This document shows positions 1-64,000 of a stretch of DNA of 64,000 nt, piece after piece. The translations under genes were made by a program, and so were the position numbers. A model generated the notes under the pieces. The model made no database searches, had not been told where the DNA came from, and worked only from the letters and a program-made list of their open reading frames with translations. Location: positions 62,001-126,000 of the forward strand of contig JABLXA010000006.1 of assembly GCA_013178415.1 (NCBI GenBank), written 5' to 3'. Numbering within the stretch: position 1 is the stretch's first letter; every line of letters begins with the position of its first letter. The DNA comes from Bacillota bacterium. Its GTDB lineage: Bacteria; Bacillota; SHA-98; Ch115.

Positions 1-362
1 GTACGCGGGCCCCTCATCACTGCATTCACGAACTCTACCTTTGTCCGTATAAGGACGTTCATCCCCGGTTCCGCCCCAGGGACATCCACAAACTGCATGA
101 AAGGTATCTCCTGGTGGGTATGGTGGACTGGCTGATCAGCCAGGGCGGCAACATATATGATCTGTACCGTGGCAGTTCCCTGGACGACAACCTTATTGGG
201 GATGGCGGTCCCAGTGGCCGCGATGGTGGTATCCACGACACTCAGAATCTTCGCGATGTCCGGTTTCTCGGCAGGAATATCCTGAACTGCCCTCAGAACG
301 GCCCTAACTCGGTTCTCTCCCACGATCTCGTAAAGTTTAAGCCGTTCAGTCTTAGTTACCAT
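1..362 (-). CDS. SPOCS-domain (DUF3794) protein, 3' part outside window
   Basis: The reading frame opens with ATG at 362 behind a strong purine-rich site (GGGGGAGGG, about 10 bases upstream) and runs off the left edge, giving 120 visible residues. They match the repeat unit of the SPOCS proteins next door: an opening like KTERLKLYEIVGENRVR, then IPAEKPDIAKILSV, VVVQGTATVQIIYVA and PGAEPGMNV. SPOCS domains are found in spore coat and cortex morphogenetic proteins such as SipL, where they mediate protein contacts. It follows the larger SPOCS-LysM gene in the same direction, about 155 bases downstream. The domain assignment is secure; the exact role, full length and any C-terminal LysM are not visible. 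Confidence 0.85.
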   Translation of the reverse strand, partial: MVTKTERLKLYEIVGENRVRAVLRAVQDIPAEKPDIAKILSVVDTTIAATGTAIPNKVVVQGTATVQIIYVAALADQPVHHTHQEIPFMQFVDVPGAEPGMNVLIRTKVEFVNAVMRGPR

Positions 363-437
363 CCTTTCGTTTCCCTCCCCCTTTGAGGCATACTTCATTA
401 CAATATATGCAATACGATGTCGACATGGCACGCTAAG

Positions 438-466
438 CGAAGCGGGGGGCCAATGCCCCCCGTCTC
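438..466 (-). terminator. GC-rich hairpin between two SPOCS genes
   Basis: GGGGGGCCAATGCCCCCC (445-462) can fold into a six-base-pair GC stem just after the stop of the SPOCS-LysM gene (minus strand). There is no clear T-run after it, so it may be a weak terminator or an RNA-stabilising hairpin. Confidence 0.4.
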
Positions 467-516
467 TTACTCTTAAGTTCCATTCAGGACCTATCATCCA
501 ATCGTATCGATATCCC

Positions 517-2103
517 TTATCCCTTCGGCGGGGGACACACAGGGATCTGCAGCACTTGGCCTACCTGGATCATGTTAGGGTCAGCGATATTATTGGCTCT
601 TACAATAGCTTCAACTGTCGTATTATACTTGCGCGCCAGAGCCCACAGGGTGTCACCTGGCTGCACGGTGACAAATGTCATGGTGGGAGTAGTGCACGGA
701 GCTTCAGGCGGTGTGACGATCACCACATCTATCGCGATATTCAGCTGTACCGGCTCTGTGACCTTGACAGTAATCGAAACTAGTAGCCTTACCTGAAATG
801 ACCTGTCCTCTACCACCTCAAATTCCACATGCTCGACTGCCGCCCGAACCTCTGCCGTCATCTCAGGCTCAGCGCCTGGGATCTCCACATATTGTGTAAA
901 CTTGATCTGGTGGTCCATGTGATGGACCGGCTGATCCCCCTCGACTGTCTGGGCCACATACAGAGTCTGCAGTTTGACTGTCCCCTCCACTATGACCTTT
1001 CCGGCGAGTATACGAATCTCTTCAACCTTTACACTCTCATCCACCCTGATGATCCGCTCAAGGTTTGGCTTTTCCCTAGGCACCTGCAGCGTTTCTTTGA
1101 GCATTGCCTGGGCCGTGTCCTCACCCACCACCTCCTGGACCTTCAGAAGCCGTTTCTCAACATCTACCACGACGGTCTTAGATATGACATCGGTCACGAC
1201 TTCCAGCTGCTTCGTAGCAGTCACCTTGACGGTAAGCTTTATTACCGCGTCAATGCTTACAGTCCTGGCGTCGATGAGATCATAGTCAATCGTCTCCTGC
1301 TCAACATGGACCTGTACATGCATTCCTGAACGAGCGCCAGGGACTTCAACGACATGAGTAAATTTCGCCTGGACCTCCATGAAATGTACTGGCATCCTAT
1401 TGGGATCACCGATGGCTGCCGCATACATGACATTGACATCAACCGCGCCCTCTACTATTACCTGGTCGTCAAGAATCTGAACATCCGTTAACCTTGTGCG
1501 CCCGTTCACCGAGATTATGGATTGAATGTCAGGCTTCTCATCTGGAACGGCAACTCTCTCGGTCACAACCACTTGAGAGGCCGCCTCTCCGACCACGTCC
1601 TCGACCTTGAGGAGTTCCTTGGTAACCTTTAGATCTTCCGGCCCCTTGACATCGGTGACTATTTCGAGCTGCTCCGTCTTCGTGGCTTTCGCAAAGGCCC
1701 GCACCAGGACTTCTACCCTGATCGTATGAGGATCCACGAGTTCATTGGCCACATGCTCCGCCCTGACGTCAATGCTTACGTTCATGCCAGGTTCCACACC
1801 TGGTATCTCGGCTACTAGTTCGTAAGATACCTCCTGCTCAAGTAATTGTACCGGTTGGCTCCCCGCGGCAACAACACCAACATACAGGACTCGGACATCC
1901 ACGGTGCCCTCAATGATCACCTTATCTTTAATGATCTCATACGCCGAGGTCTTCAAAGTCGCATCGACACTTACGACTTTTTCGGCCGTCGGTGCACCAG
2001 CCGGGATCTTGATCATTTCACGGAAGACCTTGCGCACCGTCGTCTCACCGACGACCTGCTCAACTTTGAGCAACTCCTGCTTTAACTCAAGCCCGACGGT
2101 CAT
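517..2103 (-). CDS. triple SPOCS-domain protein with C-terminal LysM
   Basis: 528 residues. Three homologous SPOCS (DUF3794) repeats of about 150 residues span roughly 5-150, 160-310 and 320-465, each with a strand pair like [14 protein letters not shown] followed by PGxEPGMNV. A LysM domain (about 476-522, [17 protein letters not shown]) ends the protein; LysM binds peptidoglycan GlcNAc and in SipL and SafA targets proteins to the forespore or cortex. The architecture resembles SipL/YkvP-type morphogenetic proteins. No signal peptide is visible, as expected for a protein made in the mother cell. ATG at 2103 follows GGGGGAGG. A SigK-like promoter lies just upstream, supporting late mother-cell expression. 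Function in coat or cortex assembly is inferred from the domains. Confidence 0.9.
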
Positions 2104-2156
2104 CTCTCCTCCCCCTTCCTAGACAATGACAAAAGTAGACAGCCAATTTTCACTTA

Positions 2157-2184
2157 TACTATATGCAGGGACTATCGAAAAGTG
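2157..2184 (-). promoter_or_regulatory. candidate mother-cell SigK promoter
   Basis: On the minus strand CATATAGTA (2157-2165) matches the SigK -10 consensus CATAnnnTA, and CACT (-35 core AC at 2182-2183) lies exactly 16 bases upstream, the preferred spacing. It sits about 55 bases before the start of the SPOCS-LysM gene. The call rests on consensus matching only. Confidence 0.5.
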
Positions 2185-2203
2185 CATAGAGAATTTCTCG
2201 GTC

Positions 2204-3313
2204 TTACGGAAATAGGCATGACCCCTTGCCAATCACTGTGCCGGGCCCTAAAACCATTGAATGAAGTGAACAGCCATCTCCTATTTCGACACCCTGGGCA
2301 ACGATACATCGAGTGAGTCTGACATCCTTGCCGATATTCACGCCAGAATGGATGATAGTTTCGACTATCTCAGCCCCCTCCCCGATCCTGGCGCGTGCCC
2401 CTATGGTAGTAAATGGACCTATCCTTGCAAGGGGCCCGATCGATACATTTTGGCCGAACAAAACTGGCCCATTGAGTTGCGCCGTATTATGAACGAAAAC
2501 CTCTTTTTCACCTCTAACTCCGCGCGAGATTTTTCTACCGGGCATCATTGTGTCAACTCTGCCACAAAGGATGTCATGGTGGGCCTGCACATATTTTGAA
2601 AGAGTCCCTATGTCAAGCCAATACTCTTTCATTAGATATGCATAGATAGCGCAGCCCTCCTCAAGAAAGACAGGCATGAGGTCTCGTTCAAGCGATATCT
2701 CCCTCCCTCCCCTCATAGCTCCTTCTCCGATGGCAAGGTGGCGTTTCACCCCCTGCGCAATACGGTCCAAGCCTTTCTTTTCTATGACATATATCCCGGC
2801 ATTGATGGTGTTGGCCTGAACCTCATCCCATCCCGGCTTTTCAATAAACCGCGTCACTCTCCCATCCTGATCTGTGAATACAAGTCCATATGAAGTAGGG
2901 TCGGAAACTTCTGTCACAGTAATCGTGATCTCACTTTCCTTCTCCACGTGAAAATCCAGAAGCTCCAAAAGATCTATATCTGTCAGGACATCTCCATTGA
3001 GGACCACGAGACGATCCTCGCCATCCCAAAAGCGATAGCATTCTGCTATGGCTCCACCGGTGCCAAGAGGGCTATCCTCGAGCAGATATTCCAGCGTGAG
3101 ACCCCATTTTTCCCCATCACCCAGGACATGCTTGAAATACTCAGCCATATAGTTGAGGCTCAGGATAACCTGCCTTACCCCATACCGGCTTAGAAGCTCC
3201 AGTTGATACTCGAGAAATGGCCTATTTGCTACAGGGACGAGCCCTTTAGGGCAAATATATGTCAAAGGCCGGAGGCGAGTGCCCCTGCCCCCTGCCAGTA
3301 TCAATGCCTTCAT
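2204..3313 (-). CDS. NDP-sugar nucleotidyltransferase with left-handed beta-helix tail
   Basis: 369 residues. The N-terminus has the pyrophosphorylase signature GGRGTRLRPLT (8-18) with the following lysine PKGLVPVANRP that contacts the sugar phosphate; residues to about 235 form the NTP-transferase domain, including NGDVLTDID (metal-binding Asp). The C-terminal third is a hexapeptide-like left-handed beta-helix (GPVLFGQNVSIGPLARIGPF and following). This is the layout of mannose-1-phosphate guanylyltransferases and glucose-1-phosphate thymidylyl/uridylyltransferases: NTP plus sugar-1-phosphate gives NDP-sugar and pyrophosphate. The adjacent GDP-mannose-dehydratase-like gene favours GDP-mannose, but the substrate cannot be fixed from sequence alone. 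ATG at 3313 follows GGGGGTG. Confidence 0.85.
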   Translation of the reverse strand: MKALILAGGRGTRLRPLTYICPKGLVPVANRPFLEYQLELLSRYGVRQVILSLNYMAEYFKHVLGDGEKWGLTLEYLLEDSPLGTGGAIAECYRFWDGEDRLVVLNGDVLTDIDLLELLDFHVEKESEITITVTEVSDPTSYGLVFTDQDGRVTRFIEKPGWDEVQANTINAGIYVIEKKGLDRIAQGVKRHLAIGEGAMRGGREISLERDLMPVFLEEGCAIYAYLMKEYWLDIGTLSKYVQAHHDILCGRVDTMMPGRKISRGVRGEKEVFVHNTAQLNGPVLFGQNVSIGPLARIGPFTTIGARARIGEGAEIVETIIHSGVNIGKDVRLTRCIVAQGVEIGDGCSLHSMVLGPGTVIGKGSCLFP

Positions 3314-3333
3314 CCTTTACACCCCCCGAGAGC

Positions 3334-4305
3334 TCACCTCCCGGGGGCGCCGGATTTGACCCTGGTTCTCCAATAATCCAGGAGATCCCTCAATGTAACC
3401 TCTATGGGGATCTCCGGCCGGTACCCCGTCCTTTCAGCCAGTTTCGTGCAGTCTCCAATGAGAATAGGCACATCCGACGGCCTCATTCGCTCGGGGTCCT
3501 GCCTGACTTTAAATCTCACATTTGCCATTCCTGAAAGCATATCCACAATCTCGGATATCCTGCAGGAATGCCCACTCGCAATGTTGTACACCTCTCCCGG
3601 TTCGCCCTTCTCCAAGGCAAGATAATAGCCCCTCACCACATCCCTTACATCCGAAAAGTCCCTTCTTGCGTCGAGATTGCCAACGTGGAGAATAGGTTCG
3701 CGGATTCCCAGCTCCATTTCCGCAATTTGCTTCGCGAAATTGGATGTAACGAACACCTCTCCCCGCCTTGGCCCCGTATGGTTGAACGCCCGAGTCCTTA
3801 CGATATGCATTCCATAGCTTCTGAAATATTGATAGCCGAGGAAATCCTGGGCGATTTTGCTTACTGCGTATGGGCTCAGCGGCCTTAGCGGGTTGGTTTC
3901 CTTTATGGGGACCTCATCTTCAAAAACGAGCCCATATTCCTCAGATGAACCAGCGATCTGGATTCGAGTTTCGATTCCCGCTCTGCGAATAGCTTCAAGG
4001 AGATTTAGCTCTCCCACTATGTTGTTTATGAGCGTATCATAGGGTGATATCCATGATGTCGGCACAAAACTCTGAGCCGCCAGATGGAATATCATGTCAG
4101 GCTTTACGGACTCTATGGCCGAGTCTACTGCAAAAGAATCCACAAGGTCACATTCTATAAGGTGTATCCTATCTTTAAAGCCTTCTATGTTTTCGGTCCT
4201 GCTGCGCCACCTGATCGTTCCCCAGACTTCAATACTTTTTGATAGTAGAAATTCAGCCAGGTGACTGCCGGCGAAACCGGTAATTCCGGTGATCAACGCT
4301 TTCAA
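3334..4305 (-). CDS. SDR-family NDP-sugar dehydratase/epimerase, GDP-mannose 4,6-dehydratase-like
   Basis: 323 residues, an extended short-chain dehydrogenase. The NAD(P)-binding GITGFAGSHL motif is at 7-16 and the catalytic Tyr-Lys pair is YAVSK (Y146, K150), with the serine region AGSSEEYG at 119-125. RTRAFNHTGPRR and VRDVVRGYYLALE are typical of GDP-mannose 4,6-dehydratase and the related GDP-6-deoxy-mannose reductases. It would convert the product of the preceding nucleotidyltransferase into a deoxy sugar for the glycosyltransferases downstream. The TTG start (4303-4305) overlaps the stop of the GH18-like gene by four bases (TTGA), and GGGAGGG lies seven bases ahead, so the two genes are probably translationally coupled. 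Confidence 0.8.
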   Translation of the reverse strand: MKALITGITGFAGSHLAEFLLSKSIEVWGTIRWRSRTENIEGFKDRIHLIECDLVDSFAVDSAIESVKPDMIFHLAAQSFVPTSWISPYDTLINNIVGELNLLEAIRRAGIETRIQIAGSSEEYGLVFEDEVPIKETNPLRPLSPYAVSKIAQDFLGYQYFRSYGMHIVRTRAFNHTGPRRGEVFVTSNFAKQIAEMELGIREPILHVGNLDARRDFSDVRDVVRGYYLALEKGEPGEVYNIASGHSCRISEIVDMLSGMANVRFKVRQDPERMRPSDVPILIGDCTKLAERTGYRPEIPIEVTLRDLLDYWRTRVKSGAPGR

Positions 4306-5741
4306 CTAGATTCCCTCCCCATACCCGTCCTCACTTTGAATTTGCTTCGAATGGCGGAGTAAGTGAGCGAAGATTCAGGGCCCAGGTAGTAGAGAGCTAT
4401 ACCCGCCAGATGATATCGATGTACGAGATCCAGCTTCAAGATGAGGGTCCTTTCATCCTCAAAGAATACTTGATGTGTAATGCGACATGACCTGTACCTG
4501 AACCCTAGTGAGCCTGTCTCTGGATCTAGAACCACATCCGGCTTGAAGACCGTTATCAGCGCGGATATTTCCTCATGTGTGAGGCGGGTTGCCGTAAGAT
4601 CCGATGGGGGAGATTCTCGCCGCGGCTGTGGCCAGTCATACCCGTAGGTCGGTGCCGTGATTATGACCTTCCAACATGGAACAAACGAAATGATATGTTT
4701 TACCGCCCTTCTAACCCAATTGATGGAGGCAATGGGTCCCGGAGGGCCTTCCATGGTATGTTCATCGAAAGTCAGAAGAATGATCTGGTCTGCCGCCCGG
4801 CCCAGGCCTTCATAGTAAGGCGCGGGGAAAGACACGAGAGACCGTCTACCCAGGTCATCCATATCACTCTCTTGTTCTTCTTCCTCGGAGGAGAAAGATG
4901 GCGGAAGGGCCACAAATAGGTACCTTCCTCTTTTATGTAAGCGCTTTGCCAGATTGGAAACAAAAGAGAGTGCTCGATACCAATCCTCTGGAGCAACAGA
5001 AGTAAGCCACAGAATCACTCCAGATGACTTCCCCTTCACCACAAGGTCCTCGATTCCCCTTTCAGCCATATCTCGCGCCTTTTTTGACGCCAAGACCTTC
5101 TTTGCGGCATCAGCGTCAGGAATCCCATTTCCCCTGAACGCTGCAACAGGCATTATCCCTATTTCATGCAGCAAGGCCAGGGAGATGACCTTATCAGGAC
5201 CGCCTCCGCGAACATAGCCGTCAGCGTCAATGGCAGTCCACATTGGGGCTATAAAAGTTAGATTCCGGGCGTTGCGTTCAATGGTGAAATAAGGTTGGAC
5301 AAGTCCCCGTTCGCAAAGATAGAACCCGATCACGGTCCTTACCGGGACCACGAGTCTCTGTGTCCTGTATGGCCTTGACTCCGGCGCGATTTGATTTGCT
5401 TCCGCCAGTAGCGTCAGAGGAACGTCCAGTCTTTCGGCAATCTGCGATAGAGCTTCCTTCCTGGACTTCACGATATGCATCTCCTGAGACAGGGCAAAGT
5501 CACTTAGTAATGCTGCAAAGACCTGTGGGCCGGTTATTCCATCCTGCCGCAGACCGTGAACTGCCTGAAATCGGCTGACGGCGTCAGCTGTCAGATATCC
5601 ATACAGGCCATCTTCGGGACCGGCCTCATATCCAAGACTATTGAGCCTGGCCTGAACATAAGCGACATCATCACCCTGCATCGCTTGCCGCAGGATACGC
5701 CTGCCCACAATATCTCGGATCAGCTTACTGCCTGGGGCCAT
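4302..5741 (-). CDS. peptidoglycan-binding/LysM/GH18-like protein with degenerate active site
   Basis: 479 residues. A PG_binding_1 domain (about 14-75, GDDVAYVQARLNSLGY...DGITGPQV) is followed by a LysM-like segment (88-133) and a GH18 TIM barrel (about 135-470), the plan of spore cortex glycosidases of the YaaH/SleL type. The GH18 catalytic segment, normally DGxxxDxE, reads GVILWLTSV at 241-249, so both the catalytic Glu and the Asp two residues before it are replaced. The C-terminal barrel motifs (APTYGYDW; the last strand GIALYYLG) are kept. It may be a binding or structural pseudoenzyme of the spore wall. ATG at 5741 overlaps the upstream gene by 17 bases. Confidence 0.8.
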   Translation of the reverse strand: MAPGSKLIRDIVGRRILRQAMQGDDVAYVQARLNSLGYEAGPEDGLYGYLTADAVSRFQAVHGLRQDGITGPQVFAALLSDFALSQEMHIVKSRKEALSQIAERLDVPLTLLAEANQIAPESRPYRTQRLVVPVRTVIGFYLCERGLVQPYFTIERNARNLTFIAPMWTAIDADGYVRGGGPDKVISLALLHEIGIMPVAAFRGNGIPDADAAKKVLASKKARDMAERGIEDLVVKGKSSGVILWLTSVAPEDWYRALSFVSNLAKRLHKRGRYLFVALPPSFSSEEEEQESDMDDLGRRSLVSFPAPYYEGLGRAADQIILLTFDEHTMEGPPGPIASINWVRRAVKHIISFVPCWKVIITAPTYGYDWPQPRRESPPSDLTATRLTHEEISALITVFKPDVVLDPETGSLGFRYRSCRITHQVFFEDERTLILKLDLVHRYHLAGIALYYLGPESSLTYSAIRSKFKVRTGMGRESS

Positions 5742-7434
5742 TCATTTCACCATCCACGGGAGAATCCCCTATAGCCACCCGCGCCGCCGAGGAGACACCC
5801 TCAGAAGAACGGGAGTGCCCCCGCATGGCGGGAGCTATTTTCGAGATCACATCAACATCGTGGTCTATTCTATTCCCGTGAAGCCTCTTTGGTGCCTTGC
5901 CATTGGACGTGATCCATGGGAATACTCGTCTCATCAACCTCCAGAACCACTGATCCGAGCGACTCGGCGGGCAGGGCCCGTCATCTGGGGATCCCTCCTG
6001 CAAGAGCAGGACCTCTCGCCTTCCTGTGACTGCAATATCTAACCCCACCAGAAGGGCCACATGGACTATTCCGGATGAATATTCATATTCTCTGCTGACA
6101 ATGGAGATATTTGGGTAAACCCAAATGCTCCGCATGGACATATCTTCCTCAATGTCATCCTTAAATTCTGTCAGCCTGCCCTGAGAATATGGTACAAAAC
6201 ATGTGAAGCGTTCATTCTTTCTGGCAGATCGCAGAAGGCCATCAGGGAGTGAGTAATATATTTCCTGGGAAATATCAACGGCGACTAATACCCCGCCCTG
6301 CGCCTGACGCGACTCTATCTCAAGGGGAGACACATGATGGTCGATCACGCGTGGCGCTGGCGCTATGGGGATCTCTCCCTGGATTATCCTTTGCACGCTT
6401 GCCTCCCAAAGTATGACGTCGGCCAATATTCGGGGGCTGGGAGATTCTTGCCGACCGATGCCTTCTTCCCAGGCGCCGGAGATGCTGAACCGTGCTTCTC
6501 GCCAGTCTCCCCCGGCTTTGTCCACCAATTCCGAAACTATTATCTCATGCGTCGCTTTTTTGCTCCTCACCTGTTCTCCTGCATTGAAACATATCGCGGT
6601 GCTGTTAGGTCCTTCATTTGCTTGTTGACCGGATTCCTTCTCTAACCCCCGACTACCATCCACGATGACTCGAATGGGTTCCTTGCCCGCCCTCTGGTCC
6701 CCATCTACAATGACCCGAGTAGGTTCCCTGCTTACTCTCTGATCCCCGTCTACGATGGTCCGAGTAGGTGCCTTGCCCACCCGCCGATCCCCGTCTACAA
6801 TGACGCGGACAGGTTCCTTCTTCACTTTCCAGATCACTATAGAGGCCCCACTAGACAGAAAGAGGGTATGCCCTGGGCGATCATAGGCAAAGGCTGGATC
6901 GTCCATACGGATCATTCCCTCATATAGATTAGATTCCATTCCCCCACCGTTATCATCATCGTTATTTCTGGCGCCATGTGAGGCTCTTGCCGGGACGCCA
7001 TCCGAGACATATAGGGGCTTTGCCGCGGCGCCATCCGAGGCATATGGAATTGCGACACATGAGGCTGCCTGGACGCTCCCATATGTAGATTTTGACGTTT
7101 GAACGCCCCCGTAGGTGACTTTTGACGCTTGAACGCTCCCATATGCGGCTTTTGAAGAGACGTCTCCTATGTATCCGCTCAGACGCAAGCTTTCGATTTC
7201 AGAGGCCCGTACTCCCCCATCCCTCACCGTGTCTAGCGCTGCCTGTACTCCGCACTCAAAGAGCAAAAGATGTCTGTTCCGCTGCATTCGTAGTTTCCCT
7301 GGCCGGAGGTCCACCGACAATATATCGCTGACTTCAGGAGAAACCTCGATGCGCACTTCCCACGGTAGGTGTCTTTTCTGAACTGATAGAATCCTCAACA
7401 GGGGTAGTTCTTTTGTGGCGCCAGATACTGTCAT
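5725..7434 (-). CDS. divergent SPOCS-like protein with two internal tandem repeats
   Basis: 569 residues. The N-terminus (EVRIEVSPEVSDILSVDLR) and a later block (about 395-520: VLVAVDISQEIYYSLPDG, FTCFVPYSQG) resemble SPOCS halves, but divergence is high, so the family call is tentative. Between them lie a threefold 10-residue repeat (YGSVQASK type, residues 96-125) and a fourfold 15-residue repeat (EPxRVIVDGDQR type, residues 207-266). The C-terminal 90 residues are polar and likely disordered. No signal peptide or membrane segment is seen. It shares its operon and orientation with the GH18-like and sugar-nucleotide genes, so a spore-surface structural role is a reasonable inference. Confidence 0.65.
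   Translation of the reverse strand: MTVSGATKELPLLRILSVQKRHLPWEVRIEVSPEVSDILSVDLRPGKLRMQRNRHLLLFECGVQAALDTVRDGGVRASEIESLRLSGYIGDVSSKAAYGSVQASKVTYGGVQTSKSTYGSVQAASCVAIPYASDGAAAKPLYVSDGVPARASHGARNNDDDNGGGMESNLYEGMIRMDDPAFAYDRPGHTLFLSSGASIVIWKVKKEPVRVIVDGDRRVGKAPTRTIVDGDQRVSREPTRVIVDGDQRAGKEPIRVIVDGSRGLEKESGQQANEGPNSTAICFNAGEQVRSKKATHEIIVSELVDKAGGDWREARFSISGAWEEGIGRQESPSPRILADVILWEASVQRIIQGEIPIAPAPRVIDHHVSPLEIESRQAQGGVLVAVDISQEIYYSLPDGLLRSARKNERFTCFVPYSQGRLTEFKDDIEEDMSMRSIWVYPNISIVSREYEYSSGIVHVALLVGLDIAVTGRREVLLLQEGSPDDGPCPPSRSDQWFWRLMRRVFPWITSNGKAPKRLHGNRIDHDVDVISKIAPAMRGHSRSSEGVSSAARVAIGDSPVDGEMNGPRQ
6637..6816 (-). repeat. in-frame 45-bp tandem repeat, 4 copies
   Basis: Four exact-length 45-bp units encode a 15-residue motif of the form EPTRVIVDGDQRVGK with small substitutions (for example VGK, VSR, AGK, LEK). 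Length variation in such a repeat would stay in frame. Confidence 0.85.
7060..7149 (-). repeat. in-frame 30-bp tandem repeat, 3 copies
   Basis: Three 30-bp units encode AAYGSVQASK, VTYGGVQTSK and STYGSVQAAS. A second short duplication (YASDGAAAKPL / YVSDGVPAR) follows directly downstream in the protein. Confidence 0.8.
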
Positions 7435-7775
7435 CTTTATTCCCCTGGTACAATGCTTACGCAGGGGATAGGTCCAACAGCACCCTAATGGTTTCCCCTA
7501 AGCTGGCTCTTTTACGGGCCCTTGCCTTTGCGGGCCCTTGCCTTTGCGGGCCTTTGGTGATGACTGTCTTGGGTCTATAGATATACAAGCTCCAACTTAA
7601 AAGATGGGGAGAGATGCTGCATCTATCTTCTCATTCCCCCCTCCGGCAATTTTCCTATTATAATAATCACTGATGGGAGAGGGGCTAACGAAGATCTCAT
7701 TAGCTTTATGCGAGGACCAACAAGCTAGTCTCTACCTCTTACCTGACTTCATTGCAGGGCTGCTCTCCGCCCACA
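7435..7775. other. gene-free leader upstream of the divergent SPOCS-like gene
   Basis: No credible gene. It contains 2.5 tandem copies of a 16-bp GC-rich unit, GGGCCCTTGCCTTTGC, at 7516-7554, and an AT-rich patch near 7655-7668. No promoter could be assigned confidently. Confidence 0.5.
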
Positions 7776-8245
7776 CTAGCGAAAACATTACCACTATTGC
7801 CCGGGATATACCGCAGATTTCTTTATGCCAGATGATCTTTCCTATACTCTCCTGATGAGGAGTTGAGCTGGCTGGATTCTCGTCACTTGAGAGCAGAGAC
7901 TGGCATGATTCTAGCCACATCCACTCCTTGGCTGGCTAGAACATTGCCACCCCGAACCAGTGTATCTCATAAAATTCCTTATTATGGATAAACATAGCCC
8001 ATAATTACCCAGTCCAAAGGCGAGGCGACAGGATTTTCGGCACTTGAGAGCAGAGGCTGACGAAATTTCAGCCACCTCTGCGTCCGAACCGGCTAAAATC
8101 TCGCCACCCCTAGCCAAGATATACCATAGAATTCCTCTTTATGGATAATCATAACCTATAATCTTCCAATTTGAGGGCAAACTGGCGAGAAATTCGCCAC
8201 CCCGGACCAGGGGCTGGCGAAATCTTGGCCACCCTTGAGCAAAAC
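7776..8245. repeat. three ~157-bp super-units inside the palindrome array
   Basis: 7776-7931, 7932-8088 and 8089-8245 align with each other. Each has one palindrome, an AT-rich segment of about 73 bp (similar wording such as AATTCCTCTTTATGGATAA in units two and three), then two more palindromes. Divergence between copies is large, so this is an old duplication. Confidence 0.65.
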
Positions 8246-8578
8246 CTGCCTAAATTCTAGCCAGCTCAAGATGAGATTGACCCAGAATTTGTCGAAACCA
8301 TCCTTACCTGACGAGAATATCGCCATCCTGGCGGGGAAGCTGACAGATTTTTAGCCACTTCTGCGGGGGACCTGCCTAAGAATTCGCCACCCACGGTCTA
8401 AGCTGACGAATTTCTAGCCACTTCCGTGCGCAACCTGCCTAAAAACTCGCCACCCTCAGTCTAAGGTGACTAAAAACGCCTCATCCTCAGTCTAAGCTGA
8501 CGGATTTTCGGTCACCTTCGCGCGGGACCTGCCCAAGAACTCGCCGCCAGCGGTTTCATGTGACCAAAGACTTGCCGC
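7776..8578. repeat. 31/32-bp periodic array of a 19-bp imperfect palindrome (about 20 copies)
   Basis: Degenerate copies of CTGRCNAAANNTTNGCCAC (inverted arms TGGC/GCCA) begin at 7776, 7868, 7900, 7932, 8025, 8057, 8089, 8182, 8214, 8246, 8277 (weak), 8308, 8340, 8372, 8403, 8435, 8466, 8497, 8529 and 8560. Steps are 31 or 32 bp, except three 92-93 bp steps that equal three periods and contain AT-rich sequence. Spacers of 12-13 bp alternate between two types in the right half, making a 63-bp dimer. No open frame runs through it, because alternating 31/32 steps shift the phase. The regularity suggests a cluster of protein-binding sites on one DNA face, or an old tandem satellite. Confidence 0.8.
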
Positions 8579-8707
8579 ATGCCTCAAAAACCTAGTCGAT
8601 ATGTCACTAGGTGGCCCAACTCACGCCCTCTACCATGAAACCATACGTGATAACACGGTAGCACTACCTTCCCGGATGGCAAATATCCCATCACCCCGGC
8701 TGGCAAG

Positions 8708-9050
8708 TGATGGACATCAGGGATTGGGCCGGACGCGTGATATATATCAGGGGTTGGCCGGGAGGCGTAATGTACATCACGCCTTGGCTGATGAAAGTGA
8801 TCTACGTCACGGGTTAGCTGGTAGAGATTGATGTACATCACGGTCTAGCTAAAGAAAGTGATGTACGTCACGATCTGGCTGATGGGAGTGATGTACATCA
8901 TGTTCTAGCTGAAGAAAGTGATGTACGTCACAGGGTGGCAGCCACTGCTGATGTACATCAGGCGTTGGCTAATCCGAATGATCTACATCACGGGTCAGCC
9001 GTCATGATTTTTCTAGGGAAACGGTGATGAGAAGCGCGTGATGTACAGCA
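8708..9050. repeat. 30-bp tandem array centred on the palindrome TGATGTACATCA
   Basis: The 12-base palindrome TGATGTACRTCA or a near match starts at 8708, 8738, 8768, 8798, 8829, 8859, 8889, 8919, 8949, 8979 and 9039. Every step is 30 bp except one of 31 and one of 60 (one degenerate copy). The 18-bp spacers are also related (CGGGTTGGCTGATGAAAG type). The 31-bp step breaks any reading frame, and no long frame covers the array. It follows the other array after about 130 bp but has a different core, so a second DNA-binding factor or a separate satellite is implied. Confidence 0.85.
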
Positions 9051-9237
9051 TGAGATCTTTGAATGGCGATCTTATCTACCTTGCGTGCTTCCCCAAAGGG
9101 AGCAACAATTCGTGGCGCCTCAAGTCGCCGAGGTCAGACTACATCCGCGGGCTCTTTAGCACCAAGTAAGATCCGACCTCCTTCAACCGGTTCATAGAAT
9201 AACATTCGCCGTGGCCATATTTTCATCCTTTCGATGG

Positions 9238-9257
9238 TGCCGGCCCGAAGGCCGGCA
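9238..9257 (-). terminator. hairpin with UUCG tetraloop after the glycosyltransferase
   Basis: TGCCGGCC...GGCCGGCA forms an eight-base-pair stem; in the minus-strand transcript the loop is UUCG closed by C-G. It lies 50 bases past the stop of the GT4 gene. No T-run follows, so termination strength is uncertain. Confidence 0.55.
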
Positions 9258-9306
9258 TGGGCGACTATCAGGCTAATTATCTACAACAGCACCTGGATAT
9301 ACTCCT

Positions 9307-10311
9307 TCAGGCTAACACCATTTCATAAGCCTTCAGGGTCTCCCTGGCAGCGACCTCCCATGTGAATTGGGTCAATATGATTTCCTTGAGCTTGCCTACC
9401 CTTTCCGAGGAATATGCCCGCAGCGTCGCCTCACGGATGCTTTCCACATCTCGGGGATCACAATACCAGGCCAGATTGCCGAAGTATTCTGCGGCTGTAC
9501 CTCTGTTGGTGGAAACGATATTGCAACCGGCCATGGCTGCTTCCAGGCTAACCAGCCCAGGAGTGTCATACCAGCTTGGGAGAACATGCGCTTTGGCCGC
9601 TGCATATGCGCTAGCAAGCTGAGACTGGGGCATCTGAGGAAGGAACTTTATATTCGCCCCTGCATGCTCGCGGCATTTTTCGAAATAGAAAGGGTCGTTT
9701 ACCGCACCTATCAAAACCACATCTATACCTATCCCACTCAAAGCCTTGATTAGACGAAGCTGGTTTTTGCGGGGGGATATGCGCCCCACACATAAGACTA
9801 TATCCTCAAGTCCATATGTTGAAACAAACGGAATGGGATCGGCATTTGCGAATGCGGGATCTGCTCCATTCGGGACGATCATGTAGTTGGGACGTATTCC
9901 AAAATCCCGATGTATGAGGTTCATCTCCGCCCATCCATTTGGAAGAACCATGTCTGCCCACTTTAGAATCTGAAGTCTGAATGCATTATCTTTTCTCCAC
10001 CACTCAACCAACCGCTGTGAGCGATCAGACTCCTCATTTAAAATGTACTCCTCCATATTCCAATAAATAGGTGAGACCACCACGGGTCTGCCCCGTTCAA
10101 CCGCATTTCTACACTGGGCGTAGGTCTCGACAGCGCGACTTATGTTGAAAAGGTGAACAAGATCATAGCCGCTGAGGTCGGGATTGAGTTCCATGCAGTG
10201 GTCCACCTCAACGCCCAACTCTCTTAAAGCCCTCATCGTCTCCATCACCTGGATCGTATCTCCTGCGGGAAGCCTCAAAAGGTCAGGACGACTCTGGAAT
10301 AGTACGCGCAT
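9307..10311 (-). CDS. GT4-family glycosyltransferase
   Basis: 334 residues with the GT-B fold signatures of family 4 transferases. The C-terminal nucleotide-sugar domain starts at VLCVGRISPRKNQLRLIKAL, followed by VLPSWYDTPGLVSLEAAMAG, which holds the E-x7-E type donor-binding region, and STNRGTAAEYFG. It would add a sugar from an NDP-sugar to a glycan or protein. It is the last gene of the minus-strand group of transferases and coat proteins. No membrane segment is visible. ATG at 10311 follows GGGGATG. Donor and acceptor are unknown. Confidence 0.85.
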   Translation of the reverse strand: MRVLFQSRPDLLRLPAGDTIQVMETMRALRELGVEVDHCMELNPDLSGYDLVHLFNISRAVETYAQCRNAVERGRPVVVSPIYWNMEEYILNEESDRSQRLVEWWRKDNAFRLQILKWADMVLPNGWAEMNLIHRDFGIRPNYMIVPNGADPAFANADPIPFVSTYGLEDIVLCVGRISPRKNQLRLIKALSGIGIDVVLIGAVNDPFYFEKCREHAGANIKFLPQMPQSQLASAYAAAKAHVLPSWYDTPGLVSLEAAMAGCNIVSTNRGTAAEYFGNLAWYCDPRDVESIREATLRAYSSERVGKLKEIILTQFTWEVAARETLKAYEMVLA

Positions 10312-10629
10312 GGATCATCCCCCATTGATGGTCTTCAGTAACGGGGTCACTGCGCCCGCTGACCGGACGGCATACCCGGGGTTGGATACTCCTCCCGGCG
10401 GCATTGGTCCGAGGCCTTATAGCCTGAGGGCCGAGGACCACTGAGCAGTCTCGCAGCAAGGCTGCGTCCGACGGGAGGAGTACCCATTCCCACCACCGCC
10501 TCGGATCACAGAGCGACCTGCAGCAAGGTCGTGTCCGATGGGACGATGCCACAATCACCCGCAAGGCTGCGTCCGCCGAGAGGAGTATCCAACCTTACTA
10601 CGGCCGGACCCATCGAACGGACACCGTAC
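10312..10629. other. intergenic region built of GC-rich dispersed repeats
   Basis: It contains one complete 102-bp element (10384-10485) and fragments of it. A 29-base stretch starting at 10561 is identical to part of the second full copy at 22.5 kb. Related wording also appears near 10521-10545. No gene is supported. Confidence 0.7.
10384..10485 (+). repeat. 102-bp dispersed element with terminal inverted repeats, copy A
   Basis: It begins GGATACTCCTCCCGGCG and ends with the near inverse (reverse complement GGGTACTCCTCCCGTCG), giving 17-base terminal inverted repeats. The interior holds AGGCCTTATAGCCT and GCAGCAAGGCTGC hairpins. The reverse complement of 22527-22628 matches it over its full length with a few substitutions. 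Confidence 0.85.
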
Positions 10630-12669
10630 CTATCCCACTACGCTGCTGGCTACCCTTATTTGCTCCGGCTGTGTGACCTTGACGTCGATACGCACGATGA
10701 CTTTTTCGGTAAAGCTTCCGGTGGCGGGATCAAACTCCCAGACTACATTTTCGACATATGAATGATCTTGCTGCCTCATACCTTCAACTACAGGCCTATC
10801 TGGGTTGATCGGGGTCACCTCCACCATCTCACTGAAGGGCAGGACTTCAGCAAGGTGGTGCACGAGGTTATCCGTCCCAACGTAGAATATCTGCTTCTGC
10901 ACGGACCCCTGGACAATGACTTTACCATTCTTGACTATCGAAGTCACATCAGCAACTCTGGCAACCACATCAACGATCTTTATAGCGGGGATGGTCTTTG
11001 TCTCCTCGATCAATCTTTGTTTCGTTCCATGCCCTATTACAAGATCGGTATAGATCCAGGTCCCATAAGGTTCCACCGCGACAGGAATTTGCTCTGTTTC
11101 AGTCACCTTTACTGTAAGAAGAAGGATTACCTTCTGGGTCAATTCAGATGTGTCAGGGTTGAACTCCCAGATGATATTATCCACGACTGAATGGTCCTGG
11201 GCATTCATGCCCTCCTTCACTGGATAATCAGGATTCAAGGGTGGAACCTCGACAAGATCGCTAAATGGTATATCTTCCGCCAAATGATGTACAAGATCGT
11301 CGGTTCCTACATAATAGATTTGCTTGTGAAGCGTTCCCTGGACTATCACTTTGCCATTTTTCACCGTAATCCTCATATTAGTCAGCGAAGCTGTTATATC
11401 CATGATCTTGACCGCATTTACGATCTTACGTTCTTCAATGAATTTCTGTTTCGACCCTTCACCTATGACCACCTGAGCCTTTATCCACTGCCCATATGGA
11501 TCCAGAGCCACTGGCAACTGGGCTGTTTCAGTGACCTTTACATTTAGGGCCACGATCACCTTTTGGGTAAGCGTTCCGGTGGCTGGGTCGAACTCCCAAA
11601 CCACATTTTCAATGGTAGAAAGATCCTCCTGGTTCATTCCTTCTCTTGCAGGATAAGCAGGATCTATCGGAACGATTTCCACAAGATCGCCGAATGGTAT
11701 ATCTTCCGCCATATGATGTTCAAGATCATCCGTCCCGATATAATAGATCTGCTTATGGACCGTGCCCTGAACGATAGACTTGCCATTTTTCACTATTGAG
11801 CGCACATTTACCAGGCTGGCTACTATGTCTACGATCTTGATGGCTGGCAGGACCTTGGTTTCCTCCAGCAGGATCTGTTTCGTGCCATGCCCCACAACCC
11901 TTTCAACCTTGATGGTTGTCACTTGATTCGCAATCTGGGTGATATCTATCATTTCCGGACCCCCTCTTTCACGCATGATTGGTCTGGCATTTTCATGCAC
12001 AACAAAACAAGGCTCCTCTTTTAAATCACACTTCTCCTCAGCACCAGACCCTTCCAGTAGATTGGGCTGCCCCCGGAGATTAGGCGCTCCCTGAGAGTCA
12101 GATCGTTCCCCAAGATGTTGTCCTTCCTGAGAATCAGATCGTTCTCTTGGTTTATGCTCCTCTCCAGTTTCAGGATGAGGCTCAAATCCCTCCCCGACCT
12201 CGGAGACAGACATATCTAAAACATCCGGCTTTCGAATGGAGAGGTCTGCCTCTCCAGAAATAGTAGCTTCCTGAACAGCGGATTCTTGAGGCAGAAGCCC
12301 TTTTGCAGGCTTTGAAGGCATGGTTGAGGAGAAAAAGGTGTCCCTGTAAGAAGTCAAAGTAAAGGCTCTTCTCGATGGGGAATTCATCTCCCTGGCATTG
12401 TTCCCGGATTTGTCACCGGATCTATCCTCAGCAGAATTATCCCCGCCAGATTCACCCCCGGTAAATTCTCGCCCGTCCATCCTGGCCTCCGTGACGCCAT
12501 CATGGCGGTCCCGGGCATCCGGGGGAAATCCTATCCTATGAGCAGAAGCAGGCCGTCGCGGATTCAATAGAATATCGAATATAACTATGGCCGCCGCTGC
12601 AGTGATGAGCCCTATGAGTCCAATTACCGGCAAGAATGCTACGACAAGCGGGAGACTCAATTCCCTCAA
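10630..12669 (-). CDS. membrane-anchored triple SPOCS-domain protein
   Basis: 679 residues. Residues 7-36 form one hydrophobic segment (LPLVVAFLPVIGLIGLITAA), followed by a polar linker of about 200 residues rich in Ser, Glu and Gly with short duplications (ERSDSQ twice). Three SPOCS repeats of about 145 residues start near 247, each with GHGTKQxxxEETK, VKNGKxIVQGTxHKQIYYVG and VVWEFDPATG. The TTG start (12667-12669) follows GGGAAGGGAGGG. A second well-placed start exists at residue 240 (ATG at 11952 behind GAGGGGG), so a shorter soluble form of about 440 residues is possible. It probably tethers coat-like material to a membrane during sporulation; this is inference from the domains. Confidence 0.85.
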   Translation of the reverse strand: MRELSLPLVVAFLPVIGLIGLITAAAAIVIFDILLNPRRPASAHRIGFPPDARDRHDGVTEARMDGREFTGGESGGDNSAEDRSGDKSGNNAREMNSPSRRAFTLTSYRDTFFSSTMPSKPAKGLLPQESAVQEATISGEADLSIRKPDVLDMSVSEVGEGFEPHPETGEEHKPRERSDSQEGQHLGERSDSQGAPNLRGQPNLLEGSGAEEKCDLKEEPCFVVHENARPIMRERGGPEMIDITQIANQVTTIKVERVVGHGTKQILLEETKVLPAIKIVDIVASLVNVRSIVKNGKSIVQGTVHKQIYYIGTDDLEHHMAEDIPFGDLVEIVPIDPAYPAREGMNQEDLSTIENVVWEFDPATGTLTQKVIVALNVKVTETAQLPVALDPYGQWIKAQVVIGEGSKQKFIEERKIVNAVKIMDITASLTNMRITVKNGKVIVQGTLHKQIYYVGTDDLVHHLAEDIPFSDLVEVPPLNPDYPVKEGMNAQDHSVVDNIIWEFNPDTSELTQKVILLLTVKVTETEQIPVAVEPYGTWIYTDLVIGHGTKQRLIEETKTIPAIKIVDVVARVADVTSIVKNGKVIVQGSVQKQIFYVGTDNLVHHLAEVLPFSEMVEVTPINPDRPVVEGMRQQDHSYVENVVWEFDPATGSFTEKVIVRIDVKVTQPEQIRVASSVVG

Positions 12670-12814
12670 TGTGCCACCCTCCCTTCCCTACATCATATGG
12701 GACCTCGGTCTAAGGTGTTCGCGGTTTTCATCCGTTACCACATTGGAAATATATAACCTGTTTTTGGGTTTTCAGAAAGCCGATGACTTCTAACTCAAAC
12801 CGATCGAATGGTAT

Positions 12815-14734
12815 TTACCAGGCGAATTTAACATCTGTTACAACTGAGAGAGGCACAGGGCCTGGCGGGCCGCCCACAATTTCCACATTTACTGTGCGGC
12901 GCGCGACCTCGCTAACACGCGGCCCATCGCATTCTGTGACCACATCTAGTTCAGCCGGCACTGCACCGCCGTCGCGGAGCACCATCGCCCTTATCCGTGT
13001 GGTGGATGAAGTCACCCCTTCCCCCTGCACCTTCGTAACCACCTGTTGCGTTGTTCGTACCGTGCGCCCGATGAGGATCCTCAAGATAACCAGCACATGA
13101 ACGCTGAGCCTATCCCCTGTGAGCTTGGCCACAACACCTTCTATCTCAGCAGATACTTCCACAGGCGTTCCCTGCATCGCCTCCGGCAGTTCCTCTATGG
13201 CACTAAAGGGAATGTCGTGGCCAATTGAACGCACAATATTGTCATCACCCACAAACTGCACATCTACATGAACTCTGCCTTCTACAAGGATCTTCCCGTT
13301 TAGGGTGTTCCCTTCTATCAATAGAACACGAGCATCAGCGCTCTTGATTTTGATGGCGGGAACCCCAAGCGGTATCAGGCTTTCGGCCAAGATCTGGCGG
13401 CTCACGAAACTTAGCTCGTCAAACACCAAGATGTCATATTCGATACTAACCGGCCCGACCCGCTCGATGATGATCTCGGCCATCACCTGGGCCATTCCCT
13501 CAGCCACGATTACAGGGACCTGTATCAAAACCCCGACAGGATCCAGCACGATCGATGACCTCATCTCTTCAACCACCGTTGCATATATATCTATAACCGC
13601 TTCCTCAGTAACCAATTGTCCGGTTGTGGCCGGATCGAACGCCACACCGGCTACCTCAGCAGTCGCAAAAACGCTGGCAGAGGGGATCGCGCCAGGTACC
13701 TCCACGGAATCGTTAAATGGCACATTGAAAGATTCAGTATAAGTCAGCCCATCTTCTCCAACATAGGTGACATCCTTTGAAAGCATCCCCTGAAGAATCA
13801 CCTTGTCTTGTACCACACGCGCCCTCAGAGACGCCACAGTTGCAGTGATGTCTATTATTTTTGACGCGGGACGTGAAAGCGTGACCTGGGACTCTTCACC
13901 GATTTGGCTCGTTCCCTGCCCGAGCACATGATCCACCAACATGGTAGGGCCTTCCCCTGTGGCCACAGACAGGCTGGACCTCTCAAGGACTTTGATGAAT
14001 ATATCGAAGAGCACTTCCTCAGAGACTGTGCCGCCATCCGGGCTCAGGGTCGCTGCGACATCACGGATCGTTGGCAGGAGATATACCTCCATCCCGGGAA
14101 GCGTGCCTGGTATTTCAGCCATCACAGAGAATGGTACCGTGGCGGTGACATGCCTTGTTGCATCATCTGGCCCGACGTAGAAAATCTGCTTTTCCAGGTC
14201 ACCTGTAACCACGACCTGGCCTGAACGGACAGAAGGAACGAGGTTAGTGGGGGTCACTCGGATCTCGCTGACCTTGATAGCCGGAGAGGGAAGCGCTATA
14301 TCCTGGCTTTCGAGCTGCTGGACGGTTCTTTCCCCCACTACAGACCTGGCAAGAATCAGGGTGCCATATGGATCCTGTGCCACCCTAAACTGCCTGAGAT
14401 CCAAAGCGGTGGCAAATACGTCAATGATAACCTTTTGGAGGATTGCATCTCCACCTCGGACTAGCTCAGTGATGATATTGGTAATCTTAGGTGTCACCTG
14501 GACAGTCATCCCTGGGGCTACGCCCGGTAAGGAGATCATTGCCGAGAATCTCATACTTTCTGGGAAATGATGGACTATATTGTCTTCACCCACAAAAAAG
14601 ACCTGTTTTCTGACGATTCCCTGCACTATGACCTTGTCGGTCATTATATGAGTCCTTATATCTGTAACTTCAGCATGGACTTCCTTTATGGCTATGGCTC
14701 GCATGGGAAGGGGTACCTCTATGACTTGCTGCAC
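12815..14734 (-). CDS. four-domain SPOCS protein
   Basis: About 639 residues from the preferred GTG start at 14734, which has CGAGGGAGGG six bases ahead; the frame is open to a TTG at 14818, but that codon has no ribosome site. Four SPOCS-type blocks follow one another (IVQGIVRKQVFFVGED; VVVTGDLEKQIFYVGPD; ILQGMLSKDVTYVGED; LVEGRVHVDVQFVGDD), each with a PG(x)APGMxV-like loop. There is no LysM, signal peptide or membrane segment. It lies upstream of the membrane-anchored SPOCS gene and downstream of a glycosyltransferase in the same direction. A structural role in the spore envelope is inferred. The last 100 residues are more divergent and may be a fifth, partial unit. Confidence 0.85.
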   Translation of the reverse strand: MQQVIEVPLPMRAIAIKEVHAEVTDIRTHIMTDKVIVQGIVRKQVFFVGEDNIVHHFPESMRFSAMISLPGVAPGMTVQVTPKITNIITELVRGGDAILQKVIIDVFATALDLRQFRVAQDPYGTLILARSVVGERTVQQLESQDIALPSPAIKVSEIRVTPTNLVPSVRSGQVVVTGDLEKQIFYVGPDDATRHVTATVPFSVMAEIPGTLPGMEVYLLPTIRDVAATLSPDGGTVSEEVLFDIFIKVLERSSLSVATGEGPTMLVDHVLGQGTSQIGEESQVTLSRPASKIIDITATVASLRARVVQDKVILQGMLSKDVTYVGEDGLTYTESFNVPFNDSVEVPGAIPSASVFATAEVAGVAFDPATTGQLVTEEAVIDIYATVVEEMRSSIVLDPVGVLIQVPVIVAEGMAQVMAEIIIERVGPVSIEYDILVFDELSFVSRQILAESLIPLGVPAIKIKSADARVLLIEGNTLNGKILVEGRVHVDVQFVGDDNIVRSIGHDIPFSAIEELPEAMQGTPVEVSAEIEGVVAKLTGDRLSVHVLVILRILIGRTVRTTQQVVTKVQGEGVTSSTTRIRAMVLRDGGAVPAELDVVTECDGPRVSEVARRTVNVEIVGGPPGPVPLSVVTDVKFAW

Positions 14735-14925
14735 TTCCAGCCCTCCCTCGCTAAATTGATCGCCACGAATCTTTGCCGCCTGATGGTGGAGATCGGGATG
14801 AAAGACTACCCCGGCCAAAGACTACCCCGGGCGGCGCATTATATACCTGCGCATGGCGGCAGAGAAAAGCGGCAAAGGCATATAAACGCTGATATAAGAA
14901 ACCACAATCCTTCCCTGGCCTAATC

Positions 14926-14934
14926 TATTGTATG
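14926..14934 (-). promoter_or_regulatory. possible mother-cell sigma -10 element
   Basis: Minus-strand CATACAATA matches the SigK -10 form CATAnnnTA and most of the SigE form. An AC lies 15 bases upstream, one short of the usual spacing. It would give a leader of about 180 bases for the four-domain SPOCS gene. Confidence 0.3.
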
Positions 14935-14952
14935 AAACATCATGGGAGGGTG

Positions 14953-16134
14953 CTAAATAAGATGAAGGAGATTTGCCTTCAATCGACTCATCACACGGGA
15001 GGCCACTTTCTCCCATGTCCAGCCGCTGAGCGCATCACGGGCGGCCCTTGCTCCCTTTTCCTTCCCTTCCTCTTGGTCTGTGAAGACACGGCGCAGGAGT
15101 TCTCTGAGATGCTCAGAATTTGGTTCCGCCCAGAAGGGAATTCCGCAGGTAACCCACTCTCCCACCCTGGCCTCGGGAAAGTGGATGCTTCTCGACCTGA
15201 TGAGGTAGGAATTTGCAGGATTGCAAAACTCTCGAACAGGACCATAATCGGTGACGATGACAGGAAGCCCACAGGCCATAGCCTCCAACACCGTGAGGCC
15301 AAAGCCTTCAGCCCTGAAGGGATGAACATATGCCTGGCAGGAGGAATACAGCGCCGCCATTTCGCTGAGGCTGAAATCTCGATATATATACACGATCTCA
15401 GGGCAATCAGGGCGACGTCTGAATTCCTCGATTTGACGCTCGATATTCCCATAGAACCAATCTTTGATGACCAATGCTACATCTTCATCTCGTCTGAACT
15501 CAGCTGTGAACGCGGATAGGAGCACATCTAACCCTTTTCTCGAGGTAGCTGCCCCTCCAACAAAGAGAAACCTAAAATGTTTCGCGGTGGGGAGAACCAT
15601 GGGCTGTATCCCCGGGTGGAAGTTCACCGGATTCACACCGCATCCTATCACATGGACCTTGTTCGTATCGACCCCGCTTCTCACATATGTTTCCTTTACG
15701 AATTCGGAGTAGGCCCAGATCTCATCTACATTCTCCTTAATAGGATCCACCCAGTTTACAGGTAGATAACCATATTCCCACGGTTGAATCACGACGAATT
15801 TCACGTCGTCATATGTGGTCAGGGCTCTCATGCTGCCATATGCGGCAAGAGATTTGGTATCGCTATATGCAGCAGGCAAATCCGGACGAGAAAAGTCCGG
15901 GGGCCATATATGGCGCACATATGCCCTTGGGAGAAAATCTCCGAGGGCATGATATTCCCTGCTTCCCGGCGGATATGAGGTCCGGGGGACTATAAGCCGG
16001 CCCTCACGGTCCCGCCCCCAGATATTCACCCGCACCCTCTGGCATGACAATGCCTGGACGATCTCCCGGTTAACAATCGCATAGCTATGGTTAGATGCGA
16101 CATCCCCGTCCCATATGATATCCATCTTTTCCAC
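14953..16134 (-). CDS. GT4-family glycosyltransferase
   Basis: 393 residues. The C-terminal domain has RFLFVGGAATSRKGLDVLLSA, the transition into the donor-binding half, and FRAEGFGLTVLEAMACGLPV, the conserved glutamate motif of GT4 enzymes. The N-terminal half carries acceptor-site features such as WAYSEFVKETYVRSGV. GTG at 16134 has AGGAGAGG nine bases ahead. It is the first of two GT4 enzymes here with a VIGCGVNP or MPLGIDVG type linker between the halves. Likely part of spore or cell surface glycan assembly, with unknown specificity. Confidence 0.87.
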   Translation of the reverse strand: MEKMDIIWDGDVASNHSYAIVNREIVQALSCQRVRVNIWGRDREGRLIVPRTSYPPGSREYHALGDFLPRAYVRHIWPPDFSRPDLPAAYSDTKSLAAYGSMRALTTYDDVKFVVIQPWEYGYLPVNWVDPIKENVDEIWAYSEFVKETYVRSGVDTNKVHVIGCGVNPVNFHPGIQPMVLPTAKHFRFLFVGGAATSRKGLDVLLSAFTAEFRRDEDVALVIKDWFYGNIERQIEEFRRRPDCPEIVYIYRDFSLSEMAALYSSCQAYVHPFRAEGFGLTVLEAMACGLPVIVTDYGPVREFCNPANSYLIRSRSIHFPEARVGEWVTCGIPFWAEPNSEHLRELLRRVFTDQEEGKEKGARAARDALSGWTWEKVASRVMSRLKANLLHLI

Positions 16135-16252
16135 TATCGACAGCCTCTCCTATCATCCTTTGAGTCATCCGGCCCCTTTGAGTTGTTAAGATTCACTTCA
16201 ACCCCAGCCCTTGAGCCGCCCGGTTTCCTTTTACCCACCTGACCCACCTAAA

Positions 16253-16972
16253 CTATCTAGCTCTGGTTCCGCCTGTCTTTTGAGCGATATAATCGCGAAT
16301 CACCTCAGGATGCTCTTTCGGAAACGGCCTCAGCGGCCTGTCATCCAGGATGGTATCAGGACATACGCCGTTATAAGCCCCGGGTCTCCCCTCAAGCTCC
16401 GCATACTTTACCCATCTTTTGAAAACTTCTCGTTGAGGCTTCACATAGCCATAATGGACGCAGAAAAGGTCAGAGTCCGCCACTCTCGGACCATGCCCGG
16501 TGAGCTCCTCATGCACCGGCCTTATCCACCTGAGCTCCGGAGTCCTGCGGATCAAAAATTTCCGGCAATATAGAGGATCCTTGTCAGCCACATTCTGCAT
16601 ATGGAAATAGTCTTTCATGAGGTGATAAAACCAGCAGACATAGACATCCGCATTGGAATTCTGAATCAATTTCGGCACGACTTCATTCACGTTTTCGTAA
16701 AAGACGAGATCTGCATCCATGGGGATGAGCCAGTCACCAGTGGCTGCATCCAGCGCAAGGTTTCTGTTTACGGAATAATCCGGGCTATCACAGAAAAGAA
16801 GTTTGACTTTGTCGCAAGCTTTCGCAATTTCCGGCGTTCGATCCTCCGAATAACCGTCCACGACGACGATCTCATCCGCTATGTTGTATATAGATCTAAG
16901 AGAAAATGGGAAATACTCCTCCTCATTTTTCACGATATACATGACACTCACACGCGGTTTCAATGTTTTCAC
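16253..16972 (-). CDS. GT2-family glycosyltransferase
   Basis: 239 residues, GT-A fold. The opening RVSVMYIVKNEEEYFPFSLRS and DEIVVVDGYSEDRT form the nucleotide-binding part, and MDADL (D86, D88) is the metal-binding DXD motif. The family (TuaG/WaaE-like small GT2) commonly adds sugars to lipopolysaccharide-type or secondary wall glycans. Its GTG start overlaps the stop of the upstream GT4 gene by four bases (GTGA), so the genes are coupled. It is the only inverting-type transferase in the cluster. Confidence 0.85.
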   Translation of the reverse strand: MKTLKPRVSVMYIVKNEEEYFPFSLRSIYNIADEIVVVDGYSEDRTPEIAKACDKVKLLFCDSPDYSVNRNLALDAATGDWLIPMDADLVFYENVNEVVPKLIQNSNADVYVCWFYHLMKDYFHMQNVADKDPLYCRKFLIRRTPELRWIRPVHEELTGHGPRVADSDLFCVHYGYVKPQREVFKRWVKYAELEGRPGAYNGVCPDTILDDRPLRPFPKEHPEVIRDYIAQKTGGTRAR

Positions 16973-18132
16973 TTCCTTTCAGGTGGAGCGAAGCGCTCCA
17001 CAACCCTCATCCATACGGATTCAGGAACTCCAGAAGAGATACTCTTCTCTCCTGAATAGATGATATTGGGTAACGCCACACTGGAAGGCTCAGGCATCCG
17101 ATATGAAATCATTTTGTAAAGCGCCAGATGTCGTCTTGCCACATTGCGCCAGGAGTTCTCTATGAGATACCTGTTACAGGCTGCTATAAGACCGCTTCCC
17201 ATATCCGGATTATCCAAGAACTTCGCTATGGCTTGCGCGATCTGTTCTGGATCAGGTGAAGGGATCTTGAATACTTCATCCTTTAGATCCGAGAAATAGG
17301 GAATATCTGTGGTGATAATGGGACGCCCTGCAGCCATTGCCACTCGACAGGCGGCCGAGGTGCCAATGAAGCCTGTGCTCTCATATGGGAAGACATTTAC
17401 ATCCATAGCATGCAAATATGTTGCTATCTGGCCCGCCGGGACATACTCGCTCTGAATTACTACGTTTTTAAGGAGACCCTGCCCGGCCAAAACCGACCGA
17501 AGCCCGGCGTCCGCGGATGGGTCGAAAAATGGGGACGAAGAGAAAATGAATAGTTTCAGCCCAGGATGGCTAGACTGCAGCAACTCTATGGCTTTAGCGA
17601 GCTGCACTATGCCCTTTTGAGCCATGGCGAAACCAAAGAACCCCACGGCTCCGGCCTGCCCTATTCCTAGCTGGCTGCGAGTAAGTTTACGATCTCCAAC
17701 GCTATATGCCCTGGCACCCATAGGAATCACCTGAATACGCGCCTTGGGTATTCCAGAAGAATGTAGGGTTTCCCGCATGAGTTCGCTGTGGACCACAAAA
17801 TGGGCTGGAGCGCCCCGAATTAGCGCATTATGCTCCAGACTGGCCGGGTGGAAGTCGTGTAAAGTGAATACAAGCCTGGGGCCAGCCGCCCCGGCTCTAC
17901 GGATCACCATTGCAAGAGCTTTCGGATTGTATAGGGCATATTCATATTGGAAATGCACAACCGACCCAGAAAGGACTCTGTTGTCCAATGCGGTTTCCCA
18001 CTGGTTTCCTGACAGGACCCGTGGATGTACGCCAAGGCCAGCAAGTTCCGCTACCAGTTCGTGAGTGTATTCCGCTATACCGCATCTCCGCCCCCAAGAA
18101 GGACAGACCATGATCACGCTGAGAGAATCCAT
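16969..18132 (-). CDS. GT4-family glycosyltransferase
   Basis: 387 residues. The N-terminus VIMVCPSWGRRCGIAEYTHEL closely parallels the next gene upstream (VVPTLGKRCGISDYSMML), so the two are paralogues. VVHFQYEYALYNPKAL, VFTLHDFHPAS, VGFFGFAMAQKGIVQLAKAI and VFPYESTGFIGTSAACRVAMAAGRPII are GT4 features, although the usual E-x7-E glutamates are not obvious in the last segment. ATG at 18132 follows GAGGTGATAATTGA. Expected to act in the cytosol on an NDP-sugar. Confidence 0.83.
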   Translation of the reverse strand: MDSLSVIMVCPSWGRRCGIAEYTHELVAELAGLGVHPRVLSGNQWETALDNRVLSGSVVHFQYEYALYNPKALAMVIRRAGAAGPRLVFTLHDFHPASLEHNALIRGAPAHFVVHSELMRETLHSSGIPKARIQVIPMGARAYSVGDRKLTRSQLGIGQAGAVGFFGFAMAQKGIVQLAKAIELLQSSHPGLKLFIFSSSPFFDPSADAGLRSVLAGQGLLKNVVIQSEYVPAGQIATYLHAMDVNVFPYESTGFIGTSAACRVAMAAGRPIITTDIPYFSDLKDEVFKIPSPDPEQIAQAIAKFLDNPDMGSGLIAACNRYLIENSWRNVARRHLALYKMISYRMPEPSSVALPNIIYSGEKSISSGVPESVWMRVVERFAPPERK

Positions 18133-18144
18133 TCAATTATCACC

Positions 18145-19404
18145 TCAATGGATCTCTGGAGTTTCCGGTGGCCGTTCCAGTCCGCCGAGATACAAATCAA
18201 GATGCTTATCTGCCGCAGATGCCCAGCTGTTACATCGGACAAACCTGGCTATTCGCTCTACATACTGATCCATTGCCTGTTTATCATTGATGACGCGGTT
18301 TACTGCTTCTGCAATGACTGCGGGTTGTGATGAGGGAATCTTTATGACTTCATGGCCAAGATCGTGGAAAAAGGGAGTGTCCGTGACTATCAAGGGACGC
18401 AGGGCAGACAACGCCAGCCTCGCCGCTGATGAAACCCCTAGCATACCCCTGTCTTCATACGGGAGAATGACCAAATCCATTGCAGCTAGATGCTCTATAA
18501 CCCGTCGTCTGGGAAGATAATCACAAGATAAATGTACATATGATTCCGCCCGCAATCTCCGGATCTCCTCCTCTACCCGGATCCTGTAGTTCCGCGAGCT
18601 TATATATGGTGCTTCAGGGGCAAGGATGAAACAGTGAATCCCCGGAACCTTTTCCCGTAAAATCGAGATCGCGCGTATGAGATTGATGAAACCCTTGTGT
18701 GGGAGCATAAATCCGAATGCTGCAATGCATGGTTCAGAGGTTGGCCCATGGCTCTCACGCACATCCAGCCCCAGGTTCAGTCCCAGGCCCTGTCGCGCCT
18801 TCAGTCCCAGATTTCTGCGCGCCCTCAATCCCAGGTCCTCATGTGCCTTGTGGAACATGGAGCCGGGACCATCTGCCCCCAGGCCGTCTCGCAATCCCTG
18901 ATCATCGCATGGCATCTGTATGACTTCAACCAGGGGGCTTCGGCGACGGATGAGAGAATTTGCACATGGATATTGGCCGGGAGGATGGACGCGCAGCAAT
19001 AAATCCCTCATGAGGGGAGAGAATGTGACGACTTTGTGAAACTCAGTCAAAACGAATCTATTGTGGTCGCGGTATTCGGCACTGAATTCATGCATCGTGA
19101 CGACCGGCGCGATTCCGGCTGTTCTGAGCGTTTTCAAAATCTCATGAAGTTTTTCTAGGCTATAAAGCACATATTGATACTGAAAATGAACCACGGTATC
19201 CGACCCCTTCAGGCCTTTCCACAGACTACTGGTTGGATCAAAAACCACCAATGAAATGTCAAGGGGGGCGCTATCTCCGGAATCCCTCTTGGAATATCTA
19301 TCTTGAAGCGCTTTTGCTAGCATCATGGAATAATCAGAGATCCCGCATCGCTTTCCCAGTGTTGGCACAACCATTATCAGTCTCATGGCGTCATCCCATC
19401 CCAT
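18145..19404 (-). CDS. GT4-family glycosyltransferase with low-complexity insert
   Basis: 419 residues, a paralogue of the downstream GT4 gene (shared CGI(S/A)xY start, VVHFQYQYVLYSLEKL, VTMHEFSAEY, ILPYEDRGMLGVSSAARLALSALRPLI). Between the two halves is an insert not found in the paralogue, rich in LGL and AR (LGLRARRNLGLKARQGLGLN), apparently built from an eight-residue duplication. The start at 19404 (MGWDDAMRLIM) overlaps the upstream gene; the second ATG, six codons on, matches the paralogue start better. Role in surface glycan synthesis inferred. Confidence 0.82.
   Translation of the reverse strand: MGWDDAMRLIMVVPTLGKRCGISDYSMMLAKALQDRYSKRDSGDSAPLDISLVVFDPTSSLWKGLKGSDTVVHFQYQYVLYSLEKLHEILKTLRTAGIAPVVTMHEFSAEYRDHNRFVLTEFHKVVTFSPLMRDLLLRVHPPGQYPCANSLIRRRSPLVEVIQMPCDDQGLRDGLGADGPGSMFHKAHEDLGLRARRNLGLKARQGLGLNLGLDVRESHGPTSEPCIAAFGFMLPHKGFINLIRAISILREKVPGIHCFILAPEAPYISSRNYRIRVEEEIRRLRAESYVHLSCDYLPRRRVIEHLAAMDLVILPYEDRGMLGVSSAARLALSALRPLIVTDTPFFHDLGHEVIKIPSSQPAVIAEAVNRVINDKQAMDQYVERIARFVRCNSWASAADKHLDLYLGGLERPPETPEIH
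18755..18850 (-). repeat. short tandem duplication inside the GT4 gene
   Basis: About three to four diverged 24-base units encode the motif LGLxARxx in the linker between the two halves of the glycosyltransferase. The frame is kept. Confidence 0.5.
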
Positions 19405-20518
19405 GCGGATCCACTTCCTTGAGCCTATTACAGATCCTCCCTACTGATATGTCCCACGAATAATGACTCCTGACAAAATCAGACGCTCTGCGGCCGATCT
19501 CGCGCGCCTCTTCCCTGTTTTCAAAGACATGTCTCATGAGCCTGCGCAAATGAGGAACGCTTGGGCGAGCCCAATTGGCTCCCGCGTATACGGAGTCGTT
19601 GGGTATCCCCTGCATTGGAACAGGCTCGAGACCCTCGATGTCTATCAGGTAGCATGGAGCATGCTGCATGAATTCCATCTGGCCTGACCATTTCGTTGAG
19701 ATCACCGGCAATCCGCAGGCCATGGCTTCCATCGCAGGCATGTTCCAGCCTTCGCCTCTTGTGGGCAAGACAAAGCAATCTGCCGTTCTATAAAGAGCTG
19801 GCATCAAATCTGCAGGCAATATGGAAGAGAGAACTATGATTTGTCTATCATCGCGCCCATGTAAATGGCATATAGCTCTGATGTTTTCGCGGATCTTTCT
19901 GCCATGTGGATCATACTTGGAATTGTCGTGAACACGCAGGAGGAGCGTCACGTCCTCATTCGGCCCGAATTCCTCGCAAAACGCCCTGAGAAGCAGGTCA
20001 TAACCTTTCCTGAGTATCCATTCAAAGACAGAAAGGAATACAAACCCCCTGAGTCCCTTAACTTCCAAGGAAAGGCCATGCGGGCAGTAGGCACCAACAT
20101 CAATACCAAGAGGCATTACCTTGAGAATTCCTCGATGGACCCCGCTGGCTGAAAAGGCTTCGAGATTGAAAGAAGATGGCACCCAGACTTCGTTCATCAG
20201 ATTACATCGCTCCACCCATTGGCTGGGCAAGCGGTCTACTTCAATCATACTGAAACCGATGTTATACAACCCGGGAATCGGTTGAAAAAAACCTGCGAGG
20301 AAGATGTGAAGGGCGATCTTGGGAACCACTGACTTGTTGCCTGCCATCCGACGCAAAGAAGACTCCACAGAGGCTTTGAATACCGGCGTTACCAAGCTAA
20401 GACTCCGAGGTTCTAGCCTCACCTCGATCCCCATCCTGTCGAGTCCGAAGGCGATATTCCGCACAACCTCGGCATATCCGGTGGCATCAAACACAGGCCC
20501 GATTATAACAATTCCCAT
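19391..20518 (-). CDS. GT4-family glycosyltransferase
   Basis: 375 residues. Features are VIIGPVFDATGYAEVVRNIAFGL at the start, NEVWVPSSFNLEAFSASGV and MPLGIDVGAYCPHG in the linker, FVFLSVFEWILRKGYDLLLRAF in the donor domain, and VLPTRGEGWNMPAMEAMACGLPVI with the conserved glutamates. This type is frequent in bacterial glycan clusters. It is the first gene of the minus-strand transferase operon and is divergent from the amidase gene, with 74 bases between the two starts that must hold both promoters. Confidence 0.87.
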   Translation of the reverse strand: MGIVIIGPVFDATGYAEVVRNIAFGLDRMGIEVRLEPRSLSLVTPVFKASVESSLRRMAGNKSVVPKIALHIFLAGFFQPIPGLYNIGFSMIEVDRLPSQWVERCNLMNEVWVPSSFNLEAFSASGVHRGILKVMPLGIDVGAYCPHGLSLEVKGLRGFVFLSVFEWILRKGYDLLLRAFCEEFGPNEDVTLLLRVHDNSKYDPHGRKIRENIRAICHLHGRDDRQIIVLSSILPADLMPALYRTADCFVLPTRGEGWNMPAMEAMACGLPVISTKWSGQMEFMQHAPCYLIDIEGLEPVPMQGIPNDSVYAGANWARPSVPHLRRLMRHVFENREEAREIGRRASDFVRSHYSWDISVGRICNRLKEVDPHGMG

Positions 20519-20592
20519 GTCTGTTCCCCCATCATAAATCCGATTCTCAGACCAGGAGAAGGATAATAAACTTACATTCAGGAGGGAATGCT

Positions 20593-21618
20593 ATGCTGAA
20601 TAGAAAACTCCCCCGTTCGAGACGAATTGTCCTCATTTCATTCCCTAGCAAACTGGCAAAACCGGCCTCTACACTAACATTATATGCAAAGGTCATAAAG
20701 AGAGGTCTTAAGCCAGGGATCTTGATCTCCATCGCCCTCTTCATATTGCTTTCAACCTGGCTCCTTCAAACAGCTATCTTTGTTCTTGCGCCAAATGCCG
20801 CCGCGCTGGTAGGCAAGGTCATCGTCGTCGACCCCGGCCACGGAGGGATTGACCCCGGGGCCCATGACAGGCAGGGGGTGACTGAAAAAGATATAGTATT
20901 AGATATTGCAAGGCATCTTTTCACTTTACTTGGAAAGGCCAAGGCCATACCGATACAGACTCGCCATGGGGATTGGGCGCTGGAAGAGATATACCCTCAG
21001 GAAAGCACAAGACATCGCCGGGATCTCGCAGCCAGGGTGCACATCGCAAACAGGAGCAACGCGGACGCCATGGTTTGCATTCATGTGAACAAGAGCCCCA
21101 GCCAATCGGCAAGAGGCCCGTCCACATTCCATAGCCCTTCATCCCTGGAAGGAAAACGCCTGGCCTGGTGTATACAGCGAAGGCTTATGGAAGCTCAATC
21201 TTCGAGAGGCCAGGGGGTCCAGCCTGGGGATTTCTATATCCTCAGAAACTCCAAGGTCCCCACTGTCATCGTGGAAGTGGGGTTCCTTTCGAATCCAGAG
21301 GAAAAGCAACTGCTGTTGACGTCCTCGTACCGCGAAAAAATCGCCGAGGCGCTATTCTGCGGACTCGCCGATTTCTTCGCGGGACAAGACGTAGCACCTA
21401 CAATTGCTGAAAATAAGGGCTTCTCCCCGAATGCCGGATCGAGCTTCTCCACAAATACCGGATCCGGAGTCCCTTCACAAGGCGCCCGGTTTTCACCAGG
21501 TGCCTATGAAGAGCTGAGTAAACATCTTCCCATAGGGTCCGCCATCTACGATCCCGATTCCAACACGATTATACGAAGAACTCAGGATATTGGCCCTATG
21601 CCCCTGACTCGCCATTAG
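20593..21618 (+). CDS. N-acetylmuramoyl-L-alanine amidase, CwlD-like
   Basis: 341 residues. A membrane anchor (about 43-66) precedes an Amidase_3 domain with all zinc ligands and catalytic Glu: H83 (DPGHGG), E98 (VTEKD), H164 (CIHVN) and E228 (IVEVGF). The enzyme cleaves the amide between MurNAc and L-Ala; CwlD of Bacillus does this in the spore cortex to allow muramic-lactam formation. The extra tail of about 90 residues is Ser/Gly-rich (GFSPNAGSSFS, GARFSPG), and its last 41 residues lie antisense to the end of the convergent CAP gene. ATG at 20593 follows AGGAGGG. Sporulation role is likely given the neighbourhood. Confidence 0.88.
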   Translation: MLNRKLPRSRRIVLISFPSKLAKPASTLTLYAKVIKRGLKPGILISIALFILLSTWLLQTAIFVLAPNAAALVGKVIVVDPGHGGIDPGAHDRQGVTEKDIVLDIARHLFTLLGKAKAIPIQTRHGDWALEEIYPQESTRHRRDLAARVHIANRSNADAMVCIHVNKSPSQSARGPSTFHSPSSLEGKRLAWCIQRRLMEAQSSRGQGVQPGDFYILRNSKVPTVIVEVGFLSNPEEKQLLLTSSYREKIAEALFCGLADFFAGQDVAPTIAENKGFSPNAGSSFSTNTGSGVPSQGARFSPGAYEELSKHLPIGSAIYDPDSNTIIRRTQDIGPMPLTRH

Positions 21619-22278
21619 CAGCGCATGGGCCCTTGCTACAGTCGGGGCCCCAGCTATGTTTTCCCCGGCAGCCCGATAGGAAATCCCTGCTGCCTTCAGC
21701 ATGTCAAAAGGACTGCCATATGTGGGCGAGACATGGCCGAAGTAATTGTTTTGGATCATATCCAGACTCTTCTTGCGCGCAAGCTCTACAAGCCGCATAT
21801 CAGCAGTCAACGGGCTCAATCCTGCCTTAGCCCTCTCCTGGTTTATCAGACTCAACATAGTGGCCTCATCCCGAGTCAGCTGGCCGGCAGGTTGGGTCCC
21901 GGGCGCTGGCTGAGGTTGCGGTTGGGGCTGTGGTTGCGGCTGCGTCCCCTGGTATGGTGGACGATAAATATAAACATAGCTGCCGTTACCATTTACATAG
22001 TAATGGGCGTAGTAAGTCCCGCTGCCGCTGTACCACGTGCCTGGCCTCAGGTTGAAATAATAAGTGACCTTGCTCCCGCTTGAGGAGCCGACATAGTAGT
22101 ATGCCCTAGACAACTCCTGGCTGCTGCCCCTGTAGACTCCACCGAAATCAGTCCCGTCGCTCGAATACGCAGCTTGTCCATAAAGAGTTTGAGCAGAGGC
22201 ATATGATAAAAGAAATGAAGCAATGAGTATCATGATGCCGGTAATGAGGAAAAAGGCAAAAGAACGATGCGATCTCAT
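21493..22278 (-). CDS. secreted CAP-domain (SCP/PR1, YkwD-like) protein
   Basis: About 261 residues from ATG 22278 (AAGGGGG nine bases ahead); the frame extends further up, but the signal peptide MRSHRSFAFFLITGIM...YASA begins here. A Tyr/Ser-rich segment of about 90 residues is followed by a (PQ)n linker and a C-terminal CAP domain: LINQERAKAGLSPL, SLDMIQNNYFGHVSP, AGENIAGA and GHRANILSSSYNRVGIG. The last two contain the conserved histidines and glutamate of the CAP cavity. Spore-formers carry such proteins as spore coat or secreted factors of unclear biochemistry. Its final 126 bases overlap the amidase gene tail to tail. Confidence 0.87.
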   Translation of the reverse strand: MRSHRSFAFFLITGIMILIASFLLSYASAQTLYGQAAYSSDGTDFGGVYRGSSQELSRAYYYVGSSSGSKVTYYFNLRPGTWYSGSGTYYAHYYVNGNGSYVYIYRPPYQGTQPQPQPQPQPQPAPGTQPAGQLTRDEATMLSLINQERAKAGLSPLTADMRLVELARKKSLDMIQNNYFGHVSPTYGSPFDMLKAAGISYRAAGENIAGAPTVARAHALLMASQGHRANILSSSYNRVGIGIVDGGPYGKMFTQLFIGTW

Positions 22279-22733
22279 TGAAAGACCCCCTTCGTACGCT
22301 TGATTTATCCTAAATCCGCGGATGCTCATGTAGGTGATTTCGGGGAATGGTTCCTTTCGAGCGGGACTACTATCTCCATGCTATGATATAGGCCCGCCTT
22401 CATCAATGGAGGATTGAAGGAAACACGGGCAGCTGCTGACTTTGGCTGGATTATGTGGAATTTTAGGCAGTGAGAGGCAGGGGGGAATGGATACTCCTCC
22501 CGTCGGACGCAGCATGACCGGGGTATGGATACTCCTCTCGGCGGACGCAGCCTTGCTGAGAGGCTGCTCAGTGATCCTCGGCCCTCAGGCTATAAGGCCT
22601 CGGATCAATGCCGCCGATCGGAGTATCCCGACCCCGGGTCTACCGGCCTCGGATCAATGCCGCTGGGCCGATACCACCCACGCCCATGCGGCGGCCTCTC
22701 GGACCAATGCCGCCGGGGGAGCCTCCAAATTCC
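22279..22733. other. intergenic region with dispersed repeats upstream of the CAP gene
   Basis: No gene. It contains the second 102-bp element (22527-22628), a partial end at about 22490-22510, and two extra copies of the module GGCCTCGGATCAATGCCGC at about 22644-22663 and 22690-22714. Confidence 0.65.
22527..22628 (-). repeat. 102-bp dispersed element with terminal inverted repeats, copy B
   Basis: Inverted relative to copy A at 10384-10485 and exactly the same length. Ends GGATACTCC / GGAGTATCC are inverted repeats. Shared interior blocks include GAGGCCTTATAGCCTGAGG and GCAAGGCTGCGTCCG read on the minus strand. Confidence 0.85.
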
Positions 22734-23738
22734 TCAAATTGTTATATCTAGTAGTTTCATCACGTTCTGAATCCTGTTAAACACCGTCACTTTGTCTGAG
22801 CCCGCAAAGAGGAGACCTATGATGTTATTGTCCTTGTCTAGTATCGCGGACCCACTATCGCCTCCTTGAGCTATCGGGCCGCATACGACCTGGTCTTCGA
22901 ACATGGCAACGTGGCTATTGCCATACCCCACCTGAATCGTGGCATCTAACGCCTCGATTTGCGACGAGTTGACCCCCGTGGTTCTGCCGCTTTTCTTCAC
23001 ATACATATCCACCTGGGCCTCCCCCACCCCTCGGATATTGCCTATTTCCATAATTTCTGGGACAACTACATCGTCTGATATTGGCTTTGCCAAAGCTGCG
23101 TCAACAAGGTTAGCCCTGCCCGTTTGACGCAGAAGAAGAATCCGGTAATTTGGCCTGATTTGCTGTATCCGATACTCTAGTATCTTTTGAAAGAGAGAGG
23201 CTATCTCACAGGTAGGCACATCCTCACTTGTGTATATGGGAACAAGTCTTTCCAGGGTCGCTATCTGATCACGCTCAAGTTTGCCTCCATCGTAGGGACC
23301 TGGCTGAAGAATAGGATCGCCGATCTTTGCCCTGCCATCATTGCCGGTCGTAGAGTTTGCAAGGACATGATTATTGGATAGTATCAATGGCTTGCCGGTC
23401 TTCTTGTCCTTCACGAGCGCCCCAAAGGTCCCGGCCGTCACACGATAATGCCCGATACTTATCCCCGGCTGAGCAGGCCGCATGCGGCTCTGCCGGCCAA
23501 GGAATTTTATGTCTCCAACTTCCAGCACATCGGTCCTTACCCCATCTATGGCCTCTGGCACGACATTGGTCGGATGGAGCTTATCCCTTGTCATCTTGCG
23601 TCTCACCATCACAACTATGGCCTCTTCCTTCGTTCTCTGCCCTTTTACCCTTTTCAATCCTCTTCCTACTCCCACCACATTCTCAATCTTAAGAAGCCGA
23701 TCCTTATTAGCCGCCAGCGCTTGCTGGATTTCATCCAT
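22734..23738 (-). CDS. trypsin-like serine protease
   Basis: About 334 residues from ATG 23738 (AAAGGGG eight bases ahead; a GTG three codons earlier lacks spacing). A chymotrypsin-fold protease with the triad His in LILSNNHVLAN (H124), Asp in NLVDAALA (D213) and Ser in QGGDSGSA (S295). The N-terminal 80 residues (KIENVVGVGRGLKR, EEAIVVMVRRK) form the domain seen ahead of such proteases in many Firmicutes and resemble the FAM111/Nal1-like group. There is no signal peptide, so it may act in the cytosol or mother cell. Between the H and D is a long insert. Substrate unknown. Confidence 0.85.
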   Translation of the reverse strand: MDEIQQALAANKDRLLKIENVVGVGRGLKRVKGQRTKEEAIVVMVRRKMTRDKLHPTNVVPEAIDGVRTDVLEVGDIKFLGRQSRMRPAQPGISIGHYRVTAGTFGALVKDKKTGKPLILSNNHVLANSTTGNDGRAKIGDPILQPGPYDGGKLERDQIATLERLVPIYTSEDVPTCEIASLFQKILEYRIQQIRPNYRILLLRQTGRANLVDAALAKPISDDVVVPEIMEIGNIRGVGEAQVDMYVKKSGRTTGVNSSQIEALDATIQVGYGNSHVAMFEDQVVCGPIAQGGDSGSAILDKDNNIIGLLFAGSDKVTVFNRIQNVMKLLDITI

Positions 23739-24071
23739 TGAACTCACCCCTTTCCATGCATCCTGTTCATAGAAGAGGCGTCACACGCGTATCTATAAGG
23801 TAGGCCCGGCCGCCCAGGGATATTTCCATTATCCGATGGCATTGCTCCAGCCCTGGCGATATGGGCCTCTTTCATGCGACTGATCGCCGCTGATCTATGA
23901 TATTCTCAGGAAAGTCAGGCTGTGCGCCGGGGAAGGCAAACGGTTACCCTCGGAGACAGCTATGTCCATGCACCCTTAGGCCACAATTAGTCCCAGCATC
24001 AATTGATAGATATGCGAATACACATTCGATAAGAGAAAGCAGCTTGGGAAAACAAAGATGGAGGGATGATT
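23739..24071. other. intergenic region between protease and small membrane protein
   Basis: No credible gene or recognisable RNA seen. Promoters for both divergent genes must lie here, but no convincing -35/-10 pair was identified. Confidence 0.4.
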
Positions 24072-24398
24072 ATGCTGATAGCTACCATAATCATCATCCT
24101 GGGGCTGGTGGTTGTATCCATATGGGAAAGAGGCAGGCAGAAGCGGGAGAGATGGGCGGAGTCGGCTCCGCAGGAGCCCGAGGCAAGGCCATCCCCAATT
24201 TCAGAAGCTATCGTTGAGTTCGTAGGGGTATCTGGCGGAATCTATCTTGCCCTTATTGCGCTGGTGAACTTCCTTAAACTGAACGTCCCCCAACAGGCAA
24301 AGGTGCTCAGCGTGGAATTCGATCCCATAGCAGCCATCGCCATCTTTCTTGGAATCATACAGCCATTTATCCTGCGGATCCGAAAAATGAAGATATAG
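24072..24398 (+). CDS. small two-helix membrane protein, unknown function
   Basis: 108 residues. ATG 24072 is preferred because GGAGGG ends six bases before it; the ATG two codons earlier is too close. A first helix (residues 1-18, MLIATIIIILGLVVV) is followed by a charged stretch (ERGRQKRERW), a Pro-rich linker, then two further hydrophobic segments (GGIYLALIALVNFL and PIAAIAIFLGIIQPFIL). No family recognised. It converges on veg, separated by a strong hairpin. Confidence 0.7.
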   Translation: MLIATIIIILGLVVVSIWERGRQKRERWAESAPQEPEARPSPISEAIVEFVGVSGGIYLALIALVNFLKLNVPQQAKVLSVEFDPIAAIAIFLGIIQPFILRIRKMKI

Positions 24399-24420
24399 GA
24401 CAATCTCTCAGAAAATGAAC

Positions 24421-24462
24421 AAGGCACAGGTATCCCTCCCGGAGGGGGGATCTGTGCCTTGA
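24421..24462. terminator. bidirectional hairpin between convergent genes
   Basis: CAAGGCACAG...CTGTGCCTTG with an inner ATCCCTCC/GGAGGGGGGAT stem forms a long hairpin. On the minus strand it is followed by TTCATTTTC. It lies 24 bases after veg and 23 after the small membrane protein gene, so it can end both transcripts. Confidence 0.65.
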
Positions 24463-24485
24463 ATGCGTCGGAAAATGAAGCGAGC

Positions 24486-24764
24486 TCAAAGGCCGACGCA
24501 GCCTATCCTTTCTTCGTGATCCTTCTGCCACACAGAGAGCTCGACTGATTCCGTAAGGAGGTCAGCGTAGGTGTATGATACACGCTTCGTAATGCCGGGC
24601 TTTTCATTTAATCTGATGACAAATACCTTAGGATAAGTGCTCTCTAGGACTCCCTCGAGCTCCACTATCTTTTTTCGCCCCTGATTCGCCTTGAGTCTGA
24701 CCTTCTTACCGATGAAAGTGTCGACATTCCTCTTTATCTCATTGATGACGTCGTTGCCCGCCAA
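24486..24764 (-). CDS. veg: Veg protein
   Basis: 92 residues, the usual length. The fold is a small Sm-like barrel with GKKVRLKANQGRKKIVELEGVLESTYPKVF and the ending RVSYTYADLLTESVEL, both typical of Veg. In Bacillus Veg is abundant and stimulates biofilm gene expression; its molecular action is not settled. The TTG start (24762-24764) follows AAGGAAGGTGG. A near-consensus SigA promoter lies just upstream, matching the strong promoter known for veg. It follows yabG in the same direction, the conserved order in Firmicutes. Confidence 0.93.
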   Translation of the reverse strand: MAGNDVINEIKRNVDTFIGKKVRLKANQGRKKIVELEGVLESTYPKVFVIRLNEKPGITKRVSYTYADLLTESVELSVWQKDHEERIGCVGL

Positions 24765-24830
24765 TTAATCCACCTTCCTTGCGGCGCAGAAGTAGGAGAC
24801 CATCCTTCTACGCGGGGCCATACTAAAAAA

Positions 24831-24859
24831 ATTGTAGCACAAATCCACCAATAAGTCAA
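24831..24859 (-). promoter_or_regulatory. strong SigA promoter of veg
   Basis: Minus strand: -35 TTGACT (24854-24859), a 17-base spacer, and -10 TACAAT (24831-24836), each one base from consensus. The start codon of veg lies 67 bases from the -10. Flanking sequence is AT-rich. Confidence 0.85.
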
Positions 24860-25059
24860 TAGAATTAGATAGTATACCCCTATTCGCAAGGCGATGTCAA
24901 CATCTATTTTTGCCAAATCCGCCAAATTGCAAGCATCTTGCGCGCTTAACAATGAATTATATCGTAGGTCATATAAAAAATCTGTTAAACCTCACCGATC
25001 TCAGCCTTGCCATCTCTCCAGTCTCGTCACCCCCAACCCCATCGTGCTTGATCTTCCTA

Positions 25060-25941
25060 TCATTCCCTCGGGGTCTTGGGGAGCCCTAGCCTGAATTTGC
25101 CTCTCGTTTCAATGCCGCCAATTCCTTTAATGCCTGTGATGGTGCCCTCTATGGCCTCGTAAACATGCACTATGCTGTCAATCGGGGTGTAGGAGACCTT
25201 TTCAGCTACGAGAATAGGATCATAGGCATGGATGAACACCCTCTCAGGAGAACTTGCGAAATTGGCTCCCGCTGCGATAAGGGCTTCATAATGAGACTGG
25301 CAAGCCCCTGCAATGATCACAAGGGCATCTTTGTCGGGCTGAAATCTCCGAGCCTTTACAACGGCTTCCACAAAATAACGAGAGGTGCGATAACTGTCGA
25401 TACCCGCACGTTCAGAGGCCTTCCGCGTCAGAAGCCCATCGTGTCCTGTCAGCACAAGAATCTCGGGCAAGTGAGTCTGAAGTAGCGATGTGATCCGGGC
25501 TGGCTGCTGGTCCTCAGGAACGTATTCCCCGATCACAGGCACATTGAGTTGACGGTAGTATTCAAGGCAGTCCTTTAGATAATCCTTGTCCCCGTCTATA
25601 TGAAGCACCTTCCCCGGGAGTTCAAAAAAATCGTGCCCGGGCGGTGGCTCAGCGCCAGCTCGATAACGAAAAGCTTTCTCCTCGGTTATGCGCCTTAGAA
25701 ATATCTTGCGCGCCGATTCCTTCGACTGCTTTATTAAATCGAGCTTGACTTTCTCTACCTGTTTTGGGTCAACTTTGACCAGGTCCGATAACGGCGCGTC
25801 AGCAAACAGCCTGACATTCAACCCTTTGAGGTGCGCCATCGCCTTTTTCTTTTCACTAGTAAAGATTCTTACCACAGTGAAGAGAAGGTCAGCGCCATAA
25901 GATATCCGACTAACAGTGTCACCCACTGATATCTTCTCCAT
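25060..25941 (-). CDS. yabG: sporulation-specific protease YabG
   Basis: 293 residues. YabG is a mother-cell cysteine peptidase that trims coat proteins such as SpoIVA and SafA and, in clostridia, CspBA and pre-SleC. Signatures seen are the N-terminal SH3-like GDTVSRISYGADLLFTVVRI, LHIDGDKDYLKDCLEYYRQLNVPVIG, LVLTGHDG and IIAGACQSHYEALIAAGANFASSP, which contains the conserved Cys and His. Position between the YkuK/KsgA genes and veg is the standard order. ATG at 25941 follows AGGGG. Together with the SPOCS genes it is good evidence for a spore-former. Confidence 0.94.
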   Translation of the reverse strand: MEKISVGDTVSRISYGADLLFTVVRIFTSEKKKAMAHLKGLNVRLFADAPLSDLVKVDPKQVEKVKLDLIKQSKESARKIFLRRITEEKAFRYRAGAEPPPGHDFFELPGKVLHIDGDKDYLKDCLEYYRQLNVPVIGEYVPEDQQPARITSLLQTHLPEILVLTGHDGLLTRKASERAGIDSYRTSRYFVEAVVKARRFQPDKDALVIIAGACQSHYEALIAAGANFASSPERVFIHAYDPILVAEKVSYTPIDSIVHVYEAIEGTITGIKGIGGIETRGKFRLGLPKTPRE

Positions 25942-26020
25942 AGATCAATTCCCCTCAGGAGAACAAGGACCCCCCTAGGGTCCTAGTCAATGCGCTCTCC
26001 TGATAACCATTCTATGGAGC

Positions 26021-26065
26021 AAAAAAGGCACTTGTTCCTGCCCCTCGGCAGGATCAGTGCCCTTT
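26021..26065 (-). terminator. rho-independent terminator after ykuK-like gene
   Basis: Minus strand: GGCACTGATCCTGCC, loop, GGCAGGAACAAGTGCC, then TTTTTT (26021-26026). The stem pairs the outer GGCACT/AGTGCC and inner CCTGCC/GGCAGG. It separates the rsmA-ykuK transcript from yabG. Confidence 0.8.
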
Positions 26066-26181
26066 ACCGAGATCTCACCTTTATGCTCGCGCTATCTCGA
26101 GATCACGAACCTATGGCGACGCGCGATGCACCCCCCGCTAGCCCCTAGCGCTAGGGCGGGTTTCAAACGTCTGGATCCCGG

Positions 26182-26652
26182 TTATTTCGTATGCTTATCT
26201 GCCACCTTTGACGCGCCATATGATTCAGGCTTTATTCTTGCGGAGAAGCCGGTGCCCGTTACCATGCCGACGATTTCGCGAATAAGGTCCCTCGTCTCCC
26301 CATTTTCGCCAACATCCAGGTGGATCTCGACATTTAGATCGGAATGTCCGTTCTCCGCAAGTCGCTCGGCCAACCTGCTGGCGACACCCAAACTCTTAGC
26401 CGTCTCGTAGAAAATTCGCTGCCTGAGATTCCTGCCGATTCGCTCAATTTCCTTGGAATAATAGTACCTAGCGCCCTTCCCTACTCTGTGGACAATGATT
26501 GCCGTGACAAAGCACGTCTCATCCCTCAATTGCGAATCCGTGCCGATGATGAGTTTGTACCGGTCGTTAGGCATCTCCTCGATATATTTAATTATGTCCT
26601 TAAACGTCTCATTGAAACTGAGACGCCCTTTGGTAGGACTTATGAACGTCAA
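26182..26652 (-). CDS. RNase H-like YkuK-family protein
   Basis: 156 residues. The ribonuclease-H-like fold starts with YKLIIGTDSQ, holding the first conserved Asp, followed by FVTAIIVHRVGKGARYYYSKE and, near the end, VEIHLDVGENGETRDLIREIVGMV with acidic residues. This is the DUF458/YkuK family of Bacillus, of unproven activity. It is inserted between rsmA and yabG, where it does not sit in Bacillus subtilis. ATG at 26652; about 100 bases separate it from the rsmA stop. Confidence 0.85.
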   Translation of the reverse strand: MTFISPTKGRLSFNETFKDIIKYIEEMPNDRYKLIIGTDSQLRDETCFVTAIIVHRVGKGARYYYSKEIERIGRNLRQRIFYETAKSLGVASRLAERLAENGHSDLNVEIHLDVGENGETRDLIREIVGMVTGTGFSARIKPESYGASKVADKHTK

Positions 26653-26753
26653 TTGCTATCACCTTTATCCTATTCTCCATGATAATACCCTACCCGACGC
26701 TTCCTCCATCATCCATATCTGCCTCGCTCTCGGCAATGGAACCAATATGAAAT

Positions 26754-27659
26754 TCAGACCATCGACAATCCGGCCAGAACATCGGCCAATAGTGCAAATT
26801 CCCCGAGACTCAGGCTCTCAGCCCTCCTCGAAGGCAGGATTCCGGTTCTCCTGAACGCTTCATCCAGCAAATCAGGATCGAATCCTAAATCGCTGCCAAG
26901 CAAGGCGTTCCGAAGCATTTTCCTGCGCTTTCCGAACCCCGCGCGCACTATCTTAAAGAACAACTCCTCATTAATCACTGAGACTGCGGGACGCTCCCGC
27001 AGTCTCAGGCAAACTACTGCTGAATCTACTTTCGGCGCCGGGTCAAATGCCCCGCGCGGGACACGGGTCACGACCTGCGCTTCGGAATGAAACTGGATCT
27101 TTACCGAAAATGCCCCATAATCCTTGGTATGGGGCCGGGCAATCATCCTATCTGCCACTTCCCTTTGAACCATCACCACCAGTCTCTCAAATAATTCCCT
27201 ATGATCGAGCAGCATTGATATGACGGGAGTGGTGATGTAATACGGCAGATTAGCCACGACTTTGCCCTTTCTCCCCCCTTTTATAACAAATCCGAGGAGT
27301 TCTGTCAAGTTAATTGCCAGAATGTCCGCGCAAATCACCTCAACGTTGGGAAATGCAGCGAAATGTTTTTGAAGGAGGGCTGCCAGGTCTCGGTCTACTT
27401 CAACGGCTATCACCTTTCCGGCCTTCCCCGCCAGTTCCCGCGTCAAAACTCCGGTCCCCGGTCCTATCTCTAGGACCACATCGTCTGATGACAACTCGGC
27501 GGCCTCTACAATAAGGCGAATATATCGACTGTCCTTCAGAAAATGTTGCCCAAACCGCTTTTTGGGGCGGACTGGTCTCATAAATTGAGCCCCCGGGATT
27601 TCACGCGGGGGCTCACTAAACTGATTTTCGCTTTTGACCTGAGAGCGCAGTTTCTCCAT
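26754..27659 (-). CDS. rsmA: 16S rRNA (adenine1518-N6/adenine1519-N6) dimethyltransferase RsmA
   Basis: 301 residues, slightly longer than usual because of a 30-residue N-terminal extension. SAM-binding motif I is VVLEIGPGTGVLTREL, motif IV is VVANLPYYITTPV (the NLPY signature of N6-adenine methyltransferases), and the C-terminal helical domain is intact. The enzyme dimethylates two adjacent adenines in helix 45 during 30S maturation. It follows the yabE-like gene directly. The rnmV (RNase M5) gene that lies between them in Bacillus is absent. The TIGR-like opening KKRFGQHFLKD is where the conserved protein begins. Confidence 0.96.
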   Translation of the reverse strand: MEKLRSQVKSENQFSEPPREIPGAQFMRPVRPKKRFGQHFLKDSRYIRLIVEAAELSSDDVVLEIGPGTGVLTRELAGKAGKVIAVEVDRDLAALLQKHFAAFPNVEVICADILAINLTELLGFVIKGGRKGKVVANLPYYITTPVISMLLDHRELFERLVVMVQREVADRMIARPHTKDYGAFSVKIQFHSEAQVVTRVPRGAFDPAPKVDSAVVCLRLRERPAVSVINEELFFKIVRAGFGKRRKMLRNALLGSDLGFDPDLLDEAFRRTGILPSRRAESLSLGEFALLADVLAGLSMV

Positions 27660-27682
27660 ATATTGACTACTCCTAACCGGCC

Positions 27683-28756
27683 TTAATCGGGCTCAAGAAC
27701 ATAAACTTTGACTCGCCGCCTGCCAAACCTCAGACATTCCTCAACGGTCGGGAAGAATAAGTCTATTTTATATCCTTTGATCGCCGCGCCCACATCTGCC
27801 GCAAGGGCCGGACCATATCCTTCCACATAAAGTCGCGTCTTGAGAGGAATTATATCAGGATCCACCGCCACCACGCCACGCTGCGCCTTAACTCCTATGG
27901 CAGTATACCCGTCCGCATACTTGCCGCAACTCCTGGGCCCCGGCTCAAAGGCCGTCGCAATCATGTAGTACGAATCGCGGTATCTATACGTTCCACGTGA
28001 GGTCACCAGAGTTCTGAGGGGATTCCTGGTCCCGTAGGCAATTACCTCATGAACAGGCGGGACTATGACCTTCGCGGATACGATCTCCTCTTTTATCTTT
28101 TTTCCATTCTCGTAGGTTACCTTAACCGACTCTTCCCGCAACCCGTCGACTCCCTTGCTCAACACCCTTGTCCTTCCCTTATCCAGGTGTGAGTCAGGGC
28201 GCTTTTCCGTCCTGAAGGGCACTACCACTCTTCTGGTGACGACTTTCTGGGACACCCTTGTTATATCTATCTTCATCCCAGGCGCCACAACAGAATCTAG
28301 TGCCGGGCTTATCTGATCCATAGGACCAAGTGAAATGCCCTCCTTTGAAAGGACGGCCCTTACCGTCTTCGCTGTGGTCCTTAGATCACGTTTTGCCCCG
28401 CCAACTGTCAAAATCACCGGAACGGCACGTTCTATGACGATCTTCATGCCGTCCTTCAGCCTTTGATCCTGAGATGGGCTAACTTCATCTCCAGGGGAAA
28501 GACTCACCCGAGCCTCTTTCAGCACATCCCCTACAGTTGCTCCTATCGTTGTCCTTTCAATGGCGGTCCCGTCGACTTCTATTGTGACATCCTTGCGGAA
28601 CCATATGAACCCTGCTGTTGCAATCACAACAAGGACGAGAGTAAGGATTGCGAAAAACAATCCTCCTCGCCGGACTTTCACATTGGGGAATGTCGCCCAT
28701 CTGCCCCAGGCCTTCCACCCGAACCATCGCGCTACTGGGGGCTTACTTCCCATCAC
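27683..28756 (-). CDS. yabE: YabE-like cell wall protein: DUF348 repeats, G5, 3D domain
   Basis: 357 residues. One transmembrane segment (about 31-52, GLFFAILTLVLVVIATAGF) anchors an extracellular part with two DUF348 ubiquitin-like units (TIEVDGTAIERTTIGATVGDVL and VILTVGGAKRDLRTTAKTVRAVL), a G5 domain (about 180-255) and a C-terminal 3D domain with its conserved aspartates (VAVDPDIIPL, AADVGAAIKGYKIDLFF). The 3D domain is related to lytic transglycosylases and resuscitation factors (RpfB, Sps). The family acts in wall remodelling during growth resumption. ATG 28756 is preceded by AGGAGG; a TATAAT -10 lies about 100 bases upstream. Confidence 0.9.
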   Translation of the reverse strand: MMGSKPPVARWFGWKAWGRWATFPNVKVRRGGLFFAILTLVLVVIATAGFIWFRKDVTIEVDGTAIERTTIGATVGDVLKEARVSLSPGDEVSPSQDQRLKDGMKIVIERAVPVILTVGGAKRDLRTTAKTVRAVLSKEGISLGPMDQISPALDSVVAPGMKIDITRVSQKVVTRRVVVPFRTEKRPDSHLDKGRTRVLSKGVDGLREESVKVTYENGKKIKEEIVSAKVIVPPVHEVIAYGTRNPLRTLVTSRGTYRYRDSYYMIATAFEPGPRSCGKYADGYTAIGVKAQRGVVAVDPDIIPLKTRLYVEGYGPALAADVGAAIKGYKIDLFFPTVEECLRFGRRRVKVYVLEPD

Positions 28757-29084
28757 ATCAACCTCCTGAATAGGTTTCTGTCACACGTCTTCTTCCGTCA
28801 ATGGCACGTCCGAATTCAGGATTCCATGGGTGATTGAATGCTGCATCGGGTTACTACATTATAGTCAGAATATCCATCCGTTGATCATCGTCTTCTCGGG
28901 TCAAAAGACGATAATCTCTGGCCGCGATCTTTTCCTGGCCTCAATAACCTCTGCCAAAAAACAATGATCTTGGCCTATCAACAGTATTCTGCCAATCATT
29001 CCTTTTTATGCATATGCTTATGGCATGCACCGAGCCGATCCTGCATATTCATGCCTGAAGTCACGGACCAGGATCTCGGAGGTG
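28757..29084. other. intergenic region upstream of yabE-like gene
   Basis: No gene seen. Holds the probable yabE leader and promoter region. No known riboswitch pattern was recognised. Confidence 0.4.
28858..28863 (-). promoter_or_regulatory. possible -10 element of yabE-like gene
   Basis: Exact TATAAT on the minus strand, about 100 bases before the start codon. No good -35 hexamer is found 16-18 bases upstream, so the call is tentative. Confidence 0.35.
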
Positions 29085-29675
29085 TCAAGCGATCTTAGGC
29101 GAATAATGCCTGACCCTAAACTCCGCCCCAATGGACTTGGCTATGGCTTCACATGCTTTTACATCGACCTCAGGGACATCCACAACTGTGAGAACCACCC
29201 GAGGGATATACTTCATCGACTGACTGGCGAACTCCAGCATGGCATTATAGGCTTCCTCGCCCAATGAAGGATTACATAGCCTGGCGTATTTCTCCGAATT
29301 CTCGGCATTAAGACTTATGGACATAGTGTCAATAAGCCCCTTGAGCTCAGGGACGACATTTCTCCCGAAAATCAGATTGGCCTGGCCATTGGTATTGATC
29401 CGTATCTTTGCCCCTCGCTCCTTAAGCCTGCGAGAGACCTCCTTTATCACATCGAGGCGGATCATGGGCTCCCCATATCCGCAGAACACTATCTCGTCAT
29501 ACCTGGTTGGGTCCCCGACAGCCTCAATAACTTCATCAGCTGTAGGCTCCCGATCAAGCCACAGATCATACCCGCCGACCCCATCAGCAGTCTTTCTGAT
29601 ACAAAAATCACAGCTATTTGTGCACCGATTCGTGATGTTCAGGTAGAGCGAATTCCCCAGTTTATAAGCGATCAA
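29085..29675 (-). CDS. TatD-linked radical SAM protein
   Basis: 196 residues, small for a radical SAM enzyme. The cluster-binding motif CTNSCDFC (CxxxCxxC) follows LYLNITNRC near residue 17; EIVFCGYGEPMIRLDVIKEV is the glycine-rich SAM site, and MSISLNAENSEKYARLCNP is the next conserved strand. It matches the family known to be encoded next to tatD. Here tatD is 8 kb away, which implies an insertion between them. The TTG start (29673-29675) has GAGG nine bases ahead. Reaction unknown. Confidence 0.88.
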   Translation of the reverse strand: MIAYKLGNSLYLNITNRCTNSCDFCIRKTADGVGGYDLWLDREPTADEVIEAVGDPTRYDEIVFCGYGEPMIRLDVIKEVSRRLKERGAKIRINTNGQANLIFGRNVVPELKGLIDTMSISLNAENSEKYARLCNPSLGEEAYNAMLEFASQSMKYIPRVVLTVVDVPEVDVKACEAIAKSIGAEFRVRHYSPKIA

Positions 29676-30082
29676 TCAGTATAGCCTCACTAAGCTATTC
29701 CAGTTCTTTGACTCTTTACTAACATATCTATTACATTCCTTACACAGATTTTATTCTTTCGACAAAGATGGCCGAATTCCTGCTTGCGATTTTCAGCCAG
29801 TGGAATGCGATGGAATTCCTGCAGATTGATGGAACACCGTAGAATCTCTCCCAAATTGTATGGGAATTCCACGTTCGTTTTTGATGAATGCGGACCCTGG
29901 CAATCCGGCGCGAGCACCAGTTCGATGCGAGAGTAACATAGCGGCACCAGGCCCAGCTTGAAAGTGTCCGCCAACCCTTGCTCTAATAGATTTTTTCCAG
30001 TATAATGAAATCACCAGGAGGGAGGGCAGGTTTCCCGGGATTCCTGGATCCGGAGGCAATTAAGGTCCGCGGGGGTTTCGCA
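29676..30082. other. intergenic region with GGAATTCC-type motifs
   Basis: No credible gene. Several GGAATTCC or GAATTCC words occur (29773, 29812, 29862 area), and short frames look random. Probably the left edge of the accessory island. Confidence 0.4.
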
Positions 30083-30442
30083 ATGGGTGGGGACATCACG
30101 TCGAAAGAATTCCGTAGATTAAATAGTGTTATCAGAAGAAAGCGTCAGGAAAGAACAGAGGAGCTCATCAGTAAGGCATTTCAGAAGGCACAAGCTATTG
30201 CTTCTCTGCTGAAGAACCGCTATGGCGCCGAAAGAGTCTTCCTGTATGGATCACTGGCTTGCGGCGGATTTAGAGAAGGATCCGACATCGACATCCTGGT
30301 GGAAGGTTTTCAGGGTTCTTATTGGAAGATGTATACAGAAGCTGAGGACCTGGCTTCGCCTTTTAATGTAAGCATAGCGCTCTACGAAGACGCCGCGCCA
30401 TCCCTCCGCGAGGCTGCGCTGAAAGGCGGGATGCTCTTATGA
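30083..30442 (+). CDS. MntA-like nucleotidyltransferase antitoxin
   Basis: 119 residues from ATG 30083 (GCGGGGG about 10 bases ahead); the frame is open from 30005, but the extra residues look non-coding. The minimal nucleotidyltransferase motif is RVFLYGSLACGGFREGSDIDILV, giving GSx(10)DxD, the metal and NTP site. MNT proteins paired with HEPN proteins act as antitoxins that AMPylate the toxin. The gene overlaps the HEPN gene by four bases (ATGA), the usual arrangement. Confidence 0.82.
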   Translation: MGGDITSKEFRRLNSVIRRKRQERTEELISKAFQKAQAIASLLKNRYGAERVFLYGSLACGGFREGSDIDILVEGFQGSYWKMYTEAEDLASPFNVSIALYEDAAPSLREAALKGGMLL

Positions 30443-30963
30443 TGCTCGAGGAATACCTTGTCGTTGAAGGCAGGATCAATAAGGAGAAAGAGAACCTCCT
30501 CGCATTGGAAAAAGAGCTTCGAGATTATGGTTTATACCCAACTATCACTGCTCGCGCAATAGGAGGATTCTCCCTGGAAGATGCGGCAGCTATCAGAATA
30601 ATCGGTTCAATTCTTCATGACTATTACACGGCCATAGAAAACATACTAAGGACTGTAGCCAGCAGGATTGATAAAAGCATTCCCACCGGGGAGCAGTGGC
30701 ATAGAGAATTACTTGAACAAATGACGCTTGCGATCCCGGGGGTACGCCCCCAGGTCCTCTCAACTGAAACCGCACGAGAGCTCAACGAATATCGAGGTTT
30801 CAGGCACATTTTTCGGAATCTATACGGCTTTACCCTTTCCTCTAGAAGAGTAGCTGACCTACTTAGTCGTCTTCCCGCCATCAACGAGGCTCTCCAGCGC
30901 GATCTGGATATCTTCCAGCAGAAGATGAGGGAGTTTTACGGGATAGGAGAGGGTCGGGCATAG
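30439..30963 (+). CDS. HepT-like HEPN-domain ribonuclease toxin
   Basis: 174 residues, helical. The catalytic HEPN segment is ELNEYRGFRHIFRNLYGF, with the Arg and His of the Rx4-6H motif and the Tyr that is the target of AMPylation in HepT. The N-terminal helices and IIGSILHDYYTAIENIL fit this subfamily. As a free protein it would be an RNase toxin; the overlapping nucleotidyltransferase neutralises it (type VII toxin-antitoxin). Start at 30439 overlaps the antitoxin stop; a second ATG follows immediately. Confidence 0.82.
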   Translation: MMLEEYLVVEGRINKEKENLLALEKELRDYGLYPTITARAIGGFSLEDAAAIRIIGSILHDYYTAIENILRTVASRIDKSIPTGEQWHRELLEQMTLAIPGVRPQVLSTETARELNEYRGFRHIFRNLYGFTLSSRRVADLLSRLPAINEALQRDLDIFQQKMREFYGIGEGRA

Positions 30964-31023
30964 CCCGAAACCGGGAGTGGCGAATATCCAGGCAGGCTTT
31001 ACTGAAATTCCGGCTTCGGAAAT

Positions 31024-31064
31024 GCTTTCGGCCATCCAGTACCAGGAGCAGGATGGCCGAAAGC
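31024..31064. terminator. perfect 14-bp stem hairpin between convergent genes
   Basis: GCTTTCGGCCATCC and GGATGGCCGAAAGC form a perfect 14-bp stem with a 13-base loop. It lies between the HepT-like gene and the convergent beta-barrel gene. No T-run is visible, but position and stem strength suggest a bidirectional terminator. Confidence 0.6.
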
Positions 31065-31102
31065 GCGAACCCCGGTTATCGACGACTGCTCATGCTGTTT
31101 AT

Positions 31103-31861
31103 TTAGAATCTGTAGCTTGCGCCGAGGTAGATGCCGGATGTGGTAAGGGTGGAGGTATTGTTAGCCTCATCCTTACTAGTTACAGAGACATATTTGTATC
31201 CGCCATCAACATAAAGATTGGGGACTACCTTCACGGCATATCTCACACCGCCATTGAACTCGACAGCAGTCCCTTGCTCCTCGGGACATGCGGTACCATC
31301 AATCGTCGGCCTGAGTGTAAGGGAAGAGACATATCCTCCGGAAACATAGCCCTCGAGCCCCTCCATAAGAACTGCAGTGGCTTTGGCTCCGACCTTGAAT
31401 CCTGAGGCATCAAACGACATCTTCGTAGGGGCGCCGGCCTCAGCTACCAATTCGCCCTCTATAGCGCTACTAGCCATGAAATATCCAACTGCCGGGGATA
31501 TGGAGAATACCGGATCAGAGTAAAGCTTATATGCCGCATCGATCATGGTGTATGACCCGGAGGCCTTTGACTTGTTCCACTCGACGCTCCCGCCGGGACC
31601 ACTAATGGTGAGATTTCCTGTACTGGAAATACTGGAGTATGCGAAACTGACTCCGAACTTCTCAGCAAAAGCAAAGTCCCCTGACACTGAAAGTCCGCGA
31701 CCGGGAATAGTGATCGCATATGTTTCCGCGTCCGCTTTTAGTTCCAGCTTCCACGTGCTCGGCATCCAATATGTACCAGATACCGTCCCCTGAGCCATAG
31801 CTGCGGAGGCAAGGCCCATCACACACAAAGCGACAACAGATAGAATTGTCAATTTCTTCAT
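31103..31861 (-). CDS. predicted outer-membrane beta-barrel protein
   Basis: About 252 residues from ATG 31861, where a Sec signal peptide begins (MKKLTILSVVALCVMGLAS, cleavage after AMA). The mature part is a run of amphipathic strands with aromatic ends: GLSVSGDFAFAEKFGVSFAYSS, GFKVGAKATAVLMEGLEGYVSGGYV, VEFNGGVRYAVKVVPNLYVDGGYKYVSV. It ends in GIYLGASYRF, the pattern of a C-terminal beta-signal (alternating aromatic/hydrophobic, last residue Phe) used by BamA. There are no Cys in the lipobox position and no anchor. Two Cys occur in one loop. An alternative is a surface-exposed beta protein of a monoderm, but the final Phe argues for a barrel. Confidence 0.75.
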   Translation of the reverse strand: MKKLTILSVVALCVMGLASAAMAQGTVSGTYWMPSTWKLELKADAETYAITIPGRGLSVSGDFAFAEKFGVSFAYSSISSTGNLTISGPGGSVEWNKSKASGSYTMIDAAYKLYSDPVFSISPAVGYFMASSAIEGELVAEAGAPTKMSFDASGFKVGAKATAVLMEGLEGYVSGGYVSSLTLRPTIDGTACPEEQGTAVEFNGGVRYAVKVVPNLYVDGGYKYVSVTSKDEANNTSTLTTSGIYLGASYRF

Positions 31862-32278
31862 CAGGTAACCGCGCTCACTCACCGCCCATATAGCCTATGC
31901 AAGGCGGTCAGCAGCACGACCCCCCCTTTCCTATTTGGCCTTTTGGCCTAATTAACCCACATGGTTTATATTTCATGCAGTTCTCTTCATTCTCATTTAC
32001 CAAGGCGCACTGCACTCTACAGTTAACGCCACCGCCAGACCTGAAACCTGTTAAAGTCCGAGTACCACCTCCCGAGGCATCAGATCATAAATGCGCACCA
32101 GTAATGAGGGGCCATCTTATGGAACAGTTTGCTCGAAGCCCCCATCAAAACCGCCCCAATCCAATAGGTGCAACCATTTAAATCTATTCGTCTCCTCGGG
32201 GGAATTTCCTGCCGTAGGGAAATATTTAACAAGATTCTCTAAAAATCACCACTGATCACGCAGTCATTTCATGACACC
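31862..32278. other. intergenic region
   Basis: No gene, repeat or clear hairpin recognised. Upstream region of the beta-barrel gene and downstream region of the first caspase gene. Confidence 0.4.
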
Positions 32279-33526
32279 TCATTGAGGAAGCTTCACAAAA
32301 TCCGCCGGCGGGACCCGATAGATTGGCCTGTTTGCCCCAGTTTCAGGCCATATCTGAGGAGTCTGTACCTCCCCAGTCCTGGGATCATAGGTATAGTTCA
32401 TAACCCTCGGCTTTGCATAGTTGAATGCCTCCTGTGCTGTGATTATGCCATCAAGGTTGGAATCGGCGGGATAGCCCGCGGTCTTCGCAATGCCCTCACA
32501 GAAGAAGTAAGAGAATACGCCGTGATCAAGGCCCGAATATTCATTGGACACCTCAGTGTCGTTGCTCGCCGTGATGACCACATATCCAGCCTGATTGAGA
32601 TCTCGCGCAAGAGCGGTGAATCCCCGCTTAGCTTTCTTGCCCTGGAAGAATGGAAGGTATTTATACATTCCGCCGCTATAGCAACTATCGAATATGAAGA
32701 CTTTATTCTGTCCAGGGATTTTGGCAACCCACGAGGTCAGTTCGTCATCAGTGATTATTCGAGAAGGATCAGATGTCGCATCAGACGGCGCGATAAACTC
32801 ATCCTCTTCGCCCGGAATATTCGTGGTCTGCCCGCCATGGCCAGAGAAAAACATCAGGAAATGATCCTGCGGCTGCATTTTCGCCGCGATTGCATCAATG
32901 GCCGCCTTTATTTTCGCTTTTGTCGCCTCTTGATCCTTCAGAATATTGGCATCAGCGATCCCGGCATAATAGTTATTCTGATATAAGGTCTTCCACATAA
33001 GCTCTGCGTCTGCAACCGCATAGCTCAAGTCTGGGCTTCCCTCGGTGCCTGGATTGTAAATCTCATAAGGATCGTAATTATTGATCCCCACAAAAAGATA
33101 ATAAAACGCCCCTATCCTCGGATAGCCTCCATTCACCCACGTATCCGCCCCAGACCTCACCACTACACCACGGATCGTGAGAGGTTGATACCGTGGGTGC
33201 GCAATGTAGACTGTATATGTGCCAGGTGAAAGGCTTAGCTCGAAATAGCCTCTATCGTCCGTCCATGTTGTCTTGCCCCCAGCTGTGACCGTCGCCCCAA
33301 CAAGCCCCCCCGTCGGTGGAGCCGGGATAACCTCCAATCTGCTCCCCTCGACAAGTTTCATCTTGGGACGAGCCCCCGGAGGGAGATCCTTGGCATTCGG
33401 ATCAGCTGTCACATAACCAAGTATCCGTCCAGGGAGTGATGGCGCGCCGCCGAAACATCCCGTAAGAAATACAAATGATAGAGCACATAGCATTACTGGC
33501 AAAAGGTACCTAAATATCCTTTTCAA
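32279..33526 (-). CDS. caspase-family (C14) lipoprotein with CarboxypepD_reg and EF-hand
   Basis: 415 residues from TTG 33524-33526, which has TGGAGGTGAT eight bases ahead. The lipoprotein signal peptide ends in FLTGC (C24). A carboxypeptidase-regulatory-like beta domain (about 35-130: GLVGATVTAGGKTTWTDDRG, PGTYTVYIAHPRYQPL) precedes the caspase fold (FYYLFVGINNY, YAVADAELMWKTL), with catalytic His in MFFSGHGGQ (H230) and Cys in IFDSCYSGG (C282). An EF-hand-like loop, DSNLDGIITAQE, follows at 355-366. Prokaryotic metacaspases/orthocaspases are often calcium dependent and cleave after Arg/Lys. Here it would be exposed outside the membrane, not in the cytosol. Confidence 0.88.
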   Translation of the reverse strand: MKRIFRYLLPVMLCALSFVFLTGCFGGAPSLPGRILGYVTADPNAKDLPPGARPKMKLVEGSRLEVIPAPPTGGLVGATVTAGGKTTWTDDRGYFELSLSPGTYTVYIAHPRYQPLTIRGVVVRSGADTWVNGGYPRIGAFYYLFVGINNYDPYEIYNPGTEGSPDLSYAVADAELMWKTLYQNNYYAGIADANILKDQEATKAKIKAAIDAIAAKMQPQDHFLMFFSGHGGQTTNIPGEEDEFIAPSDATSDPSRIITDDELTSWVAKIPGQNKVFIFDSCYSGGMYKYLPFFQGKKAKRGFTALARDLNQAGYVVITASNDTEVSNEYSGLDHGVFSYFFCEGIAKTAGYPADSNLDGIITAQEAFNYAKPRVMNYTYDPRTGEVQTPQIWPETGANRPIYRVPPADFVKLPQ

Positions 33527-33622
33527 CCATATCACCTCCAAGGTTTTCTGTTCTCCATAATATAATACGGATACCACATAAGTATTAAGGGGATCAAATG
33601 CAAAAAGCCCCCGCCATAGATA

Positions 33623-33660
33623 GAAAAGCCAGCGCCGTTGAATTTTCAGCCGACGCCGGC
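33623..33660 (-). terminator. terminator after the YezD-like gene
   Basis: Minus strand: GCCGGCGTCG pairs with CGGCGCTGGC (two wobble pairs), followed by TTTTC. It lies about 75 bases past the YezD-like stop and ahead of the caspase gene. Confidence 0.6.
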
Positions 33661-33735
33661 CATGATCATCTATCAGGCGATATCCCGCTTGTGAACATCT
33701 CAGGCTGCATTCCAACGCCCACTACATAATTGAGA

Positions 33736-33990
33736 TCATCTTACCCCAGCCGCCTCACCTTCCACTCGTTTACTGCATTGACTGAACCGAACCTTCTCAG
33801 TCGTGTCTATCTGGATGATCTCACCATCCTGCACATAAATGATAACCTGACCATATTTCAGCCTTGATACAGTCTCACAAATAAACCTTAACACTCCCCT
33901 CCGGAGTCTAGGCCGCGCCATCTCCTCTTTGGGAGGCCTCAGATCCTCCAGACGGGATTCCAGCTGCGCTCTGAGCGCGCTTTCACCCAT
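33736..33990 (-). CDS. YezD-like small protein (DUF2292)
   Basis: 84 residues from ATG 33990, which has GGGGGTGGGG just upstream; the frame is open for 14 more codons. The core FICETVSRLKYGQVIIYVQDGEIIQIDTTEKVRF matches DUF2292 (YezD). The family is small, with two or three strands after a helix; its role is not known. Here it sits between the first caspase and the subtilase genes, an unusual place. Confidence 0.75.
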   Translation of the reverse strand: MGESALRAQLESRLEDLRPPKEEMARPRLRRGVLRFICETVSRLKYGQVIIYVQDGEIIQIDTTEKVRFSQCSKRVEGEAAGVR

Positions 33991-34176
33991 ATATGCCCCA
34001 CCCCCAATACCATGATGACGATGGGAAATCAATCATGAATCAATGGGTGGGTTTCGCGGCGTCATCATCAGAAACATGCCATCCAATGAGTCAAACTGGT
34101 GTGGCCATCGAAGTCCTCTTTATCCTCCTAACAAACGCCACGTCAATGGCATCAACACCTGCCAGGAAAATCAAAG

Positions 34177-36180
34177 CTACCTCGCTTCCAGCATTCGGAG
34201 CAGCCTTGCTGTCTCTCTGCGCATTGATTCAGATGAATAGCCCATCAATTGGAGCTTGATACTCGCCGCAACAGACTGTCCTTTACCTAGATTGATGGGC
34301 CCGACAGATGAAGCATAGTCTCCGTCATCCAATAAACGATCCCCATTCACATCTAGCCAGGCGACAATATATCGTTCCGGCCCCTCGCCGACCCGCCCGA
34401 TATCAAATGTGCGCCCATCACTCGGAAATACCATGCCACTTACTGGCGTCCCATCTTTGCCGACAACCACAATCCTGGTTTCCGTGATTTCAGCATGATT
34501 GATAGCAGCATATGCGTTGAGGATGCCGTAACCTGATTCGTCGTCCCGTCCCGTCGCAGATATGTCTATGGCGGTATTTCTGAGGATACGCCTTATCATC
34601 TGAGGATCGGGGGAAATCCCGCAGGCCAGCATGAGGGCCACAACTCCTGACACATGAGGGGCTGCCATCGACGTTCCTTCTGCCCAGCCGAAACCCAATC
34701 TTGGTTGACCACTCGTAAGGTCGAGTATGGTGCTCAAGATCCCGAGATCGGCCCCGGATTCATAATCGCCGCCGGGCGCGACAAGATCAATCTCAGGACC
34801 ATGATTTGAATACCACGCTACTTCGTTCGATGCATTACTTGCTCCAATGGCGATTACATCAGGATCACAGGCTGGATACAAGACATGACCTGCGCCTTCA
34901 TTGCCGGAGGCTGCAATAAGAATAGCCCCGCGCTGCACAGCATAGTCAATTGCCTGCGACATTTCCTCAGGCTCTGATGAAATATCGCCCCCGAGGCTCA
35001 AGTTGAGCACCTTCGCCCCATGATCCACAGCCCACATGATGGCGGAAGCAACATCGCTCAGGTAGCCGAAACCGCCATTGGCGCTATCCAGCGCCCTTAT
35101 TGGCATCATCAAAATATTCCAGGCTACCCCGCATGTCCCGATACCGTTATTCCCCACAGCGCCAATGATCCCAGCTACATGCGTTCCATGGCTCGCCCAA
35201 TATACCCCCGGAAGCCCGGGATCCGTCGGATCGTCATCTCCCCCTTGCTCAGGGTTATCAACAAAATCCCACCCATTCATCAGATTTCCCCTGAGATCAG
35301 GATGGTTCGACGCAACCCCCGTATCTATCACCGCCACTATGACAGACCTCGCGCTTGTGATCCTATTCCATGCCAGGGGCAATCCAATGGCCGGCAAATT
35401 CCACTGGTCATGATATGCACCATCATTTGGCTCAATAGGAAACAGTCGCCCCCGTGCCACCCCCAAAGCCTGGCATACCGGGTCCAACTCTGCTTTTTCT
35501 ATATATGGAGAAGAAGCCAGCTCCTCAAGGAATTGGGAAGGTGTTTTTGCAGGGGGGATATAGACAATCAGCCGGTGTATGATGGTGTTAACGAAATGCC
35601 GGGTAGCTCCAGTCGTTCGAACGATCGAGGAAATAACCCTGGAGTCAAGAAGATCACGCGAACGACGAAGCCTCACTATGACCCTCTGCGGCAGCGGCTG
35701 ATCTTCAGGGCTTACTCCAACCTCCACAGGTCTAAGAGACCTTCTGCCCTGTCTTACAGCCGCTGATGACCCGTAAGAGACGAAATTCACCGTCCCATAA
35801 ATTCTGCCGCCTCCATCCTCTGCTTCGCCGACTGTCAGGAAGATATCTTTAACTAGCGTCTGGCCATGCCCTACATACTCGGTTGAACTTTCCGCAATAT
35901 GGCCCGGCGCGGAAACCTCAAATTGCGCTATTCCGTTTGATGCCGTTACTCCACTGAGCGAATAAAACCCCTGACTATCGGTCATTCCCACCTTTCCATT
36001 TACGGTGACTTTGGCGCCCGAGATTGGAACCCCAGTCCCCGCGCTTAAAACCCTGCCAGACACATCAAAGATCACCGGATGCGTCCGGCTGTCACCAAAA
36101 CACCCGCTCAGAAGGAAAGCCAAAGACATATAAAAGAATAATGCGCGCCATCGCCTCAATACCTTACGGTATCGCGCCAA
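34177..36180 (-). CDS. subtilisin-family serine protease lipoprotein
   Basis: 667 residues from TTG 36178-36180 (AGGGAG nine bases ahead). The lipobox is FLLSGC (C27). A CarboxypepD_reg-like domain (about 38-115) and a propeptide-like region (about 160-240, QRVIVRLRRSRDLLDSRV) precede an S8 catalytic domain: Asp in VAVIDTGVASNHPDL (D286), His in SHGTHVAGI (H331), oxyanion Asn in ASGNEG (N427) and Ser in GTSMAAPHVSG (S504). The tail includes a calcium-loop-like DVNGDRLLDDGD. Thermitase and fervidolysin-type enzymes look similar. Likely membrane-anchored and extracytoplasmic; the propeptide suggests self-activation. It shares lipobox and beta domain type with the two caspase neighbours. Confidence 0.9.
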   Translation of the reverse strand: MARYRKVLRRWRALFFYMSLAFLLSGCFGDSRTHPVIFDVSGRVLSAGTGVPISGAKVTVNGKVGMTDSQGFYSLSGVTASNGIAQFEVSAPGHIAESSTEYVGHGQTLVKDIFLTVGEAEDGGGRIYGTVNFVSYGSSAAVRQGRRSLRPVEVGVSPEDQPLPQRVIVRLRRSRDLLDSRVISSIVRTTGATRHFVNTIIHRLIVYIPPAKTPSQFLEELASSPYIEKAELDPVCQALGVARGRLFPIEPNDGAYHDQWNLPAIGLPLAWNRITSARSVIVAVIDTGVASNHPDLRGNLMNGWDFVDNPEQGGDDDPTDPGLPGVYWASHGTHVAGIIGAVGNNGIGTCGVAWNILMMPIRALDSANGGFGYLSDVASAIMWAVDHGAKVLNLSLGGDISSEPEEMSQAIDYAVQRGAILIAASGNEGAGHVLYPACDPDVIAIGASNASNEVAWYSNHGPEIDLVAPGGDYESGADLGILSTILDLTSGQPRLGFGWAEGTSMAAPHVSGVVALMLACGISPDPQMIRRILRNTAIDISATGRDDESGYGILNAYAAINHAEITETRIVVVGKDGTPVSGMVFPSDGRTFDIGRVGEGPERYIVAWLDVNGDRLLDDGDYASSVGPINLGKGQSVAASIKLQLMGYSSESMRRETARLLRMLEAR

Positions 36181-36411
36181 TATGGACACCCTCCCTGTGA
36201 GATCATTTTCGGCACCGTCCCGCTGCGCCGTATGCCGCCATATATCATCACTGTAGAGAAATCCGACCATTAGCATGATAGCTACGCATTATTCGACATT
36301 TTCCTGTGAAATCCCTTCAATGCCAATTCAATTCCAGGCGTCAAGGATCATGTATAATACCTCGATCCGTCCTACCCTCCTATATCGGCCATGTTCCGCC
36401 TTGACCTTTGA

Positions 36412-37686
36412 TTAATACCGGTATATGGCCACATCGCCTCCCGATGCGGGCCACATTTGGGGATCCTGCCTTACGCCCATGCTGGCGGCAGTTTGCTGCG
36501 TAACCCGCCTTGCATATTCAAATGCCTCTCGGGCGGTTATGATCCTATCTCCATTTGTGTCAGCCGCGCGAACGCCGCCCGGACCGGACCTGTTTATCCC
36601 CTGAATAAGGCTGCTAGTGAAGATCCCTGAGGAGCCATTTTCATATGAATCTTGATTGTCATTGCTTGCCATGAGCACCACATACCCCGCGATATTGAGG
36701 TCCCGGGCAAATGTAGATAATTTCGGCATGAACGGCCGAATGGGAGCGCCTCCTTGCTGGGCGCGGGCGTTTTTGACCATTCCTCCACTTCTGCAGCTGT
36801 CGAAAATCAACACCACATTCCTGCATCGGCTTCCAGAAAGCCATTTTTCGAGCTCATCATCGGTGATGAGGCTGCTCGCATCTGTCGGGGACCCATCATA
36901 TGGCGCAATGAATTCATCCAAGGCATCCGGCTCAGAGCCAGGCATCTGCCCGCCATGTCCAGAAAAATATATCATGATATAATCCTGAGCTGAGGCGCGA
37001 GAGGCCAGATCCGTGATGGCGGACCGGATGGCTGCCTTGGTGGCCCTTGAGTCATATAGAGCCGCTGGTTCCCCGGCAAGACCATTTGTCGTAGAGAAGG
37101 TGCTATACATGGATTGCGCATCAGGCACCGATCCATTCAAGTTGGGCACATATAGGTAATTATTGATTCCGATGAATAGATAATGAAATGCGCCGACGCG
37201 CGCCTCCCCTACGGTAATAGTCTTCCCTGCCTTGACCTCAACCCCATGTATGCTGACTGCCATATAATCGGGATGGCTAATTGTCAGCTCATATGTGCCA
37301 GGCTCCAGGGACTGGATCGCGAAATAGCCATTTCCTTCGCTGGTGGCAGTATATGAAGCCCCGGTGCTGCTGGTTGCCAGGATAGTTGCTCCCCCCAATG
37401 GCGAGTAATCGTCGAAAGTGACCGCATATTTATGAACCAAGAGAGAGCGTGATCCTGTCTTACCATCGGCCCCCCGCCCTATGGGCGTTGGGGCATAAAC
37501 ATAGCCCGCTATGGCTCCATATCTGGGTGTCGCCCCGCCCTGAGGCGGAACAGAGCTATCGCCTTGCTCAGGGGACCCGGGGCCGACGCTGACAACCCCG
37601 CAACCTGATAGCCCAAGCAAAAGCATCAGCCCGATTAGAACGGTCGCATAGCGCAGAAATTTGGCACGAAAGCTGCTACTTTTCAT
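36412..37686 (-). CDS. caspase-family (C14) lipoprotein with CarboxypepD_reg and EF-hand
   Basis: 424 residues from ATG 37686 (GGAGGG six bases ahead). The signal peptide ends in GLSGC (C29). Order of parts is the same as in the other caspase lipoprotein: Pro-rich linker, beta domain (about 95-155: PLGGATILATSSTG, PGTYELTISHPDYMAV), then the C14 domain with FHYLFIGINNY, catalytic His in IYFSGHGGQ (H244) and Cys in IFDSCRSGG (C298). DTNGDRIITAREAFEYA is an EF-hand-like loop at 376-387. The two are clearly paralogous, separated by the subtilase and YezD-like genes. It may be the older member of the pair, but this cannot be decided here. Confidence 0.88.
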   Translation of the reverse strand: MKSSSFRAKFLRYATVLIGLMLLLGLSGCGVVSVGPGSPEQGDSSVPPQGGATPRYGAIAGYVYAPTPIGRGADGKTGSRSLLVHKYAVTFDDYSPLGGATILATSSTGASYTATSEGNGYFAIQSLEPGTYELTISHPDYMAVSIHGVEVKAGKTITVGEARVGAFHYLFIGINNYLYVPNLNGSVPDAQSMYSTFSTTNGLAGEPAALYDSRATKAAIRSAITDLASRASAQDYIMIYFSGHGGQMPGSEPDALDEFIAPYDGSPTDASSLITDDELEKWLSGSRCRNVVLIFDSCRSGGMVKNARAQQGGAPIRPFMPKLSTFARDLNIAGYVVLMASNDNQDSYENGSSGIFTSSLIQGINRSGPGGVRAADTNGDRIITAREAFEYARRVTQQTAASMGVRQDPQMWPASGGDVAIYRY

Positions 37687-37857
37687 CTTCAACCCTCCGC
37701 ACGAAAAAATGGAAATCACCCCTGGAGATCTTTCCAAATGTTGGATAATCCCCAAAAACCCTTCTGCCATATCATTCTTATGATTACATTTCTTTGCGGG
37801 GGTTGAAGAGTCCTTCCATGAATTCCAAGGTAATATATGGAATAGACACTATCTGGC

Positions 37858-38640
37858 TCAAATGCTCAAAGAAAGGCGGGGCGCAAAAGCCGCCATAGTA
37901 TTCTGAACAGTAAATCTGGCAGCATCTTCGAAGGAAACCCCGCGCAGGCGCGCGAGTTCCTCCACTATATACCTGACAAATGCCGGTTCATTTCGCTGTC
38001 CTCTAAATGGAGTAGGGGCAAGATAAGGGCAATCTGTCTCGACCAGCAGTCTTTCTTCAGGCAGCGCTGCCGCTATCTCTTTGGGCCTGCGGGCATTCTT
38101 GAAGGTAAGCGGCCCGGCGAAGGAGATATAAAAGCCCATTTTTATACATTCTCTGGCCATCTCGAGGCTACCCGAGAAACAATGCAGTATTCCGCCGTTT
38201 TCTCCCGCTTTCTCGTGCTTGAGAATATCCATGGTGTCGCCGTGCGCATCGCGGTCGTGGATGATCACAGGAAGCCCGAGTTCATGGGCCAGGCGGAGTT
38301 GTGCAAGGAAGAACTCCTTCTGGAGATCACGAGGCGACAACTCGTAGTAGTAATCCAGGCCTATCTCGCCGATCCCGAGCACTTTTTGATCAGAAGCGAG
38401 ATCTGCCAGGCGATTTATGGCATCTTCAGGCGCGTCCTTCACCTCCTGGGGATGTATGCCGATGATGGCATATACCTCCTGGTGCTGCCTTGCGAAGCGA
38501 ACAGCCCATTCCGAGGATGGAATATCACAGCCGACGGTGATTATTGCCCCGACACCACTCTCTTTCGCGCGCAGGAGAACATCTTCCCTATCCGCGTCAA
38601 AATCGCTTTGGTCAAGATGAGCGTGTGTATCCACTATCAT
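37858..38640 (-). CDS. tatD: TatD-family metal-dependent DNase
   Basis: 260 residues, standard length, from ATG 38640 (GGAGG eight bases ahead). Metal ligands are in VDTHAHLDQ (H6, H8), GEIGLDYYY (Glu), PVIIHDRDA (His), GGILHCFSGS (His) and VETDCPYL (Asp). TatD enzymes are TIM-barrel deoxyribonucleases/deaminase-like hydrolases with 3' exonuclease activity. In Firmicutes the gene normally precedes yabE; here a 9-kb island separates them. Confidence 0.94.
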   Translation of the reverse strand: MIVDTHAHLDQSDFDADREDVLLRAKESGVGAIITVGCDIPSSEWAVRFARQHQEVYAIIGIHPQEVKDAPEDAINRLADLASDQKVLGIGEIGLDYYYELSPRDLQKEFFLAQLRLAHELGLPVIIHDRDAHGDTMDILKHEKAGENGGILHCFSGSLEMARECIKMGFYISFAGPLTFKNARRPKEIAAALPEERLLVETDCPYLAPTPFRGQRNEPAFVRYIVEELARLRGVSFEDAARFTVQNTMAAFAPRLSLSI

Positions 38641-39119
38641 GAAATGATCCTCCAATTCTGTAGTATCCCACAATACCAAAATGGATGCGCTGGCGCTGTG
38701 GCGCGCAGATGGCCAACTCTAGAGCCGCAAGGACCTTCTGCATCTCTAGGTTGAATCAGAAAGAGTCTGCGAAATGGAATTTCACGATTTCGCCCCCCTT
38801 AAAGTTACGGTCAGGGAAAGCGCTATGCATAGTCTCGCCGTTCTCCAGCTCCAATATATGTCACCGTTTCATTGTGCGCAATCCCCAAAAATAGAACCTG
38901 GATCGACTTAAAGATTAGCCTTTGGCGGGCTCGGCCTTTCTGAGTTATTGGGTAGGTCATCATTCTTCGCTGGGTTATTTGGTAGATCATCATGCTTTGC
39001 TGGCGCCAGTCAGATCGATATGAATATCTGGAAGTATATGACATTAGAAGGAGTATAACTATTGCAAATTGAATATTTAATTGAGAATATCCATCAGATA
39101 AGGGGAGGTATAGTGTCAC
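38641..39119. other. intergenic region with a 30-bp tandem duplication
   Basis: No gene. Two diverged 30-bp units (38941-38970 and 38971-39000, TGGGTTATTTGGTAGATCAT type) are followed by an AT-rich stretch at 39005-39100 that is likely to hold the promoter of the solute-binding protein gene. No good hexamer pair could be fixed. Confidence 0.5.
38941..39000. repeat. 30-bp tandem repeat, 2 copies
   Basis: Units 38941-38970 and 38971-39000 differ at about seven positions and carry the shared words TATTTGGTAG / TATTGGGTAG and TCATCAT. Confidence 0.7.
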
Positions 39120-41039
39120 ATGTGGTGTAAAAGGCTTCATGTGGGTCTCCTGTTGATGGTTGCGCTTTTGGTTTTAGTCGGTCTATCATCGTCTGCGGCA
39201 ACGACTTATAAAGAAGCCCCCATGCTCACTGAGTTGGTCAAACAAGGCAAACTCCCGCCTGTGGAAAAAAGGCTACCCGAGGAACCTCTCGTTATCAAAC
39301 CTATTGAGAAAATAGGGAAATATGGTGGCACCCTGAGGACAGCGACGCCAGAGCCCAACAGCTGGGGCAATGACGGAGCGGCACATATCAGGCTCCCTTA
39401 CCTCCTATGGATGAATAGAGAGTTCAACAAGGTGATACCTTATCTGGCCAAGGGATATGAATTCTCTGCCGATATGAAAACCCTTACTCTCCATCTTCGC
39501 AAGGGAATGAAATGGTCGGACGGTCATCCCTTTACGGTGGAAGATATCCTTTTCTGGTGGGAAGATTTCATCCTCAATGATGAGCTTACCCCCATCAAAC
39601 CGAAAATATGGATGCCTGGAGGGAAGCTTGCCCAATTTGAGAAAGTGGACGATTATACTCTGAGGATCAAATTCGCGGTTCCTCACAGACCAATCCTCTC
39701 CTATCTTGCATATTTCGGCTCGATGCAGCAGAATTTCTACTTGCCAAAGCATTATCTGACAAAGTGGCATATAAAGTATAACCCTGATGCCGAAAAGCTG
39801 GCCAAGAAAGAGGGATTCGACGCCTGGTACAAGGCCTTTTTGTTCCACCGTGACATTACTCCGGCTCAACAGGATGTCAATCTCCCAACATTGAGCCCAT
39901 GGATGCTGGAAAGGCGAACGACAAGCAGAAGCGTTTATGTCCGCAACCCATATTTTGCTGTAGTAGATACTGCTGGAAATCAGCTTCCATATATTGACCG
40001 GATCACAGCCGATGTCATAAGCGAACGTCAAGCGATGCTTGTGAAGCTCATGGGCGGTGAGCTAGATTATGCTGGGATGCTTCTTGAATTGCCCGATTAT
40101 CCTGTGTTAATGGAGAATAAAGATAAGGGTGGCTACAGAGTTCTATTATGGCCTAGCCCCGTTCCTGCAGAGATAGCATTCGGTTTCAATCTAACCCACA
40201 AAGATCCGGTGCTTCGCAAGATCTTCCAAGACGTAAGGTTCAGACGGGCCATGTCCCTTGCGATAAATAGAGAAGAGATAAATGAGGCTGTCTTCTTGGG
40301 TCAGGGAGAACCCATGCAGGCCACCGTCCATCCGAGCTGCAGCTTCTTCAAGGAAGAATGGGCCAGAGCATATGCTGACTATAATCCCAAGGAGGCCAAC
40401 AGGCTACTCGATGAAATGGGCCTCAAGCGAGGGAAGGACAATTACAGGTTGCGCCCCGATGGCAAGCCACTGATTGTCACTGCTGAGTATTCAGCGACCC
40501 TGGCATTTGCGAGAGAAGCCGTTGATCTGATACGCCATTATTGGGAAGCTGTCGGAGTCAAAGTAGCAGTCAAAGAAGACGAGAGAACCCTCTATACGAC
40601 GCGAAAGGACGGGAATGAATTGGATTGCGGGTTCTGGCACACTGACAGGATGATGGAATTTCGGGTCAACCTGCCAGGACTTACGAAATATAATCCCAGG
40701 AGTGAAATTGGCTGGGCTGTGGACTGGGGGCTCTGGCTGGATACAAAGGGCGAATCCGGAGAGGAGCCATCCGGCGAATGCGGCAAACAGTTCATGGAGT
40801 TCATGAATTCCATGGATGAATGGTATAAGACAACATCTGATCAGAAGTACAAAGAGCTTGCCCAAAAGATCTGGGATAACCAGGCGAGGAATCTCTGGGT
40901 CATAGGCACCGTTGGACTTCCCAAGCGACCCATAGTAGTCAGAAACAATATAAAGAACTTCCCTGAGAAATGCTATTGGGGCGACGACACTTCATGGTGG
41001 CTCGCCGCCGATGGGATCCAATGGTATATAGAAAAATAG
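39120..41039 (+). CDS. family 5 extracellular solute-binding protein
   Basis: 639 residues. A signal peptide (about 1-27, LHVGLLLMVALLVLVGLSSSAAT) precedes an SBP_bac_5 fold: KYGGTLRTATPEPNSWG, LHLRKGMKWSDGHPFTVEDILFWWED, VRFRRAMSLAINREEINEAV and YRLRPDGKPLIVTAEYS. The family binds peptides or oligosaccharides for ABC import. No cognate permease or ATPase gene is adjacent, so it is an orphan binding protein in this window. No lipobox Cys is seen after the signal region, so the mature protein may be periplasmic or released. ATG 39120 follows GGGGAGG. Confidence 0.9.
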   Translation: MWCKRLHVGLLLMVALLVLVGLSSSAATTYKEAPMLTELVKQGKLPPVEKRLPEEPLVIKPIEKIGKYGGTLRTATPEPNSWGNDGAAHIRLPYLLWMNREFNKVIPYLAKGYEFSADMKTLTLHLRKGMKWSDGHPFTVEDILFWWEDFILNDELTPIKPKIWMPGGKLAQFEKVDDYTLRIKFAVPHRPILSYLAYFGSMQQNFYLPKHYLTKWHIKYNPDAEKLAKKEGFDAWYKAFLFHRDITPAQQDVNLPTLSPWMLERRTTSRSVYVRNPYFAVVDTAGNQLPYIDRITADVISERQAMLVKLMGGELDYAGMLLELPDYPVLMENKDKGGYRVLLWPSPVPAEIAFGFNLTHKDPVLRKIFQDVRFRRAMSLAINREEINEAVFLGQGEPMQATVHPSCSFFKEEWARAYADYNPKEANRLLDEMGLKRGKDNYRLRPDGKPLIVTAEYSATLAFAREAVDLIRHYWEAVGVKVAVKEDERTLYTTRKDGNELDCGFWHTDRMMEFRVNLPGLTKYNPRSEIGWAVDWGLWLDTKGESGEEPSGECGKQFMEFMNSMDEWYKTTSDQKYKELAQKIWDNQARNLWVIGTVGLPKRPIVVRNNIKNFPEKCYWGDDTSWWLAADGIQWYIEK

Positions 41040-41112
41040 AACTGTAGGCGCCATCCGGCTGAGTGCTTGTTGCTGCGGTAGCATAGATATCTATGGGAAA
41101 AGATGATACTGA

Positions 41113-41142
41113 AAGGGGGCTCTCGAGGACGAGGGCCCCCTT
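41113..41142 (+). terminator. GC-rich hairpin after the solute-binding protein gene
   Basis: AAGGGGGC and GCCCCCTT pair over eight bases, with an extra CTC/GAG inside. It lies 74 bases after the stop. No T-run beyond the two stem bases. Confidence 0.55.
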
Positions 41143-41193
41143 CGAGGTCCGGGATGACCCCTCGCAACGCATGCGGCCTACTAGCATTTCATG

Positions 41194-41352
41194 CTATCTT
41201 TTCTTTGCTGGAAAGAATCCCGAGAGAAATTCAGAAGGACTGACGACTAGTCTCAGTATATCAGCAGATGTGCTATAGAGTCTAAGAAGCCCTGATACTA
41301 TTACATTCGTGTCTATGACTACATGGAGTTTAGGCCTAACCTCATCGATCAT
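41194..41352 (-). pseudogene. truncated PIN-domain toxin
   Basis: A 52-codon frame starts with ATG overlapping the antitoxin stop (ATGA). It reads MIDEVRPKLHVVIDTNVIVS then GLL...SADILRLVVSPSEF and stops after KKR. VVIDTNVIVSGLL is the N-terminal strand of PIN-domain nucleases with the first catalytic Asp, but the remaining 90 or so residues with the other acidic residues are missing, and the downstream sequence shows no continuation. It is most likely a toxin remnant left by a deletion. Confidence 0.75.
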
Positions 41353-41636
41353 TGTCGTCTCTTATTCCTTACGGCCTTGATCTCGGCCTCTATCTCCTCA
41401 TCAGTTATATTCGTAATCCCATTTTGGATGGCCTCTTCCTGTAGCATTTCAAGAGCAATGGCGGCTCTCTGTCTGCGCAGCGCCCCAATTGTGGCCTCCA
41501 GGGATCCTTCATCGACATGGCTTAGGATAGCCGCCGGCCTTCCGTTAAGAGTTATGATAATATCCTTTTCTTCCTTCAAGGTCCTCCAGACAAATCCAGG
41601 TCTGATACGGAAATCCCGAGCAGCCAAGAATCGCAT
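41349..41636 (-). CDS. Phd/YefM-like antitoxin
   Basis: 95 residues. The prevent-host-death type DNA-binding fold is seen in the N-terminal half (MRFLAARDFRIRPGFVW, DIIITLNGRPAAILSHVDEGSL), with a helical C-terminal tail that would wrap the PIN toxin. It is directly coupled to the PIN remnant. Antitoxin kept after toxin loss is common; it may still regulate its own promoter. Confidence 0.75.
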   Translation of the reverse strand: MRFLAARDFRIRPGFVWRTLKEEKDIIITLNGRPAAILSHVDEGSLEATIGALRRQRAAIALEMLQEEAIQNGITNITDEEIEAEIKAVRNKRRQ

Positions 41637-41979
41637 GATCCCACCCCATTATACATCATGTAGGGTTAATAGCTACTAATTTATCCTACAAATATCATAA
41701 CAATCTTTCGCCAGGTCATCAATAAGGATGCAGCCACTGGCCGCGGCAACCCCCCGTGTTGGCTGATATGCCCCTGGCCAGCCTGGCGTTGGCAGATGTT
41801 CAGGGCCTCTCCCTGAGGCAAAATCTTGCCAGCCTCGTAAGTAAGACTGCGGCTGAGGTGTTTACAGAGGAACCATGTTCGATTAGAATATGAGCGTGTC
41901 ATAGGTCACCGCGAAGCAAGGGGGATAGAGGCGCATTCCTCCTTCCTATAGGCCGGAAGGTGCTCTGCGCCGGATATTT
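41637..41979. other. intergenic region upstream of the MFS gene
   Basis: No credible gene. Short frames here look random. The region contains the promoters of the antitoxin and the divergent MFS transporter. Confidence 0.4.
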
Positions 41980-43218
41980 GTGATAAATAGAATGGACGCT
42001 AATGTATCCACGACCCGTCCATTGAGAAAGGTCTCGATCCTCAGATCTTATTATTTCCTCTATTTTTTGGCAATGGGGGCTTTTTCCTTTATCCAGCTTC
42101 ACTTTAGATCGCTTGGATTATCGGGCGTTCAGATTGGAACCCTGGGCGCTCTCATGCCTCTGATAGGTCTGATCTCGCAACCAATTTGGGGAGCGGTGAG
42201 TGATATCAAACGCTCACCTAACCTGGTTCTAAGAATGACGCTTCTGATGACAGCCATCATGGCGAGCCTTGCTAGTTTCGCACATTCCTACTACTGGCTC
42301 ATACCGACCATGGCCGCGCTCGCTCTATTCCAGAATGCAAACGTACCCCTGGCGGATTCAATTACGTTAAGTGTTCTTCCGAAATCAGTCACCTATGGTT
42401 CCATAAGGTTATGGGGTTCGTTAGGGTATGCTGTTGGGGTCATGCTGGTAGGCCAAATTCTGAACTGGATGGGAGTAAGGTTTGCATTCCCAATCTATGC
42501 ATTATTCCTCTTCGCCACTTTTTTGACCGGCCTCCTCATGCCGCAAGCCACAAGGGAAAGATCTCCTAACCTGCGGTCTGGGGTAAAAAAACTTCTGGTA
42601 AATCCCAAGATATCGAGTTTTCTCATCTTCTATTTTGTCTTATCGATGACCCTAGCCATGAATATGACATTCTTCGGCATTCATCTTTCTGAGCTCGGGG
42701 CAAGCCCTGGGGTCATAGGGGTAGCGCTTGTCCTGGCCACAGTCTTCGAGGTCCCGGTTCTCTTTTACTCTGGCCAACTCATACGGCGAATGGGCATGAG
42801 AAGTTTCCTATGCGCCTCTGGCGGTTTATATATTCTGAGATGGGCCTTCCTTTCCATAATACATAATCCATTACTGATCCTGGCAACGCAGCTGCTCCAT
42901 GGCTTCACTTTCATTTCAACGTATGTTGCAGGAGTCAGCATCATGGATGAAGAATCTCCTTTAGAGCTGAAAAGTACAGCTCAGGCGCTAATGGGATCAT
43001 TATCATTCGCTGGAGGGTCATCCGCCGGCACCCTTGTAGGTGGACTCTTATACGACTCTGTCGGCGCATTTGGCATGTACCGTGTCTGCACATTGCTAGC
43101 GATTGGCGTGACATTGAGTTTTTACCTGTTTTCAAGGAACCATGCATGCTGGCAGACTGATAGGTCTGCCGAACGATCAGCTCTTTGCACTAGCCAGATT
43201 TCCTCGATAAAAGGGTAG
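41980..43218 (+). CDS. MFS transporter, MFS_1_like/sugar-nucleoside type
   Basis: 412 residues with about 12 hydrophobic segments. The opening LRSYYFLYFLAMGAFSFIQLHFRSLGLSGVQIGTL, then GAVSDIKRSP (loop 2-3 motif) and YGSIRLWGSLGYAVGVMLVG, are typical of the PF12832 group that includes LacY-like and nucleoside-proton symporters. Substrate unknown. It lies upstream of an N-acetylglucosamine-kinase-like gene in the same direction, so a sugar or sugar derivative is likely. Start GTG 41980 or ATG 41992; no strong ribosome site distinguishes them. Confidence 0.85.
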   Translation: MINRMDANVSTTRPLRKVSILRSYYFLYFLAMGAFSFIQLHFRSLGLSGVQIGTLGALMPLIGLISQPIWGAVSDIKRSPNLVLRMTLLMTAIMASLASFAHSYYWLIPTMAALALFQNANVPLADSITLSVLPKSVTYGSIRLWGSLGYAVGVMLVGQILNWMGVRFAFPIYALFLFATFLTGLLMPQATRERSPNLRSGVKKLLVNPKISSFLIFYFVLSMTLAMNMTFFGIHLSELGASPGVIGVALVLATVFEVPVLFYSGQLIRRMGMRSFLCASGGLYILRWAFLSIIHNPLLILATQLLHGFTFISTYVAGVSIMDEESPLELKSTAQALMGSLSFAGGSSAGTLVGGLLYDSVGAFGMYRVCTLLAIGVTLSFYLFSRNHACWQTDRSAERSALCTSQISSIKG

Positions 43219-43233
43219 CATAGGGGAGATCAG

Positions 43234-43265
43234 TGGTCCAATGGCAAAAGAATGGCCATGGACCA
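43234..43265 (+). promoter_or_regulatory. 11-bp stem-loop between MFS and kinase genes
   Basis: TGGTCCAATGGC pairs with GCCATGGACCA with one bulged A and an eight-base loop. It lies 15 bases after the MFS stop and 48 before the kinase start. It could be a partial terminator, RNA-stability element or operator. Confidence 0.45.
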
Positions 43266-43312
43266 TTGACTGCAGGTCATTCTCAAAACGGGAATGAAGG
43301 AGCTGTTTTCAT

Positions 43313-44314
43313 ATGAGCTTCGTGCTTGGCGTTGATGGCGGAGGGACCAAGACATATGCGGTTGTCGCAGATGAAAATGGTACTATATTAAGCCTTGGCA
43401 AGGGAGGGCCGTCAAACCACCAGAGCATCGGAGTAGAAAAGGCAACAGAGGAAATCGCGAAGGCAATTCAAGAAGCTCTTGACGGTGCCAGGCTGAGAAG
43501 TGATGATATTGCTGTCGGTTTTCTGGCCCTGGCTGGCGCAGACTTCCCGGAGGACTACGAGATCCTCACTCAGGGACTGCAGCGGTTTAGTATTGCTCAG
43601 AAAATCATCCTGAAAAACGATACCATAGGCGCGTTTTTGGCGGGCACTAAGCTGGGCTATGGGGCTGTTGTCATATGCGGCACCGGCACCAACGCCGCAG
43701 GGGTCTACCGCGACGGGAGGACGTTCCAGCTGGGCGGAATCGGGTATATGTCAGGAGACTGGGGAGGGGCTGTCTCTATCGTCCCGGAGATGATTCGCCT
43801 CGCGTTCAAGTCGTGGGATGGCAGGTATGGACCAAGTATGATCCCTGAACGGATTCTCAAAAGCCTCGGCCTGTCAACGATGGACGAATTCATGATGCAG
43901 CTATATCACGATTCTATAGACCGACATAAACTCCTCAGCCTATGCCCCATTGTTTTTGAGGCCGCATATGAGGGGGATCCTATAGGCATAGAAATAGTTG
44001 AACGTCAGGGGGAAGAGGTGGGGCTCACCGCAGTGGCTATCTTGAGGCGGCTCGGCCTCGACCGCGAAGAAGCCGATGTAGTGCTCAATGGCAGCATTTT
44101 CAACGCCATAGGGCCTCTGCTGATAGATACTATTACTCATGTAGTTCATCGCAAGGCCCCTCTGGCGAAAATACGGCGTGCAGAATTCCACCCTGTAATT
44201 GGCTCCATATTCGGCGCCTTACGGGCTATCGGCATATCTGTGTCGGATTCTATCCGTCAGAAGGTGCGCGAGACAATGCCCGAAGTGCTGATAATGCCTG
44301 AAATAAGACCTTGA
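43313..44314 (+). CDS. BadF/BadG-type ATPase, N-acetylglucosamine kinase-like
   Basis: 333 residues. Actin-fold sugar kinase of the BadF/BadG/BcrA/BcrD family: phosphate-1 motif LGVDGGGTKTYAVV (5-18), phosphate-2 GAVVICGTGTNAAGVYRDG and adenosine motif DVVLNGSIFNAIGP. Family members closest in layout are N-acetyl-D-glucosamine kinases that make GlcNAc-6-phosphate. It fits the GH20-like, PIG-L and NagB-like genes further on. ATG 43313 has AAGGAG ten bases ahead. Confidence 0.85.
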   Translation: MSFVLGVDGGGTKTYAVVADENGTILSLGKGGPSNHQSIGVEKATEEIAKAIQEALDGARLRSDDIAVGFLALAGADFPEDYEILTQGLQRFSIAQKIILKNDTIGAFLAGTKLGYGAVVICGTGTNAAGVYRDGRTFQLGGIGYMSGDWGGAVSIVPEMIRLAFKSWDGRYGPSMIPERILKSLGLSTMDEFMMQLYHDSIDRHKLLSLCPIVFEAAYEGDPIGIEIVERQGEEVGLTAVAILRRLGLDREEADVVLNGSIFNAIGPLLIDTITHVVHRKAPLAKIRRAEFHPVIGSIFGALRAIGISVSDSIRQKVRETMPEVLIMPEIRP

Positions 44315-44450
44315 TAATCGCTTTTGTATTTGTGAAGACCATGTCATCGAAGGGAGGGAAGGCGCCTTTTCTATTTGCAGCAAGTATGGCAAGCGGTTCA
44401 TGAGGGCTATGTCATACGCCAAATAAAGAATTGTGAGGTGCAATGTGATC

Positions 44451-45485
44451 ATGAGAAGAGTGAAATTTGGGCTCATAGGAGCAGGGTTGTGGGGAGAGGC
44501 GCATGCGTATGTCTACTCATCACATCACCAGAGCGAGCTGGTCGCCGTATGTGACCTAAGAGAGGAACGGGCGAAAGAGATAGCAAAGAAATATGGGGCA
44601 TCGCATGTCTATACTGATTATAACCAAATGCTGCATGAAGCTGACATCGAGGCTGTAGGGGTGGTAACCCCGGATTTTGCCCACCGTGCACCGGTGGTTG
44701 CAGCTCTTGAGGCCGGGAAGCATGTGCTTGTGGAGAAGCCTCTGGCGACCAGTATTGAAGATGCTGATGCTATGGTCCGAGCATCTCAAAAGACCGGTGC
44801 GCGCCTAATGGTTGATTTCCATAACCGTTGGAGTCCCCCCTTTGCTCACCTCAAAGAAACAGTAGAGCAAGGCGGGCTAGGCAAACTGGTCTCAGCGTAT
44901 TTTCGATTGAATGACAAGATTTCTGTAGCAACCAATATGCTATCTTGGGCCAGCCGATCCTCGATCCTGTGGTTCCTCGGCAGCCACACAATAGACACCA
45001 TCCAATGGCTATTTTCCGATGATATCAAGAGGGTATATTCTGTTTCGCGCCGGGGAGTCTTGGACAAATTGGGCGTAAATGTACCTGATATCTATCAATC
45101 TATTCTAGAATTCAACAAAGGCTATATCGCCACTATTGAAAATAACTGGATAGTCCCCAACGGCCAGCCTTGCGTCAATGATATAAAATTCAATCTCCTG
45201 GGAGACGCAGGCATGGTTAACATGGATCTCAGCAACAACCAACTCTACGAGCGCATCCTGCCAACGACCAACGACAATCCAGACATACTAGTGTCAAATT
45301 GGGTCCACGGACGAGGCAAAGGCTTTGCATACGAAAGCATAAGGCATTTCGTAGAATGCATCGCAGAGGATAAACCATTCCTGGTCAGCGTCTCAGATGC
45401 CTATCGCGTCACGGAAGTGATACTTGCACTTATGGAATCGGCCGAAAAGGGTCTACCTGTAGAATTAGGGCCGAGGAGAGTCTGA
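44451..45485 (+). CDS. Gfo/Idh/MocA-family oxidoreductase
   Basis: 344 residues from ATG 44451 (GTG 44445 also possible; GAGGTG is just ahead). Rossmann motif FGLIGAGLWGEAHAYVYSSH, then VEKPLATSIEDADAMV, the conserved EKP with the catalytic-region lysine, and VDFHNRWSPPFAHLKE. Members oxidise or epimerise sugars, inositols and glycosides using NAD(P). The C-terminal alpha/beta domain is complete (DIKFNLLGDAGMVNMDL). Its last 56 bases overlap the convergent GH20-like remnant. Confidence 0.9.
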   Translation: MRRVKFGLIGAGLWGEAHAYVYSSHHQSELVAVCDLREERAKEIAKKYGASHVYTDYNQMLHEADIEAVGVVTPDFAHRAPVVAALEAGKHVLVEKPLATSIEDADAMVRASQKTGARLMVDFHNRWSPPFAHLKETVEQGGLGKLVSAYFRLNDKISVATNMLSWASRSSILWFLGSHTIDTIQWLFSDDIKRVYSVSRRGVLDKLGVNVPDIYQSILEFNKGYIATIENNWIVPNGQPCVNDIKFNLLGDAGMVNMDLSNNQLYERILPTTNDNPDILVSNWVHGRGKGFAYESIRHFVECIAEDKPFLVSVSDAYRVTEVILALMESAEKGLPVELGPRRV

Positions 45486-46131
45486 GGGAGACCGGCAGGC
45501 CGCGTACGCCCGCCGGAAGGGCTGACGCTCGCCTCGCAGCGGTCGTGCAGCGGGCGGTCCCCGTGCGCGCCTGCGCTCCCAAGCGGCGCACATCATCATT
45601 AAAGCGCCTGACTGCCCTGACCCATTCGTTATTGAGCCGGAGGACCACATATTCCAGCCCGAGGCCGGTATGGTGCCCTAAGGTCTCCTCATCCATTCCG
45701 ATATGGAAGAAGCGGGGGCGGTCGAAGAGTTCGAACGCCTCAGTAATAAGCTCCGAGCACACCTGGTGGTAGCGCTCAGTCCCTATCATTCGCTCATATT
45801 GTCCGAGCCAAATGTCATGAACTGTGGAGAAATTCAATTTAGGGATCGGCTCAACCCCATTATCGCGCGCAAACTTCAAGAGTTCTCTCAGGCTTTCCCG
45901 TTTAAGGGGATTCTCCACGGTAATCTCTGGGTGGCTTTCCCATTCGATCCCATCGCCCAGGTCAAGGATTATCATGTTGAACCCCGCCCGAGCCGCACGC
46001 TTGACGAGCCTCTTATATACCTCAGGGTCAAAGCGCAGCCTGGTACTATACCCGTAGTGAACGTCAGTCCTTGGCTTATCGCACCAGAAATTATAGCCGA
46101 TATGTCCTAAGAGAGCACGCACTTCAAACAT
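45430..46131 (-). pseudogene. truncated GH20-like hexosaminidase domain
   Basis: 233 codons from ATG 46131 (AAGGAGG seven bases ahead). The first 180 residues form the start of a TIM barrel: LVKRAARAGFNMIILDLGDGIEW, PIPKLNFSTVHDIW and FFHIGMDEETLGHH, the last with the Asp-Glu pair typical of GH20. After WVRAVRRFNDDVRRLGAQ the frame passes into sequence rich in Ala and Arg (RTGTARCTTAARRASALPAG) without the expected barrel strands, coinciding with a GC-rich DNA segment at 45480-45600. The second half of the barrel is missing, so it is probably non-functional. Confidence 0.65.
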
Positions 46132-46226
46132 ATAAATTCCTCCTTGCCCTATATGATTTGGTAAATTCATTTGAAGCCCGCAAAGAAAGCCGAAAGTACC
46201 CAGCGCAAATACAGGCAGGAACCCGC

Positions 46227-47216
46227 TCAGAGATCTTCAGGTATCTTTACAGCCTTTCCTTCTACCGCAGACTGATAGGCACAGAGCACCCCGAGGGCCG
46301 ACATTGCCCCATCCCTGGCATTACACCGGGGCTCACGCCCCTCCCTGATGGCTCTTACGAGGTCTACGATCTCGGGTTCAAATGGGTGGCCCGGAGGGGT
46401 CTGAATAGGTATGTTCATCCAACCCTCGATCCCATCGCAGGCGAGCCGCCCACGACAAAAGCTTGCTTTCGTTCCATAGACACCAAGGTTATAATACTCG
46501 GGCATGGCCAAGGGGGAACCATAAAGGGCTCCAACCTTACCTGTACACCCCGATTTGAATCTGAAGATGCTCACTATGCTCGTGTCCGCCTTCATCTCGG
46601 GATAGGTTTTGTGATTTGAATAGGATGTGACCTCAACGGCTTCCCCGGCATACCAGCGCAAGAGATCAAATGGATGGACCCCTCCGCCCACTATAGGGAT
46701 TTCCTCATCAAGTTTCCACCTCTCCATGAATCTCTGATAGCGAAGATCATGGTAATAATCGGCTTCAAGATAGGCTATCTCCCCGAGGATCCCGTTGTCT
46801 ACGAGCCGCTTTACTGCCTCAAACATCGGGTTGAACCGCAGAATTTGCCCAACCGCCACCTTCTTCTTTGACCTGTCAGCGGCCTTTACCATCAGCTTCA
46901 GGTCCTCTATTGAGTTTGCCATGGGCTTCTCTAAAAGTATGTGCTTGTCAGCCTCAAGCGCCTTGATGAAGGGTTCGCGGTGAAGGTGGTCTGGCGTATG
47001 GATGGAGATAATATCGATATCATCCCTCTCCAGGATGGCATAGTCATAATAGGCCTTCACCCCGAACTCCCTTTGCGCCGCCTCGGCCCTTTGCTCATCG
47101 CGGTCGCAGACAGCCACAAGCTCCGTATCGGGAAGGGAGGCATATGCCCTGCAAAAGGCGAGGCCATTATGCCCGAGGCCTATAACCCCGACTCGCAGCT
47201 TACGCATTGCCCTCAC
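46227..47216 (-). CDS. Gfo/Idh/MocA-family oxidoreductase
   Basis: 329 residues. Rossmann motif VGVIGLGHNGLAFCRAYASL, the aspartate VAVCDRDEQRAE and HILLEKPMANSIEDLKLMV (EKP). VGQILRFNPMFEAVKRLVDNG and GGGVHPFDLLRWYAGE, with the His, complete the active site. Likely dehydrogenates or epimerises a sugar derivative. GTG 47216 or ATG 47207; the start overlaps the stop of the UroD-family gene, so translation is coupled. Confidence 0.9.
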   Translation of the reverse strand: MRAMRKLRVGVIGLGHNGLAFCRAYASLPDTELVAVCDRDEQRAEAAQREFGVKAYYDYAILERDDIDIISIHTPDHLHREPFIKALEADKHILLEKPMANSIEDLKLMVKAADRSKKKVAVGQILRFNPMFEAVKRLVDNGILGEIAYLEADYYHDLRYQRFMERWKLDEEIPIVGGGVHPFDLLRWYAGEAVEVTSYSNHKTYPEMKADTSIVSIFRFKSGCTGKVGALYGSPLAMPEYYNLGVYGTKASFCRGRLACDGIEGWMNIPIQTPPGHPFEPEIVDLVRAIREGREPRCNARDGAMSALGVLCAYQSAVEGKAVKIPEDL

Positions 47217-48234
47217 CCCATCCTTTAATTGTTTCTACCATTGCCAGGATGTTTTCCTCTGGCGTAGCTCGCGGGACCATCTCGCCCGTATTAAAGAGAA
47301 GGCCCCCTCCTCTTGCAACCTCGAGGATACGTTGCGTCTCGGCCCGAACCTCCTCAGGCCTACCTCGCTCAAGGATGTTTATCGGGTCCAGGTTTCCGAT
47401 AAGACAGATCTTAGATCCTACAGCCTCCTTAGCCTTCACGATGTCGAGCCCGGGGCCTACGCTCAAGGCGCTAGGGGAGACCTCCGCCATTAGCTTCAGC
47501 CCCTCTATACTTTCTTCGCTTGCATGGTAGAATACGAAAGCACCCTCTCGCTTATATGCCTCCGTGACAGCCTGTGCCGGCTCTAAGGCAAACTCAGCAT
47601 AATGCCTGGGGGATATCAAATGGGTGGAAGCATTGCAGTCGCCAAACCAGATCGCATCTGCACCCGCTTCAATCTGCGCCTTCCCCCATTCAGTCTGGAG
47701 TTCCATGAAGAATTGGCAGGTATCTTTGAGAAGGGATGGATCGGAGAAAATGAGGCCCATCGTCTCTTCGATCCCGTAAAGGAGCGTTACGGAGGAAAAT
47801 GGCGCCGCAGTCCTTCCCACCACGCAAACTGTATCCCTAAACTCCTCCTTAAGGCGCCGTATAGCCTCAAGAAGCACCGGCATGCGACCATCCCGTTCTG
47901 GGTCAGGAAGCCTTAACCCCCGAAGCGTCTCCCTGGTAGCCGGCAGGTAACCAACCGTTGCGGGAAGTATGTTGCCCTCCCCTTTCACCCCTACACCGAG
48001 AGGTTCGAACTCAATGCAATCATCTACCTGAAGCCATGCCCAATCGTAATCGAACCTCCTGATCACCTCCTTCTGAACCGTAGCCATAACGTCAGGATCG
48101 GAATTATACCTCGAATAGACTTCACCGCAAACACGGACATCAAACTCCTCGCTGCACGCAAATACAGGCATACGCCTCGGCTTGCCAAGACGGACGCACC
48201 GCTCGATGTCCTCAAGTACTCCCCGGTAAGGCAT
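47200..48234 (-). CDS. uroporphyrinogen decarboxylase-family protein
   Basis: 344 residues, URO-D barrel fold: AGADAIWFGDCNASTHLISPRHYAEF, FYHASEESIEGLKLMAEV, LSVGPGLDIVKAKEAVG and LIGNLDPINILERGRPEEV. The heme-type signature at the N-terminus is not conserved, which points to the MtaA/CmuA-like methyltransferase or related catabolic group, not heme synthesis. In sugar clusters such proteins recur next to Gfo/Idh genes without known activity. ATG 48234 has AAGGAGAT about nine bases ahead. Confidence 0.85.
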   Translation of the reverse strand: MPYRGVLEDIERCVRLGKPRRMPVFACSEEFDVRVCGEVYSRYNSDPDVMATVQKEVIRRFDYDWAWLQVDDCIEFEPLGVGVKGEGNILPATVGYLPATRETLRGLRLPDPERDGRMPVLLEAIRRLKEEFRDTVCVVGRTAAPFSSVTLLYGIEETMGLIFSDPSLLKDTCQFFMELQTEWGKAQIEAGADAIWFGDCNASTHLISPRHYAEFALEPAQAVTEAYKREGAFVFYHASEESIEGLKLMAEVSPSALSVGPGLDIVKAKEAVGSKICLIGNLDPINILERGRPEEVRAETQRILEVARGGGLLFNTGEMVPRATPEENILAMVETIKGWGEGNA

Positions 48235-48404
48235 AGAGCAATCATCTCCTTACTCTAGATTAACTTTGGTTTACGGGTCTAGGCTAGAAGGCCCCTCTAG
48301 GTCACAGACAGCAGACATGAGGTACCCGTGAAAAGTGGCACTGTGAACATCCGAAGTCGTCTCTGATGCATTAAAGCGGTAAATCCTATATCCAGAAGAG
48401 AACT

Positions 48405-49250
48405 TCACTCCTTCAGACCAGTAAGGGTTATCGCCTGTATGAATGTCCGCTGAGTGAAGAAGAATACGATAATCATAGGCATCACCATCACGGTGGCCGC
48501 GGCCATCATAGCTGCCCACTCAGCGCCATGTTGGGTACGAAATGCATAAAGACCTATGGCCAGGGTATATTTCTGAGCATCGTTAAGGAAGATCAAGGGC
48601 CCCAGGAAATCCTGCCATTGCCCGACGAAGGTAAATAACGATATAGTGGCGAGTATCGGCTTGGACAAGGGGAGTATTATCCGTGAATAGATACCAAGTT
48701 CGGAGCAACCGTCGATCTTGGCTGCATCAGATAGCTCTCGAGGTATCGTCAAAAAAAACTGGCGCACGAGAAATATATAGAATGGACTCCCGAAAAAATA
48801 GGGTACCGTAAGAGGCTTGAAAGTATTGATCCACCCAAGATTTCGAAATACTATAAATATCGGAATTAGGGTTACATGGTATGGGAGCATCAATGTACTT
48901 AACATCACAATGAAGAAAAAGTCGCGTCCCGGCCAGGAGATCCTGGAAAAACTATATGCCACAAGGGGGCAAGACAAAATTGTCCCGAGAACTGCAAATG
49001 CGCATATTATGAGGGTGTTCGCAAAGTAGAGGGCGAATGGGACGTAGCTGAAGGCCATAGCGTAATTTGACCATATGAGGCGCTTCGGGATCCAAACCGG
49101 AACCCTCGTGAAGATCTCTGCATCAGATTTTAGAGAAGTGCTCAACATCCAAACAAACGGGAGTAGAAAGAGTATTCCTAACGAAAAGAGGGCGATGTGT
49201 GCCAGTAAATGAGTTATAAAACGATGCCTTCTTCTTGTCCTAGCCTGCAT
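48405..49250 (-). CDS. carbohydrate ABC transporter permease, MalG-type
   Basis: About 281 residues from ATG 49250 (GGAGG ten bases ahead). Six hydrophobic segments and the EAA loop DAAKIDGCSELGIYSRIILPLSKPILA, which contacts the ATPase. It is the CUT1-family second permease (MalG-like). It follows the MalF-like permease and solute-binding protein genes. No ATPase gene is present here, so a shared MsmX-like ATPase is expected elsewhere. Confidence 0.9.
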   Translation of the reverse strand: MQARTRRRHRFITHLLAHIALFSLGILFLLPFVWMLSTSLKSDAEIFTRVPVWIPKRLIWSNYAMAFSYVPFALYFANTLIICAFAVLGTILSCPLVAYSFSRISWPGRDFFFIVMLSTLMLPYHVTLIPIFIVFRNLGWINTFKPLTVPYFFGSPFYIFLVRQFFLTIPRELSDAAKIDGCSELGIYSRIILPLSKPILATISLFTFVGQWQDFLGPLIFLNDAQKYTLAIGLYAFRTQHGAEWAAMMAAATVMVMPMIIVFFFTQRTFIQAITLTGLKE

Positions 49251-49290
49251 TACCCGGCTACCTCCCCTCCCAATAACGAATTCGGTCCCC

Positions 49291-50178
49291 TCAACGCCCC
49301 GCGGCATAGTAAACCCAGCCGGAAGATGTCCTGAAAACCAGGCTGCTTGCCGCCAGGATTATCAAGAACAATATCCATGCCATGGCCGACGCGTAGCCCA
49401 TCTTAAAGTATACAAATGCATTATTGTAAAGATACAAGCAGTAAAACAGTGTTGAATTCACAGGACCTCCCTGGGTCATAACGTAGGCCTGGGTGAAATA
49501 TTGAAAGGAACCTATGAGGCCCATTACAAGGTTGAAGAAGATCGTCGGCGTCAACATTGGCAATGTAATATAAAATGTCTTTTGACTACTGGTAGCACCG
49601 TCCAATTCAGCCGCCTCGTAGAGTTGCACCGGGATATCCTGAAGGCCAGCAAGATATATAATCACCGCACTGCCTGCGCCCCATCCACTCATCAGAATCA
49701 AGGCGGGTTTGGCCCAGACTGGATCAGCCAACCATCCTGGCCCGGGAAGGCCTAGCTTTCGCAATAGGAAATTGACGAGTCCATATTGCGGGTTCAGAAT
49801 CCAAAGCCAGAGTACAGAAGATGCCACGGCTGGAACCAAAGTCGGCAAATAATATATGGTCCTGTATACTTCCATGCCTTTTACCCTGAGATTCAGCAGC
49901 AATGCCAGGGCAAGCCCCACTATTATATGAATGGGCACGGCAAATACGGTATAGAAAAGGGTATTACTTAATGCCTTCCAAAAAAGGGTATCCCTTTTGA
50001 AAAGCTCAATGTAGTTCCGGAATCCCACAAACGAAGGCAAATTCAAAGCGTCGTATTCAGTGAAACCGTAATAAAGGGAAGCCGCTATTGGATATGCCAC
50101 GAAGGCAAAAAAGCCTATAAACCAGGGCATGGCAAATAAAATCCCGTTCACTGTATTCCGGACTGTTATCCGCCTCAT
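49291..50178 (-). CDS. carbohydrate ABC transporter permease, MalF/UgpA-type
   Basis: About 295 residues from ATG 50178 (GGAGAG seven bases ahead). Opens with NGILFAMPWFIGFFAFVAYPIAASLYYGFTEYDAL, typical of CUT1 first permeases. EAA loop is YEAAELDGATSSQKTFYITLPMLTPTIFF. It pairs with the MalG-type protein to form the channel. Confidence 0.9.
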   Translation of the reverse strand: MRRITVRNTVNGILFAMPWFIGFFAFVAYPIAASLYYGFTEYDALNLPSFVGFRNYIELFKRDTLFWKALSNTLFYTVFAVPIHIIVGLALALLLNLRVKGMEVYRTIYYLPTLVPAVASSVLWLWILNPQYGLVNFLLRKLGLPGPGWLADPVWAKPALILMSGWGAGSAVIIYLAGLQDIPVQLYEAAELDGATSSQKTFYITLPMLTPTIFFNLVMGLIGSFQYFTQAYVMTQGGPVNSTLFYCLYLYNNAFVYFKMGYASAMAWILFLIILAASSLVFRTSSGWVYYAAGR

Positions 50179-50300
50179 TAGATAGCTCTCCTTCCAGCGG
50201 GCCACCGGAATTCGGTAGATTCATACCTCCCGATGGCCCCTTTTTGCTACTCAGCCAACCACTACCTTCCTCTGTTTCTAGCTCCACCTATCCTGGATTC

Positions 50301-51590
50301 TTACTTCTTCCTGGATAATACTTTATCAAGCTGCTCCTGGACAGCCTTGTTTGCGTCACGCAGCGCCTGTTGAGGGGTCTTCTGGCCATACATTGCAAAG
50401 TCACATGCGCGTCCCATTTCATCATACATAAGAGTGGTCACCGGAGTAGGTGGAAGACAATTTCTGGCCGATCTGGCTATTTTCACGAAAACCTGGTGAT
50501 AAGGATTGTCTGAACCCTCTACTGCAAACCGCTCAATCCCCTTCTTCAAAGCCGGGAAATTTAGAAGTACTTTCGAGATATCCACCGTAACATCCAGATC
50601 AGCACACAAATATTTTAGAAATTTGAAGGCTTCTTTAGGATGCTTGCATCCCTTAGGAATGGCATAGCCCCAGCTTTCCACATAATATGCATCCTCTAAT
50701 TTCCCACCCACTGGTATCGGAAAAGTCGTGCACCCATACCGCACATTGGGGGCGAAACGCTTAAGATAGTCTAGCTCCCACCAACCTCCAGGATACATTG
50801 CGAGAGCACCTGTATAAAATGGGTTCTGTTGTTGTCCTCCGTAGCTCTGGTTAAATGCTCCAATCTTAGTAATGTTATATTTCTTAGCATTCTGTGCAAT
50901 CCACTCAAGGGCTTCTATTGCTTTCGGGTGATCAAGGGTAAATTTCCTGTTAGCCTCGTCATAGAGCTTTGCCCCAAACACGAAACTTATATAGTGCAAT
51001 CCCCCAGCGTTTGGAACCATACCAAGCCTAACAATGTTTCCAGCGGAATCATATTTCGTGATCTTTGCCATACTCTCATCAAGTTCCGGTATCGTCTTGG
51101 GCGGACGCTCAGGATCTAAACCACATTCCTTAAAAAGATCCTTGTTCCAGAAAAACCCATAATTAGGGTCGAACCCACCCGGTAGCGAATAGACGTGCCC
51201 TTCCCACGTTGCCTGCCGCCATGCCATGGGGTGGAAATCATCTCCGCTAAGCCCCTCCTCCCTAAGATAATCATCAAGTGGAAGAAGCACGCCCCGCGAA
51301 GCTAGCTCACAAGCCCATAAAGTCCCGTGCACGTAGGTCAAATCCGGGACGGTTCGAGCCGCTATCGCCGTGAGGAGCTTATCTCTCAAGTTGGGTGTAA
51401 AGATCACCTTCACCTCAATATTGGGGTTGAATTTCATGAAATCGTTCGCGACCTTCTGCACCCGTTCATTCAGGTCCCCACCCCACGGCTGCCACACTGT
51501 AAGCGTGACCCTTCGGGCGGCAAGGGAACTGGCCGAAATCGAAAGCAAGAAGGTGGCCAGCAATACTATGGCAAAAGTTAACCTTTTCAT
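50301..51590 (-). CDS. family 1 extracellular sugar-binding protein
   Basis: 429 residues. The signal peptide (MKRLTFAIVLLATFLLSISA) is followed by VTLTVWQPWGGDLNERVQKVANDFMKFNPNIEV, the standard SBP_bac_1 opening. PKTIPELDESMAKITKYDSAGN, AMYPGGWWELDYLKRF and YYVESWGYAIPKGCKHPKEAFKFLKYL complete the two lobes. It is the binding component of the CUT1 importer that continues with the two permeases. ATG 51590 follows GAGGTG. Confidence 0.92.
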   Translation of the reverse strand: MKRLTFAIVLLATFLLSISASSLAARRVTLTVWQPWGGDLNERVQKVANDFMKFNPNIEVKVIFTPNLRDKLLTAIAARTVPDLTYVHGTLWACELASRGVLLPLDDYLREEGLSGDDFHPMAWRQATWEGHVYSLPGGFDPNYGFFWNKDLFKECGLDPERPPKTIPELDESMAKITKYDSAGNIVRLGMVPNAGGLHYISFVFGAKLYDEANRKFTLDHPKAIEALEWIAQNAKKYNITKIGAFNQSYGGQQQNPFYTGALAMYPGGWWELDYLKRFAPNVRYGCTTFPIPVGGKLEDAYYVESWGYAIPKGCKHPKEAFKFLKYLCADLDVTVDISKVLLNFPALKKGIERFAVEGSDNPYHQVFVKIARSARNCLPPTPVTTLMYDEMGRACDFAMYGQKTPQQALRDANKAVQEQLDKVLSRKK

Positions 51591-51663
51591 GCTTCACACC
51601 TCACAAACTAACTTTTAGGCTATCGCCTTCATTAGGGAACGTAATAGAAGGACCCCTCTCAAC

Positions 51664-52701
51664 TTAGCCCCCATTCCTGGCGATTTCCCTATAGCTTGCC
51701 TTGACTACCTCCCACACCTTGTCATGGTCCGCACCGCCGTCCAGCACATGAGCTCCAGGTTCCCCCCTATACGCCCAAACTGCCAGCATGTCGGCCCCCA
51801 TCTCCGCTGCACGGCGGATGCTCCGCATTATGTCACCCTCCCTATTGGGCGGCACCCATACCGCCTGTACCCATATCTGACACAGCTTCCCGTAAGTATG
51901 CGCCAGTCTTATTGCGTCTTTCGCATTCTTCTCAAAATATGTAAAGTCCTTTGAGTGAATCCAATAAGGGTCTGTTGAGAATACATCAAGATCCCTCAGT
52001 TTGGCAAATGGCTCCCAATCTATGACTCCGTACCATCCGGGGGAGGAGGGACTATTATTCACATCCCGGTCCCAACTCATGAGACATAGGACGTTTTCTC
52101 CACCACCAAGCTTCTTAGCATGACCAAGCAATTCTTCCAGGAATTCAAGCAATATACCCTGTCTAAACTCAATTACTTCCTTATCCAATTGCCTAGGCAT
52201 AGGTCGGCCATATCTCTTTTCAAATAGATCCCTACATCGAGGACAATAGCATGCCCATTGGTTCGGGAAATCCTTAGAGCCTACAAATCTCGGCTCATCC
52301 CAAAACATTCCGTCTGGCTTCAGATATTCAATGATATCCGAAACTACGTCATATAGCCACTTCCTATATTCCTTATCAGTAGGACAGCAGGTTTCCCCGT
52401 GTTCGGGCCGGGTCCCGTCATTGAACACCTGGACACTCTCTGGATGTTTCATCTGATATACCCCGCACGGAAGGGTTGTGGCGAATGTCCCAAAACCGTG
52501 CATATTGATGTAAACCTTCAATCCAAGTTCCCCAGCAACTTCCCTGATGTAACGCCGAGCCTTTCTGTAATAGAACCAGTCAACTTCATTTACAGTGAGA
52601 TTGATAGAAGTACACCCTGCATCCATGATTTCCTCCAAATCCGCCCTTGCGTGATGCGGATAAACACACCCAATATATGCCACATTTCTATCACGAACCA
52701 T
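51664..52701 (-). CDS. TIM-barrel protein of unknown function, hydrolase-like
   Basis: 345 residues. Predicted barrel with VAYIGCVYPHHARADLEEIMDAG at the start, GLKVYINMHGFGTFAT, YLKPDGMFWDEPRF (candidate acid residues), a CYCPRC pair that may bind zinc or iron, then VFSTDPYWI and MLAVWAYRGEPGAHVLDGG. It recalls GHL10/DUF4434-type putative glycosidases but does not match any closely enough for a name. Encoded directly upstream of the sugar-binding protein, it may process the imported sugar outside or inside. No signal peptide is present. Confidence 0.7.
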   Translation of the reverse strand: MVRDRNVAYIGCVYPHHARADLEEIMDAGCTSINLTVNEVDWFYYRKARRYIREVAGELGLKVYINMHGFGTFATTLPCGVYQMKHPESVQVFNDGTRPEHGETCCPTDKEYRKWLYDVVSDIIEYLKPDGMFWDEPRFVGSKDFPNQWACYCPRCRDLFEKRYGRPMPRQLDKEVIEFRQGILLEFLEELLGHAKKLGGGENVLCLMSWDRDVNNSPSSPGWYGVIDWEPFAKLRDLDVFSTDPYWIHSKDFTYFEKNAKDAIRLAHTYGKLCQIWVQAVWVPPNREGDIMRSIRRAAEMGADMLAVWAYRGEPGAHVLDGGADHDKVWEVVKASYREIARNGG

Positions 52702-52862
52702 GGTTATGTCACCCCAACTTTGCTAGTTTTGGTATTCAAACCCCTATACCGCCCCACAGGAGTATCATTCAGAGGAATGCAAATATCCACCTGGGGTCGG
52801 ATCCATTTCTGCCCAGCGATCTAGGATCCCCCGCCGACAACCCTCATATCCAATACGAACGC

Positions 52863-53972
52863 TCAGTTGATCAGCTTCCCTACCTCCAACCCAAAGCTCT
52901 CCGCCACTCCAGGATGGATAACCTTACCGCGGTACACATTCACGCCCTCTCTTAGAGCCTTGTTTTCGGAGATGGCCTGCTCGAACCCCTTATTCGCGAG
53001 TTCAAGCACATATGGGAACGTGGCATTGGTGAGGGCATAGGTCGATGTGCGGCCGACTGCGCCCGGCATGTTCGTGACGCAATAATGCACCACCCCGGCC
53101 TCCACATAGGTAGGGTTGCCGTGGGTCGTGGGTCTTGAAGTCTCCGCGCAACCTCCCTGGTCTATACAGACATCGATGATCACGGACCCGGGCTTCATCA
53201 GGTCAAGCATGTCCCTGGTTATGAGTTTTGGAGCCCTCCTGCCCGGTAGGAGCACCGCGCCTATGACCACATCTGCAATTCTGAGTATTTCCCCTATGGC
53301 TTGCTTGTTCGAAAAAAGGGTTGTTACGTTCTCCGGCATGACCTCATCGAGATATCTCAACCTTTGGAGGTTCACATCAAGGAGGAAGACATTTGCCCCC
53401 AAGCCTGCTGCGAGCCTTGCCGCATTGGCCCCAACGCTCCCTCCGCCAAGGACTACCACATTCGCAGGAGCCACTCCGGGCACTCCCGCGAGAAGCACCC
53501 CGGCTCCCTTTGAAGGGCTCTCCAGGCATTTGGCGGCCTCATGGACGCTCATCCTGCCGGCCACCTCGCTCATAGGCGTAAGAAGAGGAAGCGAACCATT
53601 CTCCCTGACGGTTTCATAGGCTATCCCGATTATCTTCTTTTCCAGCATGGCCTCGAGAAGCGCCCTATCTGCGGCGAAATGGAAATAGGTAAAAACCAGC
53701 TGGCCCTCACGGAAGAGATCATACTCCTCAGGAAGAGGCTCCTTGATTTTGACGATCATCTCGGCGCGCTGAAAGAGTTCCCTTCTGTCCGGGACGATCT
53801 TCGCGCCCACAGCCTCATATTGCTTGTCCTCTATGCCACTTCCAAGCCCAGCGCCTTTCTCTATGAGCACTTCGTGCCCGGCTTCCATCAGGGCTTCGGC
53901 CCCCGAAGGGGCCAAAGCCACCCTGTATTCGTATTCCTTGATCTCCTTGGGAACACCTACTATCATTCTCAC
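52863..53972 (-). CDS. ald: alanine dehydrogenase
   Basis: 369 residues, full length. NAD-dependent oxidative deamination of L-alanine to pyruvate and ammonia. Opening IVGVPKEIKEYEYRVALAPSGAEALMEAGH, substrate lysine in EMIVKIKEPLPEEY, catalytic histidine in TYFHFAAD, nucleotide site VVVLGGGSVGANAARLAAGLGANVFLLD and the C-terminal VHYCVTNMPGAVGRTSTYALTNAT are all present. The start overlaps the DegT gene stop (GTGA). In this cluster it may supply or remove the amino group in amino-sugar catabolism. Confidence 0.95.
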   Translation of the reverse strand: MRMIVGVPKEIKEYEYRVALAPSGAEALMEAGHEVLIEKGAGLGSGIEDKQYEAVGAKIVPDRRELFQRAEMIVKIKEPLPEEYDLFREGQLVFTYFHFAADRALLEAMLEKKIIGIAYETVRENGSLPLLTPMSEVAGRMSVHEAAKCLESPSKGAGVLLAGVPGVAPANVVVLGGGSVGANAARLAAGLGANVFLLDVNLQRLRYLDEVMPENVTTLFSNKQAIGEILRIADVVIGAVLLPGRRAPKLITRDMLDLMKPGSVIIDVCIDQGGCAETSRPTTHGNPTYVEAGVVHYCVTNMPGAVGRTSTYALTNATFPYVLELANKGFEQAISENKALREGVNVYRGKVIHPGVAESFGLEVGKLIN

Positions 53973-55207
53973 CGCAGCTCCTTTACCGCTTCCTTCACCG
54001 ATTGCGCAACATATTCGACTTGCTCATCTGTAAGCTGCGGGTATATGGGAAGATCCAGTTTCTCAGCATAAATTCTCTCCGCCACCGGGCAGAGTCCCTT
54101 CTCATACCCCATCTCCTTGAATAGGGTAAGCCAATAGACTGGTATGTAGTGTATCATAGTCTGGATGCCATACTTATCCAGGAGGAGCCCCATGAATTCG
54201 TTCTTCTTCTCGGGCTTCTTGTAGTAAAGGTTGTAAAGATGATAGACATGTTTTCTCCCCAAGGGTTCGGGCGGAGTGCCAAGTTCTTCAATTTCTGAAA
54301 ACTCCCTATTCCAATACTCAGCGATCTTCCTCCTCCGCTCATTCATCTTGTCAAGTTTTCTAAGCTGCACCAATCCCACCGCAGCCTGCGCCTCTGTAAC
54401 AGATGAATTGGAAGGTATGGCTAAGCCATGCCTTACGCCCAGTATATCGTAGTGATAAGGGATCCAATATCGCTTTTGATTAGTATATTCCCTCATTCCC
54501 ACAAACCGGTGAAGCTTTGCGTCTTCTGCCCACTCATCGTTGTCTGTAGTGAACATCCCGCCTTCGCCTAAGGTCGTCATGTTTTTTATTGTGTGAAAGC
54601 TAAAAGCGCCAATATCTCCAAGGGTCCCGCACTTCCTGCCTTTATACTCAGCCCCTGGGACATGCGCGCAGTCTTCTACTACATAGATGCCCTTGGGTTT
54701 TGCAATGGCGTTCACGGCATCCATGTCCACGGGAAGCCCACAGTGGTGCACCACATAGATCGCCTTTGTCTTAGATGTGACCTTCTCCGCTATTGAATTG
54801 GGATCAATGTTCATCGTATCATATTCGAGATCCGCAAATACGACCTTGGCCTTCCTCTGAAGCGCTGGCAAGGCTGTCGCCACAAAAGTGATAGCTGGAA
54901 CTATCACTTCATCCCCCTCACTGATGCCAATGGCATCGGCGGCCATTTCCATCGCACTTGTGCAGTTCGCCACAAAAACGGCATGTTTCGCGCCTATATA
55001 GTCAGCGAAGGCCTTTTGAAACTCACTTACGAATTTCCCCATAGTCAGGGATTCACCTTGAATTGCCTGCAAAAGGGCTTCTGCCTCCTCAAGCCCGTAT
55101 GGACTCCCTACGGAGAGGTAAGGCACCCTAAGCGCCACATTACCGAGGCCCGCCGAATAACTACCTCCATAACTCCCTTCCACCTTTTGCGCCACTGCTT
55201 TGGCCAA
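53969..55207 (-). CDS. DegT/DnrJ/EryC1/StrS-family aminotransferase
   Basis: About 412 residues from TTG 55205-55207, which has GGGAGGG seven bases ahead; an upstream GTG has no ribosome site. PLP Schiff-base lysine in SFHTIKNMTTLGEGG (K208), ANCTSAMEMAADAIGI and VVEDCAH are hallmarks. These enzymes put an amino group on keto sugars or, in catabolic clusters, act in the reverse direction. The tail HYIPVYWLTLFKEMGYEKG fits sugar aminotransferases. It leads into ald in one operon. Confidence 0.9.
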   Translation of the reverse strand: MAKAVAQKVEGSYGGSYSAGLGNVALRVPYLSVGSPYGLEEAEALLQAIQGESLTMGKFVSEFQKAFADYIGAKHAVFVANCTSAMEMAADAIGISEGDEVIVPAITFVATALPALQRKAKVVFADLEYDTMNIDPNSIAEKVTSKTKAIYVVHHCGLPVDMDAVNAIAKPKGIYVVEDCAHVPGAEYKGRKCGTLGDIGAFSFHTIKNMTTLGEGGMFTTDNDEWAEDAKLHRFVGMREYTNQKRYWIPYHYDILGVRHGLAIPSNSSVTEAQAAVGLVQLRKLDKMNERRRKIAEYWNREFSEIEELGTPPEPLGRKHVYHLYNLYYKKPEKKNEFMGLLLDKYGIQTMIHYIPVYWLTLFKEMGYEKGLCPVAERIYAEKLDLPIYPQLTDEQVEYVAQSVKEAVKELR

Positions 55208-55373
55208 TTTCCTTCCCTCCCAGTCTTTTATCACCGTGAGAAACCAATACCCGGCACGGTTCGAGCTTGGTCATGCATCTAGATTGGCACCCTTTTGGCA
55301 CCCTTACAGACTGATTATAGATTTCTGAATACCTAAAGCTCTATACAGAACCTTATGAAGAATCTTTAAAATC

Positions 55374-56381
55374 TTATGATCTTTCAAGAGCCCGATCTCT
55401 CAGTTGCTTACGGTAATTGGAGGGAGACATGCCTATCATCTTCTTGAAGACCTGACTAAAATGATTCTGGTCGGGATAGCCCACATTGTAGGCTATTTCA
55501 CCAATAGAGAGAGAGGAATCTTTCAGGAGATCGGCCGCGCGTTGCATGCGACGCTGGGTAAGATAAAGATGAAAGCTTACCCCCATCTTCTCCCCAAATA
55601 CGCGGGCGAAATAGGTAGGGCATAAACCCACAACTCTAGCTACATCTGCAAGGGTTATCCTTTCTTTGAGATTCTCCTCAATGAATCTCTCAGTTTGTCT
55701 TATAATCTCTTCGTGGGAGTTACTCCCGACCCTTGCCGAACCAACTCTTGCACCAAAAGGTTCCGATCGCTTCAATCTTTCGGCAAGGCCATCCGGAGGA
55801 CTAAGGCCTAATATCTCCGAAGCTTTCTTTTTATAGACAAGAGCCAGGATTTCTGTATCCATGATATAGGTGGCGAGAAGGGAAAGAAGCTGCGATGCAA
55901 GCCTGAGTTTAGACTCTGGTACGATCATGAGACCTCCTATGGCAGACTCTAGCATAGCTGCATTAAAGCGTAATCCCTTCAGATTATCCCTAAATCTATC
56001 TACGGCATCAGATTTGGGTGGTTCAGTAAGCACCTGTCCCGTAAGGATATTTCCAACATGGTCTCCTTCTACTATAAGCGGGATCGCAACATTGACTAGT
56101 CCAGCATGGCAACGATAAATATGAGGCCTATTCTTCTCTATGGCTTTCCCTACGGCCCTCCGGTCCGAATCACGGCATCGCCCGAGCCCTTCCGGGGATG
56201 CTTGCACAAGCCTACAAAGCTGACTCCTATGCGCCCTCGGATAGAAAGTAATGGACTCAAAATCAGAATTACAGACCGAGACTGGGAGTCCAGTCAATTG
56301 GTAGAAGATCCTCTGAAACTGAACTAGGGCCTTGATATTAATGACATCAGCAAAGTCTACGTTGATAGGGGAGTTGCCCAT
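55374..56381 (-). CDS. AraC-family regulator with PocR sensory domain
   Basis: 335 residues. A PocR-like ligand-binding domain (about 15-170: FQRIFYQLTGLPVSVCNSDF, CRLVQASPEGLGRCRDSD, YRCHAGLVNVAIPLIVEGDHVGNILTGQVL), with conserved cysteines, is joined to a C-terminal AraC helix-turn-helix pair (about 235-330: ITLADVARVVGLCPTYFARVFGEKMG and SIGEIAYNVGYPDQNHFSQVFKKMIGMSPSNYR). PocR domains sense small molecules such as diols or sugars. It sits within the catabolic cluster and probably activates it. ATG 56381 follows GGGGGGG. Confidence 0.9.
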   Translation of the reverse strand: MGNSPINVDFADVINIKALVQFQRIFYQLTGLPVSVCNSDFESITFYPRAHRSQLCRLVQASPEGLGRCRDSDRRAVGKAIEKNRPHIYRCHAGLVNVAIPLIVEGDHVGNILTGQVLTEPPKSDAVDRFRDNLKGLRFNAAMLESAIGGLMIVPESKLRLASQLLSLLATYIMDTEILALVYKKKASEILGLSPPDGLAERLKRSEPFGARVGSARVGSNSHEEIIRQTERFIEENLKERITLADVARVVGLCPTYFARVFGEKMGVSFHLYLTQRRMQRAADLLKDSSLSIGEIAYNVGYPDQNHFSQVFKKMIGMSPSNYRKQLRDRALERS

Positions 56382-56507
56382 ACATTACCCCCCCAAATAT
56401 GGGAAAGTGGAGGCTTGACGGAAGCTGCACGGGCCTCCACCTTCGATTTGACCCAGCCGTCAAAAATGCCCTTATGCACCCTCGCGAAAAGCCAGAAGTT
56501 AGGAACC

Positions 56508-57236
56508 CTATGGGAGGAATCTCTTCACAGGGATCCTGGGCCACACCTCCATTTTCCTGAATCCCTCAGCATAAGCCACCCCGCACTGAAGCCCCCTGAA
56601 TTTACTTTGGGTAAGCATGAAATCCATGAAGTCTATGTGGTCGTGGTCGCGCATCCATGTAAGCTGGCTTTCATGCTGGGCTAGCATCTGTTTCTTGATT
56701 TCAATTACATCAGTGATATCTACATATTCTTGGGGCAGGAAATTGACCCCTGCAAGGGTATCCATGTAGTAGACAGGGGTCACATTAGGATGGAATTCAT
56801 GCTCTGTCTTGAGCTGGGGCAATGTAGCTGTAAAACTTGCCTCAAATACAAGTTGGGCTGTTGTGGTGTGATCTGGCATATAATCATCAGGCGAATGGGT
56901 GATTATGATGTCGGGTTTAGACCTCCGGATGACATCCGTGACCTTGAGCCGCGTCTCCCTGTCAGGGTATATATCAAGGTCGGATATGTCCAGCGAGATA
57001 ACCTCCGCCCCAATCAGCGCACCCGCCCGCCGGGCCTCCTCTGCCCTTATCCTGGCTAGCTCAGGCCGAGGGATGTAGAAATGGCCAAGATCGCCATTAA
57101 GCGCATGGCATATGGTAATCTTATGACCCTGCTTCGCGTATTTTGCAAGGGTCCCACCGCATAATACCTCAACATCATCTGGGTGAGCGCCAATCGCAAG
57201 TATGCTCAGTCTCTCTTTGATGTTCTCCGCTTCCAT
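56508..57236 (-). CDS. PIG-L/LmbE-family N-acetylglucosamine deacetylase-like protein
   Basis: 242 residues. Zinc site AIGAHPDDVEVLCGGTLAKY (H18, D20, D21) and the third ligand region SPDDYMPDHTTTAQLV. The family removes acetyl groups from N-acetylglucosaminyl compounds. Next to a NagB-like gene it would fit conversion of an N-acetylated sugar to the free amino sugar. ATG 57236 has AGGAGG eight bases ahead. Confidence 0.87.
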   Translation of the reverse strand: MEAENIKERLSILAIGAHPDDVEVLCGGTLAKYAKQGHKITICHALNGDLGHFYIPRPELARIRAEEARRAGALIGAEVISLDISDLDIYPDRETRLKVTDVIRRSKPDIIITHSPDDYMPDHTTTAQLVFEASFTATLPQLKTEHEFHPNVTPVYYMDTLAGVNFLPQEYVDITDVIEIKKQMLAQHESQLTWMRDHDHIDFMDFMLTQSKFRGLQCGVAYAEGFRKMEVWPRIPVKRFLP

Positions 57237-57248
57237 AGTCCAAGCCTC

Positions 57249-58169
57249 CTAGGACATGTGGATCTCGACGTTATCGGCAACTCCCCCTAGCATCGTATAG
57301 GTGCCGGGCGCAGTCTGAAGAATCGAACCGGGCACAAGGGTATTGACTCTCCCATGAGCAACGAGTCTGGCGATAAAGCGCTGCCAGCTTACGCCCCCGC
57401 CAAGATCACCATCAAGCCAGAAACTTCTATATTTGGCGCCCATTATCTGGGCAGGTCCGATCGTATTCGCCTTGGGCGGAACCCATGACCAATCTCCTCC
57501 AAAGGAGTGGAGAGCATTCTGCATAATGGTCATTGGATGGAGCTCCACGCACCTCGGGCCAGCCTTCATGTAGGCGTCCAGATCATTCCCAAATTCAAGG
57601 CCGAGATGAGCCTCCCAGAAGGCTATGTGACCGCACCAGCCGATTCCACCATAGCATACATCGGCACCTCCCAGGTCCTCTATCATCTTTGCATAGGACC
57701 CGAGCACATCCTTTGTCGGGAAATGGATCTGGCTCATTGGAGGACGCAGGCGCTCGTCTATCTTCATGAAGAACTGCTCGATCATCGCCTTCTGGAAGGA
57801 CCCTGGCCAGTCTATTGGCGCTGTATTCCCATCTTCATCTGCATATTCGTCCATATTGAAGGTATGAACGTGCTTGCAGGGGATCCCGAATTCGTTTATC
57901 AGCCTTGCCGCCACCGGATACTGGGGCATGGGGCCGACAGGCATTATTGCCACAAACTGCCTCCCCTCATCTAGAGCCTGTTTTATCCTCTTTACGATAT
58001 CCAAAGCAAACTCGAGATAGAATTCTGCCCGGTCTTCGATCACTCTTATAATGAAATCCGGGTTTGAATGCTTGGTGATATCCTCCTTCTTTATAGCACG
58101 GACGCGCTCACACTCTTTGTGATCCTGAAATGGCAGGAATTTCGCAAGCGAGTATCTAAATTCTCCCAT
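57249..58169 (-). CDS. glucosamine-6-phosphate deaminase-like (NagB/SugarP isomerase family)
   Basis: 306 residues, longer than typical NagB (about 240-270). FNMDEYADEDGN keeps the Asp and YGGIGWCGHIAFWE parallels NagB GxGxDGHIAFNE, keeping the catalytic His and Glu but with Cys in place of the Asp and Trp in place of the Asn. FVAIMPVGPMPQYPVAARLI is the phosphate-binding region. It may act on an unphosphorylated or different amino sugar. ATG 58169 follows GAGAGG. It converges functionally with the PIG-L gene 12 bases downstream. Confidence 0.8.
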   Translation of the reverse strand: MGEFRYSLAKFLPFQDHKECERVRAIKKEDITKHSNPDFIIRVIEDRAEFYLEFALDIVKRIKQALDEGRQFVAIMPVGPMPQYPVAARLINEFGIPCKHVHTFNMDEYADEDGNTAPIDWPGSFQKAMIEQFFMKIDERLRPPMSQIHFPTKDVLGSYAKMIEDLGGADVCYGGIGWCGHIAFWEAHLGLEFGNDLDAYMKAGPRCVELHPMTIMQNALHSFGGDWSWVPPKANTIGPAQIMGAKYRSFWLDGDLGGGVSWQRFIARLVAHGRVNTLVPGSILQTAPGTYTMLGGVADNVEIHMS

Positions 58170-58222
58170 GATTCCTCTCTCCTTCGCTCTAGAGACCTGA
58201 TTGATATAGTTTCATCATGTTC

Positions 58223-59500
58223 CTACCGGGCAAAAGCCCGTGCCACCTTAAGGATACCTCGGGCAATCAGCTCCATGTGCCTCTCCTCATAGGTGGGATG
58301 ACAGGGGACGGTAAAGGTCCGCTCCTCGAGCCAGGCAGCGTTCGGACAGTGAACTTTTGAATAATCTACGCTCTCAGGGTTTGCCAATGGGTCTTTGAAT
58401 GGATATCTGGCGCGCCCGAAGCCATTGTGCTCCTGGTATGCCCTCTCCTTGTAACTCTGCGGCCAGAGCACGTGACCTACGGGAATACCTTCTTTAGCTA
58501 GCGCATTCACAAAGGTCTCTTTGTCGCAGGTAAGACGGTCAAGATCAAGAACTATTGGGAAAATCCAAAAACCATTGACCTTACCTTCCTCATTATGAAT
58601 AGGCAAGTATTTGATCTGGGGACAGTCCTTGAGAGCCGCAATCAGAAACTCGCCATTCCTGCGCCGGTTCTTAAGATTCCACGAATCGAGCCTCTCCATC
58701 TCTTTTAGACCGATGAGAGACTGGATTTCGGTCATCCGATAGTTGAAGCCCACTCTGTTATGGATATATGGCAGGGCTTCCTCGAGTTCAAGGAGGTTCA
58801 TACGGGTTTTCACATCATATCCGTGGTCCCTAAATGACCTGCACTCCCAGGCCAGATCTTCGTTGTTGGTAATGACGCAGCCACCTTCACCGCCGGTAGT
58901 AAAGGTCTTGCTCTGGCAAAAGCTGAAGCACCCTACATCTCCGATGGTTCCAACCTTCTTGCCCTTATACATGGCTCCATGGGCTTGAGCACAATCCTCG
59001 ATCACGTAGAGCTTATGTTTTCTAGCGATCTCCATTATCGGGTCCATTTCACAGACGTTCCCATAGAGATGCACCAAGAGTATGCCCCTAGTCCTGTCGG
59101 TTATTTTCGACTCTATGGACTCGGGAGAAATGGTGTGGTCCTTCCTCTGGACATCCGCAAACACGGGGATGGCCCCGGCCTGGCAGATGCAGAAAGACGA
59201 AGCTATGAAGGTATACGAGGTTGTGATTACCTCATCCCCAGGGCCTATACCGAGCGCGGCAAGAGCGGTATGGAGCGCAGAAGTCCCGCTTGAGGTCCCT
59301 ATCCCATATTTCGCACCATTCCATTCGGCGAATTTCTGCTCAAATTCCATCCCGTATTTTCCGGTCCAATAATTGACCTTCCCTGTTATAAGGGGTTCGG
59401 TTGCAGCCTTAATGGTCTCCTCGGAGAATTGTGGCCACATCGGGAAACGTTCCCTTGTCACCGGTTCCCCACCATATATCGCTAAGGTCTCTTTACTCAC
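58223..59500 (-). CDS. DegT/DnrJ/EryC1/StrS-family aminotransferase
   Basis: 425 residues. Opening ETLAIYGGEPVTRERFPMWPQ is typical of the catabolic-cluster branch. SSGTSALHTALAALGIGPGDEVI binds PLP phosphate, DCAQAHGAMYKGKKVGT holds the Asp to the pyridine nitrogen, and SFCQSKTFTTGGEGG carries the lysine (K198). GTG 59500 follows GGGGTG. A distant paralogue of the other DegT gene. Substrate probably a keto sugar. Confidence 0.92.
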   Translation of the reverse strand: MSKETLAIYGGEPVTRERFPMWPQFSEETIKAATEPLITGKVNYWTGKYGMEFEQKFAEWNGAKYGIGTSSGTSALHTALAALGIGPGDEVITTSYTFIASSFCICQAGAIPVFADVQRKDHTISPESIESKITDRTRGILLVHLYGNVCEMDPIMEIARKHKLYVIEDCAQAHGAMYKGKKVGTIGDVGCFSFCQSKTFTTGGEGGCVITNNEDLAWECRSFRDHGYDVKTRMNLLELEEALPYIHNRVGFNYRMTEIQSLIGLKEMERLDSWNLKNRRRNGEFLIAALKDCPQIKYLPIHNEEGKVNGFWIFPIVLDLDRLTCDKETFVNALAKEGIPVGHVLWPQSYKERAYQEHNGFGRARYPFKDPLANPESVDYSKVHCPNAAWLEERTFTVPCHPTYEERHMELIARGILKVARAFAR

Positions 59501-59561
59501 TTATCTTACACCCCTCTCGATTTTGACTTATCTTCCAGCCCTTCATAATTCTAGAGAAACT

Positions 59562-60599
59562 TTAGAGAAGAATCGTGCGGCCTTCCCTCGCAGACTGGTA
59601 GGCAGCCAACATGACTCTAAGGTTCCAAAGTCCCCTCTCCCCTGGATTTGTAGGTTTGTGCCCCTCCCTAATGGCGGCATTCACATCTTCGATCTCAGCC
59701 TGGTAGATGTTCACGGGCGCAACCTCCACCTGTTCTTCGGAAGAGTCCTCCCGCCTTTGAGCAGCTTCATAGCCCCGTTTTTCCTTTTCGACCCTGGCGA
59801 TCATCCTCCCCAGGGAACTCTGTCCTATGGTCCCCCTTGCCTCCACGCTCCCCCGGGTGCCGTAGACCTCCAGCACATTGAGAGCCGAGGCGTCAGGGAT
59901 GTTGAAGTTGTTGTCTACTATCCCGAAAGCGCCATTTTCGAACTGAAGAGCCACGACGGAACTGTCTTCCACCTCATACTTATGAGTCAGAGTAGCATTA
60001 AAGGCACTCACCTTCACCACCCTGCCCATGAACATCTCAAGAAGATCCACGCAATGGCTCCCCATATCCATGAGGGCTCCTCCCCCGCCGAGCTCAGCTA
60101 CCTGCCGCCAGGCCCCCGGGATATCTGGGTACCAGCACGTGAGCTGCGCTCGCCCTAGAACAGGGTCTCCGAGCTCGCCCTTATTGATCATCTCCTTGAG
60201 CCTCACATGGTGGGCGTGAAACCTCATCATGAATCCCACGGCAAGCGTAAGCCCGGCGGTTTCGGCCTTTCCTACCATATCCTCTGCCTCTTTGAGGGTT
60301 AGTGCCAGCGGCTTTTCGCATAGGACGTGTTTACCAGCATTAAATGCCAGAAGGGCTTGTTGGTGATGAAGGTGAGTAGGTGTCGCTATATAAACCGCAT
60401 CTATGTCGTCCCTTGATAGCAGGTCCTCTTCGCGAGAATAAGCTTCGCACCTATATTTCTCACCCACAGCCCTTGCCCGGGCCTCGTCCACATCCATTAC
60501 TGCAACAAGCTTGGTATCCCGTGCTTTCGTTATGCCCTCGGGAATAGTCCTCCTGTCGGCTATACCACCTGCCCCTATAACACCCCAGCGTACAACCAT
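59562..60599 (-). CDS. Gfo/Idh/MocA-family oxidoreductase
   Basis: 345 residues. Rossmann motif WGVIGAGGIADRRTIPEGI, the acidic VAVMDVDEARARAV, HVLCEKPLALTLKEAEDMV and VGFMMRFHAHHVRLKEMIN. GGGALMDMGSHCVDLLEMFMG has the conserved His. The stop lies about 62 bases before the DegT start. Likely an oxidation or epimerisation step paired with the aminotransferase. ATG 60599 has GGGGAG eight bases ahead. Confidence 0.92.
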   Translation of the reverse strand: MVVRWGVIGAGGIADRRTIPEGITKARDTKLVAVMDVDEARARAVGEKYRCEAYSREEDLLSRDDIDAVYIATPTHLHHQQALLAFNAGKHVLCEKPLALTLKEAEDMVGKAETAGLTLAVGFMMRFHAHHVRLKEMINKGELGDPVLGRAQLTCWYPDIPGAWRQVAELGGGGALMDMGSHCVDLLEMFMGRVVKVSAFNATLTHKYEVEDSSVVALQFENGAFGIVDNNFNIPDASALNVLEVYGTRGSVEARGTIGQSSLGRMIARVEKEKRGYEAAQRREDSSEEQVEVAPVNIYQAEIEDVNAAIREGHKPTNPGERGLWNLRVMLAAYQSAREGRTILL

Positions 60600-60627
60600 C
60601 TCTCGTCTCCCCCTTCCCCAATGGGAC

Positions 60628-60997
60628 CTAACATATGCGTTTCACTTTTACTGGCCGGCCTGTGCGCGTACTCTCAATAGCCGCAATACCAGCCGCTATG
60701 GTCCTGGCCCCTTCCTTGCCATCCATCTCAAGCGGCCTGTCATTCAATATGGCATCCACGAGCTCTGCTACCTCGCCGGTTACGTTGTGATTATTTATGT
60801 TTACCGGGATCGCAGCATAGCTCGGCACCTCGGGGCGGTAGGCCTGATATACATAAATCTCGCGGGCTGTATTCTCGGCGATTACAGTTCCTCTCGTCCC
60901 ATAGAAGGTAGCCCTTATGGTGCAAGGCTTCCGAGCCCTTATTGAGATGCTGATAGCCCATTCTGAGCCCGATAACGCCAGTGCCAAGTTTCTTCAT
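60628..60997 (-). pseudogene. Gfo/Idh/MocA oxidoreductase remnant with internal deletion
   Basis: The first 20 or so codons from ATG 60997 (behind AGGGGAGAAGG-type sequence) read MKKLGTGVIGLRMGYQHLNK, a Rossmann start. Right after, in another frame, the sequence continues as the C-terminal third of the same family: ATFYGTRGTVIAENTAREIY, NNHNVTGEVAELVDAILNDR and ESTRTGRPVKVKRIC. About 200 middle residues are gone and the join is out of frame. A clear degraded paralogue of the adjacent gene. Confidence 0.8.
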
Positions 60998-61125
60998 ACC
61001 ACCCCTTCTCCCCTTGATATTTCTTAGTTTTCTTAACTAATACCATAGTGATATTATTCGCTCCCAATGCTGCAAATTCCTTCAATGGCTCAGGATATTT
61101 CGAATAAAGTATCTACCTAGATTCG

Positions 61126-61147
61126 GGAGGCCAGTACCCGGCCTCCA
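61126..61147 (-). terminator. hairpin after the ceramidase-like gene
   Basis: GGAGGCC and GGCCTCC form a seven-base-pair stem about 20 bases past the stop. No T-run follows. Confidence 0.45.
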
Positions 61148-61167
61148 GTCAGAGTTCCATCAGCAAG

Positions 61168-62559
61168 TCAGCCCCGGTATGCTTCCCGGAGGAGGCCCAG
61201 GCACGCATCTATCACGATGCCCGCGGTTTCGGGTACTAGCCGGCTGCTCCTTGCAAGCCTTGGTTCATACCCACCTTCGTTGAATGACCAGGGCATGGGG
61301 ATATAACCCGCCGCCCCATTAGCTAAGGTCACAACCCCGGTAAACGGAAATGGGCTACCTTGTTTTATTGCAAGACCGATCTCTACGAAAGCCTCGGCAG
61401 GTATACCAGAGAGAGCTACGTCTCCAAAGGCCAAAACCTGGAATTCAAGGGTATCTGACTTCCTTTCATCCTCATCCAAAAGCAGAATCTCCCTCGCATA
61501 GACTTTCTCAACCAAGAGCGGGTCGTTGGTGAAGTCTATCCCCAGGAGTTCGCTGGCCTTCATTCCTTGATGAATCCCGAGGAGTTCCCGGGCTCGAGCG
61601 AGTTCTTCAGATGACGCAGCCCGCCTCTTTATCTCGACGGATTTCTTCCTGACCACAAGCCTCGAAACTGGAATAGGCTTCGCATTACCGAGGGTCTTCA
61701 AGACCTCGCCTGCAAGCATCCTTCCTATCCGCTTCGCCTCATCATATCCCTTAAGGCTCGCTATGGCGGCATCCGGATCAGTGGCCAAAACCTCGCTGCG
61801 CAGCTCGGAGCGGGCGGCACGTCCCACGTCAATATGGTTAATGTTACCGGAAGTTCCCATGAGATAAAGTGTCTCCGTCCCTTCCCCAATTACAGCCTCG
61901 ATCTCTCTTGCCATAACCCCGGGGAAATCTGCGCTGATCATGGTGCCCCCAACTACATCCACATGGTTTGCATAGTTGACAAGGATGGCGAGAGTCTTGC
62001 CAGAAAGCGCTTTGATATGCACTGCCAGGACCCCTGGATCTGTTGGACCAGCGGCCTTTAATATGTCAGGATTCCCACGGCCCGGATTAGTACGTAAGCT
62101 CCCGTCCTTCATGACGTAACGCCTGTTAAAAACAAGCTCGGGAAGAGAACCCCTCCCGCAGGCGACCTCCGCATCCACAAGCCTCTCATTGGCGAGAACT
62201 ACCACCCCCGCCAGAGATTCGATGAGATTTTCTAGATAGTCGGAGTTCACGCTCCCACTCAAAAGCCCCATTGTGACAGGCCCTGTATGAATATGTGTGG
62301 ATGTCACCATTATGTTTCCTTCTGGAATGCCTGTTCCGCGGGAGGCACGAGATCTAACCTCAGCCACCTGGCCTTCCGAGAGCATGCAGAGGTCGGCCGA
62401 AACTATCGCGATCCTCTCTCCGTCGAATTCAAGCACCATGGCACGACCATGGATTCTATCCAATACCCCAGTTGCTCGTCTTACGTTGAAATAGCCGGCT
62501 AATTCCGTCCCTAGCGGGGGCGTAATATCCACCCTTGCGGAACCTGCTCGTAATCCCAT
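61168..62559 (-). CDS. neutral/alkaline ceramidase N-terminal-domain-like hydrolase
   Basis: About 463 residues from ATG 62559 (GGGGGAGG ahead). RAGSARVDITPPLGTELAGYF, IVSADLCMLSEGQVAEVR and MVTSTHIHTGP, with two zinc-type His, match the N-terminal domain of neutral ceramidases. LVNYANHVDVVGG and YLMGTSGNINHID are further active-site strands. It lacks the C-terminal immunoglobulin-like domain of true ceramidases and a signal peptide. Such short proteins recur in bacterial sugar clusters and probably hydrolyse another amide, for example an N-acetyl group, but this is unproven. Confidence 0.82.
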   Translation of the reverse strand: MGLRAGSARVDITPPLGTELAGYFNVRRATGVLDRIHGRAMVLEFDGERIAIVSADLCMLSEGQVAEVRSRASRGTGIPEGNIMVTSTHIHTGPVTMGLLSGSVNSDYLENLIESLAGVVVLANERLVDAEVACGRGSLPELVFNRRYVMKDGSLRTNPGRGNPDILKAAGPTDPGVLAVHIKALSGKTLAILVNYANHVDVVGGTMISADFPGVMAREIEAVIGEGTETLYLMGTSGNINHIDVGRAARSELRSEVLATDPDAAIASLKGYDEAKRIGRMLAGEVLKTLGNAKPIPVSRLVVRKKSVEIKRRAASSEELARARELLGIHQGMKASELLGIDFTNDPLLVEKVYAREILLLDEDERKSDTLEFQVLAFGDVALSGIPAEAFVEIGLAIKQGSPFPFTGVVTLANGAAGYIPMPWSFNEGGYEPRLARSSRLVPETAGIVIDACLGLLREAYRG

Positions 62560-62592
62560 ATTTCCTCCCCCTTGTTTCGACAAGCTGGTTTA

Positions 62593-64000
62593 TCAAGCCT
62601 TCCTTGTGAGGACCCACTCAAGGGGCGCCAATTCTCGAGGCCTTTGGCCTGCCCTGATGGAGTCCACGATCCCAGCAAGTTGGCTGCGTAATTCGAGGAA
62701 TGCATTGCGCATCATGGTGAGATCCCGCATGAGATGTGGAACTATGAGACCTCTGACCGGACCAGGCTCGACTATCTTATCGAACTCAGCCATAGCCTCC
62801 TCTGCCGCCTGCGAAGACGGAGAACCTTGAAGCAGTGCGGCGTACTTCGCCCGAAAGTCTGAGGGCTTATCCACCGTCTCCCGGTTCCAGGACCACTCTG
62901 AGAGCGCCAGGTAGTTCCTATGGAAAGCAGGGTCGTATGCTCCATAGGGTTCAATCCCTTCAGCCCCATTCTCATATCCAAGTTTCGTCATAAGCTGGAT
63001 GTTTTGGAGATAACTTTCGTTGATCATCCAAAAATAATAGCCAATCATGGGATTAACCCACCGCTTGAGCCCGAGCTCTGAACGCAGCGTACGGAAAGAT
63101 TCGGGCGGTTCGAGTCCGTACCACCACCACTCAAGAACTACCTTATCCTTGAGCCCCCTCTCCTCGATCTGGCGCGCGAATTTGTCTCCAAGCACATCCA
63201 TATGCCTTACTAATTGGTCATTCCACAGACAGATCTGATCGATACCCTTATCCGAAAGGTGGGACATGAGTCGCAAAAGATATTCAACTAGGAGTTCTTC
63301 ACGGGTTTTGGCACTGCATTCTTTGCATTTACACCATGGATCCACCGACCGCTTAGGTTCCATGGGATCGATCCCGATCAACGGGTAGATTTCATCCATT
63401 CCCATGTGGAAGGAATGAACATCATTGGGAAGCAGGTACCTCTCAATTATCTCGTCATAGATCTTAAACATCATCTCATATGTCTTTGGTGAAGAGAGGC
63501 AGAAACCATATCCAGTAGGAAGGCTATTCTCATCCTTTGAGGATACCTCGGGGTAATGCCTTGGAATTAGGGTGTTATGGCCTAGACTGTTGAAATGCGG
63601 CCTTACAGTCACATTGTGATCCTTACCATAAGCTATGACCTCGCCAAAGAAATCCTGAGCAAACATAGTAGGAAGGTATTCCAGCGTCACATAACCTGCC
63701 TTGCTTGGCGAGTAGTAGCGGATAGTCTTGGGAGTGGCGAGATCTGGATAATTCTTTAAAGGCAGCATAAGAAATTCCGTTATCTTATTGTCATATTGGA
63801 TGCACCAGCACCCATAGACTCCCACCCCGAGGAAGTTGAGTTTTATTTTGGCCATGAAATCAATAAGCTTTTTCCAATCATCTAGAGTCATGAGGTCGGG
63901 GCCCCATTTATCTTCTATGTAAAGCCCTCGATAGCGATAGTCAGGAAAATCGCGTATCTTCACCTTCGGCGCCGCAAGGTTCCCTTCTCTAAGCTCAAGA
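62593..64000 (-). CDS. GH20-like beta-N-acetylhexosaminidase, 5' part outside window
   Basis: The frame is open to the right edge (469 residues visible). From about residue 14 it reads VKIRDFPDYRYRGLYIEDKWG, the junction between a GH20b domain and the catalytic barrel, so the N-terminal domain should lie beyond the window; a GTG at 63963 is an alternative start. Catalytic Asp-Glu is in FHMGMDEIYPL, with VRPHFNSLGH ahead. CKCKECS may bind a metal. GH20 enzymes release terminal GlcNAc or GalNAc. The C-terminal 90 residues are helical. No signal peptide can be assessed. Confidence 0.82.
   Translation of the reverse strand, partial: LELREGNLAAPKVKIRDFPDYRYRGLYIEDKWGPDLMTLDDWKKLIDFMAKIKLNFLGVGVYGCWCIQYDNKITEFLMLPLKNYPDLATPKTIRYYSPSKAGYVTLEYLPTMFAQDFFGEVIAYGKDHNVTVRPHFNSLGHNTLIPRHYPEVSSKDENSLPTGYGFCLSSPKTYEMMFKIYDEIIERYLLPNDVHSFHMGMDEIYPLIGIDPMEPKRSVDPWCKCKECSAKTREELLVEYLLRLMSHLSDKGIDQICLWNDQLVRHMDVLGDKFARQIEERGLKDKVVLEWWWYGLEPPESFRTLRSELGLKRWVNPMIGYYFWMINESYLQNIQLMTKLGYENGAEGIEPYGAYDPAFHRNYLALSEWSWNRETVDKPSDFRAKYAALLQGSPSSQAAEEAMAEFDKIVEPGPVRGLIVPHLMRDLTMMRNAFLELRSQLAGIVDSIRAGQRPRELAPLEWVLTRKA

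Follow-up and report, generated by a model that had tools for sequence, protein, structure and literature searches.

Exported proteases of varied catalytic classes beside yabE point to an interchangeable envelope proteolysis kit in diderm Bacillota

Two caspase-like proteins and a subtilisin-like protein, all predicted lipoproteins encoded side by side in a Bacillota genome, occupy a slot upstream of yabE that is kept for exported proteases in most of the class while the catalytic class of its occupants changes, and this variety points to an interchangeable kit for cutting envelope proteins rather than to a fixed caspase-subtilisin pathway. The window, by which we mean the whole 64,000-nucleotide stretch that was analysed, comes from an uncultured two-membrane relative of spore-forming bacteria; its genome encodes an Omp85 protein, which identifies the host as a diderm, and Omp85 was found in all 6 of the genomes tested. 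The arrangement seems to be undescribed; its parts are of known kinds. Its genes, domains, lipoboxes and catalytic residues, its recurrence, the conservation of the slot and the exchange of classes are read directly from the sequences, from which we infer the lipidation, location, activity, specificity, substrates and physiological role of the proteases.

A sequence-only reading of the window had described two caspase lipoproteins flanking a subtilase lipoprotein, together with a beta-barrel gene, and all of these are present in the order caspase A, subtilase, caspase B, barrel (Table 1). That description left out the small DUF2292 gene. A purine-rich ribosome-binding site precedes each of the three protease starts; for caspase A the farthest-upstream in-frame ATG is at 37770 and the ribosome-binding site belongs to the ATG at 37686, while the longest reading frame of caspase B extends to 33715. 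The genes are separated by gaps of approximately 230 to 650 bp, so an operon is not proven, and scans for promoters and terminators returned no more sites than in shuffled sequence. An orphan SBP_bac_5 solute-binding protein gene adjoins tatD.

Table 1. Features of the protease island and its flanks, in window positions
Feature	Position	Strand	Description
TatD	37858..38679	-	flanks the protease slot on the metS-tatD side
Caspase A	36412..37686	-	lipoprotein signal from ATG, lipobox LSGC; CarboxypepD_reg; metacaspase-like C14 with His-Cys dyad; C-terminal EF-hand-like loop
Subtilase (S8)	34177..36180	-	lipoprotein signal from TTG, lipobox LSGC; CarboxypepD_reg; propeptide-like region; S8 catalytic domain; C-terminal domain with acidic WLDVNGDRLLDDGDY loop
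DUF2292 (YezD-like) small protein	33736..34032	-	between S8 and caspase B; tie to the proteases not established
Caspase B	32279..33526	-	lipoprotein signal from TTG, lipobox LTGC; CarboxypepD_reg; metacaspase-like C14
Outer-membrane beta-barrel	31103..31882	-	OMP_b-brl (Pfam, 4.7e-10)
YabE/RpfB-like protein (DUF348-G5-3D)	27683..28756	-	constant landmark downstream of the slot
YabG peptidase (U57)	25060..25941	-	marker of the conserved metS-tatD-yabE-rsmA-yabG region

As had been claimed, all three proteases carry a lipobox at the end of the signal peptide and a CarboxypepD_reg domain (Pfam matches of 3.8e-13 in caspase A, 1.6e-8 in the subtilase and 9.7e-10 in caspase B), and they fall into two catalytic classes with catalytic residues intact. 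The C14 domains of caspases A and B match at 7.4e-23 and 3.7e-19 (81.9 and 69.8 bits, against a Pfam cut-off of 21.4), and the S8 domain at 1.9e-58 (198.5 bits). In an alignment of 11 homologues the C14 dyad (SGHG His272 and DSC Cys326) is invariant, as are the triad and oxyanion Asn of the aligned S8 proteins (Asp318, His363, Asn459 and Ser536). Asp217 and Asp324 of the C14 domain, also invariant, align with the S1 acids of metacaspases and are presumably the S1-pocket acids for a basic P1 residue; Arg/Lys specificity is predicted for both metacaspase-like enzymes. Caspases A and B are the only C14 genes in the 3.57-Mb genome, and the island proteases account for three of its five CarboxypepD_reg genes, so their clustering is not due to chance; no C11 gene was found in this genome. 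Among homologues, those of family f56 have lost the catalytic Cys, which indicates that the scaffold can serve a non-proteolytic role. An AlphaFold model of caspase A, built with three sequences (mean pLDDT 60), is too weak for judging domain arrangement or active-site blocking; its best structural match is to metacaspases (7qp0, 3e-8).

The acidic loops that the sequence-only reading noted in all three proteases are there, but they fall into two unrelated kinds. One, generic to C14, is an EF-hand-like loop within the C-terminal part of the caspase domain; the other, with the pattern WLDVNxxxxDxGDY, belongs to the C-terminal domain of the S8 protein. Cytosolic C14 proteins of genomes G049 and G349 also have the EF-hand-like loop, and calcium activation is thereby set aside as a special trait of the island caspases. 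The ITDDE-like acids of the metacaspase p20 calcium site are conserved (Asp304 is invariant and the following position variable), and the acid seven residues past the metacaspase catalytic Cys is Lys or Asn in most aligned rows.

In the window, the proteases are flanked by tatD and rpfB/yabE and lie upstream of yabG. Of the 13 assessable class genomes, 11 have a gene for an exported protease in the 10 kb upstream of yabE, with 0.24 expected, a count that spans two of the three families and leaves aside four class genomes that were not assessable. The slot holds C14, S8 and C14 in the window genome; C14, an M30-like protease and C14 in the sister genus (G001), where this order spans a contig gap and rests on two contigs joined by synteny; and C14 with C11, S8 with C11, or S8 with a BsuPI lipoprotein in family f3, C11 adjoining C14 in G004, G005, G009 and G014 and S8 in G006. 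The M30-like gene, a relative of lugdulysin (6e-15) that is rare overall (5 of 398 genomes), stands beside caspase A in G001. In G002 and G003, of family f2, the site reads metS-tatD-barrel-yabE without proteases, from which it follows that the barrel, although present in the island as reported, is an older neighbour of yabE outside the protease set; for the same reason its candidacy as a secretion partner is unsupported. In these two genomes the caspase genes are found on their own at other sites, which shows that they need not cluster. Taken as a whole, a slot kept for exported proteases while the class varies (C14, S8, C11, M30) suggests that the shared need is anchored envelope proteolysis and not one particular partner.

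The neighbourhood search proposed in the sequence-only reading found lipobox-C14 followed by lipobox-S8, on the same strand and in the same order, in one different, distant family (G127, locus L130); exported proteases of several classes cluster repeatedly, contrary to the lack of recurrence that was to count against a system. In the S8 tree the partners of C14 fall in different clades, which indicates independent pairing and gives no support to joint inheritance of C14 and S8 from an ancestral pair shared with G127. A recent tandem duplication giving caspases A and B is likewise unsupported, since each has its own G001 orthologue (63% and 46% identity, respectively) and the backbone of the tree lacks resolution. 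A scan of genome contigs with caspase A as query returned a single relative, in G001. Most lipoprotein C14 loci of other families have no protease neighbour. Of the candidate system first proposed, the recurrent linkage holds, whereas the S8 member is exchangeable.

We give about an even chance to reading the island as a cassette of endopeptidases, anchored at the envelope and complementary in specificity, that serve protein scavenging or turnover in a diderm Bacillota. Each protease would leave the cytoplasm via Sec and is predicted to be lipidated at the lipobox Cys, with the CarboxypepD_reg beta-domain as a spacer that would hold the catalytic domain at the cell surface or within the periplasm. 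Two metacaspase-like enzymes and a broad-specificity subtilase made as a zymogen could then complement one another in how they cut proteins, most likely so that envelope or extracellular proteins are degraded, either for turnover or to supply peptides for uptake. Precedent for a degradative anchored S8 protease is dentilisin, which has a role in nutrient acquisition (PMC8167434). Dentilisin of Treponema denticola (PrtP with PrcA and PrcB) is likewise an envelope S8 lipoprotein encoded with other lipoproteins, but the partners in the island are C14 proteases, and its S8 protein scores 126 bits against the PrtP equivalog cut-off of 300.

The sequence-only reading had suggested that the caspase-subtilase set could be a proteolytic cascade. 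One anchored protease would cleave the propeptide or spacer of another in a calcium-gated burst of surface proteolysis, for instance if an Arg/Lys-specific caspase turned the S8 or M30 zymogen into active enzyme, or if the caspase were trimmed by the S8 protein. The S8 protein has a propeptide-like region, whose counterpart in the G127 protein matches Fervidolysin_NPro-like (2.2e-4), and a clan-CD lipoprotein stands beside S8 proteins of different clades in three lineages (the window genome G000, G127 and G006). Relatives of the C11 family can undergo activation in trans when cut after Lys or Arg, and they may need calcium (PMC10315481). Yet the partner varies: G001, G002 and G003 lack S8, the M30-like protease replaces it in G001 (across the contig gap), and S8 is not adjacent to the f3 C14 genes, which pair with C11. 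That S8 can be replaced while C14 is kept weighs against a dedicated cascade. Nor does the alignment of S8 proteins show an obvious conserved basic cleavage site where the propeptide meets the catalytic domain. Many subtilases process themselves. Self-processing is also known of the cyanobacterial orthocaspase MaOC1 (PMC5756287). We regard such a cascade as unlikely. The broader proposal of a repeated envelope machine at the rpfB/yabE slot, in which an anchored clan-CD protease (C14 or C11) regulates or activates an exchangeable second anchored protease (S8, M30 or C11) in an extracytoplasmic caspase-led cascade, seems distinctly doubtful.

Location within the metS-tatD-yabE-rsmA-yabG region, and the YkuD L,D-transpeptidase with peptidoglycan-binding domains encoded between the proteases and yabE in f3, would fit a cassette working with RpfB/YabE, the transpeptidase and YabG in sporulation, germination or mother-cell lysis. 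That region consists mostly of housekeeping genes, however, so position alone tells little, and the closely related f2 caspases adjoin corrinoid-protein genes away from the slot; we consider this role quite unlikely. It is improbable that the slot is merely a tolerant insertion site for proteases that do not cooperate: a HepT-like/nucleotidyltransferase pair adjoining the island has inserted there too, orientation and spacing vary and the four genomes mentioned could not be assessed, but the excess of exported proteases at the slot and the pairing across protease classes in independent lineages argue otherwise. Very improbable is an extracytoplasmic caspase module that kills its own cell or neighbouring ones, in defence, in predation or as programmed death. 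A part in death or fratricide has been proposed for extracellular metacaspases of bacteria (PMC3501461), the toxin-antitoxin pair is nearby, and generic PADLOC models match the caspase (4.5e-25) and the subtilase (3.1e-25). These matches cover the catalytic domains only, and PADLOC found no complete known anti-phage system; membership of the EACC1-associated caspase family fails (63 and 53 bits against a cut-off of 140), the proteins are exported and have no sensor or NTPase domains, and in G001 the toxin-antitoxin pair is missing from this site. We found no evidence for the defence, predation or lysis roles suggested earlier.

Among known systems, bacterial metacaspase-like C14 proteins (orthocaspases; GSU0716, 3bij) share with the island caspases the C14 fold, His-Cys dyad, S1 acids and C-terminal EF-hand-like loop, and the best solved relatives are the metacaspases AtMC4, Yca1 and TbMCA2; the island caspases differ in being exported, predicted to be lipid-anchored behind a CarboxypepD_reg spacer, and clustered with other protease classes. 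Clostripain-family C11 lipoproteins of class relatives, whose studied counterparts are fragipain, PmC11 and globupain, belong to the same clan CD with a basic P1 and, sharing the lipobox-CarboxypepD_reg front end, occupy this slot, where the island has C14 instead. The lugdulysin-like M30 protein (7bb8), an HExxH metalloprotease with lipobox and CarboxypepD_reg, adjoins caspase A in the sister genus where the window has S8.

Discussion of caspase relatives in bacteria has mostly treated them as cytosolic enzymes of cell death or stress. The statement in the sequence-only reading that they are usually cytosolic is too strong, as a 2012 survey predicted part of them to be membrane-bound or extracellular (PMC3501461). 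Here the prediction of export and membrane anchoring covers a whole caspase subfamily, which is grouped with other catalytic classes in one slot that is kept while the class swaps. If this is true, caspase homologues would have a plain extracytoplasmic role in envelope proteolysis, and the slot would offer a natural system for asking if a clan-CD protease can turn on other surface proteases. With yabE as its landmark, the slot is also an easy guide to further exported proteases in uncultured diderm Bacillota.

On the minus strand of the window, domain search identified, from right to left, tatD, a metacaspase-like C14 gene (caspase A), a subtilase gene (S8), a DUF2292 gene, a second C14 gene (caspase B) and an outer-membrane barrel gene, the island being flanked by metS-tatD and yabE-rsmA-yabG. 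With the refined starts, the lipobox cysteine terminates the signal peptide of each protease, and both the C14 His-Cys dyad and the S8 Asp-His-Ser triad are invariant in homologue alignments. Genes, domains, lipoboxes and catalytic residues were all found, bearing out the protease island with barrel proposed in the sequence-only reading; an acidic loop as one feature of all three proteases did not hold up, the caspase loop being shared with cytosolic C14 proteins from the same phylum and the differing S8 loop sitting in a separate C-terminal domain. Both C14 genes of the genome lie in the island, as do three of the five genes with CarboxypepD_reg. The genome encodes Omp85, and the organism is therefore taken as diderm. 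Between the barrel and a radical SAM gene lies a nucleotidyltransferase/HepT-like (HEPN) pair, likely a toxin-antitoxin module, not seen at the corresponding site of the sister genus (G001). Elsewhere in the window, large SPOCS/DUF3794-like repeat proteins identified by eye, one with LysM, lie among glycosyltransferase genes in a probable spore-coat or surface cluster.

Features in the window and in loci of related genomes
Feature	Sequence	Position	Strand
tatD, right-hand end of set	window	37858-38679	minus
Caspase A start, refined by ribosome-binding site	window	37686 (ATG)	minus
S8 start, refined by ribosome-binding site	window	36180 (TTG)	minus
Caspase B start, refined by ribosome-binding site	window	33526 (TTG)	minus
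Nucleotidyltransferase/HepT-like pair	window	30005-30963	plus
Orphan solute-binding protein	window	39120-41039	plus
SPOCS/DUF3794-like proteins	window	517-2103, 10630-14818	
S8-BsuPI lipoproteins, family f3	L055	5028-7909	
S8-BsuPI lipoproteins, family f3	L057	13988-16416	
S8, M6 and PorV-like genes, G162	L230	5931-14910	
Pseudo-caspase, family f56	L134	8908-10143	
Pseudo-caspase, family f56	L138	9007-10248	
Pseudo-caspase, family f56	L140	912-2054	
CarboxypepD_reg lipoprotein	L155 (G000:C26)	4747-6747	
CarboxypepD_reg lipoprotein	L156 (G001:C4)	3256-5313	

A profile of 11 related caspases matched metacaspases in the PDB (AtMC4, 2.4e-20; Yca1, 7.9e-19; GSU0716, 6.2e-17), also the best match of a low-confidence structure model. 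Asp217 and Asp324 are invariant and align with metacaspase residues that we take to be the S1 acids, which predicts cleavage after Arg/Lys; conservation of the p20 calcium site is only partial. The lipobox-CarboxypepD_reg-C14 architecture occurs in several families of the phylum. In family f56, the lipoprotein homologues no longer have the catalytic Cys, with LDANYSG, LDVAYAA and LDVAYAK at its site, and are exported pseudo-caspases retaining the scaffold. The lipobox-CarboxypepD_reg front end also occurs in two lipoproteins (L155, L156) with no recognised protease domain.

By BLAST against the window, G001 shares the flanks: contig C78 carries TatD and caspase A (63%), and C3 carries caspase B (46%), barrel (57%), a radical SAM gene, YabE and YabG; we infer from synteny that these contigs join. 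Where the window has S8, the next G001 gene after caspase A encodes an M30-like HExxH lipoprotein related to lugdulysin (6e-15), and no S8 of the window type was found in that genome. In family f2, the order is MetRS-TatD-barrel-YabE-RsmA without a protease (G003) and MetRS-TatD-barrel-YabE (G002), an empty site, which shows the barrel to be an older neighbour. Upstream of yabE, f3 relatives carry C14 with clostripain-like C11 (G005, G009, G014, and G004 at about 10-11 kb), S8 with C11 (G006), or S8 with a BsuPI-like lipoprotein (G007, G011, G015, G016). An exported-protease gene lies within 10 kb upstream of yabE in 11 of the 13 class genomes assessable there (four others were not), versus 0.24 expected, these genomes not being independent; counted by family, the linkage is 2/3 (P about 0.001, same rough model). 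At this slot the catalytic class changes and the front end stays (lipobox, mostly CarboxypepD_reg); S8 proteins of G006 and the BsuPI-linked cases have the lipobox and no clear CarboxypepD_reg domain.

The adjacency of lipobox-C14 and lipobox-S8 genes does recur, though only once more across some 32 loci encoding lipoprotein C14: in G127, which belongs to another family and class, one contig encodes both on the same strand, each with CarboxypepD_reg, in the window's order and 225 bp apart in the called ORFs; its S8 has a lipobox if translation starts at a CTG. Twelve genomes of G127's class yielded no further adjacency. In the S8 tree, the window protein groups with solitary f3 proteins (92/87), that of G127 with family f63 (95/96) and that of G006 with BsuPI-linked proteins (98/94), which indicates that S8 joined clan-CD (C14 and C11) lipoproteins independently in each of three lineages. 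Rough Poisson estimates are 0.002 for two C14-S8 adjacencies and 1e-5 to 1e-4 for four independent pairings in which the partner may be any exported protease, both depending on assumed partner numbers and windows.

Genes in relatives were called with a simple ORF picker, and lipoboxes were assigned by pattern; many of these genomes are fragmented MAGs in which caspase genes are often close to contig ends. Contig ends fall in or close to lipoprotein C14 genes unusually often (G127:C117, G127:C159, G001:C3, G002:C133, G114:C35, G234:C82, G176:C45, G248:C35), as if repeats or strain variation broke the contigs. At the f3 loci L055, L057, L058, L089-L091, L093-L095, L204, L205 and L207, the gene after the S8 lipoprotein encodes a small lipoprotein with a proteinase-inhibitor-like BsuPI domain (Pfam 2.5e-22 in G004), possibly an anchored protease paired with an inhibitor of its own that is likewise anchored. 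In G162, a CarboxypepD_reg S8 lipoprotein precedes a 1494-aa M6 metalloprotease with CHU_C and a PorV-like protein, and a radical SAM gene resembling the yabE-side one lies two genes upstream.

One survey of caspase homologues in prokaryotes (PMC3501461) recorded possible signal peptides and extracellular domains, together with 23 operons in which proteolysis domains occur. An incomplete literature search turned up no account of either lipoprotein C14 with CarboxypepD_reg or mixed protease cassettes of this kind, which is weak evidence of novelty.

A dedicated caspase-subtilase cascade, as first proposed, should retain its partner, and S8 is not retained at the slot. A degradative battery fits better; a cascade among anchored proteases is kept alive as a rival by the trans-activation of C11 enzymes (PMC10315481). 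For an anchored S8, the closest functioning precedent is dentilisin (PMC8167434). An orphan peptide-type solute-binding protein divergent from tatD (SBP_bac_5, 1.9e-64; no transporter genes beside it among the ORFs read) hints at a role in uptake; in f3, the slot includes a YkuD transpeptidase, which hints at envelope work. As a degradative battery, the endopeptidases would be exported by Sec, lipidated and kept off the membrane by the beta-domain, and would, with their complementary specificities, cleave proteins at the envelope.
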